From the IMG/VR virus record IMGVR_UViG_3300046355_000046, positions 1 through 64,000 of that record: DNA of 64,000 nt, one strand, 5' to 3'. Each line of letters opens with the position of its first letter. Within the stretch, counting starts at the first letter, position 1. This document shows, in pieces, positions 1 through 64,000 of this stretch. This DNA is from a virus. Made by a program: the position numbers and the translations under genes. The notes under the pieces were generated by a model. The model did not search any database and was not told where the DNA came from. It saw only the letters and a list, made by a program, of their open reading frames with translations.

Positions 1-1041
1 GCAGCTACAATTAACAGTGACACTACTTACCGTCTACGTTTAGATGTTAAAGGTTCACCTGCGTTGCGTTTTTTAAACCACCAGTTGTACAAGACATTAG
101 ACGCTCACAGTGGTTGTGATGCTGTTACAGGTACTACTAACACAGTAGACCAAAACGTGATCTTACTTAAGTGGAAAGATCAAATTAACGAGGCTCCATT
201 GTTAAAAGACTTTGTAGTAGCTAAAGTATGGAACTTAACTACTGCTTCTGTAGCTGTTAATCCAACAGCTGGTTCTGCAACTATTGTTGTAGCTAACGCT
301 GATGCAGCTGCTTTCCAAGTTGGTGAAAAAGTTGTTTTTGCTTCTTTAGCAGGTGGTTCTCAAGTAGTTTCTGTTGGTGCAGCTGATTCAGCTGGTTCTG
401 GTAACGCAAACGTAGTTCTTTCTAAAGCAGCTGTAGCTTCTACAGATGGTAATGCTAAGATCTACTCTCAAGTAGCGACTGGTGCATATTCTCCAATCAC
501 TGTAGCTAACGATATTGCTGCTATTGATTCTCACTTAGAGATCACTGCTGCTTACGTTGAAACTAAGTTTGGTGCTTGTACTTTCACTCCAACTGATTTT
601 TATGAATTAGAGCCATTATTTATCTACACATCATTTGTAGATGAGTCTGGTGATCCTTGTGCTGTAAACGGATTTGTATCTGCAGAGATCCAAGCTCCTA
701 AGCAAGCATCTGGTTTAGGTGAGACTGTATTACGTGAGTTAATCTTAGATGGTCGTTACTTACAAAACGCATACCCTGATAGCTCTCGTGTAGATAGCTT
801 ACGTATGCGTGAGATCGAAGCTGATCCAGCTTTGGCAACTGTAAACAAGGCAGGTTTGTATGATCAAGTATTGATCTTACACAACGTACCTCGTTTCAAC
901 AACCCTTCTAGCACATTTGATAATGATCAGTATTTGATCGTAGTTCACGTACCTGCTGGTACTTCAACTAGCTCAATTACTAACTTCATTGCATCTAGTG
1001 CAAGTGCGGCTGGTAACGCAGTATCTTTAGAGACTGTATAA
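1..1041 (+). CDS. Structural protein, probable major capsid protein (5' end outside window)
   Basis: The frame is open from base 1, so this is the C-terminal part of a longer protein; an apparent TTG start at 64 is internal. About 346 residues are visible. They include an Ala/Gly/Val-rich beta segment (about nt 240-480) that looks like a small surface insertion, then a mixed segment ending in a beta-rich tail with FNNPSSTFDNDQYLIVV. The gene uses regular CGT, GGT and GCT codons, unlike the looser usage of the fibres downstream, which suggests strong expression. It stands at the head of the virion block and is closed by a strong terminator. Position and composition fit the major capsid protein of crAss-like phages, but no decisive capsid motif was recognised, so another abundant structural protein is possible. 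Confidence 0.55.
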   Translation, partial: AATINSDTTYRLRLDVKGSPALRFLNHQLYKTLDAHSGCDAVTGTTNTVDQNVILLKWKDQINEAPLLKDFVVAKVWNLTTASVAVNPTAGSATIVVANADAAAFQVGEKVVFASLAGGSQVVSVGAADSAGSGNANVVLSKAAVASTDGNAKIYSQVATGAYSPITVANDIAAIDSHLEITAAYVETKFGACTFTPTDFYELEPLFIYTSFVDESGDPCAVNGFVSAEIQAPKQASGLGETVLRELILDGRYLQNAYPDSSRVDSLRMREIEADPALATVNKAGLYDQVLILHNVPRFNNPSSTFDNDQYLIVVHVPAGTSTSSITNFIASSASAAGNAVSLETV

Positions 1042-1067
1042 GGATATTAAGAATATCTAAACATCAA

Positions 1068-1101
1068 GGGAGAGGACAGATGTCCCTCCCTTTTTGTTTT
1101 T
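1068..1101 (+). terminator. Rho-independent terminator after the capsid-like gene
   Basis: GGGAG-A-GGACA pairs with TGTCC-CTCCC (about ten base pairs with one bulged A and a tiny loop), followed directly by a run of T broken by one G. It lies 27 bases after the stop codon, so the capsid-like gene probably ends its own transcript. Confidence 0.9.
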
Positions 1102-1121
1102 GGATAATTCCCAAAAATTTG

Positions 1122-1138
1122 GTATATTATTATTGAGG
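1122..1138 (+). promoter_or_regulatory. Putative phage promoter element (copy 1 of a shared motif)
   Basis: GTATATTATTATTGAGG stands between the terminator and the 1182 gene. Close relatives occur at 20421, 27464 and 41239, each in front of a new transcription unit. The TATTATTG core resembles the Bacteroidota -7 box TAnnTTTG. A T-run ending in TTTG lies about 25 bases upstream, which is slightly long for a -33 box. Function is inferred. Confidence 0.5.
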
Positions 1139-1159
1139 ACCTTCGTCTTTAAATTTATA

Positions 1160-1176
1160 TAAACTATTAAAGTTTA
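1160..1176. repeat. 17-bp palindrome TAAACT-N5-AGTTTA (copy 1)
   Basis: Perfect 6-bp arms around ATTAA, lying just upstream of the 1182 start. An almost identical palindrome (spacer ATAAA) overlaps the stop codon of the metallophosphoesterase gene at 27423-27439. It could be an operator or a 5'-UTR hairpin; AT-richness makes chance occurrence possible. Confidence 0.4.
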
Positions 1177-1181
1177 CACTA

Positions 1182-1739
1182 ATGGCAAGCAAACATCAGC
1201 TAAGTTTAGAGCTGCCTGATACTAATAATATTAAGGTTTTACGTATATTTGATACCAGCATTTATGCTGATGGAGTTGGACAAGACTGTGGTGTTCTAAG
1301 TATCACTTCTCCAGGATTTAATCTTCCTGTAAATATTGAGATGTTACCTGGATTTAACACAACACTAACAGCCTGTACTTTAGGATTACAAAAGACAGGA
1401 TGCAGTGAAGCAGCACAACCACTTCCAGATGGTATTTATGTTATTAACTATTCTATGTCACCAAATAGTATTGTTCAGGTGGAGTATAACCATCTTCGTG
1501 TTACACAAACTGTAAATAGATATTACAATCTTTTGTGTGAGTTGGAGATGAGTGCATGTGAACCAGATGCTGATATAAAAGAAAAACTTATAGAATTAAG
1601 ATTAATAAAAAGTTTCATAGATGCTGCTAAAGCTAAGGTGGAATATTGTCATAGTCCTGAAGCTGGTATGGAACTTTTACTATACGCAAAGAAAAGATTA
1701 GATAAAATCACTAATGGTCTTTGTGGAACAAACTGTTAA
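1182..1739 (+). CDS. Unknown virion-block protein, 185 aa
   Basis: Not assigned to a named family. The N-terminal two thirds (residues 1-110) are beta-rich and Cys-containing; the C-terminal third is helical, with IKSFIDAAKAKVEYCHSP and a KKRLDK stretch. First gene after the capsid-like terminator, with its own promoter-like element and palindrome in the leader, so it probably starts the polycistronic fibre block. The ATG follows an A-rich leader with no Shine-Dalgarno sequence. A minor capsid, head-fibre base or decoration role would suit the position, but this is inference only. Confidence 0.75.
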   Translation: MASKHQLSLELPDTNNIKVLRIFDTSIYADGVGQDCGVLSITSPGFNLPVNIEMLPGFNTTLTACTLGLQKTGCSEAAQPLPDGIYVINYSMSPNSIVQVEYNHLRVTQTVNRYYNLLCELEMSACEPDADIKEKLIELRLIKSFIDAAKAKVEYCHSPEAGMELLLYAKKRLDKITNGLCGTNC

Positions 1740-1761
1740 ATCTCACTAAAAACCAAACATA

Positions 1762-1938
1762 ATGAGACAGTGTTCAAATTGCAATTCATCCATAACATGT
1801 GGGTGTCAAGATAGGGTAGCTTCAGATGGTAAAAGAGTTTGTGCTAATTGTATCACATCTTATGAAGCTCAAATTAAATTAGAAGCTTTAATAGCTCAAA
1901 CAAGTACTATACAGAATGAGAACTTATCTACAGAATAG
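1762..1938 (+). CDS. Small Cys-rich putative zinc-binding protein, 58 aa
   Basis: An ATG at 1762 opens a 58-codon frame ending in TAG at 1936-1938. The product begins MRQCSNCNSSITCGCQ, continues with ASDGKRVCANC, and ends in a short polar helix. Cys residues at 4, 7, 13 and 15, plus a later CxxC pair, form a zinc-knuckle-like layout. It fills the otherwise empty gap between two structural genes and overlaps the next gene by 23 bases, which suggests translational coupling. Short Cys-rich proteins of this look are common in Bacteroidota phages; the role is unknown. Confidence 0.65.
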   Translation: MRQCSNCNSSITCGCQDRVASDGKRVCANCITSYEAQIKLEALIAQTSTIQNENLSTE

Positions 1939-2512
1939 AGAAAAATACAATAAGCAGTTTGCTGACGTAATGCATCGTTTATACAAACAGATGCGTTATG
2001 GTGTTGACTCTTGTAAGCCAGAACAAGACAGCCAACTTATCTCTATGAGAAAAGAGTTAGTTGAATGGGAGGCTAATGAAGATGAAGGAGCTTTATCTGA
2101 AACTAAAGTTCAACTTAAAACTTGGCTTGGTGTAAAGTATGATGATGTACTATACTCTAAAGGAGGTACAGGATTCTTTATGTCTGAAGATGGCAAAGGT
2201 CCATCTGTAGGTTTAGACTATATGGGTACACAACAATCTGGTCAAAACATTATAGAGATTAACTCTGGTGGATGTATTACTAGAATTAACTTAAACCCAG
2301 CAATTACTATTAATCAAAATAGTTCTTTTGTATTTACACAACAAACACCTGCTACTATGTGGGATGTTGTTCATGGTATGAATCTAAGTCCTAATGTTAG
2401 AACAGAAGATTTAACTGGCACAGATATACAAGGAGTAATAGACTATATTGATAACAATAGACTTAAGATTTACTTTAATCAACCCGTAGCCGGTAGAGCA
2501 TATTTATCATAA
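1916..2512 (+). CDS. Virion protein with C-terminal fibre-type beta module, 198 aa
   Basis: The N-terminal half (residues 1-75) is helical and charged. The C-terminal half is beta-rich and ends with a module containing MWDVVHGMNLSPNVR followed by a strand and GRAYLS. The next two genes end in the same kind of module (W/Y-x-(I/V/L)-x-H-x-(L/M)-N, then a hydrophobic strand and a closing small-residue motif). It overlaps the 58-aa gene upstream and shares one base (TAATG) with the gene downstream. A head-fibre or appendage component is the most likely role. Confidence 0.75.
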   Translation: MRTYLQNREKYNKQFADVMHRLYKQMRYGVDSCKPEQDSQLISMRKELVEWEANEDEGALSETKVQLKTWLGVKYDDVLYSKGGTGFFMSEDGKGPSVGLDYMGTQQSGQNIIEINSGGCITRINLNPAITINQNSSFVFTQQTPATMWDVVHGMNLSPNVRTEDLTGTDIQGVIDYIDNNRLKIYFNQPVAGRAYLS

Positions 2513-3039
2513 TGGCAGTACAGAAAATATACGTAGACTACGACTTTAATAAGAATAGTATTCTTAATGCTAAGTTACAACCTGTAACTACTGCAGAAAG
2601 AAATGCTTTAGCGTCTGGGTATAATTCTAATGACTCTGGTATTATTGTCTATGACACTACATTAAAAATGGTGTACTCATGGGATGGTAACCAGTGGGAT
2701 CAGGTAAGTTTATCTGATACACAACTTGCTCAAATAGCTGAGGCTTTTAATAAAACAGTGGTTGATATCACTGTAACTGCTGATAATGAAAATAGAACTA
2801 TTATTCTTACATATAGAGATACACTTTCTATACAAGAGACTTATAAGTTTTCTCATATTCATAATCAAACAGTATCATCAAATACTTGGTCTATTACTCA
2901 TAATCTAAATAAATACCCATCTGTTTCTGTAGTAGATTCTAGTAATGAAGAAGTAATTGGTGAAGTACAACATATTAATTCTAATTCATTAACAGTTAAA
3001 TTTTCTGCACCATTTAGTGGGAAAGCATTTTTAAACTAA
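2512..3039 (+). CDS. Small fibre-like virion protein, 175 aa
   Basis: The N-terminus (VDYDFNKNSILNAKLQPV, then IVYDTTLKMVYSWDGNQW) resembles the collar segment of phage fibres, in which a short 'NsIlNa' stretch precedes a 'Y-D-T...W-D-G' strand pair. The C-terminus repeats the module of its neighbours: NTWSITHNLNKYPSVSV ending GKAFLN. The start codon overlaps the previous stop, so synthesis is probably coupled. Probably a short trimeric head or tail appendage. Confidence 0.75.
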   Translation: MAVQKIYVDYDFNKNSILNAKLQPVTTAERNALASGYNSNDSGIIVYDTTLKMVYSWDGNQWDQVSLSDTQLAQIAEAFNKTVVDITVTADNENRTIILTYRDTLSIQETYKFSHIHNQTVSSNTWSITHNLNKYPSVSVVDSSNEEVIGEVQHINSNSLTVKFSAPFSGKAFLN

Positions 3040-3055
3040 TTATAATACAAATACT

Positions 3056-4267
3056 ATGTCTAAAAAGTTTTTAACCAATCTGGACCTCACCCAAAACCAG
3101 ATTTTAAACGTAGCGGTTCACAACAAAGTTGGTCCACCGTCTAGTCCAGTAGTTGGTCAAATCTATTTTGACACTACACCTTCAGTTTTAAGAATGTTCT
3201 TCTGGGATGGCACCGCATGGGTGGATATGTCAGGAGATATCCAAGATGTTCTTGGTGGTGCTGGTCTTACAGCATCTACATCTGCTAATGGAGATGTAAT
3301 TACATTAGATATTAATGTAGATAGTGCTACCATTGAGATTGATAATGATAGTCTTAGAGTAAAAGATTTAGGTATTACTACTGGTAAGTTAGCTAACTCT
3401 GCAGTTACTACTGTAAAGATTAATGCTAATGCTGTAACTTTTGATAAGTTACAACAAGTTGCTAACCTAACTGTTATTGGTAATGTATCAGGAGCTACTG
3501 CTAATCCTGCAGAAGTTACTATTATTACTGATTTAGCAACTGCTTCTAGTACAACTCTTGCCACATCTCAATCCATTAAGTCATACATTGATACTAATGT
3601 AGGAAACTTAGGTAATTTAGAAGGTGGATGGGATGCTTCTTCAGGATCTTTTCCTGTAGGTTCAGCTCCTGTTGCTGGTACTAAAGCTGGTGATTACTGG
3701 TATGTAACTGTTGCTGGTACTGTAGACACTGAGCCATTTAATATTGGTGACGTAATTGTTGCTAAGATTAATGCTGCTTCTACAAGTTCTAAAGTTGACT
3801 GGATTAGATTAGAAGTTAATAGAGATCAAGCTACTACAACTGTATTAGGCTTAGTATATCTTGCTACAAATGCAGAAACTCAAACTGGTACAGATTCTAA
3901 TAAAGCAGTAACTCCTGCTAGTCTATCTTCTCGTACTGCTACAGAAACTCGTACAGGTATTGCAGAAATTGCAACACAATCAGAAACTGACACAGGTACA
4001 GATGATGCTAGAATTGTTACTCCTTTAAAGTTAAAAACTTTATTAGATAATAGAACTGGTGGTTACGCTGCAAATATTGGTGGAGCAGGTACTTCATATG
4101 CTCTATCACATGGTTTAAACACTATTGATGTAATTGTGATGATTAAAGATAACGCTACGTTAGAAGAAGTCATTACAGACGTAGTAATTACAGATGTTAA
4201 TACAGTAACTGTAAGTTTTGCAGTAGCTCCTACAGCTAATGCATATCGTGTAATCATCAAGAAATAA
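3056..4267 (+). CDS. Fibre-like virion protein, 403 aa
   Basis: Starts with the same collar-type signature as the previous gene (LDLTQNQILNVAVHNKVG, then GQIYFDTTPS and FFWDGTAWVDM). The middle is Thr/Ala/Asn-rich beta sequence, including two tandem T-E-T-x-T-G-T units of the kind found in tail-fibre shafts. It closes with a third copy of the shared C-terminal module (YALSHGLNTIDVIVMI). Likely a homotrimeric head or tail fibre. The three consecutive genes with related ends look like a duplicated family. Confidence 0.8.
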   Translation: MSKKFLTNLDLTQNQILNVAVHNKVGPPSSPVVGQIYFDTTPSVLRMFFWDGTAWVDMSGDIQDVLGGAGLTASTSANGDVITLDINVDSATIEIDNDSLRVKDLGITTGKLANSAVTTVKINANAVTFDKLQQVANLTVIGNVSGATANPAEVTIITDLATASSTTLATSQSIKSYIDTNVGNLGNLEGGWDASSGSFPVGSAPVAGTKAGDYWYVTVAGTVDTEPFNIGDVIVAKINAASTSSKVDWIRLEVNRDQATTTVLGLVYLATNAETQTGTDSNKAVTPASLSSRTATETRTGIAEIATQSETDTGTDDARIVTPLKLKTLLDNRTGGYAANIGGAGTSYALSHGLNTIDVIVMIKDNATLEEVITDVVITDVNTVTVSFAVAPTANAYRVIIKK

Positions 4268-4277
4268 TAAACTCTGA

Positions 4278-7200
4278 ATGAAATTTCTATCTGACATACT
4301 AGCTAAAGCTGGTCTGACAGTAGATGGTGTAGTTACACTTAACAATACTGCTACTGGTCAGACGCCTGATGCTAATGATAACTCTACCAAGTTGGCTACA
4401 ACCGCTTGGGTTAGAGGGTTTGTTACGCCTTATACTTTACCAATAGCATCTGGTACTACTCTTGGTGGTATCAAGATAGGTAGTGGTCTATCTATAGATG
4501 GGACTGGTATTGTATCTGTAGCTGCATCTGGTGTAGGAGCTATTAGAGCTTTGCAGCAGATTACTGCTACAGCAGGTCAAACAGTATTTACAGTGTCAGG
4601 TGGTTACACTCCTGGGCTTATTGATGTATTCTTAAATGGTGTATTGCTTACACCAACAGCAATTGATTCAACTAATGGTAATAGTTTTACATTAGCTGAT
4701 GGTGCAATAAATGGAGATCTTTTAGATGTCTTTGTTTACAATCCAATTTATAATGGATTTATATCTAGCACAGATCAAGTACCAGAAGGATTAATTAATT
4801 TATATTACACTGATGCTCGTGCTAGACTATCTATTAGTCTAACTACTAATGGTGTAAGTGGAACAGCAAGTTATGATAGTGGTACTGGTGTTTTAAATAT
4901 TCCAAACTATCAAGGTCTTGTTCCTGCAGGAGGCGTTTCAGGTCAATTGTTATCTAAAGTAGACGGTTCAGATTATGCTACTCAATGGATAGACGAAGCT
5001 CCCGCTGCTTCTTATACAAGTCAACTAAAACATGTAGTAAAGGCTAGTCAAGCTATTAGTAAAGGGCAAGCTGTATATGTATCATCTGGTGATGGTACAA
5101 ATATGATTGTTTCTAAAGCTTCTAATGTAACAGAAGGAACTTCTTCTAAGACAATGGGTCTTTTAGAATCTACTGTTTCTACTAATGGTTTTACAAATGT
5201 AATTACAGAGGGTTTACTTACAGGTTTAAATACAAATGGTGCTAGTGCAGGAGACCCTGTATGGCTAGGAACAGATGGTAATCTTATTTATGGATTAGTT
5301 AATAAGCCTTATGCTCCAGCTCATTTAGTTTTTATTGGTATTGTAACTAGAGCAAATGCTAATAATGGTGAGATCTTTGTAAAGGTGCAGAATGGTTTTG
5401 AAATGAGAGAACTACATGACTATGTAGAAAATGGCGTTCAAAACAACTTTGTAATATCTTATGAATCTTCTACAAGTCTTTATAAACCTAAATCTATTGC
5501 TACATTACTTGGATATACGCCAGCTAATGCAGCTAATTATGTTCCTTATACAGGAGCTACTTCTAGTTTAGATGTAGGAACTAATGATATATCAGGTAGA
5601 TATTTAAACGCTAATGGAAGTGCAGGTTTAGGTGGTGTTTTACACTTAAGACAAGATGCAACTTATTTAGCAAGAGGTATCGGTTATTCAACTATAGCTT
5701 CTTCTGGAACTTTATTTCAGTTTTTTGCATACACTGGAGCTACAACTTATAAAGATTTTGCTTTAAGATATGATGGCTTAACAAATAATACTACAAGAAT
5801 ATACACGCTTCCAGATGCTAGTGGAACGCTTGCTCTTACATCTGATATCCCATCTCTATCAGGTTATGTTCCTACAAACAGAACTTTAACCATTAACGGT
5901 ACATCTTATGATTTATCTGCTGATAGATCTTGGTCTATTGTAGCAGGATTATCTTCTTTTAATACAAGGACAGGTGATATTACTTTAACTGATACAGATG
6001 TAACAGGAGCTTTAGGATACACGCCTGTAACTAATGCACGTACTATTACAATTAATGGTACAAGTTATGATCTTACTGCAGATAGAACGTGGTTAATAGC
6101 AGCTGGTCTTACATCATTTAATACACGTACTGGAGACATTACTCTTACATCAGGAGATGTTACAACAGCTCTTGGTTATACTCCTGTAACAAATGCTAGA
6201 ACATTAACTATTAATGGAACAGCATATGATTTAGCAGCAGATCGTTCATGGACAGTAGGTGTAAATCCTTCTGCTAGAACTATTCAAACTTATACAGCAA
6301 CAGCTTCTCAAACTACTTTCACTGTAACAGGTGGATATGTAGTAGGTTTAGTAGATGTATTTATTAACGGCGTTAGATTAACATCTTCTGAATTTACAGC
6401 AACTGATGGTTCTACAGTAGTTTTAGCTAGTGGTACAGGTTTGGGTAATATTGTAGATGTAATTAAATATACATCTGCATTTACAGCTAGTAGTGCATTA
6501 AGACAAGTAAGTTATTTCACAGCTACTGCCGGACAGACTACGTTTACAGTTAACTATACTCCAGGATTAGTTGATATATTCTACAATGGATCTAAGTTAG
6601 CTTCTTCTGAATATACAGCTAGTAATGGGACAAGTATAGTGTTATCTAGTGGAGCTGCTGTTAATGATATTATTGAAGTAGTTGCTTATGCATACTCAGT
6701 AGGTGCATTTACAGGACAAGCTCAGCTTAATGGTACAGGCTTTGTAAAGGTAAGTGGTACTACAGTAAGTTATGATAATAGTACATATTTAACTACATCT
6801 AGTGCAGCTTCTACTTATTTAGCTTTAGGCGGAGGCACGCTTTCCGGAGCTTTAAATGGTACTAGTGCTACATTTAGTAGTAGAGTAACTGGTAACGGAG
6901 GGATAAGTTCTAAAGGAGGTTATGCTACTTTTGAATATAATAGTTCTGCAACTGGTCCAGTGTATCCATCTTATAATACTTATTTTGGAGCAATAGGAAC
7001 TAACTTTTCTAATGGTAACAGTGAGTTAGATATTTGGAATACTGTAGGTGGTGGTTTTGTATTTAGAAGACAGACTGGAGCCTCTGCTCAAACTGCTTTA
7101 CTTACAATAGCATCAAGTGGTGCGGCTACTTTTTCAAATAGCGTATTAGTTAAGAAAGATGGTTCAAATACAGCAAATGATGCTTTGGCATTAGTAAATG

Positions 7201-8219
7201 CTGCAGGAGATAGATATTTTAACTGGCAGTTAGATACAAGTGGTAATCTTTCTGGTTGGAGATATAATTCTGGAGTTGGATTTTTTAAATGGCTTGGGGT
7301 TGATTATACCAATGGTGCTGCTACTTTTAGTGGTAACATAATATCACAAGGTAACTATATTGATTATCAAAACACTTCATATGTAAGATTTTCAAATAGT
7401 GGTGGTGGAACTAGATGGGGTTATATACAACATAATGGTACAGATTTAACATTTAGCAATGATATAAGTGCTGGTAAGTTTACTTTTGATAAACCACTAC
7501 ATATAACTTCTTCTGGAGCTAATGGATTAATATTAAATCCAGATGCAGCAGATACAAATAATAGTGCTAGATTATTCTTGATGAGAACCGGAGGTGAAGG
7601 TTGGGTTATTATGAATAATGCTGCTAAACTTAGTATAAGAAACGGATCTGTACCAGTAAATACATCAGGAACAGAAAGATTCTCTATTTCTTCTGGTGGA
7701 GATGCTGTAGCTACTGCAACAATAACTGCTACAACAGGATATCTTGGTGGTGGAATGTATATAACATCTCAAGGTCAAGCTAATAACACACCATCGGCTG
7801 CATCTGTTAATATAGGTGTTTATGGAGGAGTATATGCTTTTATTGATTTAGCTACTCAAAACATATATGGAAGCTGGATTGATTTTAGTAAGGGGGATGG
7901 TACTGACTATGCAGGTAGAATAAGATATTGGAATCAAGATGAAAGATTTGTTTTTTATACAGCTGGTGGTGGTGAAAAAGTAGTTATTACTAGTACCGGA
8001 AATTTACTTCCAGGTGTAGATGCATCAATGAATTTAGGTTCAACTACAGCTAGATGGGCCAATGTTTATACAACTGACTTACACTTATCTAATAAAGGTA
8101 AACAAAATGATGTTGATGGTACATGGGGAGACTGGACATTGCAAGAAGGTGAACAAGATATATACATGCTTAATAATAGAAGCGGTGAAAAGTTTAAAAT
8201 AAAATTAGAAAAAGTATAA
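4278..8219 (+). CDS. Large tail fibre / adhesin, 1,313 aa
   Basis: A modular fibre. The N-terminal part has the TTLGGIKIGSGLSIDGTG fibre motif. Residues about 92-155, 667-733 and 741-805 are three copies of a 'TATAGQT-F-T-V...G-L-I/V-D-V/I-F' beta module. Residues about 534-660 hold three TINGT-YDL-ADR-W units alternating with SFNTRTGDITLT and LGYTP. The end (residues about 1270-1313) contains VDGTWGDWTLQEGE and LNNRSGEKFKIKL, a fibre terminus also known from cyanophages. There is no S74 chaperone, so folding help may come from another gene. It probably binds a host-surface glycan or protein. Confidence 0.88.
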   Translation: MKFLSDILAKAGLTVDGVVTLNNTATGQTPDANDNSTKLATTAWVRGFVTPYTLPIASGTTLGGIKIGSGLSIDGTGIVSVAASGVGAIRALQQITATAGQTVFTVSGGYTPGLIDVFLNGVLLTPTAIDSTNGNSFTLADGAINGDLLDVFVYNPIYNGFISSTDQVPEGLINLYYTDARARLSISLTTNGVSGTASYDSGTGVLNIPNYQGLVPAGGVSGQLLSKVDGSDYATQWIDEAPAASYTSQLKHVVKASQAISKGQAVYVSSGDGTNMIVSKASNVTEGTSSKTMGLLESTVSTNGFTNVITEGLLTGLNTNGASAGDPVWLGTDGNLIYGLVNKPYAPAHLVFIGIVTRANANNGEIFVKVQNGFEMRELHDYVENGVQNNFVISYESSTSLYKPKSIATLLGYTPANAANYVPYTGATSSLDVGTNDISGRYLNANGSAGLGGVLHLRQDATYLARGIGYSTIASSGTLFQFFAYTGATTYKDFALRYDGLTNNTTRIYTLPDASGTLALTSDIPSLSGYVPTNRTLTINGTSYDLSADRSWSIVAGLSSFNTRTGDITLTDTDVTGALGYTPVTNARTITINGTSYDLTADRTWLIAAGLTSFNTRTGDITLTSGDVTTALGYTPVTNARTLTINGTAYDLAADRSWTVGVNPSARTIQTYTATASQTTFTVTGGYVVGLVDVFINGVRLTSSEFTATDGSTVVLASGTGLGNIVDVIKYTSAFTASSALRQVSYFTATAGQTTFTVNYTPGLVDIFYNGSKLASSEYTASNGTSIVLSSGAAVNDIIEVVAYAYSVGAFTGQAQLNGTGFVKVSGTTVSYDNSTYLTTSSAASTYLALGGGTLSGALNGTSATFSSRVTGNGGISSKGGYATFEYNSSATGPVYPSYNTYFGAIGTNFSNGNSELDIWNTVGGGFVFRRQTGASAQTALLTIASSGAATFSNSVLVKKDGSNTANDALALVNAAGDRYFNWQLDTSGNLSGWRYNSGVGFFKWLGVDYTNGAATFSGNIISQGNYIDYQNTSYVRFSNSGGGTRWGYIQHNGTDLTFSNDISAGKFTFDKPLHITSSGANGLILNPDAADTNNSARLFLMRTGGEGWVIMNNAAKLSIRNGSVPVNTSGTERFSISSGGDAVATATITATTGYLGGGMYITSQGQANNTPSAASVNIGVYGGVYAFIDLATQNIYGSWIDFSKGDGTDYAGRIRYWNQDERFVFYTAGGGEKVVITSTGNLLPGVDASMNLGSTTARWANVYTTDLHLSNKGKQNDVDGTWGDWTLQEGEQDIYMLNNRSGEKFKIKLEKV
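5878..6252 (+). repeat. Tandem repeats inside the large fibre gene
   Basis: About two and a half units of roughly 157 bases, each encoding TINGT(S/A)YDL-x-ADR(S/T)W, a linker, SFNTRTGDITLT and ALGYTPVTNA. The copies are clearly homologous but diverged at third positions, so the repeat is maintained at protein level rather than freshly duplicated. Confidence 0.75.
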
Positions 8220-8220
8220 C

Positions 8221-8937
8221 ATGCCAATAAGAACATCTTCATTACTATCATCGTCAGGTTTACCTTTAGGGTTTATGCATATACCTATACCAATTGTACA
8301 ACATAGTGCAACTAATATAGGTACAATAACTATAAATCCAAGATGGAATGATTCTACTGCTCAGACAAAACTGTTTGATTCTTCTGTAGATTATGCACCA
8401 GGTGCTGCTGCTGGAGGTAATGCATATGTTGACATAAGCTTGCCAATGTTTCCACATCACGATAGTTGGATGAATAAAGTTCATGACTCTAATTATGGAA
8501 GAAGAACAGGTACTGGTACAGCAATTAGTGATGTTGGTAGAGTTTCATTGTGGGCTCAGTTAGGTGTTGGGGATAGTCCCCATCCTGGTGAAGATTATGC
8601 TTATACTCATGTTGCAATGTTAATGAATCAAGCAGGTGCATATCACTCATATATAACTACAGGTTCCCCTACACCAAACTATGCAGAGCCAAGAACACTT
8701 GGAGGTGGAGGAAATAGTTTAGGAAGTTTTGCAAATTTTAAAGTAAGTGGACAATACTATGGTGGTGGTACTTATGGTGGATGGTATTGTTTGGCTAATT
8801 ACTCACCTGGTTTATTTGGATCTTCAGATACACTAAGAGTTATAAATTTAGGTGGGAATACAGATGCACGTAGTAGACTAAGAATTGTAGATATGGTTTA
8901 TATCATACATGGTAAACTAGGTACATCAGGAGTTTAA
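8221..8937 (+). CDS. Putative receptor-binding / fibre-tip protein, 238 aa
   Basis: Not recognised. It begins one base after the large fibre stop, so the two are probably co-translated. The sequence is Gly-, Tyr- and Trp-rich with many short beta strands (GGGTYGGWYCLANYSPG; SHPGEDYAYTHVAML-like stretches) and several His residues, and no coiled coil. This composition suits a globular carbohydrate-binding tip or a baseplate-associated adhesin. The position directly behind the fibre shaft supports a separately encoded tip; function is inferred. Confidence 0.65.
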   Translation: MPIRTSSLLSSSGLPLGFMHIPIPIVQHSATNIGTITINPRWNDSTAQTKLFDSSVDYAPGAAAGGNAYVDISLPMFPHHDSWMNKVHDSNYGRRTGTGTAISDVGRVSLWAQLGVGDSPHPGEDYAYTHVAMLMNQAGAYHSYITTGSPTPNYAEPRTLGGGGNSLGSFANFKVSGQYYGGGTYGGWYCLANYSPGLFGSSDTLRVINLGGNTDARSRLRIVDMVYIIHGKLGTSGV

Positions 8938-8948
8938 AACATATATTT

Positions 8949-9311
8949 ATGAAAATTATAGAATACGGAAACTGTATTTGGGATGGACCAAAAGAAAATA
9001 AGGGGATTTTTTGTAAAGAAGATTTAATTAAACTTAAACAAGTATATGACTTTACACAAGATCCTCCAGTATTAGTTTATACAAAAACAGATGAAGAGCT
9101 TTATATTATATGGGAACAGTCTGAAATTAATAACTTTGCACAAGAACATATCTATAAATACTACCCGTCTTGGAAACAGTCTAATGTATTAAGAGAAGGA
9201 AATGAGCAAGAGTTATTAAAGATGAGTAACTTTATAAATGCAGTTAGAGCTTGGTCTAATCAAGAGTCTCCAGATCCTTGGGATGGTAGTCTTGATATTG
9301 TAGTACCGTAA
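8949..9311 (+). CDS. Putative fibre-assembly accessory protein, 120 aa
   Basis: A small soluble protein with no signal or membrane segment. The C-terminal half has a helical pattern centred on YYPSWKQSNVLREGN and FINAVRAWSNQ, similar in type to tail-fibre assembly (Tfa-like) chaperones, where a 'P-x-W-K/R-Q-x-N' stretch precedes a helical tail. It sits between two fibre genes, the usual place for such a chaperone. Family membership is a guess from these features. Confidence 0.5.
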   Translation: MKIIEYGNCIWDGPKENKGIFCKEDLIKLKQVYDFTQDPPVLVYTKTDEELYIIWEQSEINNFAQEHIYKYYPSWKQSNVLREGNEQELLKMSNFINAVRAWSNQESPDPWDGSLDIVVP

Positions 9312-9337
9312 ATAAAACATTAAGATTAATATAGCAA

Positions 9338-11491
9338 ATGGGAAAAAATACACAGATAGCTGAATTAATAAATTACATTTCCGTTAACGGAAGTGGTGAC
9401 ATTGTCATGACCGGTAATCTTATTATGCCAGGTGGTGCACAAGCAGCTACTCAATCATATGTAAATACTGCTATATCTAATCTAGTTAATGCAGCACCTA
9501 CTGCTTTAGATACTCTTAAAGAGTTAGCTACAGCTCTTAATAATGATGCTTCATTTGCTACTACAGTTACAAACAGTATAGCTTCTAAGTTAGCTTTATC
9601 TGGTGGTACTCTTACTGGTCAATTAAGTGGCACTAATGCTAGATTCTTTGGATCACAAGCTTATTATGCAGAAGTTAGTGCAGATTCTGCTGGTGGTTTT
9701 ATACAAGCATATAATGCTTCTACATTAAAGTATCAACCATATTTAATATATGGAGGTAGTAATACAACTGGATTTTCTTTAATCACAGTAAATAATTCAG
9801 GGACTTCTTTTAGTGGAAGTGTAGCTATTGGTACATCATCTGCACCAGGTTTTCCACTTGACTTAGTAACGTCTACTGTTGGAACATTTAATACAATTGC
9901 TCAATTTCAAAATACAGATTATACTGCTAACAATAGAGCATTTATTAGAGTTAGGCAATGGGCAAGTGCCGGTGGTTCATACAGTTCATATTTTGGTACA
10001 GGTCAAGATGGTAATCTTTATGTAATAGCTAATAACTCTGCAAGAGGTGGAGATTTAATTATTAATGCTGGTAATGGTTACTTAGGTTTAGGAACTAATA
10101 ACCCAGTTTCTAAATTAGACATTAATGGTGGAAATATACGTCTTGGAGAATATTTAAACAGTGCATCTTCTTTAATTGGTAAACAAAGATCAGCTACTGG
10201 GGTGTTTTATTCTTCTATAGAATTCTATTCAACTACTTCAGAAGATGTTATTATATTTAATACTCACCTATCTGGAGTATCAGCAGGAGAAAGAGTTCGT
10301 ATTACTGGTTCAGGTAACATGGGTGTTGGTGATGTAAGCCCAAGTCAAAAGTTAACTGTTGCTGGATCAATAAAAATGAATCAAGATGCTGCTTTAAGAG
10401 CAGGGTCTTCAGATAACTGGATTATTGGTCAAGATTCTGGTACTAACATTATACATCTTGGCTCTGCTTCAGTTGCTAATGATATAAGATTTGACTCCTC
10501 AAATCAAGCAGGTAATGTTATAATTAAATCAAATGGTAGACTTGGTATAAATACTATAGATCCGGCAACAACATTTGATGTTAATGGAGCTATGGGTTTA
10601 CGTGGAGGTAATTATTTTTACTTTGGTCATACAACTTCAAATATTGGTGGATGGACAACAAGAATGTACGCAAATGGTGCTACACATGTGTTTAATGCAA
10701 ATGGTTTTGCTTTTACTAATGAAGGATATGGTTCAACTACATGGTTAGGAATTAATAGTTCTGGTACTGCTACTTTTTCTGGAGCAGTGAACGTAAATAA
10801 TTCTATAACCACAACTCATTCTTTATTCTCTACAAGAAATATACTTGCTGGAGATCCTACACCTTTGCATTTAAACTACTCATCATCTGATGGTGTAGGA
10901 CCTGCTATAAGACTTGGTTCTGGAGCAAATGGATTTTGGGATATACAACCAAGTAGTAATAATACAAGATTATCTTTTGAGTGGACTGATAGTACCAATA
11001 CTTTAAATTTATATTCAAATGGTAGTGTATCAATAGGTTCAGCAATATCTAACGTCTCAAATAAGTTAGCAGTTAGTGGTGCAATTAGAGCTAATAGATC
11101 AGTATTTGCTTGGTATCAAGGCGGTACAAATAACTGGGATAATTATAATTACTTACACTTAAAAACAAATTTGTATGCTGGTGGTGCAGGTAATACTCAA
11201 TATACTATGTCTTTATTTTATGGAAGATATTATTCATATACTGGAAGTATAAGAGAAGGGCATCAAGGTTGGCATAATTGGAGTGGATCACTTTATAGTA
11301 TAGCAACAACAGGTACATTCTGGGGTTCTCCTTATGTATCATCAGATGGGTATGTTGTTTTAGTTGTTAATATTGCTTCTGGTAACTATTTAGGAATAAC
11401 TATTGACTGGCATCAAGCATATGAATATCCATTTAGAGATAATTATGTAACAAATGTTATTCAGTCAAATAGTGCAAGTGGTGTTTATTAA
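9338..11491 (+). CDS. Tail fibre, 717 aa
   Basis: Residues about 20-100 carry the widespread fibre-shaft block AATQSYVNTAISNLVN, then APTALDTLKELATALNND and LALSGGTLTGQLSG, shared with the fibres at 11625 and 13356. The middle has repeated GIGT/GLGTNNP-type beta turns typical of fibre shafts. The C-terminal 130 residues (AWYQGGTNNWDNYNYLHL onward) are Tyr/Trp-rich and look like a globular receptor-binding head. No S74 chaperone at the end. The distinct head attached to a conserved shaft suggests host-range diversification. Confidence 0.85.
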   Translation: MGKNTQIAELINYISVNGSGDIVMTGNLIMPGGAQAATQSYVNTAISNLVNAAPTALDTLKELATALNNDASFATTVTNSIASKLALSGGTLTGQLSGTNARFFGSQAYYAEVSADSAGGFIQAYNASTLKYQPYLIYGGSNTTGFSLITVNNSGTSFSGSVAIGTSSAPGFPLDLVTSTVGTFNTIAQFQNTDYTANNRAFIRVRQWASAGGSYSSYFGTGQDGNLYVIANNSARGGDLIINAGNGYLGLGTNNPVSKLDINGGNIRLGEYLNSASSLIGKQRSATGVFYSSIEFYSTTSEDVIIFNTHLSGVSAGERVRITGSGNMGVGDVSPSQKLTVAGSIKMNQDAALRAGSSDNWIIGQDSGTNIIHLGSASVANDIRFDSSNQAGNVIIKSNGRLGINTIDPATTFDVNGAMGLRGGNYFYFGHTTSNIGGWTTRMYANGATHVFNANGFAFTNEGYGSTTWLGINSSGTATFSGAVNVNNSITTTHSLFSTRNILAGDPTPLHLNYSSSDGVGPAIRLGSGANGFWDIQPSSNNTRLSFEWTDSTNTLNLYSNGSVSIGSAISNVSNKLAVSGAIRANRSVFAWYQGGTNNWDNYNYLHLKTNLYAGGAGNTQYTMSLFYGRYYSYTGSIREGHQGWHNWSGSLYSIATTGTFWGSPYVSSDGYVVLVVNIASGNYLGITIDWHQAYEYPFRDNYVTNVIQSNSASGVY

Positions 11492-11502
11492 AAAATAATA
11501 TT

Positions 11503-11622
11503 ATGACAATTAACATTAATGATATTAAGTTTCCATATGTAGCAGAAGGTGATCGTGTATTACACGAAGATGGTAAATGGTACGTATATACAAACGGAAC
11601 TTGGATAGTAGAAAATAATTAA
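11503..11622 (+). CDS. Small protein between fibres, 39 aa
   Basis: ATG at 11503 and TAA at 11620-11622 give a 39-residue product (MTININDIKFPYVAEGDRV..., then GKWYVYTNGTWIVENN). It sits snugly between two fibre genes, 11 bases after one stop and 2 bases before the next start. The W-Y-V-Y-T-N-G-T-W strand pair resembles the short 'dG-x-W' hairpin of fibre collars. Probably real because of its spacing; function unknown. Confidence 0.5.
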   Translation: MTININDIKFPYVAEGDRVLHEDGKWYVYTNGTWIVENN

Positions 11623-11624
11623 TT

Positions 11625-13328
11625 ATGGCACAAACTCGTGATACAGGATTTTTAAGAAACCTCATCAGCTATGATGCTAGTGGTAATATAGTATTACCAG
11701 CTAATCTTACTGTGACCGGTAGTTTATTAACTAGTGGAGGAGCAACCTATGCTACACAGTCCTATGTTACAACACAGATGAGTAATTTAGTTAACGCAGC
11801 TCCTGGAGCACTAGATACTCTAAACGAGCTTGCCGCTGCATTGGGTAATGATGCTAACTTCTCTACTACTGTAACTAATAGTATTGCAACTAAACTAGCT
11901 CTTAGTGGAGGCACACTTACGGGAGCTTTAAGCGGTACAAGTGCTACGTTTAGTGCTAACACTTCAGGAGGTTTCGCTGGATTAACTTTAGCAAATGCGG
12001 GAACTGGAGCAGCTCAAATTTATCTGAATAATTCGGCTCAATCTTGGATTGTTAATTTAAGAACGGATAATCATTTTAGTGTTTTTAATGCTACTAGTTC
12101 AACTACTCCTTTTTTAATTAATACCACAGGCGCAGCCACGTTTTCGAGTAGTGTTACGGCAGGAGCATTTACTCCTAGTTATAGCACATCATACTTTGGA
12201 ACAGATGGAACTATTTCAAATTATAGTGCTGCAAATTATATGTATGTAAATGGTACGGGCGGACTTAGATTAAAAGCTGAGGGTGTTGGTTATCAGAAAA
12301 TAGTATTGGAGGGTGGAACATCAAATGATGTTTGGTTTACGACTGCCAATACCGAACGTATGCGGATTACTAGCGCTGGCAACGTAGGCATCGGAACGAC
12401 GGCGCCTGCTTATAATTTATCAGTAGCTAGTTATTTAGGCGTTGGTGCTCAAGGTGGAGGTGATATAGTATTAATAGGTGGAGGTTCTGGAGTAGGAGCT
12501 TTTATTCAATTAAGATATGCAACTGGAACTACAAACGTACATTTAGCTGGTAATGGTAACTCTTACTTAAATGCTTATTATGGTAATACTGGCATTGGTA
12601 CTACAAATCCAGCATCTACATTATCTGTTCAAGGAGAGATAGCTAAATATTGTACAACATCTGGTGTTGATGGAAACTTTCAAAATTTAATAAAGTATGG
12701 GTATAATTCTGATTTACAAAGTGGTAACTCTAATGCAAATAGATGGTTAGGAATAGATGCAACTGTAACAGCTGGAGCAGCAGTTATTAATACATTAAGA
12801 ATCAGGGCTTATGGTGGAGGAAGTGGAAACGCAGTTCCTGTAAATGTTGCTGATTTTAGAGGAGATCAGTCATCTGTATTTTATGGATATATAAAACATA
12901 CTACAAGAGTATTTAGTGGTAACTCATATGTAGGTAATCTTTCTCCTAATCTTAATACTGCGTATAGTAGAAACTATTTACTTGTTTGTGATCTAAATAA
13001 TATAGCTGGATTTTCTCTTAGTGGTCATATGAATGCAGCATCTTATGCGTGTTGGAATATGTCTTCTTTTTGGATTATGAAAAACTACTCATCAACAAAT
13101 GGATCTGCTGGTATTACAGGTATGTATAAAGGTGGAGGTTGTGATATGAATATTGTAGATTTAAACTATGCTGGTGGAAGATATATTGCAATAGGTTATA
13201 CAAGTAATCCTGAAGTAAATGGAATGTGGATTGGTTATAGAGTAAATCATTTACTAAATGCGGATGGTAGTGCAATTGTAGTACCAGATAGTAGTGTATC
13301 TATAAATTCAACATATGCTACATATTAA
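11625..13328 (+). CDS. Tail fibre, 567 aa
   Basis: The N-terminus (LISYDASGNIVLPANLTVTG) is a fibre-attachment segment shared in pattern with the genes at 13356 and 17034. It is followed by the shared shaft block (ATQSYVTTQMSNLVNAAPG, LDTLNELAAALGND, KLALSGGTLTGALSG). Residues about 240-265 read TERMRITSAGNVGIGTTAP, a shaft motif seen in many unrelated phages. DNA coding for that motif (12341-12409) is about 59% GC by hand count, far above its surroundings, which suggests recent recombination. The C-terminal third appears to be a globular head without an S74 chaperone. Confidence 0.85.
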   Translation: MAQTRDTGFLRNLISYDASGNIVLPANLTVTGSLLTSGGATYATQSYVTTQMSNLVNAAPGALDTLNELAAALGNDANFSTTVTNSIATKLALSGGTLTGALSGTSATFSANTSGGFAGLTLANAGTGAAQIYLNNSAQSWIVNLRTDNHFSVFNATSSTTPFLINTTGAATFSSSVTAGAFTPSYSTSYFGTDGTISNYSAANYMYVNGTGGLRLKAEGVGYQKIVLEGGTSNDVWFTTANTERMRITSAGNVGIGTTAPAYNLSVASYLGVGAQGGGDIVLIGGGSGVGAFIQLRYATGTTNVHLAGNGNSYLNAYYGNTGIGTTNPASTLSVQGEIAKYCTTSGVDGNFQNLIKYGYNSDLQSGNSNANRWLGIDATVTAGAAVINTLRIRAYGGGSGNAVPVNVADFRGDQSSVFYGYIKHTTRVFSGNSYVGNLSPNLNTAYSRNYLLVCDLNNIAGFSLSGHMNAASYACWNMSSFWIMKNYSSTNGSAGITGMYKGGGCDMNIVDLNYAGGRYIAIGYTSNPEVNGMWIGYRVNHLLNADGSAIVVPDSSVSINSTYATY

Positions 13329-13355
13329 AAAATAGAATAATAATAACTACATATA

Positions 13356-15971
13356 ATGAACAAACAAAGGAAGACCTCCCATATACTTAATGTATTTCAG
13401 TATGATGCTGATGGACACGTTGTGTTACCAGCAAGTCTTACTTTGAGTATAGCTCCGGGAACAGGGGATAATAATTCTAAAGTACCTACTACAGCATGGG
13501 TGCGTACATATGTATCTGGCCTGTCTTATGCTACTTCTGCTTCTGTAACGTCAGCTATAGCAGCTCTGGTAGATGCAGCTCCGAGTACGTTAGATACCCT
13601 TAATGAACTGGCAGCAGCCCTGGGAGATGATCCTAACTTTGCTACTACTATTGCTACCTCTATAGGAGGAAAGCTTGCTTTAACAGGGGGTACACTAACA
13701 GGAGATCTGACTTTATCTGGCATTAACCCGCGTCTTTACTTTACAGATACAGACAACAACCCGGATTACTTTATCAGTAACACGGATGGTACCTTTACTG
13801 TATATGACGTTACTAACTCAGTAGGAAGATTTAAGATCTATACAACAGGTCATGCTGAGTTTAGTAATAACCTAACAGCAGCATCTTTTATAAAGAGTGG
13901 TGGTACGGCAGCTCAGTTCCTTAAAGCGGATGGATCTGTTGATGCATCTACTTATCTGACAGGAATTACATCTAGTCAGGTAACAACCGCTTTGGGGTAT
14001 ACACCTTATAACATCTCTAACCCTGCTGGATACATAACAGGTATAACAAGTGCTAATGTAACTACAGCTCTTGGGTATACTCCTTACAATGCTACTAATC
14101 CTTCCGGATATACTACTAACACAGGTACAGTTACAACTGTATTTGGTGCAGGTTCATATGGTGGATTAACTCTTACTGGTACAGTAACTACAACCGGTAG
14201 TCTTACATTAGGTGGTACCCCTACTGGTAACTGGCCAATTAATGTAACTGGTTCATCAGCATCTGTTGATAGAACAATATCTGGTAGTAATGAAGCAAAC
14301 CTTGTATATGCAGCTATAGCCGATAATGACTTTTTTAGAATAAGAGTTGGTGGTTCTTCTAATGCAGGATGGGTAGAGATAGCTACAGCTGATGATGGTA
14401 CAGAGCCTATTTACGTTCGCCAATACACAGGTGTATTTAGTTCTCTTACAAGAACTCTTACATTATTAGATGGATCAGGTAATACAAGTTTTCCAGGTAC
14501 AGTATCAGCTCCTACATTTAGTGGAGCATTAAGTGGTAATGCCTCAACTGCTAGTTCTATATCAGGATATAATAATCCAACTACAGCAGCTACTGCTAAT
14601 ACAATAGTATATAGAGATAGTGCTGGAGATATATATGGTCGTTATTTATTTGGAAGTTACCAAAATAGTAGTGATGATGTAAGTGCAGGAAATATAACTT
14701 ACATAATGGCTAAGTTTGGTGATAACTATCATCGATCTGCAACAGCTTCTAAAGTACAAGCATTTTTAGGTCTTAATTCTGCTGCTTATCAAAACACAGG
14801 AGCATTTTTATCAAGTAGTGGTAGTGTAACAATTAATGGTGATTTAACTGTAGGAGTAGGTGGATCAAGTAATATATACATGAACGACAGTGATGAGGGA
14901 CAACGTCAGATACATTGTAACTCTAACCGTATTGGTTTCTTAACACAAGCAGGGGCATGGGGGGCATATTGTGATGATGGTGGTAACTGGTTTGCTAATA
15001 ATTTAAGTGGTACTAATACAGGTGATCAAACTAATATATCAGGTAATGCTGGAACAGTTGGTGGTTATTCAGTTTCTACATCAGGTTCTGCAAATACTAT
15101 TCCTACAAGAAATGCAAATGGTTATTTAAGTCCAGAAAACTGGATACAACTTAATGGTCATTATGGATTATATTCTGGTACAAACGGTGCTCATTTTTAT
15201 CCTAATAATAGCAGTTATGGGTCTTGGAAGTCAATAGGAGAGAGAAATGGTTGGAGAGGTATTCATTTTGGTGAAGGTACTGGTATGACTCTAATGATGA
15301 ACGAAACAGAGTTTGGTTTTCATAGAGAAGCTCATGGTTGGTATGCAAGATTTACATCTGGACGTTTTTATGGAGCATGTGACAACATATATAATTTAGA
15401 TTATGCTTTAGGTAATGCACATAACTGGACAGGAACTAATCAGTTTTTAAGAAACAATGGAGGACAATCTGTAAATAATTCTAATACAGCAGCTTTACAA
15501 GCATACTCTACAGGTAATAACTCAGCATTTATGTCATTCCATAAAGGAGGACATTATGCTATTAACATGGGTTTAGATGATGACAACGTATTTAGAATAG
15601 GTGGGTGGTCTGCTTCTGGTAATAGATTCCAAATGGACATGTCTGGTAATCTTACTATGGCTGGAGATGTTACAGCTTACTCAGATGCTCGTGTAAAAGA
15701 AAACATAGTTACTGTAGATGATGCATTAAATAAAGTTTTAGCTTTGCGTGGTGTGTATTATAATAGAATAGATTCTGATGATAAAAAAACAAAGATTGGT
15801 GTAATTGCTCAAGAAACTTTACAAGTAGTTCCAGAAGTTGTTAATCAAGATAATGATGGAATGTTTAATGTTTCTTATGGTAACTTAGCTGGATTATTTA
15901 TTGAGGCATTTAAAGAACAACAGAAACAGATTGAAGAACTTAAATCTATAATCAATGGCCTTACAAGGTAG
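13356..15971 (+). CDS. Tail fibre with C-terminal S74 intramolecular chaperone, 871 aa
   Basis: The attachment segment (FQYDADGHVVLPASLTL) and the shared shaft block (LVDAAPSTLDTLNELAAALG, KLALTGGTLTGDLTLSG) precede a Thr/Gly/Ser-rich shaft with several ALGYTPYN turns. Residues about 776-871 form a peptidase S74-type chaperone: SDARVKENI with candidate Ser776 and Lys781, then KIGVIAQETLQVVPEVV and a coiled-coil end. In this family the C-terminal domain drives trimerisation and then cleaves itself off. The last 17 bases overlap the next gene. Confidence 0.9.
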   Translation: MNKQRKTSHILNVFQYDADGHVVLPASLTLSIAPGTGDNNSKVPTTAWVRTYVSGLSYATSASVTSAIAALVDAAPSTLDTLNELAAALGDDPNFATTIATSIGGKLALTGGTLTGDLTLSGINPRLYFTDTDNNPDYFISNTDGTFTVYDVTNSVGRFKIYTTGHAEFSNNLTAASFIKSGGTAAQFLKADGSVDASTYLTGITSSQVTTALGYTPYNISNPAGYITGITSANVTTALGYTPYNATNPSGYTTNTGTVTTVFGAGSYGGLTLTGTVTTTGSLTLGGTPTGNWPINVTGSSASVDRTISGSNEANLVYAAIADNDFFRIRVGGSSNAGWVEIATADDGTEPIYVRQYTGVFSSLTRTLTLLDGSGNTSFPGTVSAPTFSGALSGNASTASSISGYNNPTTAATANTIVYRDSAGDIYGRYLFGSYQNSSDDVSAGNITYIMAKFGDNYHRSATASKVQAFLGLNSAAYQNTGAFLSSSGSVTINGDLTVGVGGSSNIYMNDSDEGQRQIHCNSNRIGFLTQAGAWGAYCDDGGNWFANNLSGTNTGDQTNISGNAGTVGGYSVSTSGSANTIPTRNANGYLSPENWIQLNGHYGLYSGTNGAHFYPNNSSYGSWKSIGERNGWRGIHFGEGTGMTLMMNETEFGFHREAHGWYARFTSGRFYGACDNIYNLDYALGNAHNWTGTNQFLRNNGGQSVNNSNTAALQAYSTGNNSAFMSFHKGGHYAINMGLDDDNVFRIGGWSASGNRFQMDMSGNLTMAGDVTAYSDARVKENIVTVDDALNKVLALRGVYYNRIDSDDKKTKIGVIAQETLQVVPEVVNQDNDGMFNVSYGNLAGLFIEAFKEQQKQIEELKSIINGLTR

Positions 15972-16506
15972 TGGAGCTATAAGCTTAAGTCAAATTAGAA
16001 ATGAGATGGTAGCTGCTGGAAATAGTAGTTACAGTCTTCGTTCTCTAAGTTCAACTGCTGGCAAAGGTACACCTGACTCTATGAGTGAGTTCTATGGTTA
16101 CGCTAGTGCTACTGATGTATATATAGAAGTATATGAACCAGGTGGTGAATTCTGGGAAGGATGTTATGATCCAGGTTATTATGCAGGTGGATGGTATGGT
16201 GACCATTGGGCTTATATGTACAATTACTCAACTGGTTGGGCTGATACTTTAACATTTGGTGGTAGTTATGGATTTACAGTTAAATCAGGTCAACAGATAT
16301 TAGTAACATCTAATTTCCAGCATATTAGCTCTGATACAGGTTGTGGTATGGCATATCAATGTTATGTATCTAGAAGTGGTGTTGGAGATGTAGCAACTTC
16401 GTTTCCGTTTACTGTTGGAAGTAATGGTGAAGCAAGCTATGTATTTACTCCTCCTATAAATAGTCCTTCAATCTATTTAACATCGTGGATAAGAAGAGTC
16501 GCATAA
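15955..16506 (+). CDS. Small fibre-locus structural protein, 183 aa
   Basis: Begins MALQGSGAISLSQIRNEM and continues with SMSEFYGYAS, the N-terminal signature of a phage structural family in which 'GaISLsqIr.E' precedes 'mSeFyGY'. The rest is Tyr-, Gly- and Trp-rich beta sequence. The start lies inside the S74 region of the preceding fibre (17-base overlap), implying translational coupling. Probably a baseplate or fibre-associated protein; exact role unknown. Confidence 0.7.
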   Translation: MALQGSGAISLSQIRNEMVAAGNSSYSLRSLSSTAGKGTPDSMSEFYGYASATDVYIEVYEPGGEFWEGCYDPGYYAGGWYGDHWAYMYNYSTGWADTLTFGGSYGFTVKSGQQILVTSNFQHISSDTGCGMAYQCYVSRSGVGDVATSFPFTVGSNGEASYVFTPPINSPSIYLTSWIRRVA

Positions 16507-16525
16507 AACTTAAAATATAAATAAA

Positions 16526-17014
16526 ATGGCATTAAAAATTACAAGTCAGATTGGTACAAACCGTGGTTTAACGTCTGAGGCATATATTAGAATTGGTAGT
16601 TATGATATACTAAAATCAGGAGAACTTCAGTTATGGCTTCAGATTTATCAAAATGAAACTGATGCTAATCAACCCGTAGGAGAAACTCCTTTGTATAAAG
16701 AATCTGTTAGTCTTGAGATTGGTAGTATTGTTAAAGTTCCTTTATTAAAACAACTTACTAGATCAGTAACTAAAGTTGAGTTAATAGATGAAGTTCAAAC
16801 AATTATTGTTCCTAAACTTGAAAATGGTGTTCAAGTAGGGACTGAAGAAAAAGAGATTACTAAAAAAGTACCTCAAGAGGTTACTGTAGAAGAACCATAT
16901 AGTATTCCTGATATGTCAATTATTGAAGGTCAAGACATTTTTGCTTTTGGATATACTAAGTTAAGAGAACATTTAGTGATGTTATTTGGAGAAGAAAATA
17001 TTGTAGATTGCTAA
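16526..17014 (+). CDS. Fibre-locus protein of a duplicated family, 162 aa
   Basis: Starts MALKITSQIGTNRGLTSEAY and ends FAFGYTKLREHLVMLFG with a C-terminal Cys. The gene at 20464 has the same start and end signatures but a divergent middle, so the two are paralogues. The middle is beta-rich and charged with many Val and Glu. No membrane segment or catalytic motif. Conserved ends with a variable centre suggest two interaction surfaces around a replaceable core; a structural adaptor is plausible. Confidence 0.75.
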   Translation: MALKITSQIGTNRGLTSEAYIRIGSYDILKSGELQLWLQIYQNETDANQPVGETPLYKESVSLEIGSIVKVPLLKQLTRSVTKVELIDEVQTIIVPKLENGVQVGTEEKEITKKVPQEVTVEEPYSIPDMSIIEGQDIFAFGYTKLREHLVMLFGEENIVDC

Positions 17015-17033
17015 TAGTAAAATAATATAAATT

Positions 17034-18815
17034 TTGATTAGTACTGACTCATACGGCAACACATATTTCCCAGCAGGAGTATCTGCAGGTAACTATCCTA
17101 TTACTGTTAATACACCTACACATGTATTAGTAGCAGGAGCAGGTGGTATTATATCTAAAGTAGCTACTAGTCAGTTGATTAGTAATACAGATGTAACTTC
17201 TGTGTTTGGTAGACAAGGTGCTATTACAGCTTTACCCGGTGATTATGATACTGATATGGTAAAGGAGCAAACAAACCTTTACTTTAGCAACGCTAGAGCT
17301 AGGGCTGCTTTATCAGTAACTACTGTAGGAAGTACTGGGCCTGCTACATATAATGCACTTACTGGTGTAATTAATATTCCTCAATATCAAAATGAATTTA
17401 ATGGTGTTAGTAGTTTTAATACTCGCACTGGAGCAGTAACGCTTACAGCACTTGATGTAACTACTGCTCTTACTTATACACCTATAGCTGTAGAGACAGA
17501 TCCTATATGGGCAGCACAAAAAGTATTGTATTATACTAAAGTACAAGCTGATGGTCTATTTTCATTAATAGGTCATACTCATTCAATAGCTAATATTACT
17601 GGTTTACAAACTGCATTAGATGGTAAAGAACCAAGTATTGCATCAGGTACGACTAGTCAGTATTGGCGTGGAGACAAAACTTGGCAGAACTTACCTGTTT
17701 ACTCTTTACCTACAGCTAGTACAACTGTATTAGGTGGTATTAAAGTAGGATCTAATTTGTCTATAGATGGTAACGGAGTTCTTTCTGCTGGTAATAGTTA
17801 TACATTACCAATTGCTTCTGCCACAGTATTGGGAGGAATAAAAGTAGGAACTAATCTTAGTATAGATGTTAATGGTGTTTTATCATCTACAGATACAAAT
17901 ACTTGGAATGCTAACTCAGTAAATGTTGCTGGGTATGTGGCAGCTCCTGGTGCTGTGACAAATAAAGTTTGGAAGACAGATGCATCTGGTAATCCGGCAT
18001 GGAGAGATGATGCTGATACTATAGTAACAAGTTTAGCATGGACTAGTATAACGGGTAGACCTACTGCATTATCTGACTTTACAAATAACTTAGGAAACTA
18101 TGGTGGTTGGGTAGTTAGAACTGGTGATACAATGACAGGTACACTTACTGTTAACACATCAGCTAGTACCAACGATGTTGCTTTATTTTATTCTGTAGAA
18201 CCACACGTTGACATTACTGCTGCTGGTGCTAGCAATACTGCTGCTCTTAGATTATTTCCTACAGATGGATATAATGCTCTTATTGGTCAGTTTAGAAGTA
18301 GCGGTAGATTAGTTTTAGTTGCATCTAATACTGAAGCTGTTTTTGTAGATAAGTCTGCAATAACAATTGGTACAGGTTCATCACTTAATTCTGAACTTAT
18401 ATTATATTCTTCTAACTATGGAAATGGTTATGCAACAAAGTTACAAGGAAGAAACAGTGATGGTAAGTTATGGTTTCAATATAGAGAAAACTCAACTACA
18501 TGGACTGATGTATTAAGCATAGGAAGCGTTGGTTTAACTGCAACAGCTTATTATGAATTTTCAGATATTAGATTTAAAAATGTATTAGAAACTAATCCAT
18601 CTGTTTTTATAGAAGGAATAGATGTAATTAAGTTTACAAGAAAAGGTGATAAACAAATTAGATACGGTTATTCAGCACAACAGATTAAAAAGATTTTACC
18701 TGATGCTGTAGAGGGTACTGATAAGCTAGTGGTAAACTATGTAGATGTACACACTCTTAAAATAGCTGCTTTAGAAAAACGTATTGCAGAACTAGAAGCT
18801 AAATTAAAAGTATAG
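17034..18815 (+). CDS. Tail fibre with S74-type chaperone, TTG start, 593 aa
   Basis: The frame is closed upstream by TAA at 17028-17030, and the first ATG is far inside, so TTG at 17034 is the most plausible start. The N-terminus ISTDSYGNTYFPAGVSAG matches the attachment segment of the 11625 fibre. The shaft holds SSFNTRTGAVTLTALDV and two TTVLGGIKVGSNLSIDGNG-type repeats. The end (residues about 510-593) is S74-like: SDIRFKN with Ser510 and Lys515, then YGYSAQQIKKILPDAV and a coiled coil. Expected to trimerise and self-cleave like related fibres. Confidence 0.85.
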   Translation: MISTDSYGNTYFPAGVSAGNYPITVNTPTHVLVAGAGGIISKVATSQLISNTDVTSVFGRQGAITALPGDYDTDMVKEQTNLYFSNARARAALSVTTVGSTGPATYNALTGVINIPQYQNEFNGVSSFNTRTGAVTLTALDVTTALTYTPIAVETDPIWAAQKVLYYTKVQADGLFSLIGHTHSIANITGLQTALDGKEPSIASGTTSQYWRGDKTWQNLPVYSLPTASTTVLGGIKVGSNLSIDGNGVLSAGNSYTLPIASATVLGGIKVGTNLSIDVNGVLSSTDTNTWNANSVNVAGYVAAPGAVTNKVWKTDASGNPAWRDDADTIVTSLAWTSITGRPTALSDFTNNLGNYGGWVVRTGDTMTGTLTVNTSASTNDVALFYSVEPHVDITAAGASNTAALRLFPTDGYNALIGQFRSSGRLVLVASNTEAVFVDKSAITIGTGSSLNSELILYSSNYGNGYATKLQGRNSDGKLWFQYRENSTTWTDVLSIGSVGLTATAYYEFSDIRFKNVLETNPSVFIEGIDVIKFTRKGDKQIRYGYSAQQIKKILPDAVEGTDKLVVNYVDVHTLKIAALEKRIAELEAKLKV

Positions 18816-18819
18816 TACA

Positions 18820-19725
18820 ATGGGCATATTAGCTACAATGACAGGAATAAAAGCTTTAGGACTACAACGAAAGACTTCAATAATACCTGCAAACAGTAAT
18901 AAGTTAGTTACTAAAGGAGAATTGAATACTTACTTTTATGTAGATAATGAACAAGCAGGAATAAGTTCTTATCCGGATAATAGAATCATTACATATGAAA
19001 ATATAAGAGACGGTATATTTTCTAAACCTAGTATTCCATATTATCAGTATGATGTAACAAGAAGTGGTATTCCTGGTGCAGAAGGAGCTTTTTTTGAGTA
19101 TACAGGAACAGACGGAAGTGTTTATACTATCATGGAAGATTCTTATGGTTATGTAGGAAGGTTTTGTATGTTAGAAAATTCATATAGAAATAATCAATAT
19201 AATGTTTACTCTATATCTGAGGTTGGAGATTGTTACCCAAGTCCAATTGGATCATTTCCTCAACCATATTTATCTGGTGGATATTTATATTTTAGCAATT
19301 TAGGTATTTATCAAGTTGAAGATATCAAAGTACATCAGATAGTTGATGTTAAAAGACTTCAAGATGACACAAGAGATGCTCTTATTATAGGGGAAGCTGG
19401 TGCTGGTGCAGGTACTGGTATTGCCTTAATAGTTACAGCAGATGATGAAGAACAGGTTAATGCTGGTATTTGGGCTGTAGTAATAACTTTTTTAGTAATT
19501 GCAGGAACATGGATTTTTGGATCAGGTAAAAAAGCTACTTCTCAATTAAGATATGCAGGTCAAGGTGTTTATACTAATGGATCTTTTTCAATGGCTGGTA
19601 TTAAACTTCCATCAGGTTCAAATCAGTTTTATATATCTTACAAAGTAAATAGCGGTTATGGTTATTATGTTGCAATATTTGGATATGGAACAAATGAGTT
19701 AAGACCACCTTTAGTGACATATTAA
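18820..19725 (+). CDS. Fibre-locus protein with predicted membrane segment, 301 aa
   Basis: No family recognised. The first 190 residues are Tyr- and Gly-rich soluble sequence with charged stretches. Residues about 192-207 (Ala/Gly-rich) and 216-235 (AVVITFLVIAGTWIFG) are hydrophobic, the second long enough for one membrane helix. A Gly/Tyr-rich tail follows. A membrane-interacting segment in the last gene of the fibre operon is unusual; it might act in envelope contact or in assembly. It starts four bases after the preceding TAG. Confidence 0.65.
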   Translation: MGILATMTGIKALGLQRKTSIIPANSNKLVTKGELNTYFYVDNEQAGISSYPDNRIITYENIRDGIFSKPSIPYYQYDVTRSGIPGAEGAFFEYTGTDGSVYTIMEDSYGYVGRFCMLENSYRNNQYNVYSISEVGDCYPSPIGSFPQPYLSGGYLYFSNLGIYQVEDIKVHQIVDVKRLQDDTRDALIIGEAGAGAGTGIALIVTADDEEQVNAGIWAVVITFLVIAGTWIFGSGKKATSQLRYAGQGVYTNGSFSMAGIKLPSGSNQFYISYKVNSGYGYYVAIFGYGTNELRPPLVTY

Positions 19726-19756
19726 TAATGAATATTATGTCAGTTAGTCATTAACA

Positions 19757-19799
19757 TTTGTGGATAACTTATTTGGCACTACAATTGTATATCTTTGTA
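19757..19799 (+). promoter_or_regulatory. Promoter region before the 19836 gene (TAnnTTTG box and sigma-54-like element)
   Basis: TATCTTTG at 19790-19797 is a perfect match to the Bacteroidota -7 box TAnnTTTG. The TTTG sequences upstream (19757-19760 and 19772-19775) are not at the usual 19-21 base spacing. The overlapping TTGGCAC...TTGTA (GG-N10-GT) is one base short of a sigma-54 GG-N10-GC element. Transcription would begin about 30-40 bases before the ATG. Confidence 0.5.
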
Positions 19800-19835
19800 T
19801 ATTCGTAACAGATTAATCTAAAAATTTAAAAAACA

Positions 19836-20348
19836 ATGGAAAAAATTTCTTTAAAATTGTTTGAGTTCTACAATCTAGATGCTGAGCTCAACGGTTTAAC
19901 AAACCAACAAACTGGTGAGAAAGTTGCTTCTGGACTTATTCAGGAGAAATTATCTTTAGTTACTAAGTACTGGTTAACAGAACTTGGTAAGAAAGTAGCT
20001 GCAGAAAAAGCTTCTGTAGAAGAATTAAAGAACGACCTTATCAAGAAGTATGGTAAGGAAGATGAAAAGGGTGGCATCTCTATCCCAATGGTTATTGAAG
20101 AGTTAGACTCTGAAGGACAACCAGTTAAGGATATTGACAAAGATGGTAACTGGTTTACTAAAAAGGTAATCAATCCAGCTTATCAAGATTTTGAAAGAGA
20201 GTTTAATGAACTTCTTCAAACAGAGAAAGAGCTTGAGTATAAGGCATTTACATTAGATGACTTTGAAAAAGTAGAGACTTCTGAAAATTATGGTACTTTC
20301 TTTAAGCTTATTAAGATTGAAGAAACTAAGGTTGTTCCTTTAAACTAA
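19836..20348 (+). CDS. Helical charged virion-block protein, 170 aa
   Basis: Highly charged, mostly helical, with no Cys or membrane segment. Recognisable blocks are KLSLVTKYWLTELGKK, LKNDLIKKYG and FEREFNELLQTEKELEY followed by FTLDDFEKVET. Proteins of this layout recur in many Bacteroidota phages without a known function. It has its own promoter and terminator, so it is transcribed as a single gene and perhaps made in quantity; a scaffold, chaperone or internal head protein would fit. Function not known. Confidence 0.8.
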   Translation: MEKISLKLFEFYNLDAELNGLTNQQTGEKVASGLIQEKLSLVTKYWLTELGKKVAAEKASVEELKNDLIKKYGKEDEKGGISIPMVIEELDSEGQPVKDIDKDGNWFTKKVINPAYQDFEREFNELLQTEKELEYKAFTLDDFEKVETSENYGTFFKLIKIEETKVVPLN

Positions 20349-20373
20349 TTCCTATCCTTGTGTGTATATAAAA

Positions 20374-20400
20374 GGCCACCCTATCTGGGGTGGTTTTTTT
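20374..20400 (+). terminator. Rho-independent terminator after the 19836 gene
   Basis: CCACCC pairs with GGGTGG (six base pairs, six-base loop) and is followed at once by seven T. It isolates the 19836 gene from the decoration-protein operon. Confidence 0.92.
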
Positions 20401-20420
20401 GTTATTTCCACAAAAATAAT

Positions 20421-20436
20421 GTATATTATATTGTAG
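20421..20436 (+). promoter_or_regulatory. Putative phage promoter element (copy 2)
   Basis: GTATATTATATTGTAG lies between the terminator and the 20464 start. Together with the region before 1182 it also shares TTTTT(T/G)G, a TTCC block and AAAAAT upstream, so the similarity extends over about 40 bases. Probably drives the operon 20464-25941. Confidence 0.55.
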
Positions 20437-20463
20437 ACTACTTAAAATCTAAACATAACAAGT

Positions 20464-20970
20464 ATGGCACTTAAAATTACTTCTCAGATTGGAACCGATA
20501 AGGGGATTACGTCTGAGGCATATGTACGTATAGCTGATTATCAGATCTCTAAATATGGGTCTGCTAACTTCAGAATTGAACTTTTTCAAAGTCAAGAGGA
20601 TGTAACTCCTTCAGGATCATATCCAGGAATGGGTAGTGGTGTAGCTCGTAATCAACAAATTGGTGAGAGTTTGTATGTAGCTATGACTAAAGAAGTTACA
20701 GAAACAATCACTGTAAAACGCATGATTCCTGTAGAAGTAGAGTTTACTGAAGAAGTAACTAGTGCTCCAGATGCTGAAGGTAATTCTGAAACTACTACTG
20801 TTACTAGAACTCGTATAGATATGCAAGAGCAAGATGTACAAGAAACAATCACTAAGACTGTTCCTGATTTATCTTCTGCAGAAGGTATAGATGTATTTGA
20901 GTTTGGTTATACTCATTTGAAAACAAAACTAGAAGGTCTGTTTGGTGCAGACAACGTGGTTAATTGTTAA
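20464..20970 (+). CDS. Paralogue of the 16526 gene product, 168 aa
   Basis: Shares MALKITSQIGT..., TSEAY, and the terminal block FEFGYTHLKTKLEGLFG with a C-terminal Cys with the 162-aa protein at 16526, while the middle differs and is rich in Thr, Glu and Val. First gene of a transcription unit containing Cys-rich and FN3-like proteins. A structural adaptor or decoration role is inferred from the context only. Confidence 0.75.
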   Translation: MALKITSQIGTDKGITSEAYVRIADYQISKYGSANFRIELFQSQEDVTPSGSYPGMGSGVARNQQIGESLYVAMTKEVTETITVKRMIPVEVEFTEEVTSAPDAEGNSETTTVTRTRIDMQEQDVQETITKTVPDLSSAEGIDVFEFGYTHLKTKLEGLFGADNVVNC

Positions 20971-20994
20971 TAACTCACTGATATTCAATACATT

Positions 20995-22236
20995 ATGCTA
21001 CCTACGAAATCTAATACTGCTGATAAGGGTTGTTCTCCGGTGTCCTCAAATTGTGTAATTTGGCAAGGACCGGATCTATCTTGCATTAACCTCTGCAACG
21101 GTGATGCTGTTTCTGATGTAGTATATAAACTGGCTACCCAGTTATGTACGATACAGACATCTTTAGACTTATCTACTTTAGACTTATCTTGTCTAGTTTC
21201 ATTTTGTGCATCTACAAATCCTGCACCTACTACTAAGACTCTGTCAGCGGTATTAGATTTTATAATTGATAAGGTGTGTTGTTTAAATACAACAATTGCT
21301 AACTTACCAAATGGAGGTAACACTTATACGGAACCTAACTTAGCATTGCCTACTTGTTTGCAATATAATGATCCAGCAACTGGTCAGACTATTACACAAC
21401 TTGTTCATAATCAATATACACTTAGACTTGGTAATCAATTCTGTACTCTTAAAGCTACAGTAGATGGTCATACAACTACTTTAGCTACTTATAATACAAG
21501 GATTACTGCATTAGAGAATGCACCTAGTATAACTCTACCTACAGTAACACCTAATTGTATTCTTCCTTCAACACCTACCGCTATGAATTTAGTGTTAGAT
21601 GAGTTAGAGGCCCAGTATTGTAACTTAAGAAGTGTTCTTGGAACTAATGCAGGTTTAACTGCAGCTGTTGGTCAACAGTGTCAAGGCTTAGCTTCTCAAA
21701 ATGCTCTTAGTCAACCAGGCTTTGTTAGTGGTTTAAATGGATGGGTTCCTACTTCAGGAGATGCTTTATCTGGTACAGTAGCAGGAGCTATTAAAAACTT
21801 ATGGGTAGTGTTATGTGATATGAGATCTGCCATCTATGATCTTAAAAATACAGCTGGTACAACTGATTGTTCTGCATTCCTTCTTGGATTTAGTGCAGCA
21901 GCTAACGAAGCTCGTACACAAGTTACATTATTCTTCTCTGGTACTACTGTAGTTCCAGCAGGTTTTGCAAACTGTAATGCTCAAGGATCTAAAGTAACAA
22001 TTAAAGATACATCTGGTCATACATATATTGGATATGTAGATTTAGTAGCTGCCCAAACTGATACAGATGGTGTTACATTTACAGTAACAGGAGCATCTTT
22101 AAGTGCTAGTCAGAACTATACTGTTACAGTAGAAGGTTGCGTAAGCAAGAGCGGTAATACATGTTCTAAAGTGGCTACATTTGATGTACCTCTTCCATGT
22201 CCTATCATCACATCTGTAAGTGCAACATTAGAATAA
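20995..22236 (+). CDS. Cys-rich modular virion protein, 413 aa
   Basis: Residues 1-240 contain several related units in which a Cys is followed by a short helix with regularly spaced hydrophobics and another Cys-Leu/Thr pair (for example CVIWQGPDLSCINLCNGDAV, then VVYKLATQLCTI; later CLQYNDPATG and LGNQFCTL; then CILPSTP and EAQYCNLRSVL). Residues about 290-413 are Ig/FN3-like beta sequence. The end CPIITSVSATLE looks like the first strand of another FN3 domain that continues in the next gene. Probably a surface decoration or head-fibre protein. Confidence 0.75.
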   Translation: MLPTKSNTADKGCSPVSSNCVIWQGPDLSCINLCNGDAVSDVVYKLATQLCTIQTSLDLSTLDLSCLVSFCASTNPAPTTKTLSAVLDFIIDKVCCLNTTIANLPNGGNTYTEPNLALPTCLQYNDPATGQTITQLVHNQYTLRLGNQFCTLKATVDGHTTTLATYNTRITALENAPSITLPTVTPNCILPSTPTAMNLVLDELEAQYCNLRSVLGTNAGLTAAVGQQCQGLASQNALSQPGFVSGLNGWVPTSGDALSGTVAGAIKNLWVVLCDMRSAIYDLKNTAGTTDCSAFLLGFSAAANEARTQVTLFFSGTTVVPAGFANCNAQGSKVTIKDTSGHTYIGYVDLVAAQTDTDGVTFTVTGASLSASQNYTVTVEGCVSKSGNTCSKVATFDVPLPCPIITSVSATLE

Positions 22237-22237
22237 T

Positions 22238-22792
22238 ATGAACGCAACGTTATCTTGGTCCATTGGTGCAGGTGCTACAACACAGAATGTTCAGTATAAA
22301 CTGAATAGTTCTAGCACATGGATAACGTTTAGTACAGTTGGTGGTAGTGCAACTACAGAAACTGTAACAGGACTTGATAGTAATTTAATATACAACTTTA
22401 GAATTGTTACTTATTGCTCAGGTGGAACTCCTGCTCCTAGTACGATCCTTAACAAGATATATATTATTTGCCCAACTGTTACAACTACTCCTACTGATAC
22501 AACTATTGCGTATAGTTTTGCTGAAGTGGGTGGTGATGTAGATGCTTATATAGTTAAGTTATTTAACTCAGCTGGTAATACTGAAATAGCATCATCTACC
22601 CCAATAGGAACAACAACTCGTACTGGAACTTTTACAGGATTAACTGCAAGTACTAGTTATAAAATAAGAGTAGTTCCATCAGCTGGAGCTTTAACTAAAA
22701 CAGATTGTTTGTTTGATAGTGTTAGCACAACCGCTCCTCCAGTATGTAGTATTCCTACAAATGTAGTAGCAACATTAGAACCTGAAACTTAA
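22238..22792 (+). CDS. FN3-domain decoration protein, 184 aa
   Basis: Begins directly with the second strand of an FN3 domain (NATLSWSIGAGATTQNVQYK, then TVTGLDSNLIYNFRIVTYC) and has a second FN3-like domain (residues about 90-165, with FTGLTASTSYKIRVVP). It ends CSIPTNVVATLE plus a few residues, again the first strand of an FN3 domain with the remainder missing. The start lies one base after the preceding stop and in the +1 frame. It may be made by reinitiation or, less likely, by frameshifting from the 20995 gene. Confidence 0.75.
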   Translation: MNATLSWSIGAGATTQNVQYKLNSSSTWITFSTVGGSATTETVTGLDSNLIYNFRIVTYCSGGTPAPSTILNKIYIICPTVTTTPTDTTIAYSFAEVGGDVDAYIVKLFNSAGNTEIASSTPIGTTTRTGTFTGLTASTSYKIRVVPSAGALTKTDCLFDSVSTTAPPVCSIPTNVVATLEPET

Positions 22793-22818
22793 TTAATACA
22801 TTTTAAATACTTAAAGAT

Positions 22819-23475
22819 ATGTCATGCGGTTGTAACGATACGGCTTTACCTTTAGCAAACTGCAACGATGGTTGTGCAGATTGCCCACCATCAAATGCTA
22901 TCAATCTTCCACCTTGTGTAGGAGGAGAGCCTTGTGATGAGATATTGTTTACAGATTGTGTAAAGTTTAGTGGACCAAATCTTCCAGCTTTAGGTATTAA
23001 TAACGGTGACCGTTTACTTACCGTATTAACTAAACTACATAAAGTAGTTAATAGTGTAATTGATACAGCTGTTCCATTAGCTAGTTATACAGCTACTTCT
23101 ACTACAACTACTCCTATGGTAGTAAGTTATTTAGGACTTGGTCCTGTATATACTTCTACAGCAGGAGCTACAAGTAGTAATGCTACAATTACTGTTGGTT
23201 CAACAACTGGTTTAGCTGTAGGTATGACATTAGAAGTAACAGCAGGTGTTGGTGCATTTGCAGCTAACAGCACTGTTCTTTCTGTACCTACAACAACAAC
23301 ATTTGTAGCATCAGCAGTACCAACCACTGCATTATCTGGTGGAGCTACTGTAATAAAAGCTACAGGAACTACTCATCAAATCTTTAATATTTCAGTAGTA
23401 CAAAATGCTCCACAAACATTTAAAGCGTTTGTTGGATCACCTATTAAAGTATCTGGAACAGGAACTATTGTATAA
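22819..23475 (+). CDS. Cys-rich virion protein with beta insertion, 218 aa
   Basis: The N-terminus has nine Cys within about fifty residues (MSCGCND, ANCNDGCADCPPS, CVGGEPCDE, DCVKFSG), followed by NNGDRLLTVLTKLHKVVNSV, which resembles the helical unit of the 20995 product. Residues about 110-185 are a Thr/Ala/Val-rich beta segment (ATITVGSTTGLAVGMTLEV) similar in type to the insertion in the capsid-like protein at the window start. Probably a head or tail decoration protein; metal binding or disulfides are possible. Confidence 0.7.
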   Translation: MSCGCNDTALPLANCNDGCADCPPSNAINLPPCVGGEPCDEILFTDCVKFSGPNLPALGINNGDRLLTVLTKLHKVVNSVIDTAVPLASYTATSTTTTPMVVSYLGLGPVYTSTAGATSSNATITVGSTTGLAVGMTLEVTAGVGAFAANSTVLSVPTTTTFVASAVPTTALSGGATVIKATGTTHQIFNISVVQNAPQTFKAFVGSPIKVSGTGTIV

Positions 23476-23487
23476 ACCAACTAAATT

Positions 23488-23922
23488 ATGCCTGCTGAAT
23501 TACCTTGTTCATCAACTAAAACGTTAGTTATCAATTATACATCTGCAAGTAATATATTACCAGCAGGTGGATATACTATTCAATGGAGAGTTGTAGGAAG
23601 TTCTACTTGGAATACTGTAGCTAATAAAACTACTAATCCTATTAGTATTCCAAATGTACCAACTTGTTATAGTATTGAAGGAAAGATATTAGCTGATTGC
23701 GGAACTGGTGAGTTAAATCAATTAGAAACATTTGGTGTAACTGGAATTAGTACAAGTTGTGCAACATATACGCTTCTAGATGATGGTGACTATACATATA
23801 CACCATGTGATAGTTTTCAACCAGTATCTGTTTTTAATAATTCAGATGTACCACAATCTGTTTGTGCAATTGAAGGAACAATAAGTGGTGGTCAATTTAG
23901 TTATTTAGGTAAATGCTTATAG
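23488..23922 (+). CDS. FN3-like decoration protein, 144 aa
   Basis: Residues 8-75 form an FN3-like sandwich (TLVINYTSASNILPAGGYTI, QWRVVGSSTWNTV, then a CYSIEGKILADCG strand). The C-terminal half is a Cys-containing beta segment ending YLGKCL. Related in its N-terminal domain to the products at 23932 and 25246, so this is one of three consecutive proteins with a common first domain and different tails. Function unknown beyond probable surface decoration. Confidence 0.7.
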   Translation: MPAELPCSSTKTLVINYTSASNILPAGGYTIQWRVVGSSTWNTVANKTTNPISIPNVPTCYSIEGKILADCGTGELNQLETFGVTGISTSCATYTLLDDGDYTYTPCDSFQPVSVFNNSDVPQSVCAIEGTISGGQFSYLGKCL

Positions 23923-23931
23923 TAATAATTA

Positions 23932-25050
23932 ATGGCTAACGAACTAACTATATCATTTACTGAAGCTTCTCCAGCTCCATCTGGCGGATATCTAGTTAGA
24001 TATTGGGCAACTAATACTCCAGGTACTATTTTAACAACAACTGTTACAAGTAGTCCTGCTGTCATTAGTGGATTAAGTGCAACATCATATACTGGTACAA
24101 TAGAATCACTTTGTAGTTTTGGTAATTCTACTAGAGTTTCTTTTACAGATCAAGTATGTGAGTTAGCATTAGTTTTAAACACAACTAATCCTACAAACCA
24201 AGGTGGTACGAACGGTACTGCTACAGTAACATCGGTTACTGGCGGATCTGGAACATACACATATAGCTGGAATACTAGTCCTGTACAGACAACACAAACA
24301 GCTACAGGCTTAAGTGCAGGAGTAAGTTATACTGTAACAGTTACTGATACTGTAACTACTTGTACAAAAACTGAAAGTATTGAAGTGGGTCAAACATCAT
24401 TTACATTTGATGCAGACTATATGGTGGTAACATATCAGTTTACTGATGGAAGGGATTTAGATACAAGAACAAGAATAGTATCTATAGAAGGCACTACTTA
24501 TTCTGATCAAGATGAAGCTGGAACATATATTGGTTACGGCCAATATACAAGAACTCCGCAAACTGCTAGTTATATAGAAAGTGGTAATGTTTGTAATGTA
24601 GCTATTAAGCCATTAGCTATTTGGGGATCTGATAATCTTAACCAAGGTTATGAGTCTACAATGATTGATTTTACTTTGATTCCAACTGGACAAAATGAGA
24701 TAGTAATTGATTGTAGAGCATTTTGGTGGGGAGAGATTGGTACGCAAGCAGTTAATATAGGATTTACTCTTTACAAAGGTGGATGCATGGTTAAGCAAGG
24801 TGCAGCAGGAAGTCCAGCTTATAGCTTTACTAACCCAACTGCAGTTGGAACATTTGCAGGATCATCTTCTAGTAAAGTGATTACAGCCTATAAAGATGGT
24901 GGAGGTCTAGCTGTAGGTTCTTCAGACTTAGAAATTCCAAGTGTATCTGCTAATTTATCTAGAGGTCAAAGAATAGCAGTAATTAGTTATAATAGAAGTA
25001 CTAATGTTGGAACCATTGATATTAATGATATAACCACACCAGCTGTATAA
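23932..25050 (+). CDS. FN3-like plus SprB-repeat decoration protein, 372 aa
   Basis: Three parts. Residues 1-75 are FN3-like ([20 protein letters not shown]). Residues about 76-152 are a SprB-type repeat: [40 protein letters not shown] and [12 protein letters not shown]. The SprB repeat is known from surface adhesins of gliding Bacteroidota. Residues 155-372 are an unrecognised, Tyr/Trp-containing beta domain, perhaps ligand-binding. No signal peptide, as expected of a virion protein. The stop overlaps the next start (TAATG). The SprB-like unit may contact the host surface. Confidence 0.8.
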
Positions 25051-25253
25051 TGAAACATTTAACTAATATAATTGTCAGTAATTTAGGTGTAGACTACACT
25101 AAAGAAAACTTTATTGTTCAGAATGGTCATGATTTTATTATATATAAGAAGTTTGAAGAAGACTTTTTTATTGTAATGAAAGATAATAATGAACTAAGTG
25201 AAGTGCTAATATCTAATGAAGACGTAACAAACTGGATTAATAATCATGTCTAA
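25050..25253 (+). CDS. Small acidic protein, 67 aa
   Basis: A compact, soluble, acidic product (IIVSNLGVDYTKENFIV, DFIIYKKFEEDFFIV, DVTNWINNHV) with alternating hydrophobic strands and a terminal helix. The start overlaps the stop upstream by one base, and the end overlaps the next gene by eight bases, so the reading frame is locked into the operon. Unknown; possibly an assembly factor for the decoration proteins. Confidence 0.6.
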   Translation: MKHLTNIIVSNLGVDYTKENFIVQNGHDFIIYKKFEEDFFIVMKDNNELSEVLISNEDVTNWINNHV

Positions 25254-25941
25254 TACATTAACCATAACGTTTGCAGAAACATCTCCTGATCCTCAAGGAG
25301 GTTATAGAGTTACATACTGGCCTACAAGTACTCCAGCTAGTGCTATTGTGATTACACCTAATCCAACTAGTTCTCCTGTAGTAATTACAGGACTTAATGG
25401 TACTTCATACAGTGGCACTGTTGAGGCTGCATGTGGTGGAGGAAACTATTCTACACCTGCTAGTTTTACAGGAACTGCCGGCTCTAGTGGAGCTGCTACT
25501 TTATCAGTTGGAACTTCATGTAGTAGTGGTTATGGTAATTATAATCTTACAGGAACAGTTGGAAATATTGTTAGAGTAAAGCTTGCAATCTCTGGTTTAC
25601 TTACACCTACTAATACAGCTTGGTTAAGTGCTACTATGGGATCAACAAGTCCTAACTTTTCTGTTACTGGAACAAGTGGATGTTTTCAACCTGGTTCTAG
25701 TGCAGGTGTAACATTAGATCTTTACAAGAATATTACTATTCCAGTTGGTGGAGTAGTAAATATTAATACGTCAATCTTTACAAATAATTCAACATCTAGT
25801 ATGATCTCAGCATCGCTAACTATTATGACAGTTAATGGAGGTGCAAATACTTCAACAGGTACAACTGCACTTAGTGGTGTATGTGCAGGAAACTCTAGTA
25901 CTGGAGGATCTTGTCCTGGAGCATCATATACAGGTGATTAA
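25246..25941 (+). CDS. FN3-like decoration protein, 231 aa
   Basis: The N-terminal FN3-like domain (LTITFAETSPDPQGGYRVTY, ITGLNGTSYSGTVEAACGGG) is homologous to that of the 23932 product. The C-terminal 140 residues are Ser/Thr/Gly-rich beta sequence with four spaced Cys and no recognised family. Last gene of this operon; two hairpins follow. A surface decoration function is inferred from the shared domain and the position. Confidence 0.7.
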   Translation: MSNTLTITFAETSPDPQGGYRVTYWPTSTPASAIVITPNPTSSPVVITGLNGTSYSGTVEAACGGGNYSTPASFTGTAGSSGAATLSVGTSCSSGYGNYNLTGTVGNIVRVKLAISGLLTPTNTAWLSATMGSTSPNFSVTGTSGCFQPGSSAGVTLDLYKNITIPVGGVVNINTSIFTNNSTSSMISASLTIMTVNGGANTSTGTTALSGVCAGNSSTGGSCPGASYTGD

Positions 25942-25952
25942 GATATAAAAAA

Positions 25953-25981
25953 GTCAGTGGTTTTGTTGGTTTCCACCTGAC
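25953..25981 (+). other. Hairpin preceding the terminator
   Basis: GTCAG-TGG pairs with CCA-C-CTGAC (eight base pairs, one bulged C), with a U/G-rich loop and no T run. It lies directly between the stop codon of the last decoration gene and the true terminator; perhaps it protects the transcript 3' end. Confidence 0.5.
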
Positions 25982-25987
25982 AAACAA

Positions 25988-26022
25988 AGCCCTTGCTATT
26001 TCTATAGTAGGGGCTAATTTTT
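25988..26022 (+). terminator. Rho-independent terminator after the decoration operon
   Basis: AGCCCTTGCTAT pairs with ATAGTAGGGGCT (twelve base pairs including two G-T pairs, four-base loop TTCT), followed by AATTTTT. Confidence 0.85.
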
Positions 26023-26038
26023 AAAATGTTGATATTTT

Positions 26039-26086
26039 GTGTATAAAAAGTGTTATAATTAAATAACATCAACTAACTTTATACAC
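26039..26086. promoter_or_regulatory. Nested palindrome in the leader of the phosphoesterase gene
   Basis: Outer arms GTGTATAAA and TTTATACAC (nine of nine) enclose inner arms TGTTAT and ATAACA (six of six, AATTAA between). It lies between the preceding terminator and the ATG at 26109. It could be an operator, a promoter-linked site or a folded 5'-UTR. The promoter itself is not clear here, although TTTTG occurs at its left edge. Confidence 0.5.
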
Positions 26087-26108
26087 CATATACCCAATCT
26101 AAACAACT

Positions 26109-27425
26109 ATGACGTTAATCAATCAGGTGTATGGTTCTCTCAGATGGAAGAAAACTGATGAGTTCTGTGCTTCAAAATTAGGTATTTCATTACAAAAATA
26201 CCAAGAGATCAAGAAACAAATTTTACAAACAAAAGATCTACTACAGAGTGAACTAGATATTAGTCTTGTAGATTTAGTTGGTAAAAGAATGCTAGAACTG
26301 ATAGATGATGAAAGCATCAAGAATCAGTACATTACAGACCTTGAAAACCATTTGGTGGATACTATTAACCAAACTAAAGAAAAGGTCGTAGAATGGAAGG
26401 AAAACCTTGAAGAAGGGGTGGCAGAAATAAAAGGTATAGCCTTTGCTGAACCTAAGAGTCCAGAAGAGATAATTAGGATATTAAAAATAGATACAGATAA
26501 GTGGAAACTTAGTTCCTACTGGAACAAACAACATAAAGACTATTGGCTAATCTCAGCCATGGTTACTCAGAAAGTCTTGGAACCCAAAGACTTATTACAA
26601 GAAACTTTACAGAATTTTAATCCGTCATATAAACCCGTTGCAGAGGTATTTGTCAATGACAAATTTGATAACCCAACTGTGGGGATCTTGTCTATTCAAG
26701 ATCTCCACTTTGGTAAGGAGGGTAATCTATCTGTAGTAGATGATTTTAAAGAAAGCATTAAGAGTCTTGTATTAAGATCTTATTACTCTCATAAAGTAGA
26801 AAAGATCATATATGTGATAGGAGGGGATCTTCTTAACATGGATACCTTTGGTGGACTAACTACCAAGGGAACACCAGTAGACTCTGACCTTAGAGCTCAA
26901 GATGCCTATGATGAGGCTTTTGATGCTATGTTCTGGTCAATTAACTTTATTAAACAATTTTGTAAAGAATTAGAAGTGGTCTACTTACCTGGTAACCATG
27001 ATCGTTTATCTTCTTACCACTTGGTACACGCCTTGTCTAAATGCTTTACTCAAGAGATTTCTATTACGTTTGATGCTACTTATGCAGAAAGAAAAGTTCT
27101 TACCTGGGGTGATAACTTCTTTGCGTTTGAACATGGTGATGTAACTAAGAAGATGACAGCTTTAGTATATGCTACAGAGTTTCCACATCAGTGGGGTCAG
27201 ACTACATTCCGTACATGTTATACGGGACACTTCCATACAAAGAAGATAACTGAGTTTGTTACAGATAATGAGGTACATGGTTTTACTATTAAGCATCTTC
27301 CTTCTTTATCTAAATCAGATTATTGGCATTACCACAACAAGTTTACAGGATCTAAGCGTCAAGCAGTTATGGAGATCCATGACTTAACTAAAGGTAAAGT
27401 ATCTGAATTTACCCATAATGTTTAA
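26109..27425 (+). CDS. Calcineurin-like metallophosphoesterase, 438 aa
   Basis: A complete set of metal ligands of the family is visible in order: D198-x-H200 (DLHFGK), GGD240 with N243, GN296-H297-D298, H342 (EHGD) and GH374-F-H376. The first 170 residues form a helical, Lys/Glu-rich extension with no recognised fold. The enzyme should hydrolyse a phosphomono- or phosphodiester using two metal ions; substrate not predictable (nucleic acid, nucleotide or protein). It stands alone between a terminator and a new promoter-like element inside the virion gene arm, which is unexpected for a purely structural operon. Confidence 0.88.
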   Translation: MTLINQVYGSLRWKKTDEFCASKLGISLQKYQEIKKQILQTKDLLQSELDISLVDLVGKRMLELIDDESIKNQYITDLENHLVDTINQTKEKVVEWKENLEEGVAEIKGIAFAEPKSPEEIIRILKIDTDKWKLSSYWNKQHKDYWLISAMVTQKVLEPKDLLQETLQNFNPSYKPVAEVFVNDKFDNPTVGILSIQDLHFGKEGNLSVVDDFKESIKSLVLRSYYSHKVEKIIYVIGGDLLNMDTFGGLTTKGTPVDSDLRAQDAYDEAFDAMFWSINFIKQFCKELEVVYLPGNHDRLSSYHLVHALSKCFTQEISITFDATYAERKVLTWGDNFFAFEHGDVTKKMTALVYATEFPHQWGQTTFRTCYTGHFHTKKITEFVTDNEVHGFTIKHLPSLSKSDYWHYHNKFTGSKRQAVMEIHDLTKGKVSEFTHNV

Positions 27426-27441
27426 ACTATAAAAGTTTAAA
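27421..27441. repeat. Palindrome TTTAAACT-N5-AGTTTAAA (copy 2)
   Basis: Eight-base perfect arms; the core 17 bases match the palindrome at 1160-1176 except for one spacer base. It overlaps the stop codon of the phosphoesterase gene and lies 22 bases before a promoter-like element. It has no T run, so it is not a normal terminator. Confidence 0.45.
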
Positions 27442-27463
27442 TAGGAAACTTCATGGATTTTTC

Positions 27464-27480
27464 GTAAATTATTAATGTAG
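27464..27480 (+). promoter_or_regulatory. Putative phage promoter element (copy 3)
   Basis: GTAAATTATTAATGTAG differs at few positions from the element at 41239 (GTATATTTATAATGTAG). It ends seven bases before the GTG start of the next gene, so transcripts would be nearly leaderless if this is a -7 region. Confidence 0.5.
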
Positions 27481-27486
27481 ATCATT

Positions 27487-28077
27487 GTGGCAAAAGCATG
27501 TAAAAAACCGGATCTTAACGCTCCAAGATATAGACCAAAGAAACTAAACCTTACTAATATAGACTTTTACAAAAAGTTTATTGCTAGTAATCCAAAGTAC
27601 GCTTCTATGGATATAGCTACTTTTAAAAGTATTATTAATGCGTTTAATGGTGAGATTTGGCAGAAGGTTATAGATGAACGAGATGGTGTAGAGTTACCAG
27701 AGCAACTAGGTTATATTTTTATTGGGACATGTCCACGTAAAAAAAGTAATGTAGACTTTAGTAAAAGCAAGAAATACGGTACAGTTATTCAGCATCAAAA
27801 CTGGGAATCTGACCAATATGCAGCTAAGATATTCTACACAAACTTTGAGACCAAGTATAGATTCAAGCATAATGAGATGTGGAGTTTTACTGGTATTAGA
27901 GATTTTAAAAGGATGGTTGGTCAAACGTATCCTCAAGAGTGGAAGAAATATGTAATGGTAGATAATCTTGTAAGGGTTAGTAGACTTTTTAGAAAGGAAA
28001 AGTATAAAGATTTTAAAAAACAAGAAACTCAGTATATCATTAAAAACAATGAATATGATGAGTTTAATTTAGATTAA
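27487..28077 (+). CDS. Small basic protein, possibly HU/IHF-like, 196 aa, GTG start
   Basis: The TAG at 27478-27480 closes the frame, and only ATC and ATT codons precede GTG at 27487; the next ATG is 120 bases in, so GTG is chosen. The product is rich in Lys and aromatic residues. Residues about 40-80 (FKSIINAFNGEIWQKVI, GVELPEQLGYIFIGTCPRK) have the spacing of an HU/IHF core: helix, short loop, 'v.LP..lG.i.i' strand. crAss-like phages are known to encode IHF-like proteins beside their tail genes, which supports but does not prove this. The C-terminal half is unrecognised. Confidence 0.6.
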   Translation: MAKACKKPDLNAPRYRPKKLNLTNIDFYKKFIASNPKYASMDIATFKSIINAFNGEIWQKVIDERDGVELPEQLGYIFIGTCPRKKSNVDFSKSKKYGTVIQHQNWESDQYAAKIFYTNFETKYRFKHNEMWSFTGIRDFKRMVGQTYPQEWKKYVMVDNLVRVSRLFRKEKYKDFKKQETQYIIKNNEYDEFNLD

Positions 28078-28081
28078 GGCT

Positions 28082-28756
28082 ATGGCTAAAACTACTATAG
28101 GAGATGTAATCTCTAGAATGCGTACACAGATAAAGGCTGTTAGACAAGATGCTTTCTTGACTGACAGAGCTATCTATGCATTTATTCTAAAGCATTCTAA
28201 ATGGTTAATGAAGCGTGAAGATGGTAAGAATAAACTTCTTGCTTATTCCGGTGTAGTTCAAACTATGGATTTTGTAGAACTTATAGAAGTAGATAAAGTA
28301 GAGGCGTGTTGCACAGGATTAACTTCTGACTGTACTATTAAACGTACAAAGGACAAGATGCCAATCTTTATGCAAGGATATAATGGTCCACTTATTCGTT
28401 CTACTACATCTATTGATGGTTCAGAAGAACTTCAATCAACCAACCCTAGTACATTCTTATCTTTATCTAAATCTAAAAACTTTAAGTACAATAAGTCTAA
28501 ATACTATTGGTACTTAAATGACTACTTATACTTTCCTAATATTGAATGGGATGCTGTACGTATAGAAGGTATCTTTGAAGAAGACATTTCTGTATTTACA
28601 TGTGCTGCTGATAGCTGTATTCAAAAGACAGATCAACCATTCAATGTACCAGATTATTTATTTGGTGAGATTGAAACTAACGTATTTAAAGATCTAATGG
28701 GAATGATGCAGATTCCATCAGATACTTCTCAAGATAAACAGAATGTACTTCGATGA
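28082..28756 (+). CDS. Putative ring / head-tail adaptor protein, 224 aa
   Basis: An N-terminal helix (TIGDVISRMRTQIKAV, then FLTDRAIYAFILKHSKWLMK) is followed by a beta-rich body with several Cys and a tail containing YLFGEIETNVFKDLMGMM. This helix-sandwich-helix layout suits a connector or ring component. It overlaps the next gene by four bases (ATGA). In crAss-like phages two or more ring proteins are encoded just before the tail muzzle, as here. No decisive motif; assignment by order and shape. Confidence 0.6.
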   Translation: MAKTTIGDVISRMRTQIKAVRQDAFLTDRAIYAFILKHSKWLMKREDGKNKLLAYSGVVQTMDFVELIEVDKVEACCTGLTSDCTIKRTKDKMPIFMQGYNGPLIRSTTSIDGSEELQSTNPSTFLSLSKSKNFKYNKSKYYWYLNDYLYFPNIEWDAVRIEGIFEEDISVFTCAADSCIQKTDQPFNVPDYLFGEIETNVFKDLMGMMQIPSDTSQDKQNVLR

Positions 28757-29625
28757 AAACTGAATTATCATATAGAACATTTGACCAACTTCTTGATGAG
28801 GTTGCTACAGACTTTGTTACCTACAGCAATGAAGGTATGATAGAGCCTGCTCAGCTTATCAAGGTGGCACAAAGAGTTAACTATGACTTAGGTCTTAGAA
28901 TCCACGGAACTAAAGAAAAAGTACTAGACATAGAAAAAAAGAAGACTAAGCTTCCTAGTGATTTTTATGTACTAAACTATGCACATCTTTGTGGACGCTA
29001 CACTGTAACTCAATCTGTAATGTCAGGTCGTGAAACAGAAAACGTTATTTTAAAGAATGATCTTTGTAGAAAGTGTGGACAACCTGATCCTCAATGTAGT
29101 TGTGAAAAGACATATACTGTAGAGTGCAAAACTGGAGAGAACATTCATGTACAAGTTGTAGAAAAGCGTAAGTATGAAACACGTACTTATGATACCTTTG
29201 AACGTATGCATATTGCTACTTCTACAGGAAAGATAGATGCTCTTAATGATAATGCAAGTGGCCGCACTGGATATATAAAAAATGGATTTATATACACAAA
29301 TGTAGATGAAGGTCAATTGTTTATTTCTTACCAAGGTGCTCTTGAAGATGACGGTGGAAACTTATTAGTGCTAGATCATCCTGTGATTAATGAGTACTAT
29401 GAGTATGCAATGAAACAACGCATTCTTGAAAACTTATATATTAATGGTGAGGAAGTTACACAAAAGATGCAGCTTATTGAACAACGTTTAAAAGCAGCTC
29501 GTAATAATGCATTAAGTATTGTTAACACTCCAGACTTTGCAGAGATGTATAAGGTATGGCAAATGAACCGTAAAGCTCAGTATAACCGATATTATGATAT
29601 GTTTAAAAGCACTAATGGCTTTTAA
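28753..29625 (+). CDS. Putative ring / adaptor protein with Cys cluster, 290 aa
   Basis: Starts LSYRTFDQLLDEVATDF and EGMIEPAQLIKVAQRVNYDL, a recurrent opening in crAss-like tail-adaptor proteins, followed by KLPSDFYVLNYAHLCG. Residues 105-117 hold Cys105, 108, 115 and 117 in CRKCGQPDPQCSC, a probable zinc site. The C-terminal 90 residues are helical (NEYYEYAMKQRILENLYING onward) and could line a ring interior. Translationally coupled to the upstream gene. A P22 gp4-like role in the neck is the working hypothesis. Confidence 0.65.
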   Translation: MKTELSYRTFDQLLDEVATDFVTYSNEGMIEPAQLIKVAQRVNYDLGLRIHGTKEKVLDIEKKKTKLPSDFYVLNYAHLCGRYTVTQSVMSGRETENVILKNDLCRKCGQPDPQCSCEKTYTVECKTGENIHVQVVEKRKYETRTYDTFERMHIATSTGKIDALNDNASGRTGYIKNGFIYTNVDEGQLFISYQGALEDDGGNLLVLDHPVINEYYEYAMKQRILENLYINGEEVTQKMQLIEQRLKAARNNALSIVNTPDFAEMYKVWQMNRKAQYNRYYDMFKSTNGF

Positions 29626-29628
29626 TAT

Positions 29629-29988
29629 ATGAAATTAAGTACTACCATAAAAATACCAACGTATAGTTGTAAGCTCATAGTGGTAGTGGTGGAAAGTGTA
29701 TCTGTAGCAGCAGAGAAACTTTACAAGAAGTACAAGATTAAAGATGATTTTGGAGGAGAGGCTGAAGGAGCTTTAGTAATACCAGATATAGATAATTACT
29801 ATCTTTTACTAGGTGATCAGTTCTTAACTCATAATACAATTGCCCATGAACTTTATCATGCTGTAGTTAGAATAACAGAAGATAGAGATATAACAGATGA
29901 AGAGGCACAAGCTTGGCTGGTTGGTCATCTTACTGGAGAAATATATAAATTTTTGGACAAGAAGAAGTTAGTAATTAAACATGGCTGA
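29629..29988 (+). CDS. Mini-zincin-like metalloprotease, 119 aa
   Basis: A small soluble protein with a complete HExxH motif at residues 73-77 (AHELYHAVV) and Glu91/Glu92 about fifteen residues later as candidate third ligand. The N-terminal 70 residues are beta strands and a helix, enough for a minimal zincin. Gene edges are locked: it starts three bases after the ring-protein stop and overlaps the muzzle gene by eight bases. It may process a virion protein during assembly; an ImmA-like or latch function cannot be excluded. Confidence 0.7.
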   Translation: MKLSTTIKIPTYSCKLIVVVVESVSVAAEKLYKKYKIKDDFGGEAEGALVIPDIDNYYLLLGDQFLTHNTIAHELYHAVVRITEDRDITDEEAQAWLVGHLTGEIYKFLDKKKLVIKHG

Positions 29989-32900
29989 AAATACACAGAA
30001 CCCTACATCTACCACTAACCTTTTTAATAAGGGTATGGTTAAGGATTACAATGAAACCTTCGTTGGTGAGGGATTGTGGACACATGCCCGTAATGCTGTA
30101 AACAACTCACATGATGGTCAGATAGGTGTTATAGGTAATGAACCATCTAACTTACATTGTGTAACTCTTCCTTATACAATGATTGGTTGCATACATCTAA
30201 CAGATGATATGTGGGCCATCTTTACCACTGATGACGTAAACTCTGAGATTGGTATCTTTGATGAGAGCCAATGCTCTTATACAAAAAAGGTTAATTCTCC
30301 TTGTTTAAACTTTAAGCGTTCTAATCTTATTACAGGAACTAGTCGTAGACGTTATGACTGTGAGCGTCCTGTGTATTGGTCTGATGGATTAAATCCAGAC
30401 AGATTCATGGACTTAGAAAATCCTCCTTTTAAATATACAGAATCTATTAGTAACGGATGTGTAACTAAACTCTATACTACAGAACTTAACTGTGAAGAGA
30501 TTCGTTTAACATCTCTTATTACACATCCTTGTATTATTCTAGAGAAAGGTAAAGCTAGTGGTACTCTTCCTAATGGATCATACCAAATAGCTATTGCTTA
30601 TACTATTAATAAAGTTAAGGTATCTGACTACCTTGGTTTATCAGAAGTACAATCATTGTTTAGCCATCAAAATCTTAGTTCTTCTTTAGAAGTAAAGATT
30701 ACTACAATAGATAAAGATTTTGAAGAGTTTGAGTTAGTTATACTAGCTCAGATTAATGGTCAGACTATTGCACGTAGAGTTGGCTACTACTCTACTAATC
30801 AAGGAACTATTTATTTAGATGCTCTAAGTAACGACTTTGAGACTATACCTATTTCTCAGATTGTTGTTAGAACAGAACCTATTGAAAAATCTGATGCTAT
30901 TTACACGGTAAATAATTACATGTTACGTGTAGGTACATACAGTAAGACTAAGTTTAACTATCAACCGCAAGCTAATAGCATTCAAGCTAGATGGGTTGCC
31001 GTTGAGTATCCTGCTAACTATTATGTAAAAGGTGGTAATAACACTGGTTACATGAGAGATGAACAATATGCATTCTTTATTAGATGGGTATATAACACAG
31101 GAGAACGTTCTGAGTCATATCATATTCCTGGTAGAGTGGCTATGTCTACTGATACAGCTTTAGCTAATGGTACAGATGCATATGAAAATCAAGAAGGCAT
31201 TCAGTTAGAGAAGTGGCAAGCAAGTAATACAGCTACTGTAGAGACAACTACTCCTTCTGTATTAGCAGATGGTGGACGTGTTGTAGCTAAAGGTAAAATG
31301 GGTTATTGGGAATCTACAGAATTATATCCTTCTAATAGAGTGGATATATGGGGCAACCTTTGTGGTCAACCAATTAGACATCATAAGTTTCCTGATGTTA
31401 CAATTACTGGTGGTGATGTAGTTAATCACTTTACTAATGATGGTAATAACATTGTTATCCTAGGTGTAGAGTTTCATAATATTACTAAACCAGTTGATGT
31501 TAACGGAAATGTTATTACGTCAATTGTTGGGTACGAGGTATTACGTGGATCAAGAGAAGGACATAAGACTGTTATAAGTAAAGGATTGATTAATAACATG
31601 AGAGAATACTCTGTTCCTAATCAGACTAACATTACTGGTTTATATCAGAACTATCCATTTAACGATTTAAGAGAAGATAGTTATTTAACTTCTCAAGAGC
31701 AATTAGGTGATAATGGTGGTCCTGATGCTAGTTCAAGTAAGTTAAATGGATACAAGAAAGATGTTCTATCATTCCATGGACCTGATGTAACTTTTAGCAC
31801 ACCTTATTTAAGTAGTAGTGAAGTAAAATTATATCAAGAGATTTATGGTGAATCTAATGGTAGATTTGAAACTCCATATAAACATCCTAAGTTTAAACTT
31901 CCAACAAACTTTACAGATTTATTAACTAATGTTTTAGCAGCAGTTGCTACTATAGCAAAACTTGTTGGTGCATTAGCTGGTGCAGATACTAAAGTAGAAT
32001 TTCAAGGAACAGATGATATTCCATTAACACAAAGTTTACTTGCTCCTCATAGAGCAGAAGCTATCTCAGGAGCAATCTTTGGTTTAGCTAATGGATGGAT
32101 TGGTACAACTGGTATTGTTGGAGGTAATGAAGCAGCATCTGTTAAACGTACATTTGCTAATAGTGCAATTACTGTAGCTAATGCTGTTGTGTTAGGTGCT
32201 ATGGCTACTATACAAATAGATGTTACTTCTGAACAATTCATGAAGTTAATCTTAGCTATTATTCCTTATAAACAATATGCTGCACAATATGTAGCTCATG
32301 GTTACTATAATAAGTCTAGAACAACATTAGAAGGAAATAGAAGAAGAAAGATTGTTGAGTCTAGTTATGTAAACTCTGACATTCAGTCGTTTACTGCTAA
32401 CTCACAAAACTACATGGTTAATAACTTTAACCGTGGAAAGTTTGTAATAATTAAGACAAACGCTGATGTAAATAATCCAACTACTGTAGATAACAGTAGA
32501 TTCTTGATTAGTGAAAAAGATGGTTCATTATATTCTACTTACCAAAGTACTGTATCTGGACATTATGGGGCGTTAAAGATATCTCTTCCGTCACAGTATG
32601 GTCAGTTAGATAGTTTAAAACAAATACCTATTTCTTTCTGTATAGAAGATGTAACTACATCTAATACTACTAAGATAACATCTAATGTTTATTTTGGTGG
32701 TGATGTGTACATTAACAGATTTACAGAAAAGAATAGCATGTTGTTTTTTAACACATGGTTATATGGTGAGCCTAATGGTGCAGAGTTAGATTATACTATG
32801 TACTTTAGCATGCCTTATCCTAGATTCTGGATTAATAACACTAATCTATCTGGAGGATTATTTAAACTAGCAAGTCAGTTTAGAGTGTTAGATCATAGAA

Positions 32901-34600
32901 AGTCTAGTACATTCCATATCAGTAGAGGATACTTTTATTTATTTAACTCTGGTGTACGTGACTTCTTTGTAGAATCTGAAGTAAATGTAGCCTATAGAGA
33001 TTGGGAAGATCGTCCAGAAAAACGTCACTATGATAATAACGGACTAACTGATTTAAGTACTTTATTTAGATCAGATGTAATTAAAGAACCTAACTACTAT
33101 AAATATGATTACTCATTAAGTGTATCTAAGTTATTTAACTCACAGATCACTTGGGGTAATGTGCTTGATAGAGACTTTGATCCTAAGAAAGCACAGACTT
33201 GTTACAGCTATTATCCTAATAGAGTTATTTATTCTCTTCCACAACAAGATGAAAGTAAGAAAGATAACTGGAGAGTTTATCTAGCTAACAACTATAAAAC
33301 ATTTGGTAGCCGTGTTACATCAATTAAGTCTGTTAATAAAACAGGTGCTTTATTTATGATGGCTTATCAGAGTCCTATGCAGTTTATGGGTGTAGAGGAA
33401 CTTAAGTTAGATGGCACTGGTGCTAAGATTACTATTGGAGATGGTGCATTGTTTAGCGGTCCACAACAACTTCAAGCATTAGTAAATGCTGATGAATCAT
33501 TTGAGTATGCATCATGTCAAAGTAAGTATGCTACATTAGGATGTACGCATGGTGTATTCTGGGTAAGTCAGAACCAAGGAAAGATATTCCAGTATGCTGG
33601 ACAGCTTAAAGAAATATCTAGAGAAGGAATGAAATGGTGGTTTGCTAAATACCTACCTTCTGAATTACTTACTAAGTATCCTAATTATCCATTGTACGAT
33701 AACCCTGTAAAAGGTGTAGGGGTACAGATGACGTATGACAATACTAATGAGATAATCTATATCACTAAGAAAGACTATAAGCCTTTATTTAATGATATGG
33801 GTCACGATGCTGATGGTAAGTTTTATAGAACTATTAATGGTCTTAAGACATACTATGACTTTAATAATCCATTAGCATTTGAGAATGCATCATGGACTAT
33901 TAGTTATGATCCAAAGAATCAAACATGGTTATCATTTCATGACTGGAATCCAACGTTTGTGATTCCAGGAAAGGCTCATTTCATGAGTGTGGATACCAAC
34001 TCTATATGGAAGCATAATGTACGTTGTGATTCTTATGCAAATTTCTATGGTAAAGACTATCCATTTGAAGTGGAGTTTATCTCAGCTACAGGCCAGCAGG
34101 TTAACTCAGTAAGAAACATTGAATACTTACTAGAAGTATATAAGACGCATAATAACTGTGCAGATAAATTCCATGTACTAGATCAAAACTTTGATCAAGC
34201 TATTATTTCTAACTCTGAGCAAGTGTCTGGTTTACTTGAGTTAAACGTAAAGCCTAAAAACAATCCTGTTGCAGCTTTATCTTATCCTCAGATTCAACCT
34301 AACTCTATAAAGATATTATTCTCTAAAGAAGAAAATAAATATAGATTCAATCAGTTCTGGGATATAACAAAGGATCGTGGTGAGTTTAATACTCTTACTA
34401 ACCAGTCTATGTTTATCACAAAAGCTAATGGTTACCAGTATGAGATTAATCCTCAGTATGTTGATTACGGTAAAGCAGCTTTAGAGCGTAAGAAGTTTAG
34501 ACATCACGTAAATAAAGTATGGTTAAGAAAATCAAAGAGTGGTGATCTAAAAATGTTGTTTAAGATATCTAATCAAAAGTTAACAGTATCACATAGATAA
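29981..34600 (+). CDS. Tail muzzle / P22 gp10-like stabilisation protein, 1,539 aa
   Basis: The N-terminal pattern is that of crAss-like tail stabilisation proteins: NLFNKGMVKDYNETFVGEG, RNAVNNSHDGQIGVIGNEPS, TMIGCIHLTDDMWAIFTTDD, EIGIFDE and VYWSDGLNPDRFMDLENPP. This suggests a beta-propeller-like start followed by long beta-rich domains and one Ala/Gly/Ile-rich hydrophobic stretch (residues about 650-760). Proteins of this kind form the tail tube or muzzle below the ring proteins. Gene order (two adaptors, then this, then cargo) agrees. It is large for the P22 relative but in the range expected for crAss-like muzzles. Confidence 0.78.
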   Translation: MAENTQNPTSTTNLFNKGMVKDYNETFVGEGLWTHARNAVNNSHDGQIGVIGNEPSNLHCVTLPYTMIGCIHLTDDMWAIFTTDDVNSEIGIFDESQCSYTKKVNSPCLNFKRSNLITGTSRRRYDCERPVYWSDGLNPDRFMDLENPPFKYTESISNGCVTKLYTTELNCEEIRLTSLITHPCIILEKGKASGTLPNGSYQIAIAYTINKVKVSDYLGLSEVQSLFSHQNLSSSLEVKITTIDKDFEEFELVILAQINGQTIARRVGYYSTNQGTIYLDALSNDFETIPISQIVVRTEPIEKSDAIYTVNNYMLRVGTYSKTKFNYQPQANSIQARWVAVEYPANYYVKGGNNTGYMRDEQYAFFIRWVYNTGERSESYHIPGRVAMSTDTALANGTDAYENQEGIQLEKWQASNTATVETTTPSVLADGGRVVAKGKMGYWESTELYPSNRVDIWGNLCGQPIRHHKFPDVTITGGDVVNHFTNDGNNIVILGVEFHNITKPVDVNGNVITSIVGYEVLRGSREGHKTVISKGLINNMREYSVPNQTNITGLYQNYPFNDLREDSYLTSQEQLGDNGGPDASSSKLNGYKKDVLSFHGPDVTFSTPYLSSSEVKLYQEIYGESNGRFETPYKHPKFKLPTNFTDLLTNVLAAVATIAKLVGALAGADTKVEFQGTDDIPLTQSLLAPHRAEAISGAIFGLANGWIGTTGIVGGNEAASVKRTFANSAITVANAVVLGAMATIQIDVTSEQFMKLILAIIPYKQYAAQYVAHGYYNKSRTTLEGNRRRKIVESSYVNSDIQSFTANSQNYMVNNFNRGKFVIIKTNADVNNPTTVDNSRFLISEKDGSLYSTYQSTVSGHYGALKISLPSQYGQLDSLKQIPISFCIEDVTTSNTTKITSNVYFGGDVYINRFTEKNSMLFFNTWLYGEPNGAELDYTMYFSMPYPRFWINNTNLSGGLFKLASQFRVLDHRKSSTFHISRGYFYLFNSGVRDFFVESEVNVAYRDWEDRPEKRHYDNNGLTDLSTLFRSDVIKEPNYYKYDYSLSVSKLFNSQITWGNVLDRDFDPKKAQTCYSYYPNRVIYSLPQQDESKKDNWRVYLANNYKTFGSRVTSIKSVNKTGALFMMAYQSPMQFMGVEELKLDGTGAKITIGDGALFSGPQQLQALVNADESFEYASCQSKYATLGCTHGVFWVSQNQGKIFQYAGQLKEISREGMKWWFAKYLPSELLTKYPNYPLYDNPVKGVGVQMTYDNTNEIIYITKKDYKPLFNDMGHDADGKFYRTINGLKTYYDFNNPLAFENASWTISYDPKNQTWLSFHDWNPTFVIPGKAHFMSVDTNSIWKHNVRCDSYANFYGKDYPFEVEFISATGQQVNSVRNIEYLLEVYKTHNNCADKFHVLDQNFDQAIISNSEQVSGLLELNVKPKNNPVAALSYPQIQPNSIKILFSKEENKYRFNQFWDITKDRGEFNTLTNQSMFITKANGYQYEINPQYVDYGKAALERKKFRHHVNKVWLRKSKSGDLKMLFKISNQKLTVSHR

Positions 34601-37089
34601 TGAACAAGCTATTACAATATATGATTGGTGCAGGTAATGTATCAGATAAGTTTCTTCCACAGCTTACTAAAGCTCAGAAAGGATTTACTGCATTACCTAC
34701 TTTCCAAAAAGCTGGACAGGTTCAAACAAAAAAACCTATTGTAGATCCTAGAGTGTTTCCTCAAGAGACACTTGCTAATAGACAAAAGGTTTATAAAACT
34801 GTAAGACCAACAGATTATACTGATCTAAAAAATTATATCAGATACGTATTTAATAATGAGAGAGATGAGTATGATGATGCTCGTAGTGAGGAAGCTTTTA
34901 AGATGTATTTAGGTTTACAACCTAAACCAGAATACTTTAGACCTTCTAAGTATAAACCTACAATAAACGCTGATCCTAATGGTTTTTATTATAGTGCAGA
35001 TCAACAGTTAGAGCAAGATATATTTGATAGCTTTAAAGATAAAGTAAAGCCAGGTCAAATCATGCCTACTGATGAATATTTTGTAAATAGTTATTTTCCT
35101 GGTAACCCAAATGCATTTTGGGAAGGAGATAAACAGATGGTTAAGTTTGGACCTAATGATGAAAATCCATTTGTGGGTAGACCAATGGTTAGTCGTGCAA
35201 GAGCTTTAGGTAAGTTTGTGGTTAGTAGAGGTTCTGATAATCAAGGTGATTATTTATCTTATGCTGATCAGTATGATTTTCCTAAAAAGCTTCAAGATAA
35301 AATGCAAGGACAACCATATAAAATCTATGGTAGAGTTTACTATCCAAAAGATAAAAAAGCTTATGGTGGCTTTTTTAAACAAGGAGGTGGACAAACTGTA
35401 ACTAATCCTTTCTGGGAAGGCTCGTATGATTTTAAACCAATTAACCAAGGTACAGTTGATGAGATAAAATCTGAAATGGCTGGGTATATTCAGTCACCTT
35501 TGTATGCACAAAGACAGGCTATGCATCCAGAAAGATATATAGGTAATAATCTTAGTTACTATGAAGACCCTAAATCATTCCAAAATTCTACAGCTTCTGC
35601 TAAAAGATCATATAGATTAATGGATCTTTATGATCAACCTACTCAGATTAAAAACATTGGAAAGTTTAAGGATTACTATGATCCTAAGAAAAGAAAGACT
35701 GTGTTAAACAGTTCTAATTTAGAAAGTGTTGTAGCTCATGAGCTTGGTCACTCTTTATTCAAAGGTGAAACTTTAAGTACAGTTTTAGATTCAGACTATG
35801 ATAATAGTAAATATTGGGATGACTTAGCAGCTGGTAATAAAACTAAATTTGGTACTTCTTTAAATAAAGCAGAAGTTGATAAGTTTAAAAGTTTTGCTTA
35901 TCCTATAGCTAATGAAGACGAGCACTATGATAATAGAGGGTATGGAGATTTTGCTAATGAGTCTTATGCTGACTTAACAGGTATTAGACATTTGTTATAT
36001 AAGAATGGAATTACTAAGAAGTTTGGTGATAATATTAACAGAACTATTTATGAAAAAGCTTTAAAGAATAAGCAGATTCAGAATGACCCTGTATTTAAAA
36101 GAATGCAGCAGAAGTATAGCCCTGGTAAAATCATTCTTCTAAATAACACTATTGCACAAAATACTGATACTAAATCAGATCCAAACATGGCTGAATATGG
36201 TGGACCTATCTTAGATTCTCGTGGTCAATGGGCTCATCCTGGTAAAGTAACTCGTATACCTGGATCTAATATCACTATGCAAGGTGTTAACTATCCTGTA
36301 TATGGTGTAGGCTCTAATGGTCAACAACAGATGATGCAGCCAGGGCAAGAATATAACTTTGGTGGTGCATCTTATGTAGATGAGTATCCTATAATGCAGA
36401 ATGGTGGTTTACTAAGCAGATCTGTTACTTGTTCTAATTGCGGATGGTCATGGAAAGCTATAGATGGAGGTCATGATCCTATGACATGTCATAAGTGTGG
36501 AGGTGCTGTTAAGATGCAGGGTGGGGGAACGGCTTATGTTGATTCTGTACTAAATGCTAACAAGAATCTTAATTGGGTGCAAAGACTATATCCAAAGAAT
36601 ACACCTTCTATGCAGATACCTGGAGTAAAAGGGCCTAGTACACATTATATGCAAAGCGGTGATGGTCGTGTATATCCAACAGTAGTACAAACGCCTAATG
36701 GTTCTTTAAAGTATTTAGGTAAAGATGCATTTGATTATGCAGACTCTACTAAGACTTATATACAGTTTCCTTCTGATGCTGCAGCAACTTGGTTTGGTGA
36801 AAATTATAAAAAAGGAACTGGCGTGTTACCAAAGAATGCATCAGGCGGTCAACATGGTGGATTAGATAGATGGTTTGCAGAAAAGTGGGTAGATGTTAAA
36901 AGTGGTAAAGCATGTGGTAGACAAGAAGGAGAAAGTCGTAAAGGTTATCCAGCATGTCGTCCTTCTAAAAGAGTAAACTCTCAGACACCTAAGACATCAT
37001 CTGAAATGAGTCCAGCAGAAAAAGCTAAATTTAAAGCTAGTAAAACTAGCAGTGAACGTATATCATATAATCATAAAAGAAATAAATAG
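34600..37089 (+). CDS. Virion protein with zincin, zinc ribbon and phage C-terminal domain, 829 aa
   Basis: Three recognisable parts. Residues 380-384 are HELGH within SVVAHELGHSLFKG, with Glu454 (ANESYADLTG) as likely third zinc ligand, so a gluzincin-like protease fold is probable. Cys611, 614, 630 and 633 form a CxxC...CxxC zinc ribbon (TCSNCGWSW... TCHKCGG). Residues about 751-829 (GGLDRWFAEKWVDVKSGKAC, then YPACRPS) match a short domain found in many phages (DUF5872-type by my recollection). The start overlaps the muzzle stop by one base. Perhaps an ejected or tail-tip protease that opens the cell envelope. Confidence 0.75.
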   Translation: MNKLLQYMIGAGNVSDKFLPQLTKAQKGFTALPTFQKAGQVQTKKPIVDPRVFPQETLANRQKVYKTVRPTDYTDLKNYIRYVFNNERDEYDDARSEEAFKMYLGLQPKPEYFRPSKYKPTINADPNGFYYSADQQLEQDIFDSFKDKVKPGQIMPTDEYFVNSYFPGNPNAFWEGDKQMVKFGPNDENPFVGRPMVSRARALGKFVVSRGSDNQGDYLSYADQYDFPKKLQDKMQGQPYKIYGRVYYPKDKKAYGGFFKQGGGQTVTNPFWEGSYDFKPINQGTVDEIKSEMAGYIQSPLYAQRQAMHPERYIGNNLSYYEDPKSFQNSTASAKRSYRLMDLYDQPTQIKNIGKFKDYYDPKKRKTVLNSSNLESVVAHELGHSLFKGETLSTVLDSDYDNSKYWDDLAAGNKTKFGTSLNKAEVDKFKSFAYPIANEDEHYDNRGYGDFANESYADLTGIRHLLYKNGITKKFGDNINRTIYEKALKNKQIQNDPVFKRMQQKYSPGKIILLNNTIAQNTDTKSDPNMAEYGGPILDSRGQWAHPGKVTRIPGSNITMQGVNYPVYGVGSNGQQQMMQPGQEYNFGGASYVDEYPIMQNGGLLSRSVTCSNCGWSWKAIDGGHDPMTCHKCGGAVKMQGGGTAYVDSVLNANKNLNWVQRLYPKNTPSMQIPGVKGPSTHYMQSGDGRVYPTVVQTPNGSLKYLGKDAFDYADSTKTYIQFPSDAAATWFGENYKKGTGVLPKNASGGQHGGLDRWFAEKWVDVKSGKACGRQEGESRKGYPACRPSKRVNSQTPKTSSEMSPAEKAKFKASKTSSERISYNHKRNK

Positions 37090-37097
37090 TATTTAAA

Positions 37098-38315
37098 ATG
37101 GCAAACAAACCTAATAATCCTGCCTTATGGTCTAGAGCTAAGTCTATGGCCAAATCTAAATTTGATGTATATCCTAGTGCCTATGCTAATGGATGGGCTG
37201 CTAAGTATTATAAAAGTAAAGGTGGTACTTGGCGTAAAGCTGAATACGGTATGGAAGTAATGGGTGATGGTGGTACACCAGATAACCCTGGCTTTAATGC
37301 TTTACCTCCAGCAGTACAACAAAAAATCATAGATAATATGGCTCAAGGTGGAGAGAAGATGCCACCAGAGATTGCTCGTGCACGTTTTGCCGCAGCTGGT
37401 AATCTTGATCAAATGAGTAACTATGGTTATGCTTATGGAGGATATATTCCAGAAATGATGTATGGTGGATATGATTATATGGAAGAAGGTGGAGAACCTA
37501 ACGGTGGAATGGCATTAGGTCAGATGTCAGCAGTTGCTGATAAAATGAGTAGACTACGCCAATTTGTTTCTCCAGATCAAAACTTAGATCCATGGATTGC
37601 TTCTAAGCTTGCTGTAATTGATGATAGCGTAAATAGTATTTCTGATTATATGATGTATAATCCTGAAGCTCAAGGAGGAGGTGGAGAAAAAATGGGAGAG
37701 CAGTATGAGCAAGAGGATATGGAAGAAATGATGGCTAATGGTGGATACGTTGTTACAAGAAGTAATGATCGTAAAGGTAAAACACATAAAGTAACTGGTC
37801 CTGATGGAACTGTTAAATACTTTGGTGATTCTAAGTTAGGTCAGCATCCTAAAGATCCAGAACGTAAAGCAGCTTTCTATGCTCGTCATAAAAAGAACTT
37901 AGAGAATAACCCTTTCTTTAGAGCGTTTGCTAGAAAGACGTGGAAAGAAGGCGGTTCTACATTTAGTGGTAATGCATTCTATCAAGGTGGTGGATTTATT
38001 CCAGAATATGATATGTCATTTCCAGCAGACTATGCTGTAGAGATGATGGAACAAGGCGGTATCCATTTAGATCCATCTAAGAGAGGTACGTTTAAAGCTC
38101 AGGCTACTCGTATGGGTATGGGAGTACAAGAAGCTGCTTCAGCAATACTTGGTGCACCAGAAGGAAAGTATAGTCCAGCTATGAGGAAAAAAGCTAACTT
38201 TGCTCGTAACTTTGCTAAACAAGCAGGTGGTCCTGTAGAAGGTGAAGTAATGGATGTATCTCCAGAAGAATTAGATATGCTTCGTCAACAAGGTTATCAA
38301 TTTGAAATAATGTAA
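37098..38315 (+). CDS. Virion protein built from small phage domains, 405 aa
   Basis: Residues 5-45 carry NPALWSRAKSMAKSKFDVYP and SAYANGWAAKYYKSKGG, a short domain widespread in crAss-like and cyanophage proteins. Residues about 222-285 (KVTGPDGTVKYFGDSKLGQH, KAAFYARHKKN) match another small phage domain (DUF5754-type by recollection). Near the end, DPSKRGTFKAQATRMGMGVQ and KYSPAMRKKANFARNFA form a third. Gly-rich linkers with YGGYIPEMMYGG and GGGFIPEYDM join them. Function unknown; DNA or packaged-protein binding is plausible from the basic domains. Confidence 0.75.
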   Translation: MANKPNNPALWSRAKSMAKSKFDVYPSAYANGWAAKYYKSKGGTWRKAEYGMEVMGDGGTPDNPGFNALPPAVQQKIIDNMAQGGEKMPPEIARARFAAAGNLDQMSNYGYAYGGYIPEMMYGGYDYMEEGGEPNGGMALGQMSAVADKMSRLRQFVSPDQNLDPWIASKLAVIDDSVNSISDYMMYNPEAQGGGGEKMGEQYEQEDMEEMMANGGYVVTRSNDRKGKTHKVTGPDGTVKYFGDSKLGQHPKDPERKAAFYARHKKNLENNPFFRAFARKTWKEGGSTFSGNAFYQGGGFIPEYDMSFPADYAVEMMEQGGIHLDPSKRGTFKAQATRMGMGVQEAASAILGAPEGKYSPAMRKKANFARNFAKQAGGPVEGEVMDVSPEELDMLRQQGYQFEIM

Positions 38316-38317
38316 TT

Positions 38318-41182
38318 ATGAAAATACGTATTGTAAAGAAGGAACTACCTAAAGCTCAAACAGGTAATACACAAGAATCTACTCAAAGATTTTGGCATTC
38401 TGAATGGGATGATCAAGGGTTTGATACAGATCCAGCTTCACCGTTATATCAGCCAAATACGCAACAAGCTGCTAAAACAAAGAAACCTTTATTTAGTCAA
38501 GCTACTGTAAAGACTGCTAATAATATTTCGGACTGGGCAGATGTTGCTCTAATGACTGGTGCTGCAGTAGACTACTTTGGTCAGAACCAAAAGCTTAAAG
38601 ATTATGAAAGAGCTTATAGACAAAACCAGTTTGATAATCAGGTAGTTAGTCCTATGTTTAGAGGTAATACTGAAATCAATACTGGTAGGTTCCGTGAGAA
38701 TGTAACACGTAAACCTAATGAAGGTATGTTTCAAATGGGTGGAGAAGAGAACTTTGCTAATACAAGTAATATGATAAAGATTAGAATAACTGGTAAACCA
38801 GAAAACTTAGAGTTTGAATATGGTGGTCAAAATGGCTACGGTTTAGATCTTGGACAACGTAGAGTACAAACTGAAATGCCAGCTGGTAAAGCTGATTCTG
38901 TTTCAAGTAGTATTGGAGCAGTACCACGCTATGCTGCTAATATAGAAGCAGAAGGTGGTGAAACCGTATATGGTGATATAGATGGAGATGGTGGTTTAGA
39001 ACATATGACTATTAACGGTAAGCGTCACTCTCAAGGCGGTGTACCTCTTAATGTACCAGAAGGCAGTTTTATTTTCTCAGATACTAAGAAAATGAAAATC
39101 AAAGATCCTTCTATTCTAACTATGTTTGGTAAGTCTCCTAAAGCTGGTGGATATACTCCTGCAGAGATTGCTAAGAAGTATGACATTAATAAATACAAAG
39201 CTATTGTAGAAGATCCTGAAGCAGATGAAATATCAAAAGCTACAGCTCAATTGATGCTTACTAACTATCGTAAGAAGTTATCATCTTTAGCTCTTGTACA
39301 AGAAGAGATGAAAGGTTTTCCTCAAGGTATCCCATCTGTTGTAGAAGGAGCAAAAGATCAAATGCTAATAGCTGCATATGGTGGTTATATTCCTGAGTAT
39401 CAGTTAGCTGGTCAAGTAGTAGATCCATTAAACCCTTATCAGATCTTTCCTCAAGCTGCTGAGTTAGCTCAACAACAAGCATTGTTACAAGATTTAGATA
39501 GACGCCAAGCTGCTTCTAAACCTACACGTGTTCCTGATGCTAATGAGATCACTGATCAAACTTTATCACCTAAGTCATTAGCTGATGTTAATGATCCAGA
39601 GTTTGCTAAGTATAAACAACTATTAGAGAAGTATGATACTAAACTTGTAAAAGGTTCTTACAATATTAACTCTATGTCAGCAGCTGATGCTAAAGATTTT
39701 GCTCGTTTATCTGGCAAGTTTGGCTTTAGTAGAAAAGATCCAAAGGGTGGCAAGATGTATAATGTTATTCAAAGCTCAACACCTGGTTTAACTTTTAAAG
39801 GAAGTAAAGGTAAGAAAGCTGGTTTCTTTGGTGGATATAGCCCAGATATGTATGAACGTAGATTGGTAGAAGATAGTTTAGGAGAAGATGCTGTAAAGAA
39901 TATGAGTGAATTGGATATTCGTAAAGCATACTTTAAAGAACTAGGTGTAGATGTATCTAACTTAAGTGATGAGCAATTAAAAAATAAGAAGAGTCTTTAT
40001 GCTAACAAGAACTTCTTTGAAAAACAATTCTATCCTAAGTTTGCTGATAAGTTTGTTGGTGATCAATACCGTACTCAGTTAGGTGATGACATGATGATTG
40101 GTGCTGAGCACTATGATAGTTACCGTACTAAACCTAAGATGGTTCCTGGTAGATCTCCTATTGGTTATAAATGTACTGGTGTAGATGATGCTGGTAATCC
40201 TATGATTATTGAGTCATCTTACATGGATGCTGAAGCTATGGCTGCTGATGGAGCCGTAGGATCAAGACAAGCTGCAGCTATGCAGTGTGCTGGTAGTATT
40301 ACACCTAATCAGATTACTCCTGGTAAAACTACTCCTAGCAAAGCTGGATTCTTAACACCTGATAAACTAGCATTGTTAACAGCTGGATTAAATCCACCTC
40401 AAGCGTATCTTCCTTCTGTAGCAGATTTACCATACAGACAAGGTGATTTGGCTTTAGAAGATTGGTTATCAAAAGCTCAGCAAAGACAGCAGACATATAA
40501 TATTGCAGCTAATACTTTAGGTCAATATCAACCTGGAACTGCTATGGCTTCTAATCTTTCTTTCTTAGCAGGACAAACTGGTGAAGGAGTATCTCAAGAC
40601 ATTGCTCAAACAGATTCTCGTAACGTAGATAGAGCTAATCAGTTTATGGCTCAAGAGTTACAACGTAAGACAGCTAATGATGCATATAATGCTGCAGCAA
40701 GAGATAAGCGTTGGGAAGGTTTTGTAACAACTAAACAAAACTTAGACAATGCTCGTAGAAAATACTTAACTGGTATTACACAAGCAGCTAATAATGCATT
40801 TGCTAATAGAATGTATTTAGATATGGTTAATAAGGTTAATCCTATTTATAACGTTGACCCTACAACTGGACTATCTTTCTTTAAAGAAGGATATGATGCT
40901 AGTAAGCTAGGAGCTCCAGGGTTTGCAACAGCTTCTTCTAATATAGGACCAATGGCACAATTTCCTGCTTTAAAAAATCAGTATCTTCGTTTAGGAATGA
41001 CTGAAGCTAACGCAGAGAAACAAGCCATTTCTCAATTATCTGGTGGAAGAACTACTTATTCTGATACAGACAATGATGGTATTCCTAACACTACTAGAAC
41101 TACAATGGCTCAACAAATGCCAGGTATGTATAGAAATGCATTTGGTTTTAATATAGGTGGAGTAGTTGGACCGTGGAGATAA
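38318..41182 (+). CDS. Large virion protein (putative internal or cargo protein), 954 aa
   Basis: Starts two bases after the preceding stop. The centre (residues about 212-272) contains GETVYGDIDGDGG, HSQGGVPLNVPEGSFIFSD and a following helix, a conserved block of Bacteroidota phage virion proteins. AAYGGYIPEYQLAG (about residue 355) repeats the GGYIPE motif of the previous gene. The C-terminal 250 residues are helical and Gln/Ala/Asn-rich (DRANQFMAQELQRKTANDAY), like internal or ejected proteins. No catalytic motif. Followed by a terminator. Confidence 0.75.
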   Translation: MKIRIVKKELPKAQTGNTQESTQRFWHSEWDDQGFDTDPASPLYQPNTQQAAKTKKPLFSQATVKTANNISDWADVALMTGAAVDYFGQNQKLKDYERAYRQNQFDNQVVSPMFRGNTEINTGRFRENVTRKPNEGMFQMGGEENFANTSNMIKIRITGKPENLEFEYGGQNGYGLDLGQRRVQTEMPAGKADSVSSSIGAVPRYAANIEAEGGETVYGDIDGDGGLEHMTINGKRHSQGGVPLNVPEGSFIFSDTKKMKIKDPSILTMFGKSPKAGGYTPAEIAKKYDINKYKAIVEDPEADEISKATAQLMLTNYRKKLSSLALVQEEMKGFPQGIPSVVEGAKDQMLIAAYGGYIPEYQLAGQVVDPLNPYQIFPQAAELAQQQALLQDLDRRQAASKPTRVPDANEITDQTLSPKSLADVNDPEFAKYKQLLEKYDTKLVKGSYNINSMSAADAKDFARLSGKFGFSRKDPKGGKMYNVIQSSTPGLTFKGSKGKKAGFFGGYSPDMYERRLVEDSLGEDAVKNMSELDIRKAYFKELGVDVSNLSDEQLKNKKSLYANKNFFEKQFYPKFADKFVGDQYRTQLGDDMMIGAEHYDSYRTKPKMVPGRSPIGYKCTGVDDAGNPMIIESSYMDAEAMAADGAVGSRQAAAMQCAGSITPNQITPGKTTPSKAGFLTPDKLALLTAGLNPPQAYLPSVADLPYRQGDLALEDWLSKAQQRQQTYNIAANTLGQYQPGTAMASNLSFLAGQTGEGVSQDIAQTDSRNVDRANQFMAQELQRKTANDAYNAAARDKRWEGFVTTKQNLDNARRKYLTGITQAANNAFANRMYLDMVNKVNPIYNVDPTTGLSFFKEGYDASKLGAPGFATASSNIGPMAQFPALKNQYLRLGMTEANAEKQAISQLSGGRTTYSDTDNDGIPNTTRTTMAQQMPGMYRNAFGFNIGGVVGPWR

Positions 41183-41202
41183 TCTTAATAATAATTGTAA
41201 AC

Positions 41203-41239
41203 CTTAAAAGTTTAGTTCTAAACTTTAAAGATTTTTTTG
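41203..41239 (+). terminator. Rho-independent terminator before the cargo genes
   Basis: CTT-A-AAAGTTTA pairs with TAAACTTT-A-AAG (eleven base pairs with one A-A mismatch, loop GTTC), then ATTTTTTTG. The inner AGTTTA/TAAACT arms resemble those of the palindromes at 1160 and 27421 but in reversed order. Confidence 0.7.
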
Positions 41240-41255
41240 TATATTTATAATGTAG
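41239..41255 (+). promoter_or_regulatory. Putative phage promoter element (copy 4)
   Basis: GTATATTTATAATGTAG, closely similar to the element at 27464, ends three bases before the ATG of the 792-aa gene. Probably starts the transcript of the three-gene unit 41259-61801. Confidence 0.5.
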
Positions 41256-41258
41256 TAT

Positions 41259-43637
41259 ATGGCAACCTACTTACCTAACGTAACTGACGTAATACCAGAG
41301 CCGGCTCTGTTTACACCCAACTTCTCCTTTTTAGATACAATGCTAAGAAGGAGACAGGGACTATATGAGCAAGGTTTTGCTCAAGTAAATAGTGCCTATG
41401 GTTTTGTGAACAGAGGCGTGACTAATCCTTATAGCGTTCAAGTTAGAGATACCTTTCTTAAACAAGCTCAAGATAATCTTAAAAATTTATCTTCTTTAGA
41501 TTTATCACAACAGCAGAATGTTAAAACAGCTGCTGGTGTATTTGAACCTTTTGTAAAAAACCGTAGTGTTCTTGGTGATATGGCATTAACTGCACACTGG
41601 GATTCACAAGAAGGTATTGCAGAATCATTTAGATTAAAAGATGGTGGTAAAGAGTACAATGATGATAACATCAACTATGTACGTATGCAGAGACAAGCTT
41701 TTGCTAAAGATGATATCTCTACTGTAAATGACTACTATTCTAATAAAAGATCATTTACTCCTTATTATGATTGGAATAAAGAAGTTCAAGATAAAATGAA
41801 GGACTTTAAACCTAGCTCTACTAAGGTTGAAAAAGCTAATGGTATGTACATGGTTACTACCAAAGATGCTTCTTATACAAAAGAAGAGATTAATAAATAC
41901 TTAAGTGCTACTCTTTCTGATAAGGCTAGACAACAGATGCGTATTGAAGCAGCTGTAAGATATCCTGATCTTAACTCTGTTGCTGGTTTATACATGAACC
42001 AAGCTGGAGAAGACTTACCTTTAATTGATAGCAGACTTGGTCAAGTTAATGCTGCTTTAAAAGGAGAGAAAGATGAAACTAAGCGTCAAGCTTTGCAACA
42101 AGAAAGAGACTTCTATACAGAAAGAGCTAAAGAAATACGTGGTAATATTCAGAGTATACAACAAGGAGATGTTTCATTTCTTAAAAAGAATGCTCAGAAG
42201 TTAGCAGAAAATATATACATTGGTCAAACCGTTGGTCGTTTGGCTAATGGATTTACTCATGCAGACATAGAACAAACTATTGGTTTTAACCAAGTTGCTA
42301 TGATGTATGCTCGTATGGCTTTTGATAAAGAAGAAAACAGAAAGAATAGAGAAGCTAAAGAAGGTACAGTATTACCAATGTTACCAGTTCAGCAAGGAGA
42401 ACAAGAAGTTAATACTACATATGCTAGTTTATCTAGTAAAGTAACTGCAGCTGAAAAAATAAAGAAATCAACATTTTCAGAACTTAAAGATTATATTGTT
42501 GCTACAGATAGAAGTCAAAAGTATGCAGGTAAGAATGGTGCTAGTTTAACACAAGATGATGTTGATTCTTGGATAAATAGTCACCCTAATCATCCTAAAG
42601 CTCTTTCATTTGTTAACGCAGCTAGAGGAGTAGAAGCAGCCAATCAGTGGAAAGATAATTGGAATAAAGATGCTGAAAAATTTGCTCAACAAGAAATGGG
42701 TAGCCAGTATGATCTTCTACAACAATATCGTCAACAAAAACAAAAAGTAGTTTCTAATGGTGGTGGTACTAAAGTTGATTGGGATCCAGTAAAAAAGACG
42801 TATATTAAAACAATGCCTTCAGTAACTCCTAATGGGCAACCGATCAAAATGGATGTTGGTAAGTACTATTATGAGTCTTCTCCTACTGGAGGTTCTCGTG
42901 CCAGTAATGATTTAAGAATGTTAAATTATAACTCTGGTATAGTTGCAGGTAATCAGCTTGGTATTAATGGTGAAGCATTAGAAAAGAAATATACTGAGTT
43001 AAAAAATAAATTTAATAGTGAGCGTAATACTATTACTTCAGTAACTAAACAAGGTTTTACATTAAGTACAGGTGATAGTAGATATAAAAGTACTAAAGGA
43101 TATCTTGAAGCTCTTACTGGTTTAGAAGGAAAAGTATCTGGTATTTCTTGGTTTCCTTCTGCTGATAATTATCAAATTGAGTTTAAATTAGATGATGCTA
43201 ATGCTACTAAACCAGTAGATAGAAAAGTAGTAATTGAATCTTTAAAAGCTAGATTAGGTACTGAAGATATTAAATATAATGAAAGTACTGATATGTTTAC
43301 AGTAGGTAAGATAGCTCCTACTATTGCTCCTAGACTAGATCCATTTGGTGGAATAAATCCTTTACATAGAAGTATACTAGCTGGTCTTGAAGTATACAAT
43401 GGTACACCTGGTTCTCAAAGAACTAGTGTAGATTTTAATATTTCAGGAAAAGCAGGAATGCCTACATTTTTTATTAAAAAATTATACGGTAATACTCCAG
43501 AAAGTCACGCCTATATTTTACATGTTAACGGTAAACCAGTAGATTTTCCTTATGGATCAACATTAGAAGCTTATTCTCGTGCTACTGTATTAGCTAATAA
43601 CCCAGATGCATTAAGCATCATATCAAACGCAAAATAA
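41259..43637 (+). CDS. Putative packaged virion protein, 792 aa
   Basis: The N-terminus (LPNVTDVIPEPALFTPNFSF, LRRRQGLYEQGFAQVNSAYG) and the following helical, Gln/Lys/Asp-rich region (residues 60-520) have the look of internal or ejected proteins of short-tailed phages. The last 250 residues are more beta-rich. No enzyme motif. It immediately precedes the giant polymerase gene with a 15-base gap and begins the transcription unit, the location of crAss-like cargo proteins. Confidence 0.7.
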   Translation: MATYLPNVTDVIPEPALFTPNFSFLDTMLRRRQGLYEQGFAQVNSAYGFVNRGVTNPYSVQVRDTFLKQAQDNLKNLSSLDLSQQQNVKTAAGVFEPFVKNRSVLGDMALTAHWDSQEGIAESFRLKDGGKEYNDDNINYVRMQRQAFAKDDISTVNDYYSNKRSFTPYYDWNKEVQDKMKDFKPSSTKVEKANGMYMVTTKDASYTKEEINKYLSATLSDKARQQMRIEAAVRYPDLNSVAGLYMNQAGEDLPLIDSRLGQVNAALKGEKDETKRQALQQERDFYTERAKEIRGNIQSIQQGDVSFLKKNAQKLAENIYIGQTVGRLANGFTHADIEQTIGFNQVAMMYARMAFDKEENRKNREAKEGTVLPMLPVQQGEQEVNTTYASLSSKVTAAEKIKKSTFSELKDYIVATDRSQKYAGKNGASLTQDDVDSWINSHPNHPKALSFVNAARGVEAANQWKDNWNKDAEKFAQQEMGSQYDLLQQYRQQKQKVVSNGGGTKVDWDPVKKTYIKTMPSVTPNGQPIKMDVGKYYYESSPTGGSRASNDLRMLNYNSGIVAGNQLGINGEALEKKYTELKNKFNSERNTITSVTKQGFTLSTGDSRYKSTKGYLEALTGLEGKVSGISWFPSADNYQIEFKLDDANATKPVDRKVVIESLKARLGTEDIKYNESTDMFTVGKIAPTIAPRLDPFGGINPLHRSILAGLEVYNGTPGSQRTSVDFNISGKAGMPTFFIKKLYGNTPESHAYILHVNGKPVDFPYGSTLEAYSRATVLANNPDALSIISNAK

Positions 43638-43652
43638 TAACTCTGTACTTTT

Positions 43653-46600
43653 ATGGCTGAAAATCTTTTTGAACAAGACTACTTATCCAACCTACCTGAA
43701 AATGCAATTGAAGGTGTGCCTAGTACAGAAGAGATGCCAGTTTATGACACTCCTGTAGAGGCACCTAGTTCTATTGATCAACCTGAGCAACAGATTGCTA
43801 CTGGTCAAGAACCTCCAAGATCTAAATATAAATCTTATGATGAAGCTCTTAATGCTATTAATGTAGAAGCTAATAGGGTATTTCCTCTTGCTAATGAATC
43901 TTGGATAGATCCACGTGTTGTACCATCTGAAACTGCTAAAAAATATAGAGGTACAAAATACGGTTATATTTATGGTATAGATAATGATAACTTTTATGGT
44001 GAACAAGAAGGTGGATTTGCGACATTTGGTAAAGGTATAGCTAGACTTGGTCTTGGTATTCTTACTAAGACTGGTGAAGGTATTGGCTATATTGGTGGCT
44101 TGCTTGACTCAGACAACTGGGATGCAGATATAATTACTAAGGCTTCAGATAATGGCTTTTCAGAAATATTTAGAAATATTGATGATAAAGCTAAAAATGA
44201 TTGGCTACCTACGTATCAAGAAGCTGCAGATAGAAATAAAGGTTTTTGGTCAAAAGCATTTACAGATGGTGATTTCTGGATGACAGATGCTGTAGATGGT
44301 TTAGCATTCCTTGCATCAGCGTGGATTCCTGGTCTTGCGTTAAGTAAGTTACAGTTAGGAGCTAACTTAGCTAGACTTGCTTCTGGTATGCGTGTGGGTC
44401 TTGGAGCTGCAGAAGCTGCTATTGAAGGAGCTGGTGCTGCTGTAAACTATACTAAGAGTGCTGCTAACGCATTTAGTAAGTTAGATAAGTTTAATGCTTG
44501 GGCTTTAGCTACTTCTTCAGAATCTATGTATGAAGCTAAAGCTGTTAAAGATAAGGTGATGGACTCTTTATCTTATGATGAGTTTGGTAGAACAAGATAT
44601 AAAGAAGACGGTACTCCTTATACAGATGAGGAGAAGAAACGTATATCAGGAGCTGCTGCTCAAAATACTTTCATAATGAATGCAGGTTTATTGGCTGCAA
44701 CAAATGCTATTGAACTTAAATGGTTAGGTCAGGCATTTGGTAAAGCTCCTGGCGTAGCTGGTGCTGTAACAGGTGCTGCTCAGTTTGGAGAAAGCATGGG
44801 AGTAAGAACTGCTACATCAGGTATTGAGCGTTTCCTTAACTCTAAAAAAGGTGCGTTTATAAGTGGCATTGGTCAAGGTGTTCTTGCAGAAGGATATGTA
44901 GAAGAGAATGGTCAGTTAGCTATTCAGAGAATTAACGAGGCTTACGGAACAAGTGGACGTATGGCTGACTTATCTAATACTAGTGAAGTATTTAAACAAT
45001 ACTTTAAACAAACTGGAGATGCTTTAATGGGTAAAGATACAGAAGCATCTATTAGTATTGGTATAGGTGGTATCTTAGGAGGTATTGGTGCCGGTGTTGG
45101 TGGAGTGAGACAGTTTGGTCGTGATCAAGCTGCAACTCAAGCTGCAGTTGAAATGTATAATGCAGCTCAAGAGAACTGGCTTAAGTTTGGTAACATCTAT
45201 AAAACTAAGTTAGTAGATAGTACTGATGCTGAAGGCAATCCTGTAAAAGTAGAAAAGGTAGTTTATGATGATAACAATCAACCAGTTCTTGATGAAAAAA
45301 GAATTGCTGCTGTTACATCATCATTTAGAGCTGTTAACTCTGCATTAGAAGAGTCTACTAAAGTAGATGATAAGTTTAAGAAAGATGCATTAAGAGATAC
45401 AGCATTTGCACAGTTTGTTATAGCACATATTAATGCTGGTGTAGAAGGAACTATTGATCAGAAGTTAGATGCTGTTAGAAAGTCTGATCCGGAACAAATT
45501 GCTAAATTAGGTTTTGTTTTAGGTGAAGACATTGATACTCAGATCAATAGATACAAAGGACTAGCTGCTTCTATCATTAAACAGAACAAGTTAATGAATG
45601 CTGATATCATGTATGATGGTACTCAGGATGACGTAGCTCGTAAAAATAAAATGGTTAATATGGCAGCTGAACAAGCAGCTTATAAGACTATTCTAAATGA
45701 CCTGTTAACAGAAGTAACTGAAGTTAAGAATGATTTACTATCTACTGAGAACTCTTCGTTATCAGATGGTATTGTAGAACAACTTAATGAATATCAGTAT
45801 AGAATTAAATCTCAAGAAGAAGTTATTGCAGCTATGCAAAAGAAAGGGTTTGTCACAAACCTTGAAACTGTAGCTCAAGAAGTTCTTGATGGTTTAAAGA
45901 AAAGCTTTGACAAGCTTCAAAAAGATAATGAGACAACTATTGCTACTCTTGAAAAAGATGACAATGGGTTCTATAAATATGAGAAAGAAGATCGTAATCA
46001 ACCTGGTGTTTCTGATAATCTAAATAAGAAGATCAAACTTAAAGGTGAGTTACAAAATCATATTAAAGGTATTGGTTTAGAGTGGGCTAAGTATGCAGAT
46101 ACTATTAACGGTAAGGAGAACTTCTTACAGTCTTTATCTGATGAGATGCTATCTGTAGTAGATAGTCAACTTAAAGCTGAGGCTGCTAAACCTAAACCTC
46201 CAGTTGCTATAGCTCCTACACAATCAAAACTTTCTGTTACATATAAGACAGAAGATGATGTAGAGATTACTACAGAGTTTGTAACTGGTGATATTTATAA
46301 TTTAACAGATACTAATAGCGGAGAGGTTACTAAGCTTGAGGTAATGGCTGTCAATGAAGAAGATAGTAGTGTTACCATTAAGATCAATGATGGTGATCCT
46401 GCTGTAATTGATGCAGAAGAGTTAGCTACTACTTTAGCTAATGAAGGCTGGACAAAACAAGCTGTAAAGAAGACTCGTAAAAAAGCTGTTAAGAAAGACG
46501 TAGATGAAGATGGTCAAGAAGAAACAGAAGAGTTAGAAGATAATGAAACCGTTACAACGTTTAGTAAAACTAACAAGCTTCCTAAGTTTGAAGAAGTAGG

Positions 46601-49600
46601 CTTTAATAAAACGTTTGGTCGTCAATACTTAGATGAAGAAGATACTGTTCCTAATGAAGAGAATGGTACTGATAGATTCTTTAAGTTTACTGCTAAGTTT
46701 AACTTAGCTAGAAGAGGCTATGCTCTTCAAGTAATTACTTCAGAGAATGATACGTTTGGTATCCGTGATACTGAGTTTAACGCTAATGATATTAAAGTTG
46801 TAGTTGTTAAGAAACAACCTCAAGCAGATGGTAGTGTTAAGTATGCATATGTAAATGTTGACAATGAGCTTATTCCTGAAGGAGAGCAAACTAAAGATAA
46901 TATTATCTACCGTTCACTAGCTGGTATTGATAGCTGGACAGTTGAGCGTGTAAGAAGAGAATACACTGTAGACTCTGAAACTACAGATGAAGAGATCCAA
47001 GAAGCTATTGATGCTGAGAAAGCTTATCAAAAAACTTTATTGGATAACACTAAAGATGGAGGTAACGTATACTTAGATGTAGTTACTGCTATGCCAGGTA
47101 TTCAAAGAATTGAGTATACATCTGCAGTGGGAGAAGATGGTAAACGTCAACTATCTAAAGCAGAAGTAGAAGGTCGTGTTATTACTAACAACCCAGACTT
47201 TACTGATTTAAGAAGTGTAAGCAATCCAGACGTAAATATTGGTCTGAGAGTTTCTACTGGTCGTGGTGTTGTAATGGCGGGTGTTCAAGCAGGTCGTGTG
47301 GTTATGCAAGAATATACCATGGAGAACGGTAAGAAGATCTATGGAGATAAAGTAATTCGTGTATTTAACCGTGACTTAACTGATATAGAGAAGGATAACC
47401 TTATCAAAGCATTTGTAAGACTATCTGAACTATATGTGCAGAAGTATGGATATAATGCTGCTTCTGGTAAAAAGAAAATAAAACCTTTATCTACAGCTGA
47501 CCAAGCTGAGATGAGTATTATTGAAGATTACTTAAAGCATATCTTAAACTGGAGCCGTCCTGTAAAAGGAAAGGTTTCAGATAAATACTTCTGGGTACAG
47601 AGTGGTCTTCATAGAGGTAACCTTGTTATTCCTTTTACTAAAGAAGAGATTCTTAAGAATAGAGACAAGTTAGTTAGAGGTGTAACTCACCACGTTAATA
47701 ATAAAGCTTTACAAGATAATGATAGCTTTACAACTATTAAGTTTGTAAAGGGTAAGGCTGTATTAGATAAATCATACGATACGTATGAAGAATACTTATT
47801 AGCTAAGAGAGAAGATGGTACAACACCTCCAGTTTATTCTTCATTACCATTATATGATTCTAATACTCCTCAGCGTACTCAGGTTCAGATTATCTGGAAA
47901 GATCCATCTTTAGTTGAGCCAGAAGCTGAAGAAGAAGTAAAAGCATCTAAGAAGAAGCCTATTGCTAAGATCAAAGGTTCTTCTGAATTAATGGATGATA
48001 AGATTGATGAGTTCTTAAATGGTGAGCGTACTAAGATAGAAGTTAATGGTGTTACTGTCAGCTACGAAATGGAGGGTGGTGGTATTATTATTAAAGTTCA
48101 GAAAGAAAAAAACATTAAAAAGTCTAAACCTTTTGCATCACAAAAGGAAATAGCTGATAATAGAAGTGAAATTCTTAAGAGCATTACTCAAGCAACTGGA
48201 TACATATATGGTGCAAACCGTGGATTAAAACAACTTATTGCTCAAGTTACACAAAAAGCTGCCGAAGCTAAAGTTACTAAAGCACCAACTACTTCAGTAA
48301 CTCCTCAAGTTGCTGATCGTGATACAGAGACAGATAATGATTTAAGATTTAAAAATATAGTAAGATCTATATTTGAAATAAAGGAGGGTAATATGGTAAG
48401 ACCAGATTACTTGAAACCTGAAAATATAGAAATGTATGAAGATTCTGATGTTGCAGGATACATACTAAAGATAAATATAAATGATATAGATTATGTTGCC
48501 ATAATGCCTGAGATGCAAGATCTTAGGTTTGATTCTATTGAAAGACTTCAACAGTTTGATAATTCTGGACTTAAAAAAGTTTCAGATGAAACAAAAAATA
48601 ATATACTAAATGGTTACACTGATATATTTGATCTTGAACTTGTAGATATTGTAACAAAAAGATTTGGAAAAGAAAATGCAGATTTTGTTTTAGATTATCT
48701 TACTAAGAATAAAGATGCAAAACAAAAGTTAACTCTTTTAGAAAAGGGTGCAACAACCTCTGTATCTGCTCAAGATGGTCCTTTCTTTAGTGTAGAAGAA
48801 GCTGTAGCAAATGCTGTACCTGAAAATGGTAAGTTATCTGCTGTAGTATCTCAAATGAATGTTAAGACTAAAGAAGTAGTTAAGTTAGCAGAAGCTACTA
48901 TTGCTATTCCTTCTGGTAATATAAATGCAGCTAAAGCATTGTTAACCAAGGCTTTAATTGCACAGCTGGATATTGATTCTGAAGAACCTCCTTTCCGTTT
49001 AGATATTGGAGAGATGGAAGCTACTGAAGACTTTGGTAAGCTTACTAAGTTCATGAAAGAAGTTTTACCTATGTTCCCTGTAAAGAAGGTAGGTCATTTA
49101 ATTCATGGCAAAGGTTTAGGAGCATTCATGAGAGGAGCATTACACATCTATGAAAATGCTACTATTGGTACTGGTTTCCACGAAGCCTTTGAAGCTGTAT
49201 GGGCTTCATTCTTAACACAAGATGAGAAGCTTGATTTAGCTAATGAGTTTAAAGCTCGTGAAGGATCATTCTATAATAAGTTTACTAAAGAGACAAAGCC
49301 TTATTCAGAAGCTAGCATGTACGATGTACGTGAGATGTTAGCAGAAGAGTTTCGTGATTATATTCTTTTAGATAGATCTACTGGTAATAAGATTGCTAAC
49401 TTCTTTAAGAACTTATGGAAAGCTATCCAGGCTTTATTCAACATTACTCCTAAAGAAAAAGCTGAGATGAATAGTATCATTAATGATCTATTCAAGAAGA
49501 TTGGAACTGGTGGGTTTAAAAATGCTAGATTTATTAAAGATCGTTTAGCTTCTGGTATAGCTTACAAGGCTGTAGCAGACTTAACTCAAAAGGATACGGC

Positions 49601-52600
49601 TGATCTATTAGAAGGATTGAACTACTACTTCTTTACAGAGTTATTCAAACGAGGAAATAATATAGATAGCATCTTAGGAAGTTTAGACAAGAAACAGTCT
49701 AATGCTTTATTAAATAATTTATGGAATAAATCTGTAGAGCAAGTATCTAATAACTTGTCTTTGATTAGTCCAAAGATTAACTCTACACTTAATGCTAACA
49801 TAGATGAGTTCTACAGAGAATTCAAAAAGAACTTAGACCGTTATGGTGTAATCTTCTCTGAAATAGAAGAAGATGAGAACAACGTTACAGATACTTTAGG
49901 TATCAGAGACGCTATTACAATTGACCCTAGAAGCATGACGTCTACAAACGTTATGTTATTACTTACTTCTTTACCACAGACTACTGTAACAAGAGGTAAA
50001 ACTGTCCTTGTAAAGAACGATCTTAACCAACCACGTTTAGCTAATACAGATAGAGTACATACAACCCTACTTAACGAACTTAGTAATGTAGTGAGTATTG
50101 TAGATAAAGACGGTGTTCGTAAAAATACTTTAGATCTAATGATGGAAAAATTAGATAAGAAGTACAAAACTGCAGACAATAACTACCGTGAAAACTATGG
50201 CTGGGTACGTAACTTAAAGCTACGTCTTAAATATGAGAACAACTTAGGAATTAAAACACCTGCTTCTACATTAAATAAAGAAGACGTTTTATTAAGAGTT
50301 TCATTTACTAAGAGTTTTAGCAATGCTAGATTCTCTCCAGAGAAACTTATTGTTTCTGATGAGGGATACATCTACAACACTAATCCGCTTATTAATGTAA
50401 ATGAGGATAGAATCCGTAATGAGTGGGCTAATAACTTAAAGGTAGCTGTTCAGAACAAACAGACTAACTTAGTTAAGATTGATAGCTCTGGTCGTATGAT
50501 GATCAATAGAAAGTCTGATGACTATATTGATCTAATGGATGAAGCTAAAGCTAGAAGTACATATGACTTGGCTACAGCTTTAAATGCACTAAGTATATTA
50601 GGTATTGAGTTTACTGCTACCTTAAATGAACTAGCACAGTTTGAGAACAGTATTCGTGAGCAAACTCTTCAGATTCTAGACGTAATGAAGTCAGGAGAAA
50701 TAGATGATATTGCTGATCTATTTGGTAGAAACGTAGTAGGTGGTAGAATTAACACACTTATTGCTATTGAATCTAAGTATAGCAGTGAAGATAATATCTT
50801 AAGTTACAATAATGCAGAAGGTCAGCAACAGTTTAGTGTTGGCCAACCGTCATTGTTAAGTAACATGATTAACATTTTGAATACAGTTAACTCACAAGAG
50901 GAGCTTATTCAGACTGCACCATGGTTAGGATTTATTGATGAGGAAGGTGAAGTAGTATTCAATGCTTACCAAACTAACTCAGAGCTTTTAAGAAAAGGCG
51001 GACGTTTGTTTGATATCAACGGAAAGCGTAAGAATAATACAGAAATTAGCTATCATGTTATTTCTGGTTTAGGTATTACGGAAGTTGATGGTAATAACAC
51101 AGCCAAACTTCAGTTCCCTGAGCGTGTAGCTAACAAGATTCACTTTTTGTTAAATAATGTTGTGTTCTCTAACATCAACTCAGATAAGAGTACAGAATAT
51201 GGTATTGGAATTCCTGGTAAGCTTATGGTAAGCAGAAGGGATATTCAGAAAATGATGACTACAGAAGACAAGAGTATTGTGGACATGTACGTAAATCATT
51301 TATATGATGAGATGTATGCTGCTACTATACAAGCTGATAGTCCAGTAGATATTCAATACTACCGTGATGGTGTATTTAACTTAGGTCACTTCAGAGATAT
51401 CATTGGTAAAGACATGATTGCTAAGTTCAATCAAGATGTCATTACTAACGAGATGGACTTTGAAGAGTTTATTGAAGAGAATAGAGAGTTAATTGAAGAT
51501 AAGATTACTACTTACATCAACAATAAGATTGAAGATACAGTTGCTTTCTTAAAAGACTTAGACTTGTTCATCAAGCCTGATACCTTTAAGAGTGACTTAT
51601 ATATTACAGATGCTATTGATAATGATGGCTTAGATGAAATGTTAGGTATCAAAGATACTCAAACATTAAACTACAGAACTGGAGGATATGATTCTGAGTT
51701 AAAGAGTCGTAGTGGATATACAGAAGATAATATCAGAACCATTGCTGCTATTCTTTCTTTAAACGAAGAATTACTTTTAACAGAGCAGCATAAGTTGATC
51801 TACGGTCACCCTGCCTTATATAAAGACTTACCTAAGCGTGCTAATGGTGCTACTTCTACTAAAGAAGCTTTTGTAGAAGATAGTGATGTTGTTGCTTGGA
51901 TGGATAATAACATGGTACGTAATGATGGCAAACTTCGTTCAGAAGAGACACATCAGACTATCAAGAACATATCATTTAAAGACATGGATGTAGTAAGTGC
52001 ATTCTATAATGATATTGCAGAAAGTACATATGCTGAAATGATTGCTTCTGGTATTACTAAAGAAATAGCAGAGAAAAAGATTGGTGCAAGATTTAATGAG
52101 CAAGGTCAGATCTCTGGATTGATTTTAAACAAGAAGAAAGAGTTTACAGGTATGATTAAAGCATACATGAACTTAAATGAAGCTGATGCCATGGCTATGG
52201 GTTTACCAGACGTAATTAGAGATATTCTATTTATGAGTGGTAAGTTTACTAGTCAACGTGAAGCTCAATGGGATTATGAGATTGCTTATGAGACTTTAGT
52301 TCGTTCTGGAGCTATGCCAAATGCTAAAGGTGAGACTATTAAAAAGTCAGATCCTCGTTATAAGTCTGCTAACAAAGCTCAAATAGAAGCTGCTAAAGAA
52401 ACATTTGATAAAGGAAATCCAGGGTATGTATTTGAGGTATTAAAGCCACAGTACTTTGGATATGCTCAGACAGATAATGTAACTCATCCAGTATTCTTGA
52501 AGCATGCTTTACAACCTAAGTTCTATCGTCACGTAGAAGGTAATCAGTTTGAGAAGCTTTACATAGCTGCTCAGAAAGATAAAGTAGATGTAATTGGTTT

Positions 52601-55600
52601 TGAGTCAGGTGAAAAAGTGGGTAACGTAACTACTACGGATGGAAACTTCTTACCAATCTATAATGAGGCTGGAGAGATTAATGTTGTAACATCAAACAAA
52701 GGATATGAGTTACCAACTGAATTGCCACGTCAGAGTCTATACAGTAGATTCTACGGAATTCAAGTTGAGCAATCTAGTAAGCCTAAAAAGTTCGTTGTAA
52801 AAGGAACTCAAATTACTAAACAAGTAATGAGTAACTTCTATGAGAATGGTGCTCCTGTTAATCCAACTATTGGCGGTCTTATCCAAGAGTATAACGAGAC
52901 TATTCGTGAGATGATGAGACTTGGTAAAGAAGAGCTTCTTAAAGAACTTGGTCTTGAGAAAAAAGGTGACTTCCAGTATGAAGCTAAAGATATCTCTAGA
53001 TTAGTTAAGATCTTAAGAAGAGAAGCTGAGAGCAGAGACTTACCAGATAACATGATTAATGCTATCAACTACATTGTAAATGAAGATGATACACAATCAT
53101 TAGAGTATGAGTTTGATACTTTAATCAACCGTGATAAGATAGATAATATTCTTAACTCAATTGTGGACAGCAGAATTATCTCTCAGAAAATGAGTGGTAA
53201 GTCTTCACCGCAAGTTGCTAGCACTACATATGAAGCTGCTCCAAGAAACTATGTTTATCTTAAAGATGGTATTTACAAGACACTTACTAAGTCAGAACTT
53301 AAAGGATTAACAGAAGAAGAGAAAGCGTCTATTCGTATGCAGTCTTCAGATCTTAAGTTTTACCACTCTAAAGATGGTAAGATTCAAGGTGTAGAGATGT
53401 ATATTACATGGCCCTTCACTGAGGTTACTCCAGAAGAGTTAGGATTAAAATTAGTAAATGGTATTTACTTAATGCCGGAAGGTGGTATCAAAGGTATTGA
53501 TAATGAGTTACTTAAGGCTATTGGTTTCCGTATTCCTACACAAGGTATGAACTCAATTGAGAGTATTATCATTAAAGGATTTACTCCTATTACTAATGGT
53601 GATATGATTGTAGTTCCTTCTGAGATTGTTGGTAAAGCTGGATCTGACTTTGATATAGATAAGCTTAATATCTATTTAGGTAATTACTTTGTAGATATTC
53701 TTGGTAAGGATTACTCTGGTAAAGACTTTAGAGACTTCATGATTAATGACATGATCTCTTCTGGAGCTGATCAAATATATGCAGATAACGTAATGAACGT
53801 TATTACATCTGAGCAGTTCAAGCAGATTAATGAATCTACATATACAGATAGAGGTAAGATTGTTAAAGGAGCTAAGACTAGCTTAAGTGACATTAGTGCA
53901 TCTAAAGAAACACAAGAAGACTTAGCATTTATTAAGGCTAGTCTTTCTAGATATAATGCTTCTGTAAAAGGACAAAAGGTTATCCGTTATATCAAGCCTA
54001 CACTTGGTACTAAAGAAAGCTTACAGAATAAGTTAATCAACATAATGTCTGAACTTATTCTTAGACCAGAGAACTATGCTCAGCTTGTAGCTCCAAATAC
54101 AACAGATACTCTTAAGGATCTTGCAGAAGAGATTAAAGGATGGAAAGTTGATGCTGGTACTAAACAACTAGAAGATGAGAAGTCTCCTACATACTTAAGA
54201 ACATTTATTGGATCTAATAGTATCCGTGAGCGTTACTTAACAGCTAAAAGAATGGTAGGTATTGCAGCGGTACACTCTACGTTCCATGTAATGGCTCAAG
54301 TTAGTGGTCTTAAACTAAATAATAGATATAGTTCTAAGAGCATCTATTACTTAAACGCTAAAGGAGAAGATACTAAAACAGTAAACATCAAGCTTACTCA
54401 CCACGGTAGAGATGAGAATGGTCTATACTCAATTGGGCATAGACTAGACAAAGCAGGTGCATTTATTAGTGAACTTATCTCACAAGCATTATCTGGTTTT
54501 GTGGACGGTGCTAAAGATCCATTTGTATTTGACTTAAACTTTTCATTAAATACAGCTAGTACTTGGTTCTATTTACAACATCATGGTGTACCAGTAGATG
54601 AGATAGCTTACTTCTTTAATCAACCTATCTTAGATAGCTTGTTCAAAGAAACATCTAAGAATAGATCTTCATTCAAAGTGATTAACGGTGAGAACCTTAC
54701 TAGAAAAGAATTATTCTATAAAGTTATCGCACCTTACTATAACAAAGTAGTAGGTGGTGATTTAGAAGCTATGCTTGCTGGAGCAGCACAATCATCTAAG
54801 GCTCAAGAAGATGCGTTACAAAAACTTATCTTAGCTGAGCTTAATGAGATTAGAGATAGCCTTGAAACATTTGATAGTAAAGAATTAATTAAAGCTATCA
54901 AAGATGGTAGTAATGCTGATGCAAGATTACAGATTGCTGTAATAATGGATTATGTAGAGTATGAAGCTCAGGCTAGATTGATGTCTAACTTCATGCAGGC
55001 TATTGGATATGATACTAATAAGACCAAAACTGTACAAGAAAACATGTTACAAATTGGTCGTTGGGAAAGATCTAAACAAGAGAACTTTGTTAATAATCCG
55101 GATTCTATTCTAGAAAGTACTTTCTTAGGAGAGATGAAAGATCAAAAAGAAGATATCTTTAGCATGTTTAGAAACTTCTTTATTACATTATCTCCTGAGA
55201 TCCAAGAAGTGTTCCAGCCATTGTATGATAAGATAGATAATCCAGAGTTCTTTATTATGAAGGATGATGCTATCAACTTAATTAATAGATACCAAAACTT
55301 TGTAATTGCTTACTTACTTCATACTACACCGTATATGAATACTGAAGGAAAGCAAGAAACATTAAATACTTTATATCAAGACTTGTTTACTGGAGAGAAT
55401 TCTTTTGCTGGTACATTATACAAGTATAAGAATTCAGAAGATCCAAATATCTCTGACAACTTGATTATCAAGGAGTTAGTACCGTTGATGACAGATGATG
55501 CTACTAAGACAGATAATATCATGTTGTTCAGAAATAAGATAGATACTTTCCAGATAAATAATGTCATAGAAGCTTATAACAACTTAAGAAGTTATGGTGA

Positions 55601-56381
55601 GAAAACAGCTGATGATAAGCTAGTAAAATTTGCTGATGACCTAGCTAAATTTAGTATATTGCAGTCAGGTTTACAAAGTAGTTTCATTGACTATAAAAAG
55701 GTATTAAGTACTGAGATTTACTCTGAGCTTGTAAAAACAATCTTAGATAGATTTAAATTAGACCCATCTATATCAGTAGATCAAGTATGGAAATCTTTCC
55801 ATCAGAACAACTGGTATAATAGATCAATTGTAACTAAAGCACCAGCTTGGTTAAGAATTAAGAGTGGTCAGTTGGCAATTAGTCCATTAAGTTCTGTTAT
55901 TGTTAATGACTATTTGATCAAGTATGTACGTAATCCTAAGATCAGTAAAGAGGAATTAAAAAAGATGAAGAAAGATAAGACATTGGCTCAAGCTTTCCAA
56001 CCTGTATTATTCCAAAAGACTGAACAAAAAGATAAGAAAGGAAAGATTATATACATGCCTATTGGTAAAGCTGGAAACAGAAACCGTATGCTTGAGATCT
56101 ATAAAGATGATCAAGAGTCTATTTTACCAGGTAATGTAATGCAGATAGAAACACAAGATGCCTTAACTGCAGCTGAAGGATATGTATCTGCTGAAGACTT
56201 GATGAGACAACCAGGGTTTATTAAAGCCATGGGTGAGTTAGCAGGTGAAAAGACTCAGAATAACGGTCTAAAAGCTCTAGCTGAGAATGCCTTAAAAAGC
56301 TTGAATGAAAGTAAGGAAGTAGATGATACTATCTCTAAAAAAGAGGATGAATCTGTTAAATGTAATAAAAAAGGTAAATAA
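43653..56381 (+). CDS. Giant virion RNA polymerase polyprotein, 4,242 aa
   Basis: Residues about 215-275 and 467-486 are Ala/Gly-rich hydrophobic segments, perhaps membrane-interacting during ejection. A basic/acidic linker (KKTRKKAVKKDVDEDGQEE) is near 937-966. H1843-E-A-F-E1847, followed by MLAEEFRDYI, is a zincin-like site lacking the second His. The polymerase lies in the C-terminal third: K3050-GTQ-x-x-K3056 is a candidate for the basic barrel motif; R3293-IPT is followed by GFTPITNGDMIVV and SD3332-F-D3334-I-D3336 with KLN. That order matches R-x-P-T ... N-A-D-F-D-G-D of cellular RNAP beta-prime and the DFDID site of crAss-like virion RNAPs. At about twice the size I recall for the phi14:2 enzyme, it is probably a fusion with cargo protein. 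Confidence 0.88.
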   Translation: MAENLFEQDYLSNLPENAIEGVPSTEEMPVYDTPVEAPSSIDQPEQQIATGQEPPRSKYKSYDEALNAINVEANRVFPLANESWIDPRVVPSETAKKYRGTKYGYIYGIDNDNFYGEQEGGFATFGKGIARLGLGILTKTGEGIGYIGGLLDSDNWDADIITKASDNGFSEIFRNIDDKAKNDWLPTYQEAADRNKGFWSKAFTDGDFWMTDAVDGLAFLASAWIPGLALSKLQLGANLARLASGMRVGLGAAEAAIEGAGAAVNYTKSAANAFSKLDKFNAWALATSSESMYEAKAVKDKVMDSLSYDEFGRTRYKEDGTPYTDEEKKRISGAAAQNTFIMNAGLLAATNAIELKWLGQAFGKAPGVAGAVTGAAQFGESMGVRTATSGIERFLNSKKGAFISGIGQGVLAEGYVEENGQLAIQRINEAYGTSGRMADLSNTSEVFKQYFKQTGDALMGKDTEASISIGIGGILGGIGAGVGGVRQFGRDQAATQAAVEMYNAAQENWLKFGNIYKTKLVDSTDAEGNPVKVEKVVYDDNNQPVLDEKRIAAVTSSFRAVNSALEESTKVDDKFKKDALRDTAFAQFVIAHINAGVEGTIDQKLDAVRKSDPEQIAKLGFVLGEDIDTQINRYKGLAASIIKQNKLMNADIMYDGTQDDVARKNKMVNMAAEQAAYKTILNDLLTEVTEVKNDLLSTENSSLSDGIVEQLNEYQYRIKSQEEVIAAMQKKGFVTNLETVAQEVLDGLKKSFDKLQKDNETTIATLEKDDNGFYKYEKEDRNQPGVSDNLNKKIKLKGELQNHIKGIGLEWAKYADTINGKENFLQSLSDEMLSVVDSQLKAEAAKPKPPVAIAPTQSKLSVTYKTEDDVEITTEFVTGDIYNLTDTNSGEVTKLEVMAVNEEDSSVTIKINDGDPAVIDAEELATTLANEGWTKQAVKKTRKKAVKKDVDEDGQEETEELEDNETVTTFSKTNKLPKFEEVGFNKTFGRQYLDEEDTVPNEENGTDRFFKFTAKFNLARRGYALQVITSENDTFGIRDTEFNANDIKVVVVKKQPQADGSVKYAYVNVDNELIPEGEQTKDNIIYRSLAGIDSWTVERVRREYTVDSETTDEEIQEAIDAEKAYQKTLLDNTKDGGNVYLDVVTAMPGIQRIEYTSAVGEDGKRQLSKAEVEGRVITNNPDFTDLRSVSNPDVNIGLRVSTGRGVVMAGVQAGRVVMQEYTMENGKKIYGDKVIRVFNRDLTDIEKDNLIKAFVRLSELYVQKYGYNAASGKKKIKPLSTADQAEMSIIEDYLKHILNWSRPVKGKVSDKYFWVQSGLHRGNLVIPFTKEEILKNRDKLVRGVTHHVNNKALQDNDSFTTIKFVKGKAVLDKSYDTYEEYLLAKREDGTTPPVYSSLPLYDSNTPQRTQVQIIWKDPSLVEPEAEEEVKASKKKPIAKIKGSSELMDDKIDEFLNGERTKIEVNGVTVSYEMEGGGIIIKVQKEKNIKKSKPFASQKEIADNRSEILKSITQATGYIYGANRGLKQLIAQVTQKAAEAKVTKAPTTSVTPQVADRDTETDNDLRFKNIVRSIFEIKEGNMVRPDYLKPENIEMYEDSDVAGYILKININDIDYVAIMPEMQDLRFDSIERLQQFDNSGLKKVSDETKNNILNGYTDIFDLELVDIVTKRFGKENADFVLDYLTKNKDAKQKLTLLEKGATTSVSAQDGPFFSVEEAVANAVPENGKLSAVVSQMNVKTKEVVKLAEATIAIPSGNINAAKALLTKALIAQLDIDSEEPPFRLDIGEMEATEDFGKLTKFMKEVLPMFPVKKVGHLIHGKGLGAFMRGALHIYENATIGTGFHEAFEAVWASFLTQDEKLDLANEFKAREGSFYNKFTKETKPYSEASMYDVREMLAEEFRDYILLDRSTGNKIANFFKNLWKAIQALFNITPKEKAEMNSIINDLFKKIGTGGFKNARFIKDRLASGIAYKAVADLTQKDTADLLEGLNYYFFTELFKRGNNIDSILGSLDKKQSNALLNNLWNKSVEQVSNNLSLISPKINSTLNANIDEFYREFKKNLDRYGVIFSEIEEDENNVTDTLGIRDAITIDPRSMTSTNVMLLLTSLPQTTVTRGKTVLVKNDLNQPRLANTDRVHTTLLNELSNVVSIVDKDGVRKNTLDLMMEKLDKKYKTADNNYRENYGWVRNLKLRLKYENNLGIKTPASTLNKEDVLLRVSFTKSFSNARFSPEKLIVSDEGYIYNTNPLINVNEDRIRNEWANNLKVAVQNKQTNLVKIDSSGRMMINRKSDDYIDLMDEAKARSTYDLATALNALSILGIEFTATLNELAQFENSIREQTLQILDVMKSGEIDDIADLFGRNVVGGRINTLIAIESKYSSEDNILSYNNAEGQQQFSVGQPSLLSNMINILNTVNSQEELIQTAPWLGFIDEEGEVVFNAYQTNSELLRKGGRLFDINGKRKNNTEISYHVISGLGITEVDGNNTAKLQFPERVANKIHFLLNNVVFSNINSDKSTEYGIGIPGKLMVSRRDIQKMMTTEDKSIVDMYVNHLYDEMYAATIQADSPVDIQYYRDGVFNLGHFRDIIGKDMIAKFNQDVITNEMDFEEFIEENRELIEDKITTYINNKIEDTVAFLKDLDLFIKPDTFKSDLYITDAIDNDGLDEMLGIKDTQTLNYRTGGYDSELKSRSGYTEDNIRTIAAILSLNEELLLTEQHKLIYGHPALYKDLPKRANGATSTKEAFVEDSDVVAWMDNNMVRNDGKLRSEETHQTIKNISFKDMDVVSAFYNDIAESTYAEMIASGITKEIAEKKIGARFNEQGQISGLILNKKKEFTGMIKAYMNLNEADAMAMGLPDVIRDILFMSGKFTSQREAQWDYEIAYETLVRSGAMPNAKGETIKKSDPRYKSANKAQIEAAKETFDKGNPGYVFEVLKPQYFGYAQTDNVTHPVFLKHALQPKFYRHVEGNQFEKLYIAAQKDKVDVIGFESGEKVGNVTTTDGNFLPIYNEAGEINVVTSNKGYELPTELPRQSLYSRFYGIQVEQSSKPKKFVVKGTQITKQVMSNFYENGAPVNPTIGGLIQEYNETIREMMRLGKEELLKELGLEKKGDFQYEAKDISRLVKILRREAESRDLPDNMINAINYIVNEDDTQSLEYEFDTLINRDKIDNILNSIVDSRIISQKMSGKSSPQVASTTYEAAPRNYVYLKDGIYKTLTKSELKGLTEEEKASIRMQSSDLKFYHSKDGKIQGVEMYITWPFTEVTPEELGLKLVNGIYLMPEGGIKGIDNELLKAIGFRIPTQGMNSIESIIIKGFTPITNGDMIVVPSEIVGKAGSDFDIDKLNIYLGNYFVDILGKDYSGKDFRDFMINDMISSGADQIYADNVMNVITSEQFKQINESTYTDRGKIVKGAKTSLSDISASKETQEDLAFIKASLSRYNASVKGQKVIRYIKPTLGTKESLQNKLINIMSELILRPENYAQLVAPNTTDTLKDLAEEIKGWKVDAGTKQLEDEKSPTYLRTFIGSNSIRERYLTAKRMVGIAAVHSTFHVMAQVSGLKLNNRYSSKSIYYLNAKGEDTKTVNIKLTHHGRDENGLYSIGHRLDKAGAFISELISQALSGFVDGAKDPFVFDLNFSLNTASTWFYLQHHGVPVDEIAYFFNQPILDSLFKETSKNRSSFKVINGENLTRKELFYKVIAPYYNKVVGGDLEAMLAGAAQSSKAQEDALQKLILAELNEIRDSLETFDSKELIKAIKDGSNADARLQIAVIMDYVEYEAQARLMSNFMQAIGYDTNKTKTVQENMLQIGRWERSKQENFVNNPDSILESTFLGEMKDQKEDIFSMFRNFFITLSPEIQEVFQPLYDKIDNPEFFIMKDDAINLINRYQNFVIAYLLHTTPYMNTEGKQETLNTLYQDLFTGENSFAGTLYKYKNSEDPNISDNLIIKELVPLMTDDATKTDNIMLFRNKIDTFQINNVIEAYNNLRSYGEKTADDKLVKFADDLAKFSILQSGLQSSFIDYKKVLSTEIYSELVKTILDRFKLDPSISVDQVWKSFHQNNWYNRSIVTKAPAWLRIKSGQLAISPLSSVIVNDYLIKYVRNPKISKEELKKMKKDKTLAQAFQPVLFQKTEQKDKKGKIIYMPIGKAGNRNRMLEIYKDDQESILPGNVMQIETQDALTAAEGYVSAEDLMRQPGFIKAMGELAGEKTQNNGLKALAENALKSLNESKEVDDTISKKEDESVKCNKKGK

Positions 56382-56383
56382 CT

Positions 56384-59300
56384 ATGGGTTGTAGTATAAT
56401 TCGTAATCCTGAGACTAAACAAATAGAAAGAGTATTAGCTCCTAATGGAAAAGAGTCTAGACTCTATGAAGATATTCTTTCTATTATAGGATCTAAAGCT
56501 AAAGAGGATGCTCTTAAGCTTTGGGCACAAGTGTATACCACTAAGTTTAAAGACTGGTTTGGTGATTGGGAAAGACTTGAGCGTATTAGACGTGAAGACC
56601 CGGGTATGGATGCCGGTACATTTGAGACTGTTAATGCGTTTGTATCTAAAGATATAGATGAAAACGGTGAACCTAAAATCTTAAATGGTTTATTTACTGA
56701 TAGAAATGGTAATGTAAGAATGTTCTATAATGCTTTAGAAACAAATGAAGCTCAGTTAAATGAAGACTATTTGTTTAATACTCCATTTACTACAGAGATT
56801 CGTGAGCTTGAAGAAGACTCAGAAGCTTTCTTTAGACGTAATCGTGAGCTTGCATCTATTGGTAGCCCTCAACAATATTCAGAGTATCTTAATACTGTGT
56901 TTCCTGGTAGTAGGATAAAGAGTATTGTATATCATGGTACTTTCTTAAAAGACTTAATTAAAGACGGATTCAAAGGATACGTTACTTACTTTAGTACTTC
57001 TAAGAAATACTCAGATCAATTCAGCTTTGGTAAAGATGAGAACATAATTAGAGCTGTTGTAAATATTCAAAATCCTTACACCGCTCCATCTGAGATTGCT
57101 GATGTACCAGAGGAAGTACATGATACAGATGCTTTTACTGCTCCTAGAGTAGTGAAATCTAGAAACTCTGGATATGATTCAGTTGTTGGTAAAGATGCTG
57201 GTCAAGAAAAAGGTGACACTATTGCTGTGTTTGAACCACAACAGATTCTTGTACTAGGTTCTAAAGAAGACATTGAAGGTTTTAGAAGATTTGTATCTCC
57301 ATCTTTAACTGCAAAAGATATTGAAGAAGGTACAAGACCAGAGGATGTTAAGAATAAGATTACCAAATTCTTAGAAAAGATTGGTGTAGCTATTCAGTCT
57401 GTAGATGTAATCAGAGATGCTCAAGGTAATATTGTAAAAGATGCAGCTGCTAAAGCTAGCATGTTAAATAAAATCATTCAGGTAGTAGATGGTTTAGAAT
57501 CACTAGATACACTTCCTGAAGAAGCAGCTCACTTTTTTGTAGAGATGTTAGGCCCAGGTCATCCTTTGTACAAAGAGATGGTATCTAAAATTACAGGATA
57601 TAAGGTATATGCACAAACTGTAGAACAGTATAAAAACAAAGCTGCATACCGTAATGCAGATGGTACTATTAATTTTGATAAGATTAAGAAAGAAGCTATT
57701 GGTCAAGTGATAGCTGAACATATTCTTAAGATGCAGACTGGCAATGAGACTCAAGAACGTATGAACTTTTTGATGAATTGGTGGACTAAGCTTTGGGACT
57801 TTGTTAAAGAGATATTTAATAAGTCTGAAGACAATCCATTTGAGACAGCTGCAGAAAATATCTTAGATGGTAATACTGAGTTCTTAGATACAGATATTCA
57901 GTTAGACGAAGAGTATTATCAGTTAGTAGATCCTACTCAAGGATTAAAGATGGATCAGACTAATATTGAATTAGATAATAGTATTGATCCAAGAACTGGT
58001 CAGAAGAGACACATTTATAAATACAAAGGTGAGAATGCTAAAGGGTCGGTTACTTCTACATATGTAGATAGATGGCTTAAGAAGATATTTAGATCTGACC
58101 AAAGATCAGAAAAACAAAAGCTTATTGATTTAAATAAAGCTGAGTTTGGTGATGTAATCCATAAGCAGATTCAGAATATTGTTAATAGCTGGACTTATGA
58201 TGATGGTAGCAAGCGTGATGTACAAGGTCCTATAAATATCATTCTTCCAAACGCAGTGTACACAAGATTGAATACTTACATTCAATCAGTAATGGCTCAG
58301 TATGAACCAGGTACTCAGTTTATGTCTGAGGTTAAAGTGTTTGATCAGAAAGCTAAGATTGGTGGAAGTATTGACTTAGTTGTTATCCAACCTAATGGTG
58401 TTGTAGACATCTATGACTGGAAATCACAAGAGGTGGGTAAGACACAAACTGACTTAAAGACTTACAAAGAAACTATGTATCGTATACAGCTAGAGAACTA
58501 TCGTAAGATCTTACAGCTGCAGTATGGATTCCAGAAGTTTGGAAAACTTCGTGCTATTCCTATGAGAACTAAGTTCACTATAAAGAATGGTCAGATTGAT
58601 ACTATTAAAGAATTAGAGGTTGGTAATATTGACCCTACTTTAATTCCTGATGATAAAAGCTATTTATTACCTGTTACTCTTCGTACAGAAAGTACCGGGG
58701 ACAGTCAAATGGATAGTCTATTAGAGAAACTAAATGGTATCTATGACAAGATTGATAAAACAAGATACACTAAAGAAGAGCTTTATAAGAAACGTGAAGA
58801 GCTAGCTCAGCTTAGAGTTGCTATCAGAGATTTGCAGCTTAAGAATAAAGTAGATCGTTTAGTAGAGTTAGGTCTTTTGGAGTATAAGAAGTATGCTGAA
58901 ATGCTTGATAATAAAACATTAAGCGGTAAAGAACTTCAGGATGCTATTAAGATCTTACAAGTATTTAGTGAATCAGGTGTATTGCTTTATGACTTAAGAG
59001 AACAATACTTTAACGTAGCACAAAACAGTAAAAAGAAAGGTGCTATAGCTGAGTATGAAGATCTTAATAAAAGATTCTTGACTATGACGTCAAGAGTAAC
59101 AAAGCTTATTGCTGACTTAGATATTTATAGAAAAGAACAAGTAGACAACTTGGCTAAGAAGAATGGTATATTTAATATCCTAGATGCTGAAGCACCTCTT
59201 AGTACATATAGAGGTTTACTTAGTGCGTTAAGTAATATACCACAAAGAAGCTTTAGATTATTCTCTAAGATATTACGTGTAGTTCAGAATAACAGAGATG

Positions 59301-61801
59301 CTAAGTTTGATTCTACAGCAGCTAAAATGGTTCTTCTAAAAAAGAAGTTTTTAACATGGGCTAGTGCTAGAGGGATATCTGCAGATAAAGCCATGGAAAT
59401 GATTCTTCAGATAGATGAGAAAGGTAACTGGAATGGTAACTTCTTAAATAAATATAAGTCAGAGTTCAGAGAACAAAAGAACAAAGCCATATTATCTGGT
59501 AACAGTAAGTGGATTGTAGATAATATGAACTATGATAAAGAGAAGTATGAGGCTGCAGAAAAAAGAACTATAGAAAATTTCAGAAGTGTTGGTTATGCTT
59601 TAGATGAAGAAGCTAATGAGAAGATAGTACAAAAAAAGATTAAAGAGTGGGCTCTTAATCATAAGGTTGTTAATGATAATGGAACTGTTAACATTAAAGC
59701 TTTGCTTAATCCTACTAATGGTTTTTTAATACCGGCTGATCAATGGCTTACAGATAAGTGGTTAAACCTACAAAAGCCTGAGAACCAAGCACTTAAAGAT
59801 GTGTATGATTTCTTCCAATCATTAATTGATGAGGCAGAAGATTTAGGTATGTTAGATAAAAATTCTAAAAACTTTATTCCGTCTGTATTTGCTTCTAAGA
59901 TTGATCAGTTTGCTTTTGGGGATGTAAGAAATCTATTCTCTACTAAAGGGGTATTTGAAAATCTACAAGTAGATGCAGGTAATACATATACACCAGAGAT
60001 TGATCCAACTGATGGTACTATCATTAATCGTATTCCTGTATACTTTACTTCAGATATTGGCGTGAAGAATGAAGAAACAGGAGAAGTAGACTACTCTAAA
60101 AAGTCTAGAGACTTATTTAAAGTGTTTGCTGTATGGTCAGCTCATATGTATAACTATGAAGCTATGCATGAGATTGAAGACTCTTCTCAAATGTTATTAG
60201 ATGTTGAGCGTAATAAGCGTAGCTTGGTTACGGATCAGTTTGGTAATGTTAAAATAGAAAATGGTAAAGCTAAGTCTGCAGATAATAATGACAGAAATGC
60301 TAAAATCTTTGAAGAGTTTGTAAACTTCTATTTATATGACAGAGTTGGTGGTAAGTTTAACGATGCTAAACTTACAATACTAAATAAAGAATACTCATTA
60401 TTAAAGACAGGACAAGCTGCTATGAGATTCTTTAGTCTTAAGACGTTAGCATTAAGTCCATTGTCTGGTACAGCACAGTTTGTTGGTGGTACAGGTAATG
60501 CTTTGTTCATGGCTCAGAAAGGTATTTACTTTACTAATAAGACATGGGCTAAAGCTATGTACACTGCATCAGGAAGTAAGAAAGCTTGGGCCGCATTAAA
60601 GTTCATGAACGTACTTGGTGAAGGTAATACAAATGTTATGATAGAAGAGCTAAGCTTATCTGCAACTAACAGAGTATTGACTACAGAAAATGCATACATC
60701 ATGATGCGTATGGGTGATAAGGCTGTACAGTACCCAGTAGCTATTGCTATGATGATGGAGCATATGGTGCAAGACGGTAAGATTGTTAGTATACAGCAGT
60801 TTGTAAAAGCTAAGTATAACTACAATACAGAGTTTTATAACTTACCTAGTGCTGAGCGTAAAGCTTTGATGAAGAAGATAGACCAAGAAGTTGGTGAGCT
60901 TCAAGAAAAAGAAAGTGTTTACGTTAAAGGTGTAATGGATAAAGATGGTAATTTTACTATACCAGGAATAGAAAAAGATAGTGAAACATTTTCAGACTTT
61001 AGAAATAAGATTAAGGGTGTTAACAAGCGTATTGTTGGTAACCAATCTAGAGATGATATTAACAATATTAGAACTACTCTATTAGGTCAAGCTTTTATGC
61101 AATTTAGATCATGGATGCCAGAGATGGTTGAAGAAAGACTTGAAGGACTTAAGTATGATGATGAATTGCAGAACTGGACATATGGTAAGTTTCACTCATT
61201 CTTTGGTCATGTGTTTAGTAAAAAACTTCCTAAGCTTCTTAAAGCTATTATGACTGGGTTTGGAGATGACGCTGTACTATTAGCTAAAGAAAAGTATGAA
61301 GAACTTAAACGTGAAGCATATGAGAAAGGAGAAGACTTTACTATTACTGAAGGAGAATTTGTAGATATTCATATTGGTAATCTACGCTCTATGGTAGCTG
61401 AACTTATGACACTTACTGCATTTGCTTCTGCTGTTCTATCTGTTGTATCTGGAGATGATGGTAATAGAAGAAACAAAGGAATGAAACAGTATTTATCTAG
61501 AGCTCTTAAAAAGTACTACAATGAATTTGCATTTTACTACAACCCTATTGAACTAACTAGATTAATGAGATCTCCTTTACCTGTTGTAAGCTTAGCTGAA
61601 GATATGGTTAGATTCTTAGGAGCTTTAAATAAAGAAGCTGCAGGTCAGTTAGTTGGAAATAAAGATTGGACAGAATCAGCAAAACCATTGAAGTACTTTA
61701 CTAAGATGGTACCAGTAGCTAAAGAAGCTATGTTACTATTTGCCACCTATGACGATGACTTCAGAAAAGATTGGGGTATAAAAATAGAACCAGGATACTA
61801 A
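56384..61801 (+). CDS. Giant polyvalent protein: ART-like domain plus RecB-type nuclease, 1,805 aa
   Basis: The N-terminus has LKLWAQVYTTKFKDWFGDWE, a phage polyvalent-protein signature. Residues about 180-300 look like an ADP-ribosyltransferase: VYHGT (Y183-H184-G185-T186), TYFSTS (201-206) and FEPQQILVLGS near the end. Around residues 380-480, LPEEAAHFFVEML and EAIGQVIAEHI form a helical domain. Residues 593-706 are a PD-(D/E)XK nuclease: H593 (FGDVIHKQIQ), E649, GGSID664, D678-W-K680 and Q702-LENY706. The remaining 1,100 residues are helical and probably structural. It begins two bases after the polymerase stop, so the two are made together and probably packaged together. Confidence 0.82.
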   Translation: MGCSIIRNPETKQIERVLAPNGKESRLYEDILSIIGSKAKEDALKLWAQVYTTKFKDWFGDWERLERIRREDPGMDAGTFETVNAFVSKDIDENGEPKILNGLFTDRNGNVRMFYNALETNEAQLNEDYLFNTPFTTEIRELEEDSEAFFRRNRELASIGSPQQYSEYLNTVFPGSRIKSIVYHGTFLKDLIKDGFKGYVTYFSTSKKYSDQFSFGKDENIIRAVVNIQNPYTAPSEIADVPEEVHDTDAFTAPRVVKSRNSGYDSVVGKDAGQEKGDTIAVFEPQQILVLGSKEDIEGFRRFVSPSLTAKDIEEGTRPEDVKNKITKFLEKIGVAIQSVDVIRDAQGNIVKDAAAKASMLNKIIQVVDGLESLDTLPEEAAHFFVEMLGPGHPLYKEMVSKITGYKVYAQTVEQYKNKAAYRNADGTINFDKIKKEAIGQVIAEHILKMQTGNETQERMNFLMNWWTKLWDFVKEIFNKSEDNPFETAAENILDGNTEFLDTDIQLDEEYYQLVDPTQGLKMDQTNIELDNSIDPRTGQKRHIYKYKGENAKGSVTSTYVDRWLKKIFRSDQRSEKQKLIDLNKAEFGDVIHKQIQNIVNSWTYDDGSKRDVQGPINIILPNAVYTRLNTYIQSVMAQYEPGTQFMSEVKVFDQKAKIGGSIDLVVIQPNGVVDIYDWKSQEVGKTQTDLKTYKETMYRIQLENYRKILQLQYGFQKFGKLRAIPMRTKFTIKNGQIDTIKELEVGNIDPTLIPDDKSYLLPVTLRTESTGDSQMDSLLEKLNGIYDKIDKTRYTKEELYKKREELAQLRVAIRDLQLKNKVDRLVELGLLEYKKYAEMLDNKTLSGKELQDAIKILQVFSESGVLLYDLREQYFNVAQNSKKKGAIAEYEDLNKRFLTMTSRVTKLIADLDIYRKEQVDNLAKKNGIFNILDAEAPLSTYRGLLSALSNIPQRSFRLFSKILRVVQNNRDAKFDSTAAKMVLLKKKFLTWASARGISADKAMEMILQIDEKGNWNGNFLNKYKSEFREQKNKAILSGNSKWIVDNMNYDKEKYEAAEKRTIENFRSVGYALDEEANEKIVQKKIKEWALNHKVVNDNGTVNIKALLNPTNGFLIPADQWLTDKWLNLQKPENQALKDVYDFFQSLIDEAEDLGMLDKNSKNFIPSVFASKIDQFAFGDVRNLFSTKGVFENLQVDAGNTYTPEIDPTDGTIINRIPVYFTSDIGVKNEETGEVDYSKKSRDLFKVFAVWSAHMYNYEAMHEIEDSSQMLLDVERNKRSLVTDQFGNVKIENGKAKSADNNDRNAKIFEEFVNFYLYDRVGGKFNDAKLTILNKEYSLLKTGQAAMRFFSLKTLALSPLSGTAQFVGGTGNALFMAQKGIYFTNKTWAKAMYTASGSKKAWAALKFMNVLGEGNTNVMIEELSLSATNRVLTTENAYIMMRMGDKAVQYPVAIAMMMEHMVQDGKIVSIQQFVKAKYNYNTEFYNLPSAERKALMKKIDQEVGELQEKESVYVKGVMDKDGNFTIPGIEKDSETFSDFRNKIKGVNKRIVGNQSRDDINNIRTTLLGQAFMQFRSWMPEMVEERLEGLKYDDELQNWTYGKFHSFFGHVFSKKLPKLLKAIMTGFGDDAVLLAKEKYEELKREAYEKGEDFTITEGEFVDIHIGNLRSMVAELMTLTAFASAVLSVVSGDDGNRRNKGMKQYLSRALKKYYNEFAFYYNPIELTRLMRSPLPVVSLAEDMVRFLGALNKEAAGQLVGNKDWTESAKPLKYFTKMVPVAKEAMLLFATYDDDFRKDWGIKIEPGY

Positions 61802-61805
61802 TAAA

Positions 61806-61830
61806 AAAGGGGGACTAATTATCCCCCTTT
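61806..61830. terminator. Bidirectional terminator between the two gene arms
   Basis: AAAGGGGGA pairs with TCCCCCTTT (nine base pairs, seven-base loop). A-rich sequence on the left and AATTTT on the right give a U-tract to transcripts from either side. It separates the rightward virion arm from the leftward metabolic operon. Confidence 0.88.
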
Positions 61831-62018
61831 AATTTTATATTGATAGTCATAAGAGCTATGACTATACCAAAACTTATAGATGCGTATTTGGTCAAGATAA
61901 AAGTTTTATCTGGTCTTATACCATCACACATGTTTAATACTTCACACTCTATACCAAACAGACTTCTGTCTGCATTGAATAAAGAGAATGATACTGTTGG
62001 CATTTTGTTAATCTGCAT
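61815..62018 (-). CDS. Possible small membrane protein, 67 aa
   Basis: Starts one base after the stop of the receiver-like gene (TAATATG on the leftward strand), good evidence for coupling. The last third is hydrophobic (ISFGIVIALMTINI) and could form one membrane helix; the first forty residues are polar with two Cys. The stop lies inside the loop of the terminator hairpin, so the 3' end overlaps the stem. A rightward frame over the same bases (61840-62079) is less likely. Confidence 0.45.
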   Translation of the reverse strand: MQINKMPTVSFSLFNADRSLFGIECEVLNMCDGIRPDKTFILTKYASISFGIVIALMTINIKLKGDN

Positions 62019-62019
62019 A

Positions 62020-62460
62020 TTATTTGGTTTTTGTTTCTACTGTAAATGGATGTCTACCGATGTAGCAATCTTCTGGTAGGCCCATATGTTTTTTAAATCC
62101 GTTGAGTAAGCTATGAATATTGCTAGCTCCAACAGGGTTATGACTATGTACAGAACATCCTTTTAAAGGTACGTTATTTTCCTGACAATACTCTACTAAC
62201 CACTTAGCACAGTCTAGACCAGTCTTCTCAGTATACTCATCATAGTTTGGATGCTGATAGCCTAGTGCTAACTTTTGTCTAAAGTAGTCATCAATATGTT
62301 CATCAGCTAAGTCATGATCAAATGATATAAGATCAGGCATACCATGAGTACTGATCCATTCTACAAATTGTGCGTAGTTTCTAACTACAAACCAAGATTC
62401 GTACCCCGGAATAGTTTCCGTTGGGGTACGCTGGTCATCTAAATAGAGAGCTTTCTTCAT
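62020..62460 (-). CDS. Cyclic-phosphate-processing receiver-like protein (cREC type), 146 aa
   Basis: Matches the short cREC pattern: LDD8-D9-QR11-TP at the start, SFD48-H49-D50-L in the middle, and VH105-S106-HN108-PVG and N114-I near the end. Such proteins are predicted to process cyclic phosphate ends of RNA or nucleotides and occur with RNA repair genes in phages; this is a prediction for the family. Here it is co-transcribed with MazG-like and ribonucleotide reductase genes. Start ATG is three bases after the MazG-like stop. Confidence 0.8.
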   Translation of the reverse strand: MKKALYLDDQRTPTETIPGYESWFVVRNYAQFVEWISTHGMPDLISFDHDLADEHIDDYFRQKLALGYQHPNYDEYTEKTGLDCAKWLVEYCQENNVPLKGCSVHSHNPVGASNIHSLLNGFKKHMGLPEDCYIGRHPFTVETKTK

Positions 62461-62463
62461 ATT

Positions 62464-62766
62464 TTAGTCTTTAATAAATACACCGTTTACAGTTTTACCT
62501 GTACGGCTTTTAATCTCATTCCAAGCTGCTTCTAAACACTCTGCAGGTTCCATGCCTACTTGTTTAGCTAAAATAATTAAGGTCACAAATGCATCTCCTA
62601 TACCATCTTTAAGCTCTTCTTGCTTGTTCTTAGCTAAGGCTCCAGCAGTTTCACCTACTTCTTCCATAACTTTAAGCATCTGCTTAGGTGCATTTTCTGG
62701 TTTTAAGATGTTCTTATCTTCTGCCCATCCAATTACGTTGTCAATAAGTGTGTTAAAGTTTTCCAT
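62464..62766 (-). CDS. MazG-like nucleotide pyrophosphohydrolase, 100 aa
   Basis: All-helical protein with the EExxE motif (E35-E36-V-G-E39) and E51-x-x-D54 with D58 in QEELKDGIGD, the magnesium-binding set of the MazG/all-alpha NTP pyrophosphatase family. It should split an NTP into NMP and pyrophosphate. Phage MazG proteins are thought to keep (p)ppGpp low or clean up nucleotides; which applies here cannot be told. Four-base gap from the gene upstream, so one operon. Confidence 0.88.
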   Translation of the reverse strand: MENFNTLIDNVIGWAEDKNILKPENAPKQMLKVMEEVGETAGALAKNKQEELKDGIGDAFVTLIILAKQVGMEPAECLEAAWNEIKSRTGKTVNGVFIKD

Positions 62767-62770
62767 TGTT

Positions 62771-63193
62771 TTATTTTTGTTTAAGTAAATCTAATTCTGT
62801 TTTGAGTTCTATTAACTCTTGTTGCATAACTCTTTGGTTATCAACTAATTGTGTAATGTTCTGTTGTAGTTCATCTATTCTTTTACCAGATGATTTTATA
62901 ATTTTAGCGTACTCTGATAAATCAAAGGTAGATGTTTTAGTACATCCTACAGTTTCTCCATCACAAGTTGTCATAGTTATTACATTGATTCTAGTAGGTA
63001 GTTGTACACTTTCTAGATATCTATTATAATAAGGTTGGTCCATGTTAGCCATAGACTGTACCCAATCAGTCATTTCGATCTGAGTGAGTACAGTTGTTTG
63101 CATATTATCTACTAACCAAGCTTTTACTTCATCGTGTAGAAAGAACCTAGGTTTTTGACCTACTCTTTCTTGTGTTAATATTTCATCTATCAT
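62771..63193 (-). CDS. Unknown protein with C-terminal coiled coil, 140 aa
   Basis: No family recognised. The first 95 residues are mixed with two Cys (TTCDGETVGCTKTS). The last 45 form a strong heptad pattern (IDELQQNITQLVDNQRVM, then QELIELKTELDLL), a probable dimer or trimer coiled coil. Lies between the reductase and MazG genes with small gaps of 11 and 4 bases. It may be an assembly or regulatory partner of the metabolic operon. Confidence 0.7.
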   Translation of the reverse strand: MIDEILTQERVGQKPRFFLHDEVKAWLVDNMQTTVLTQIEMTDWVQSMANMDQPYYNRYLESVQLPTRINVITMTTCDGETVGCTKTSTFDLSEYAKIIKSSGKRIDELQQNITQLVDNQRVMQQELIELKTELDLLKQK

Positions 63194-63204
63194 TGTGTTG
63201 GTTT

Positions 63205-64000
63205 TTATCCCTCACAGCTAGCACACTCCAAAATGTTTCTTGTAAATGATTGAGCACTACTAATACTAAACTGATAGTAGAGAGTCTTTACTCCTTGCTC
63301 ATGAGCAAATAGATACAGCTGGTTGATATCTTTAGCTGGAATGGTAGGGTGAATCATTAGATTTAGAGACTGAGACTGATCAATAAACTTCTGTCTTGCA
63401 GCAGCTTGGATAATAATCTCTTTAGGACTAATCTCAATGAATGATTTAAATACAGCTTTTGTAGGGAAATCTAAATGCTGTACTGATCCATCTTTCTTAA
63501 GGATACTGTCCCAAGTCTCTGCATTATTAAGATTGTATTTTTCAAGCTCTTCTTCTAAGAAAGGATTCTTGTATACAGTCTTACTCTTAGCTAAGTCTTT
63601 AATAAAATAGTTAGACTTAATAGGCTCAATACCCATACTAACTTGACCGTGGATAAATGAACTAGACTTAGTAGGTGCAATTGCAACTAAAGTTGTATTA
63701 GCATAACCTGGTCTAATAGATTTAATTCCTTTAGTCTCACATAACATCTTAGATGTAGCATCAGATCTTTCTTTGATAGTCTTAAAGACTTCTACATTTA
63801 ACATCTTAGCTTGCATAGATTCAAACTCTACAAGCTTTGATTGTAAATATGTATGCCATCCTAGAACACCTAGTCCAATTGCTCTGTGATTTTTTGCAAA
63901 CCTGTGAGCTCTAGACATGCCCGGTAGTGTAGCAGCTTTAGTAATAAACTCATCAATCACTGCATTAAGAAACAGAGTATAAGTTTCAATAGCATCTGTT
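63205..64000 (-). CDS. nrdA: Ribonucleoside-diphosphate reductase large subunit, C-terminal part
   Basis: Partial: the frame runs out of the window, and an apparent GTG at 63960 is internal. Clear class I signatures are HRAIGLGVLGWHTYL, VAIAPTKSSSFIHGQVSMGI, DQSQSLNLMIHPTIP and GVKTLYYQFS. The end ECASCEG has two Cys (CxxC), as needed to re-reduce the active site of class I enzymes. It makes dNTPs for phage replication. It is the most promoter-proximal gene seen of the leftward operon. Confidence 0.93.
   Translation of the reverse strand, partial: TDAIETYTLFLNAVIDEFITKAATLPGMSRAHRFAKNHRAIGLGVLGWHTYLQSKLVEFESMQAKMLNVEVFKTIKERSDATSKMLCETKGIKSIRPGYANTTLVAIAPTKSSSFIHGQVSMGIEPIKSNYFIKDLAKSKTVYKNPFLEEELEKYNLNNAETWDSILKKDGSVQHLDFPTKAVFKSFIEISPKEIIIQAAARQKFIDQSQSLNLMIHPTIPAKDINQLYLFAHEQGVKTLYYQFSISSAQSFTRNILECASCEG

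Follow-up and report, generated by a model that had tools for sequence, protein, structure and literature searches.

The stretch of viral DNA analyzed here (the window, 64,000 nucleotides of an 86,457-bp virus contig) contains a giant open reading frame, located at 43653-56381 on the + strand, which encodes 4,242 amino acids with no internal stops. An initial annotation had read an R-x-P-T ... DFDID series in this chain as the active site of a crAss-like virion RNA polymerase (RNAP), and had proposed that its doubled length, relative to the phi14:2 enzyme, reflected fusion to cargo proteins. This raised the question of whether so short a motif marks a genuine polymerase and, if it does, what the remainder of the chain contains.

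Catalytic motif and polymerase fold

The putative catalytic segment (53529-53660, + strand; residues 3293-3336), assigned from sequence and from the alignment of relatives, reads RIPT ... GFTPITNGDMIVV ... GSDFDID. RIPT starts at residue 3293 (codon at 53529), GFTPITNGDMIVV spans residues 3309-3321 of the 4,242-aa chain and DFDID occupies residues 3332-3336, with D3336 ending at 53660; the order originally described was exact to the residue, and all of its elements lie in the one ORF. The motif stretch aligned without gaps to phi14:2 gp66 (RIPNQG...GDTIVAYTEIPTKTGSDFDIDK, DFDID at 1361), within a 770-residue region of homology (E = 3e-18).

The first search for relatives used a pattern which itself contained the motif, and so was unable to test conservation of the Asp triad. 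The search was repeated with two patterns from downstream of the motif, FVDGAKDP and AYFFNQP. In 80 of the 80 loci found in this way, with 60 distinct motif stretches, R-x-P was followed by an in-frame D-x-D-x-D (78 DFDID, one DYDID and one DYDVD). The same R-x-P ... D-x-D-x-D arrangement was retained in phi14:2, crAss001, Fpv1 and cr4_1, relatives identified by whole-protein tblastn and then aligned, and the triad was also retained in cr108_1, where a group I intron divides its codons. Conservation of the triad thus extends from close relatives to distant ones.

Homology to gp66 runs along the length of that protein, beyond the motif alone, in both sequence and profile comparisons. Residues 2915-3685 matched the phi14:2 virion RNA polymerase structure 6VR4 in a sequence search (E = 3e-18). 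Using hhalign with a family profile built from 25 full-length relatives, residues 2086-4063 (49908-55841, + strand), which we take as the RNA polymerase part, aligned colinearly with gp66 223-2016 (E = 6e-60), and residues 2837-4162 aligned with crAss001 gp50 (E = 6e-42). Scanning the entire 4,242-aa chain with Pfam and PHROGs returned no meaningful domain, so these general libraries miss this polymerase family. Weak PDB matches of residues 4102-4145 to the ribosome-rescue factor ArfA were judged to be chance.

An AlphaFold2 model of residues 2760-3860, built from 63 sequences, had a pLDDT of 88.9 and a pTM of 0.87. When this 1,101-residue model, containing both barrel regions, was compared with 350,542 PDB chains by Foldseek, the sole significant match was 6vr4_A (E = 5.9e-34, probability 1.00), over 1,175 alignment columns. 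The TMq of 0.64 and rmsd of 7.2 for this match show divergence or domain movement. The next matches, which were non-significant, were mostly to the largest subunits of RNA polymerases I and II. The AlphaFold comparison that had been suggested for this protein therefore gave a model which, in the region of residue 3332, matches 6VR4, an RNAP with two barrels, and the chain is predicted to carry two double-psi barrels in a single polypeptide with a gp66-like fold.

Within the model, the catalytic barrel (DPBB-A) would correspond to residues ~3179-3349 (53187-53699, + strand), as placed by AlphaFold2 and the 6VR4 match. A strand-rich region at residues ~2932-3059 (52446-52829, + strand), with an invariant K2988 and a near-invariant K3056, is the candidate for the first barrel (DPBB-B) from the 6VR4 match. 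Downstream of the catalytic barrel, a VDGAKDP...TASTWF...GVPVDE...NQP segment (residues 3560-3700; 54330-54752, + strand) was conserved among the relatives.

DxDxD is by itself short and common, and could in principle have arisen by chance in an unrelated giant structural protein. The ungapped gp66 alignment, the 770-residue homology around it and the recurrence of R-x-P then D-x-D-x-D in every locus argue that it did not; with gp66 homology spanning nearly 2,000 residues and a unique fold match, the chance reading is refuted, and we give it practically no weight. The extreme divergence of the protein (19% identity in the structural comparison with 6VR4) might instead suggest a polymerase-like part which is catalytically dead and has only a structural or ejection role. 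This is very improbable, as the triad, the R-x-P, invariant Gly and Lys residues and the VDxAKDP...NQP segment are strongly conserved across very divergent relatives. The reading as a crAss-like virion RNAP was thus upheld by the 6VR4 sequence match, the gp66 profile alignment and the 6VR4 fold match alike.

Fusion to a cargo protein

The N-terminal half accounts for the length of the chain. Residues 97-610 (43941-45482, + strand) form a cargo module which matched phi14:2 gp67 53-524 (hhalign, E = 3e-23) and crAss001 gp47 83-735 (E = 7e-29), with hydrophobic Gly-rich segments at residues ~213 and ~467. Further along, residues 1796-1958 matched the C-terminal end of gp47 (hhalign, E = 1e-12). 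Together with the gp66 and gp50 matches, these results indicate that the window protein joins gp47/67 and gp50/66 in one chain. As the last gp47 match ends at 1958 and the first gp66 match starts at 2086, the approximate fusion junction falls at residues ~1961-2080 (49533-49892, + strand). The proposal that the doubled length reflects fusion to cargo was borne out, since the first ~1,960 residues of the chain are the counterpart of phi14:2 gp67 / crAss001 gp47, each of which has been reported as a virion protein.

The polymerase shares with phi14:2 gp66 (6VR4) colinear homology over ~1,980 residues, the same DFDID and the same fold, at ~25% identity. The gene order of cargo, polymerase and associated protein (gp67, gp66 and gp65 in phi14:2) is also common to both, but phi14:2 encodes gp67 and gp66 in neighbouring genes (1,797 and 2,180 aa), in contrast to the one 4,242-aa chain found here. 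The phi14:2 homologues are annotated in its record from MS/MS proteomics, and vRNAP activity, with DNA-dependent RNA synthesis and early transcription resistant to rifampicin, has been reported for this phage (PMC10136315). In crAss001, gp47 matches the N-terminal 600 residues of the window protein and residues 1796-1958, and gp50 matches the polymerase, but there the two are separate genes on opposite strands. Mass spectrometry identified the crAss001 homologues (gp47, gp50 and gp49) in virions (PMC10172136).

The fused form was seen in two named phages, gp33 of Flavobacterium phage Fpv1 (4,401 aa) and gp26 of the gut phage cr4_1 (4,491 aa, with TAG read as Q). Both are of the same size class, with a C-terminal polymerase and D-x-D-x-D in the same place, share 22-24% identity in the core, and are annotated only as structural or hypothetical proteins; the N-terminal half of Fpv1 gp33 gave no profile match. 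The closest named polymerase, at 28%, is that of Pipoluvirus cr108_1, whose chain is divided into 2,967 and 798 aa. The cr108_1 gene (MT774385.1) is interrupted inside the DxDxD codons by a group I intron at 19751-20069 (Rfam RF00028, 80 bits); the exons on either side read GSD and YDIDK, and the record annotates two separate hypothetical proteins. No introns or other Rfam families were found in the window.

Most complete ORFs of the relatives encoded 3.6-5.1 kaa in one chain. In a tree built from the core, in which long branches leave deep placement unsure, 56 of 61 informative sequences were fused, Fpv1 and cr4_1 included. The five split sequences were scattered, and the well-supported branches require at least four changes. 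In this sample the usual state is one chain of 4-5 kaa, and not the two-gene form of the characterized phages.

The virion RNA polymerase of phage N4 belongs to the T7-like family. As a functional analogy, N4-type virion RNAPs are likewise giant, injected and fused to virion domains, a metallopeptidase included (PMC5512222, PMC10770324). A distant two-barrel relative, P23-45 gp96, is an injected RNAP fused to the tail tape measure (PMC10770324).

A zincin-like domain before the junction

Giant RNAPs reaching ~6,000 aa have been described as a hallmark of crAss-like phages (PMC10136315), whose virion RNAPs have also been stated to be fused to large proteins with no known function (PMC10770324); the enzyme is therefore of a kind already known. 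Less well charted is the conserved zincin-like HExx[E/H] domain which immediately precedes the junction. Its core (residues 1788-1910; 49014-49382, + strand) contains HEAFE at 1843-1847 and E1894, and corresponds to the domain with HEAFH at the C-terminus of crAss001 gp47. In 57 sequences, H1843 and E1844 were invariant and E1894 near-invariant; at position 1847, 42 have Glu and 15 have His. The window protein has HExxE with the downstream Glu, and not the canonical HExxH found at the equivalent place in crAss001 gp47, cr108_1 and cr4_1.

AlphaFold2 modelled residues 1788-1910 confidently (pLDDT mostly >90), with a predicted order of helix, three strands, HE helix and E helix. Helix, three strands, HE helix and Glu helix is the topology given for zincin-like metallopeptidases in polyvalent phage proteins, and in N4-type virion polymerases such a domain is always fused to the polymerase (PMC5512222). 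Foldseek gave no significant match for the model of this region; its higher-probability non-significant matches include a DNA-protein crosslink repair protease (6mdx, 6mdw) and MATCAP. A Pfam scan of the 57 sequences gave scattered weak matches only, and neither Pfam nor PHROGs gave the window domain a name. Because these structure and Pfam searches fell below significance, the zincin assignment is a good lead and not an identification. No zincin or metalloprotease was reported for crAss-like phages in the literature searched, the phi14:2 structure and 2018 crAss annotation papers lying outside it.

In phi14:2 gp67 no counterpart of the zincin-like region was found; the phi14:2 cassette instead has HEIMH at residue 245 of gp65, with a weak SprT-like Pfam match. 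Fpv1 gp33 has its HExxH at the C-terminus (residue 4179), again with a weak SprT-like Pfam match. Such a motif is thus present in every polymerase cassette examined, but the chain which carries it differs.

A domain of this kind could process the giant chain, which would then be a polyprotein cut into cargo and polymerase halves, by this domain or by a host or phage protease, leaving a working enzyme of ~2,200 aa, as in phi14:2. The position of HExx[E/H] directly before the junction, its conservation, the polyvalent-protein topology of the AlphaFold2 model and the existence of the halves as separate genes in crAss001, phi14:2 and a few contigs fit such processing, for which P1 DdrB provides a precedent (PMC5512222). 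Against it, the second metal ligand is Glu in the window and in most of the other sequences, so that the HExxE form may be inactive as a peptidase, Foldseek found no significant zincin, and the vRNAP of phage N4 is packaged uncut although it has a metallopeptidase domain (PMC5512222). On balance we regard cleavage of this chain as unlikely. The broader proposal, that fused crAss-like virion RNAPs cut themselves through the junction peptidase, before or after injection, and so free the polymerase from its ejection partner, is somewhat less likely still. If true, it would parallel the N4-type virion RNA polymerases, which are unrelated and are also fused to metallopeptidases.

Genome setting and predicted role of the chain

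The giant ORF lies in a Crassvirales-type layout, in which a tail, muzzle and cargo block is followed by a transcription block. Upstream, with smaller tail proteins, is a 1,539-aa muzzle/stabilization protein of the crAss001 gp44 / phi14:2 gp71 class (29981-34600, + strand; phrog_37948, 1.5e-67), which marks a crAss-like virion block. Directly downstream, a 1,805-aa RNAP-associated protein (56384-61801, + strand) is related to crAss001 gp49 (E = 2.5e-9) and to a 1,714-aa cr108_1 protein (E = 2e-28). Residues 571-723 of this protein have a weak exonuclease match (PHROG 3953, E = 0.009), which agrees with PD-(D/E)XK domains reported in crAss-like transcription-block proteins.

The 86-kb record from which the window comes, probably a fragment, gave no match to a crAss-type MCP, TerL or portal. 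Among related genomes of 120-127 kb, a crAss001-like MCP and portal were present in five of five and TerL in four of five. Two tail-fibre-like ORFs (13356-15971 and 17034-18815) have ends (YSDARVKENI... and FSDIRFKNVL...) which by eye resemble the self-cleaving S74 chaperone domain. Just outside the window, a protein encoded at locus L175 (8006-8896, - strand) has a significant Pfam match to spore photoproduct lyase (E = 7.5e-12); a DNA-repair gene of this type is unusual in a phage.

The chain is almost certainly a crAss-like virion RNAP in which a gp47/gp67-type ejection cargo (residues ~1-1960, with a zincin-like end) is followed by a gp66/gp50-type polymerase (~2080-4200). Homology, fold, colinearity, triad conservation, the conserved fusion and the crAss-like setting all support this reading. 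From homology with characterized relatives, the chain would most likely be a virion protein packed in the capsid and injected, passing through the tail together with the DNA and partly unfolding, and would then refold in the host and transcribe early genes (PMC10172136, PMC10136315). Catalysis is predicted to depend on a metal held by D3332, D3334 and D3336; cleavage of the chain by the zincin-like domain would be a speculative further step.

These results confirm the use of a crAss-type injected polymerase in a divergent lineage of phages known from metagenomic data. To get through a narrow tail, a chain of ~470 kDa has either to unfold for the passage and then refold, or to be cut en route, and the zincin-like domain at the junction makes the latter option testable in cultured phages.
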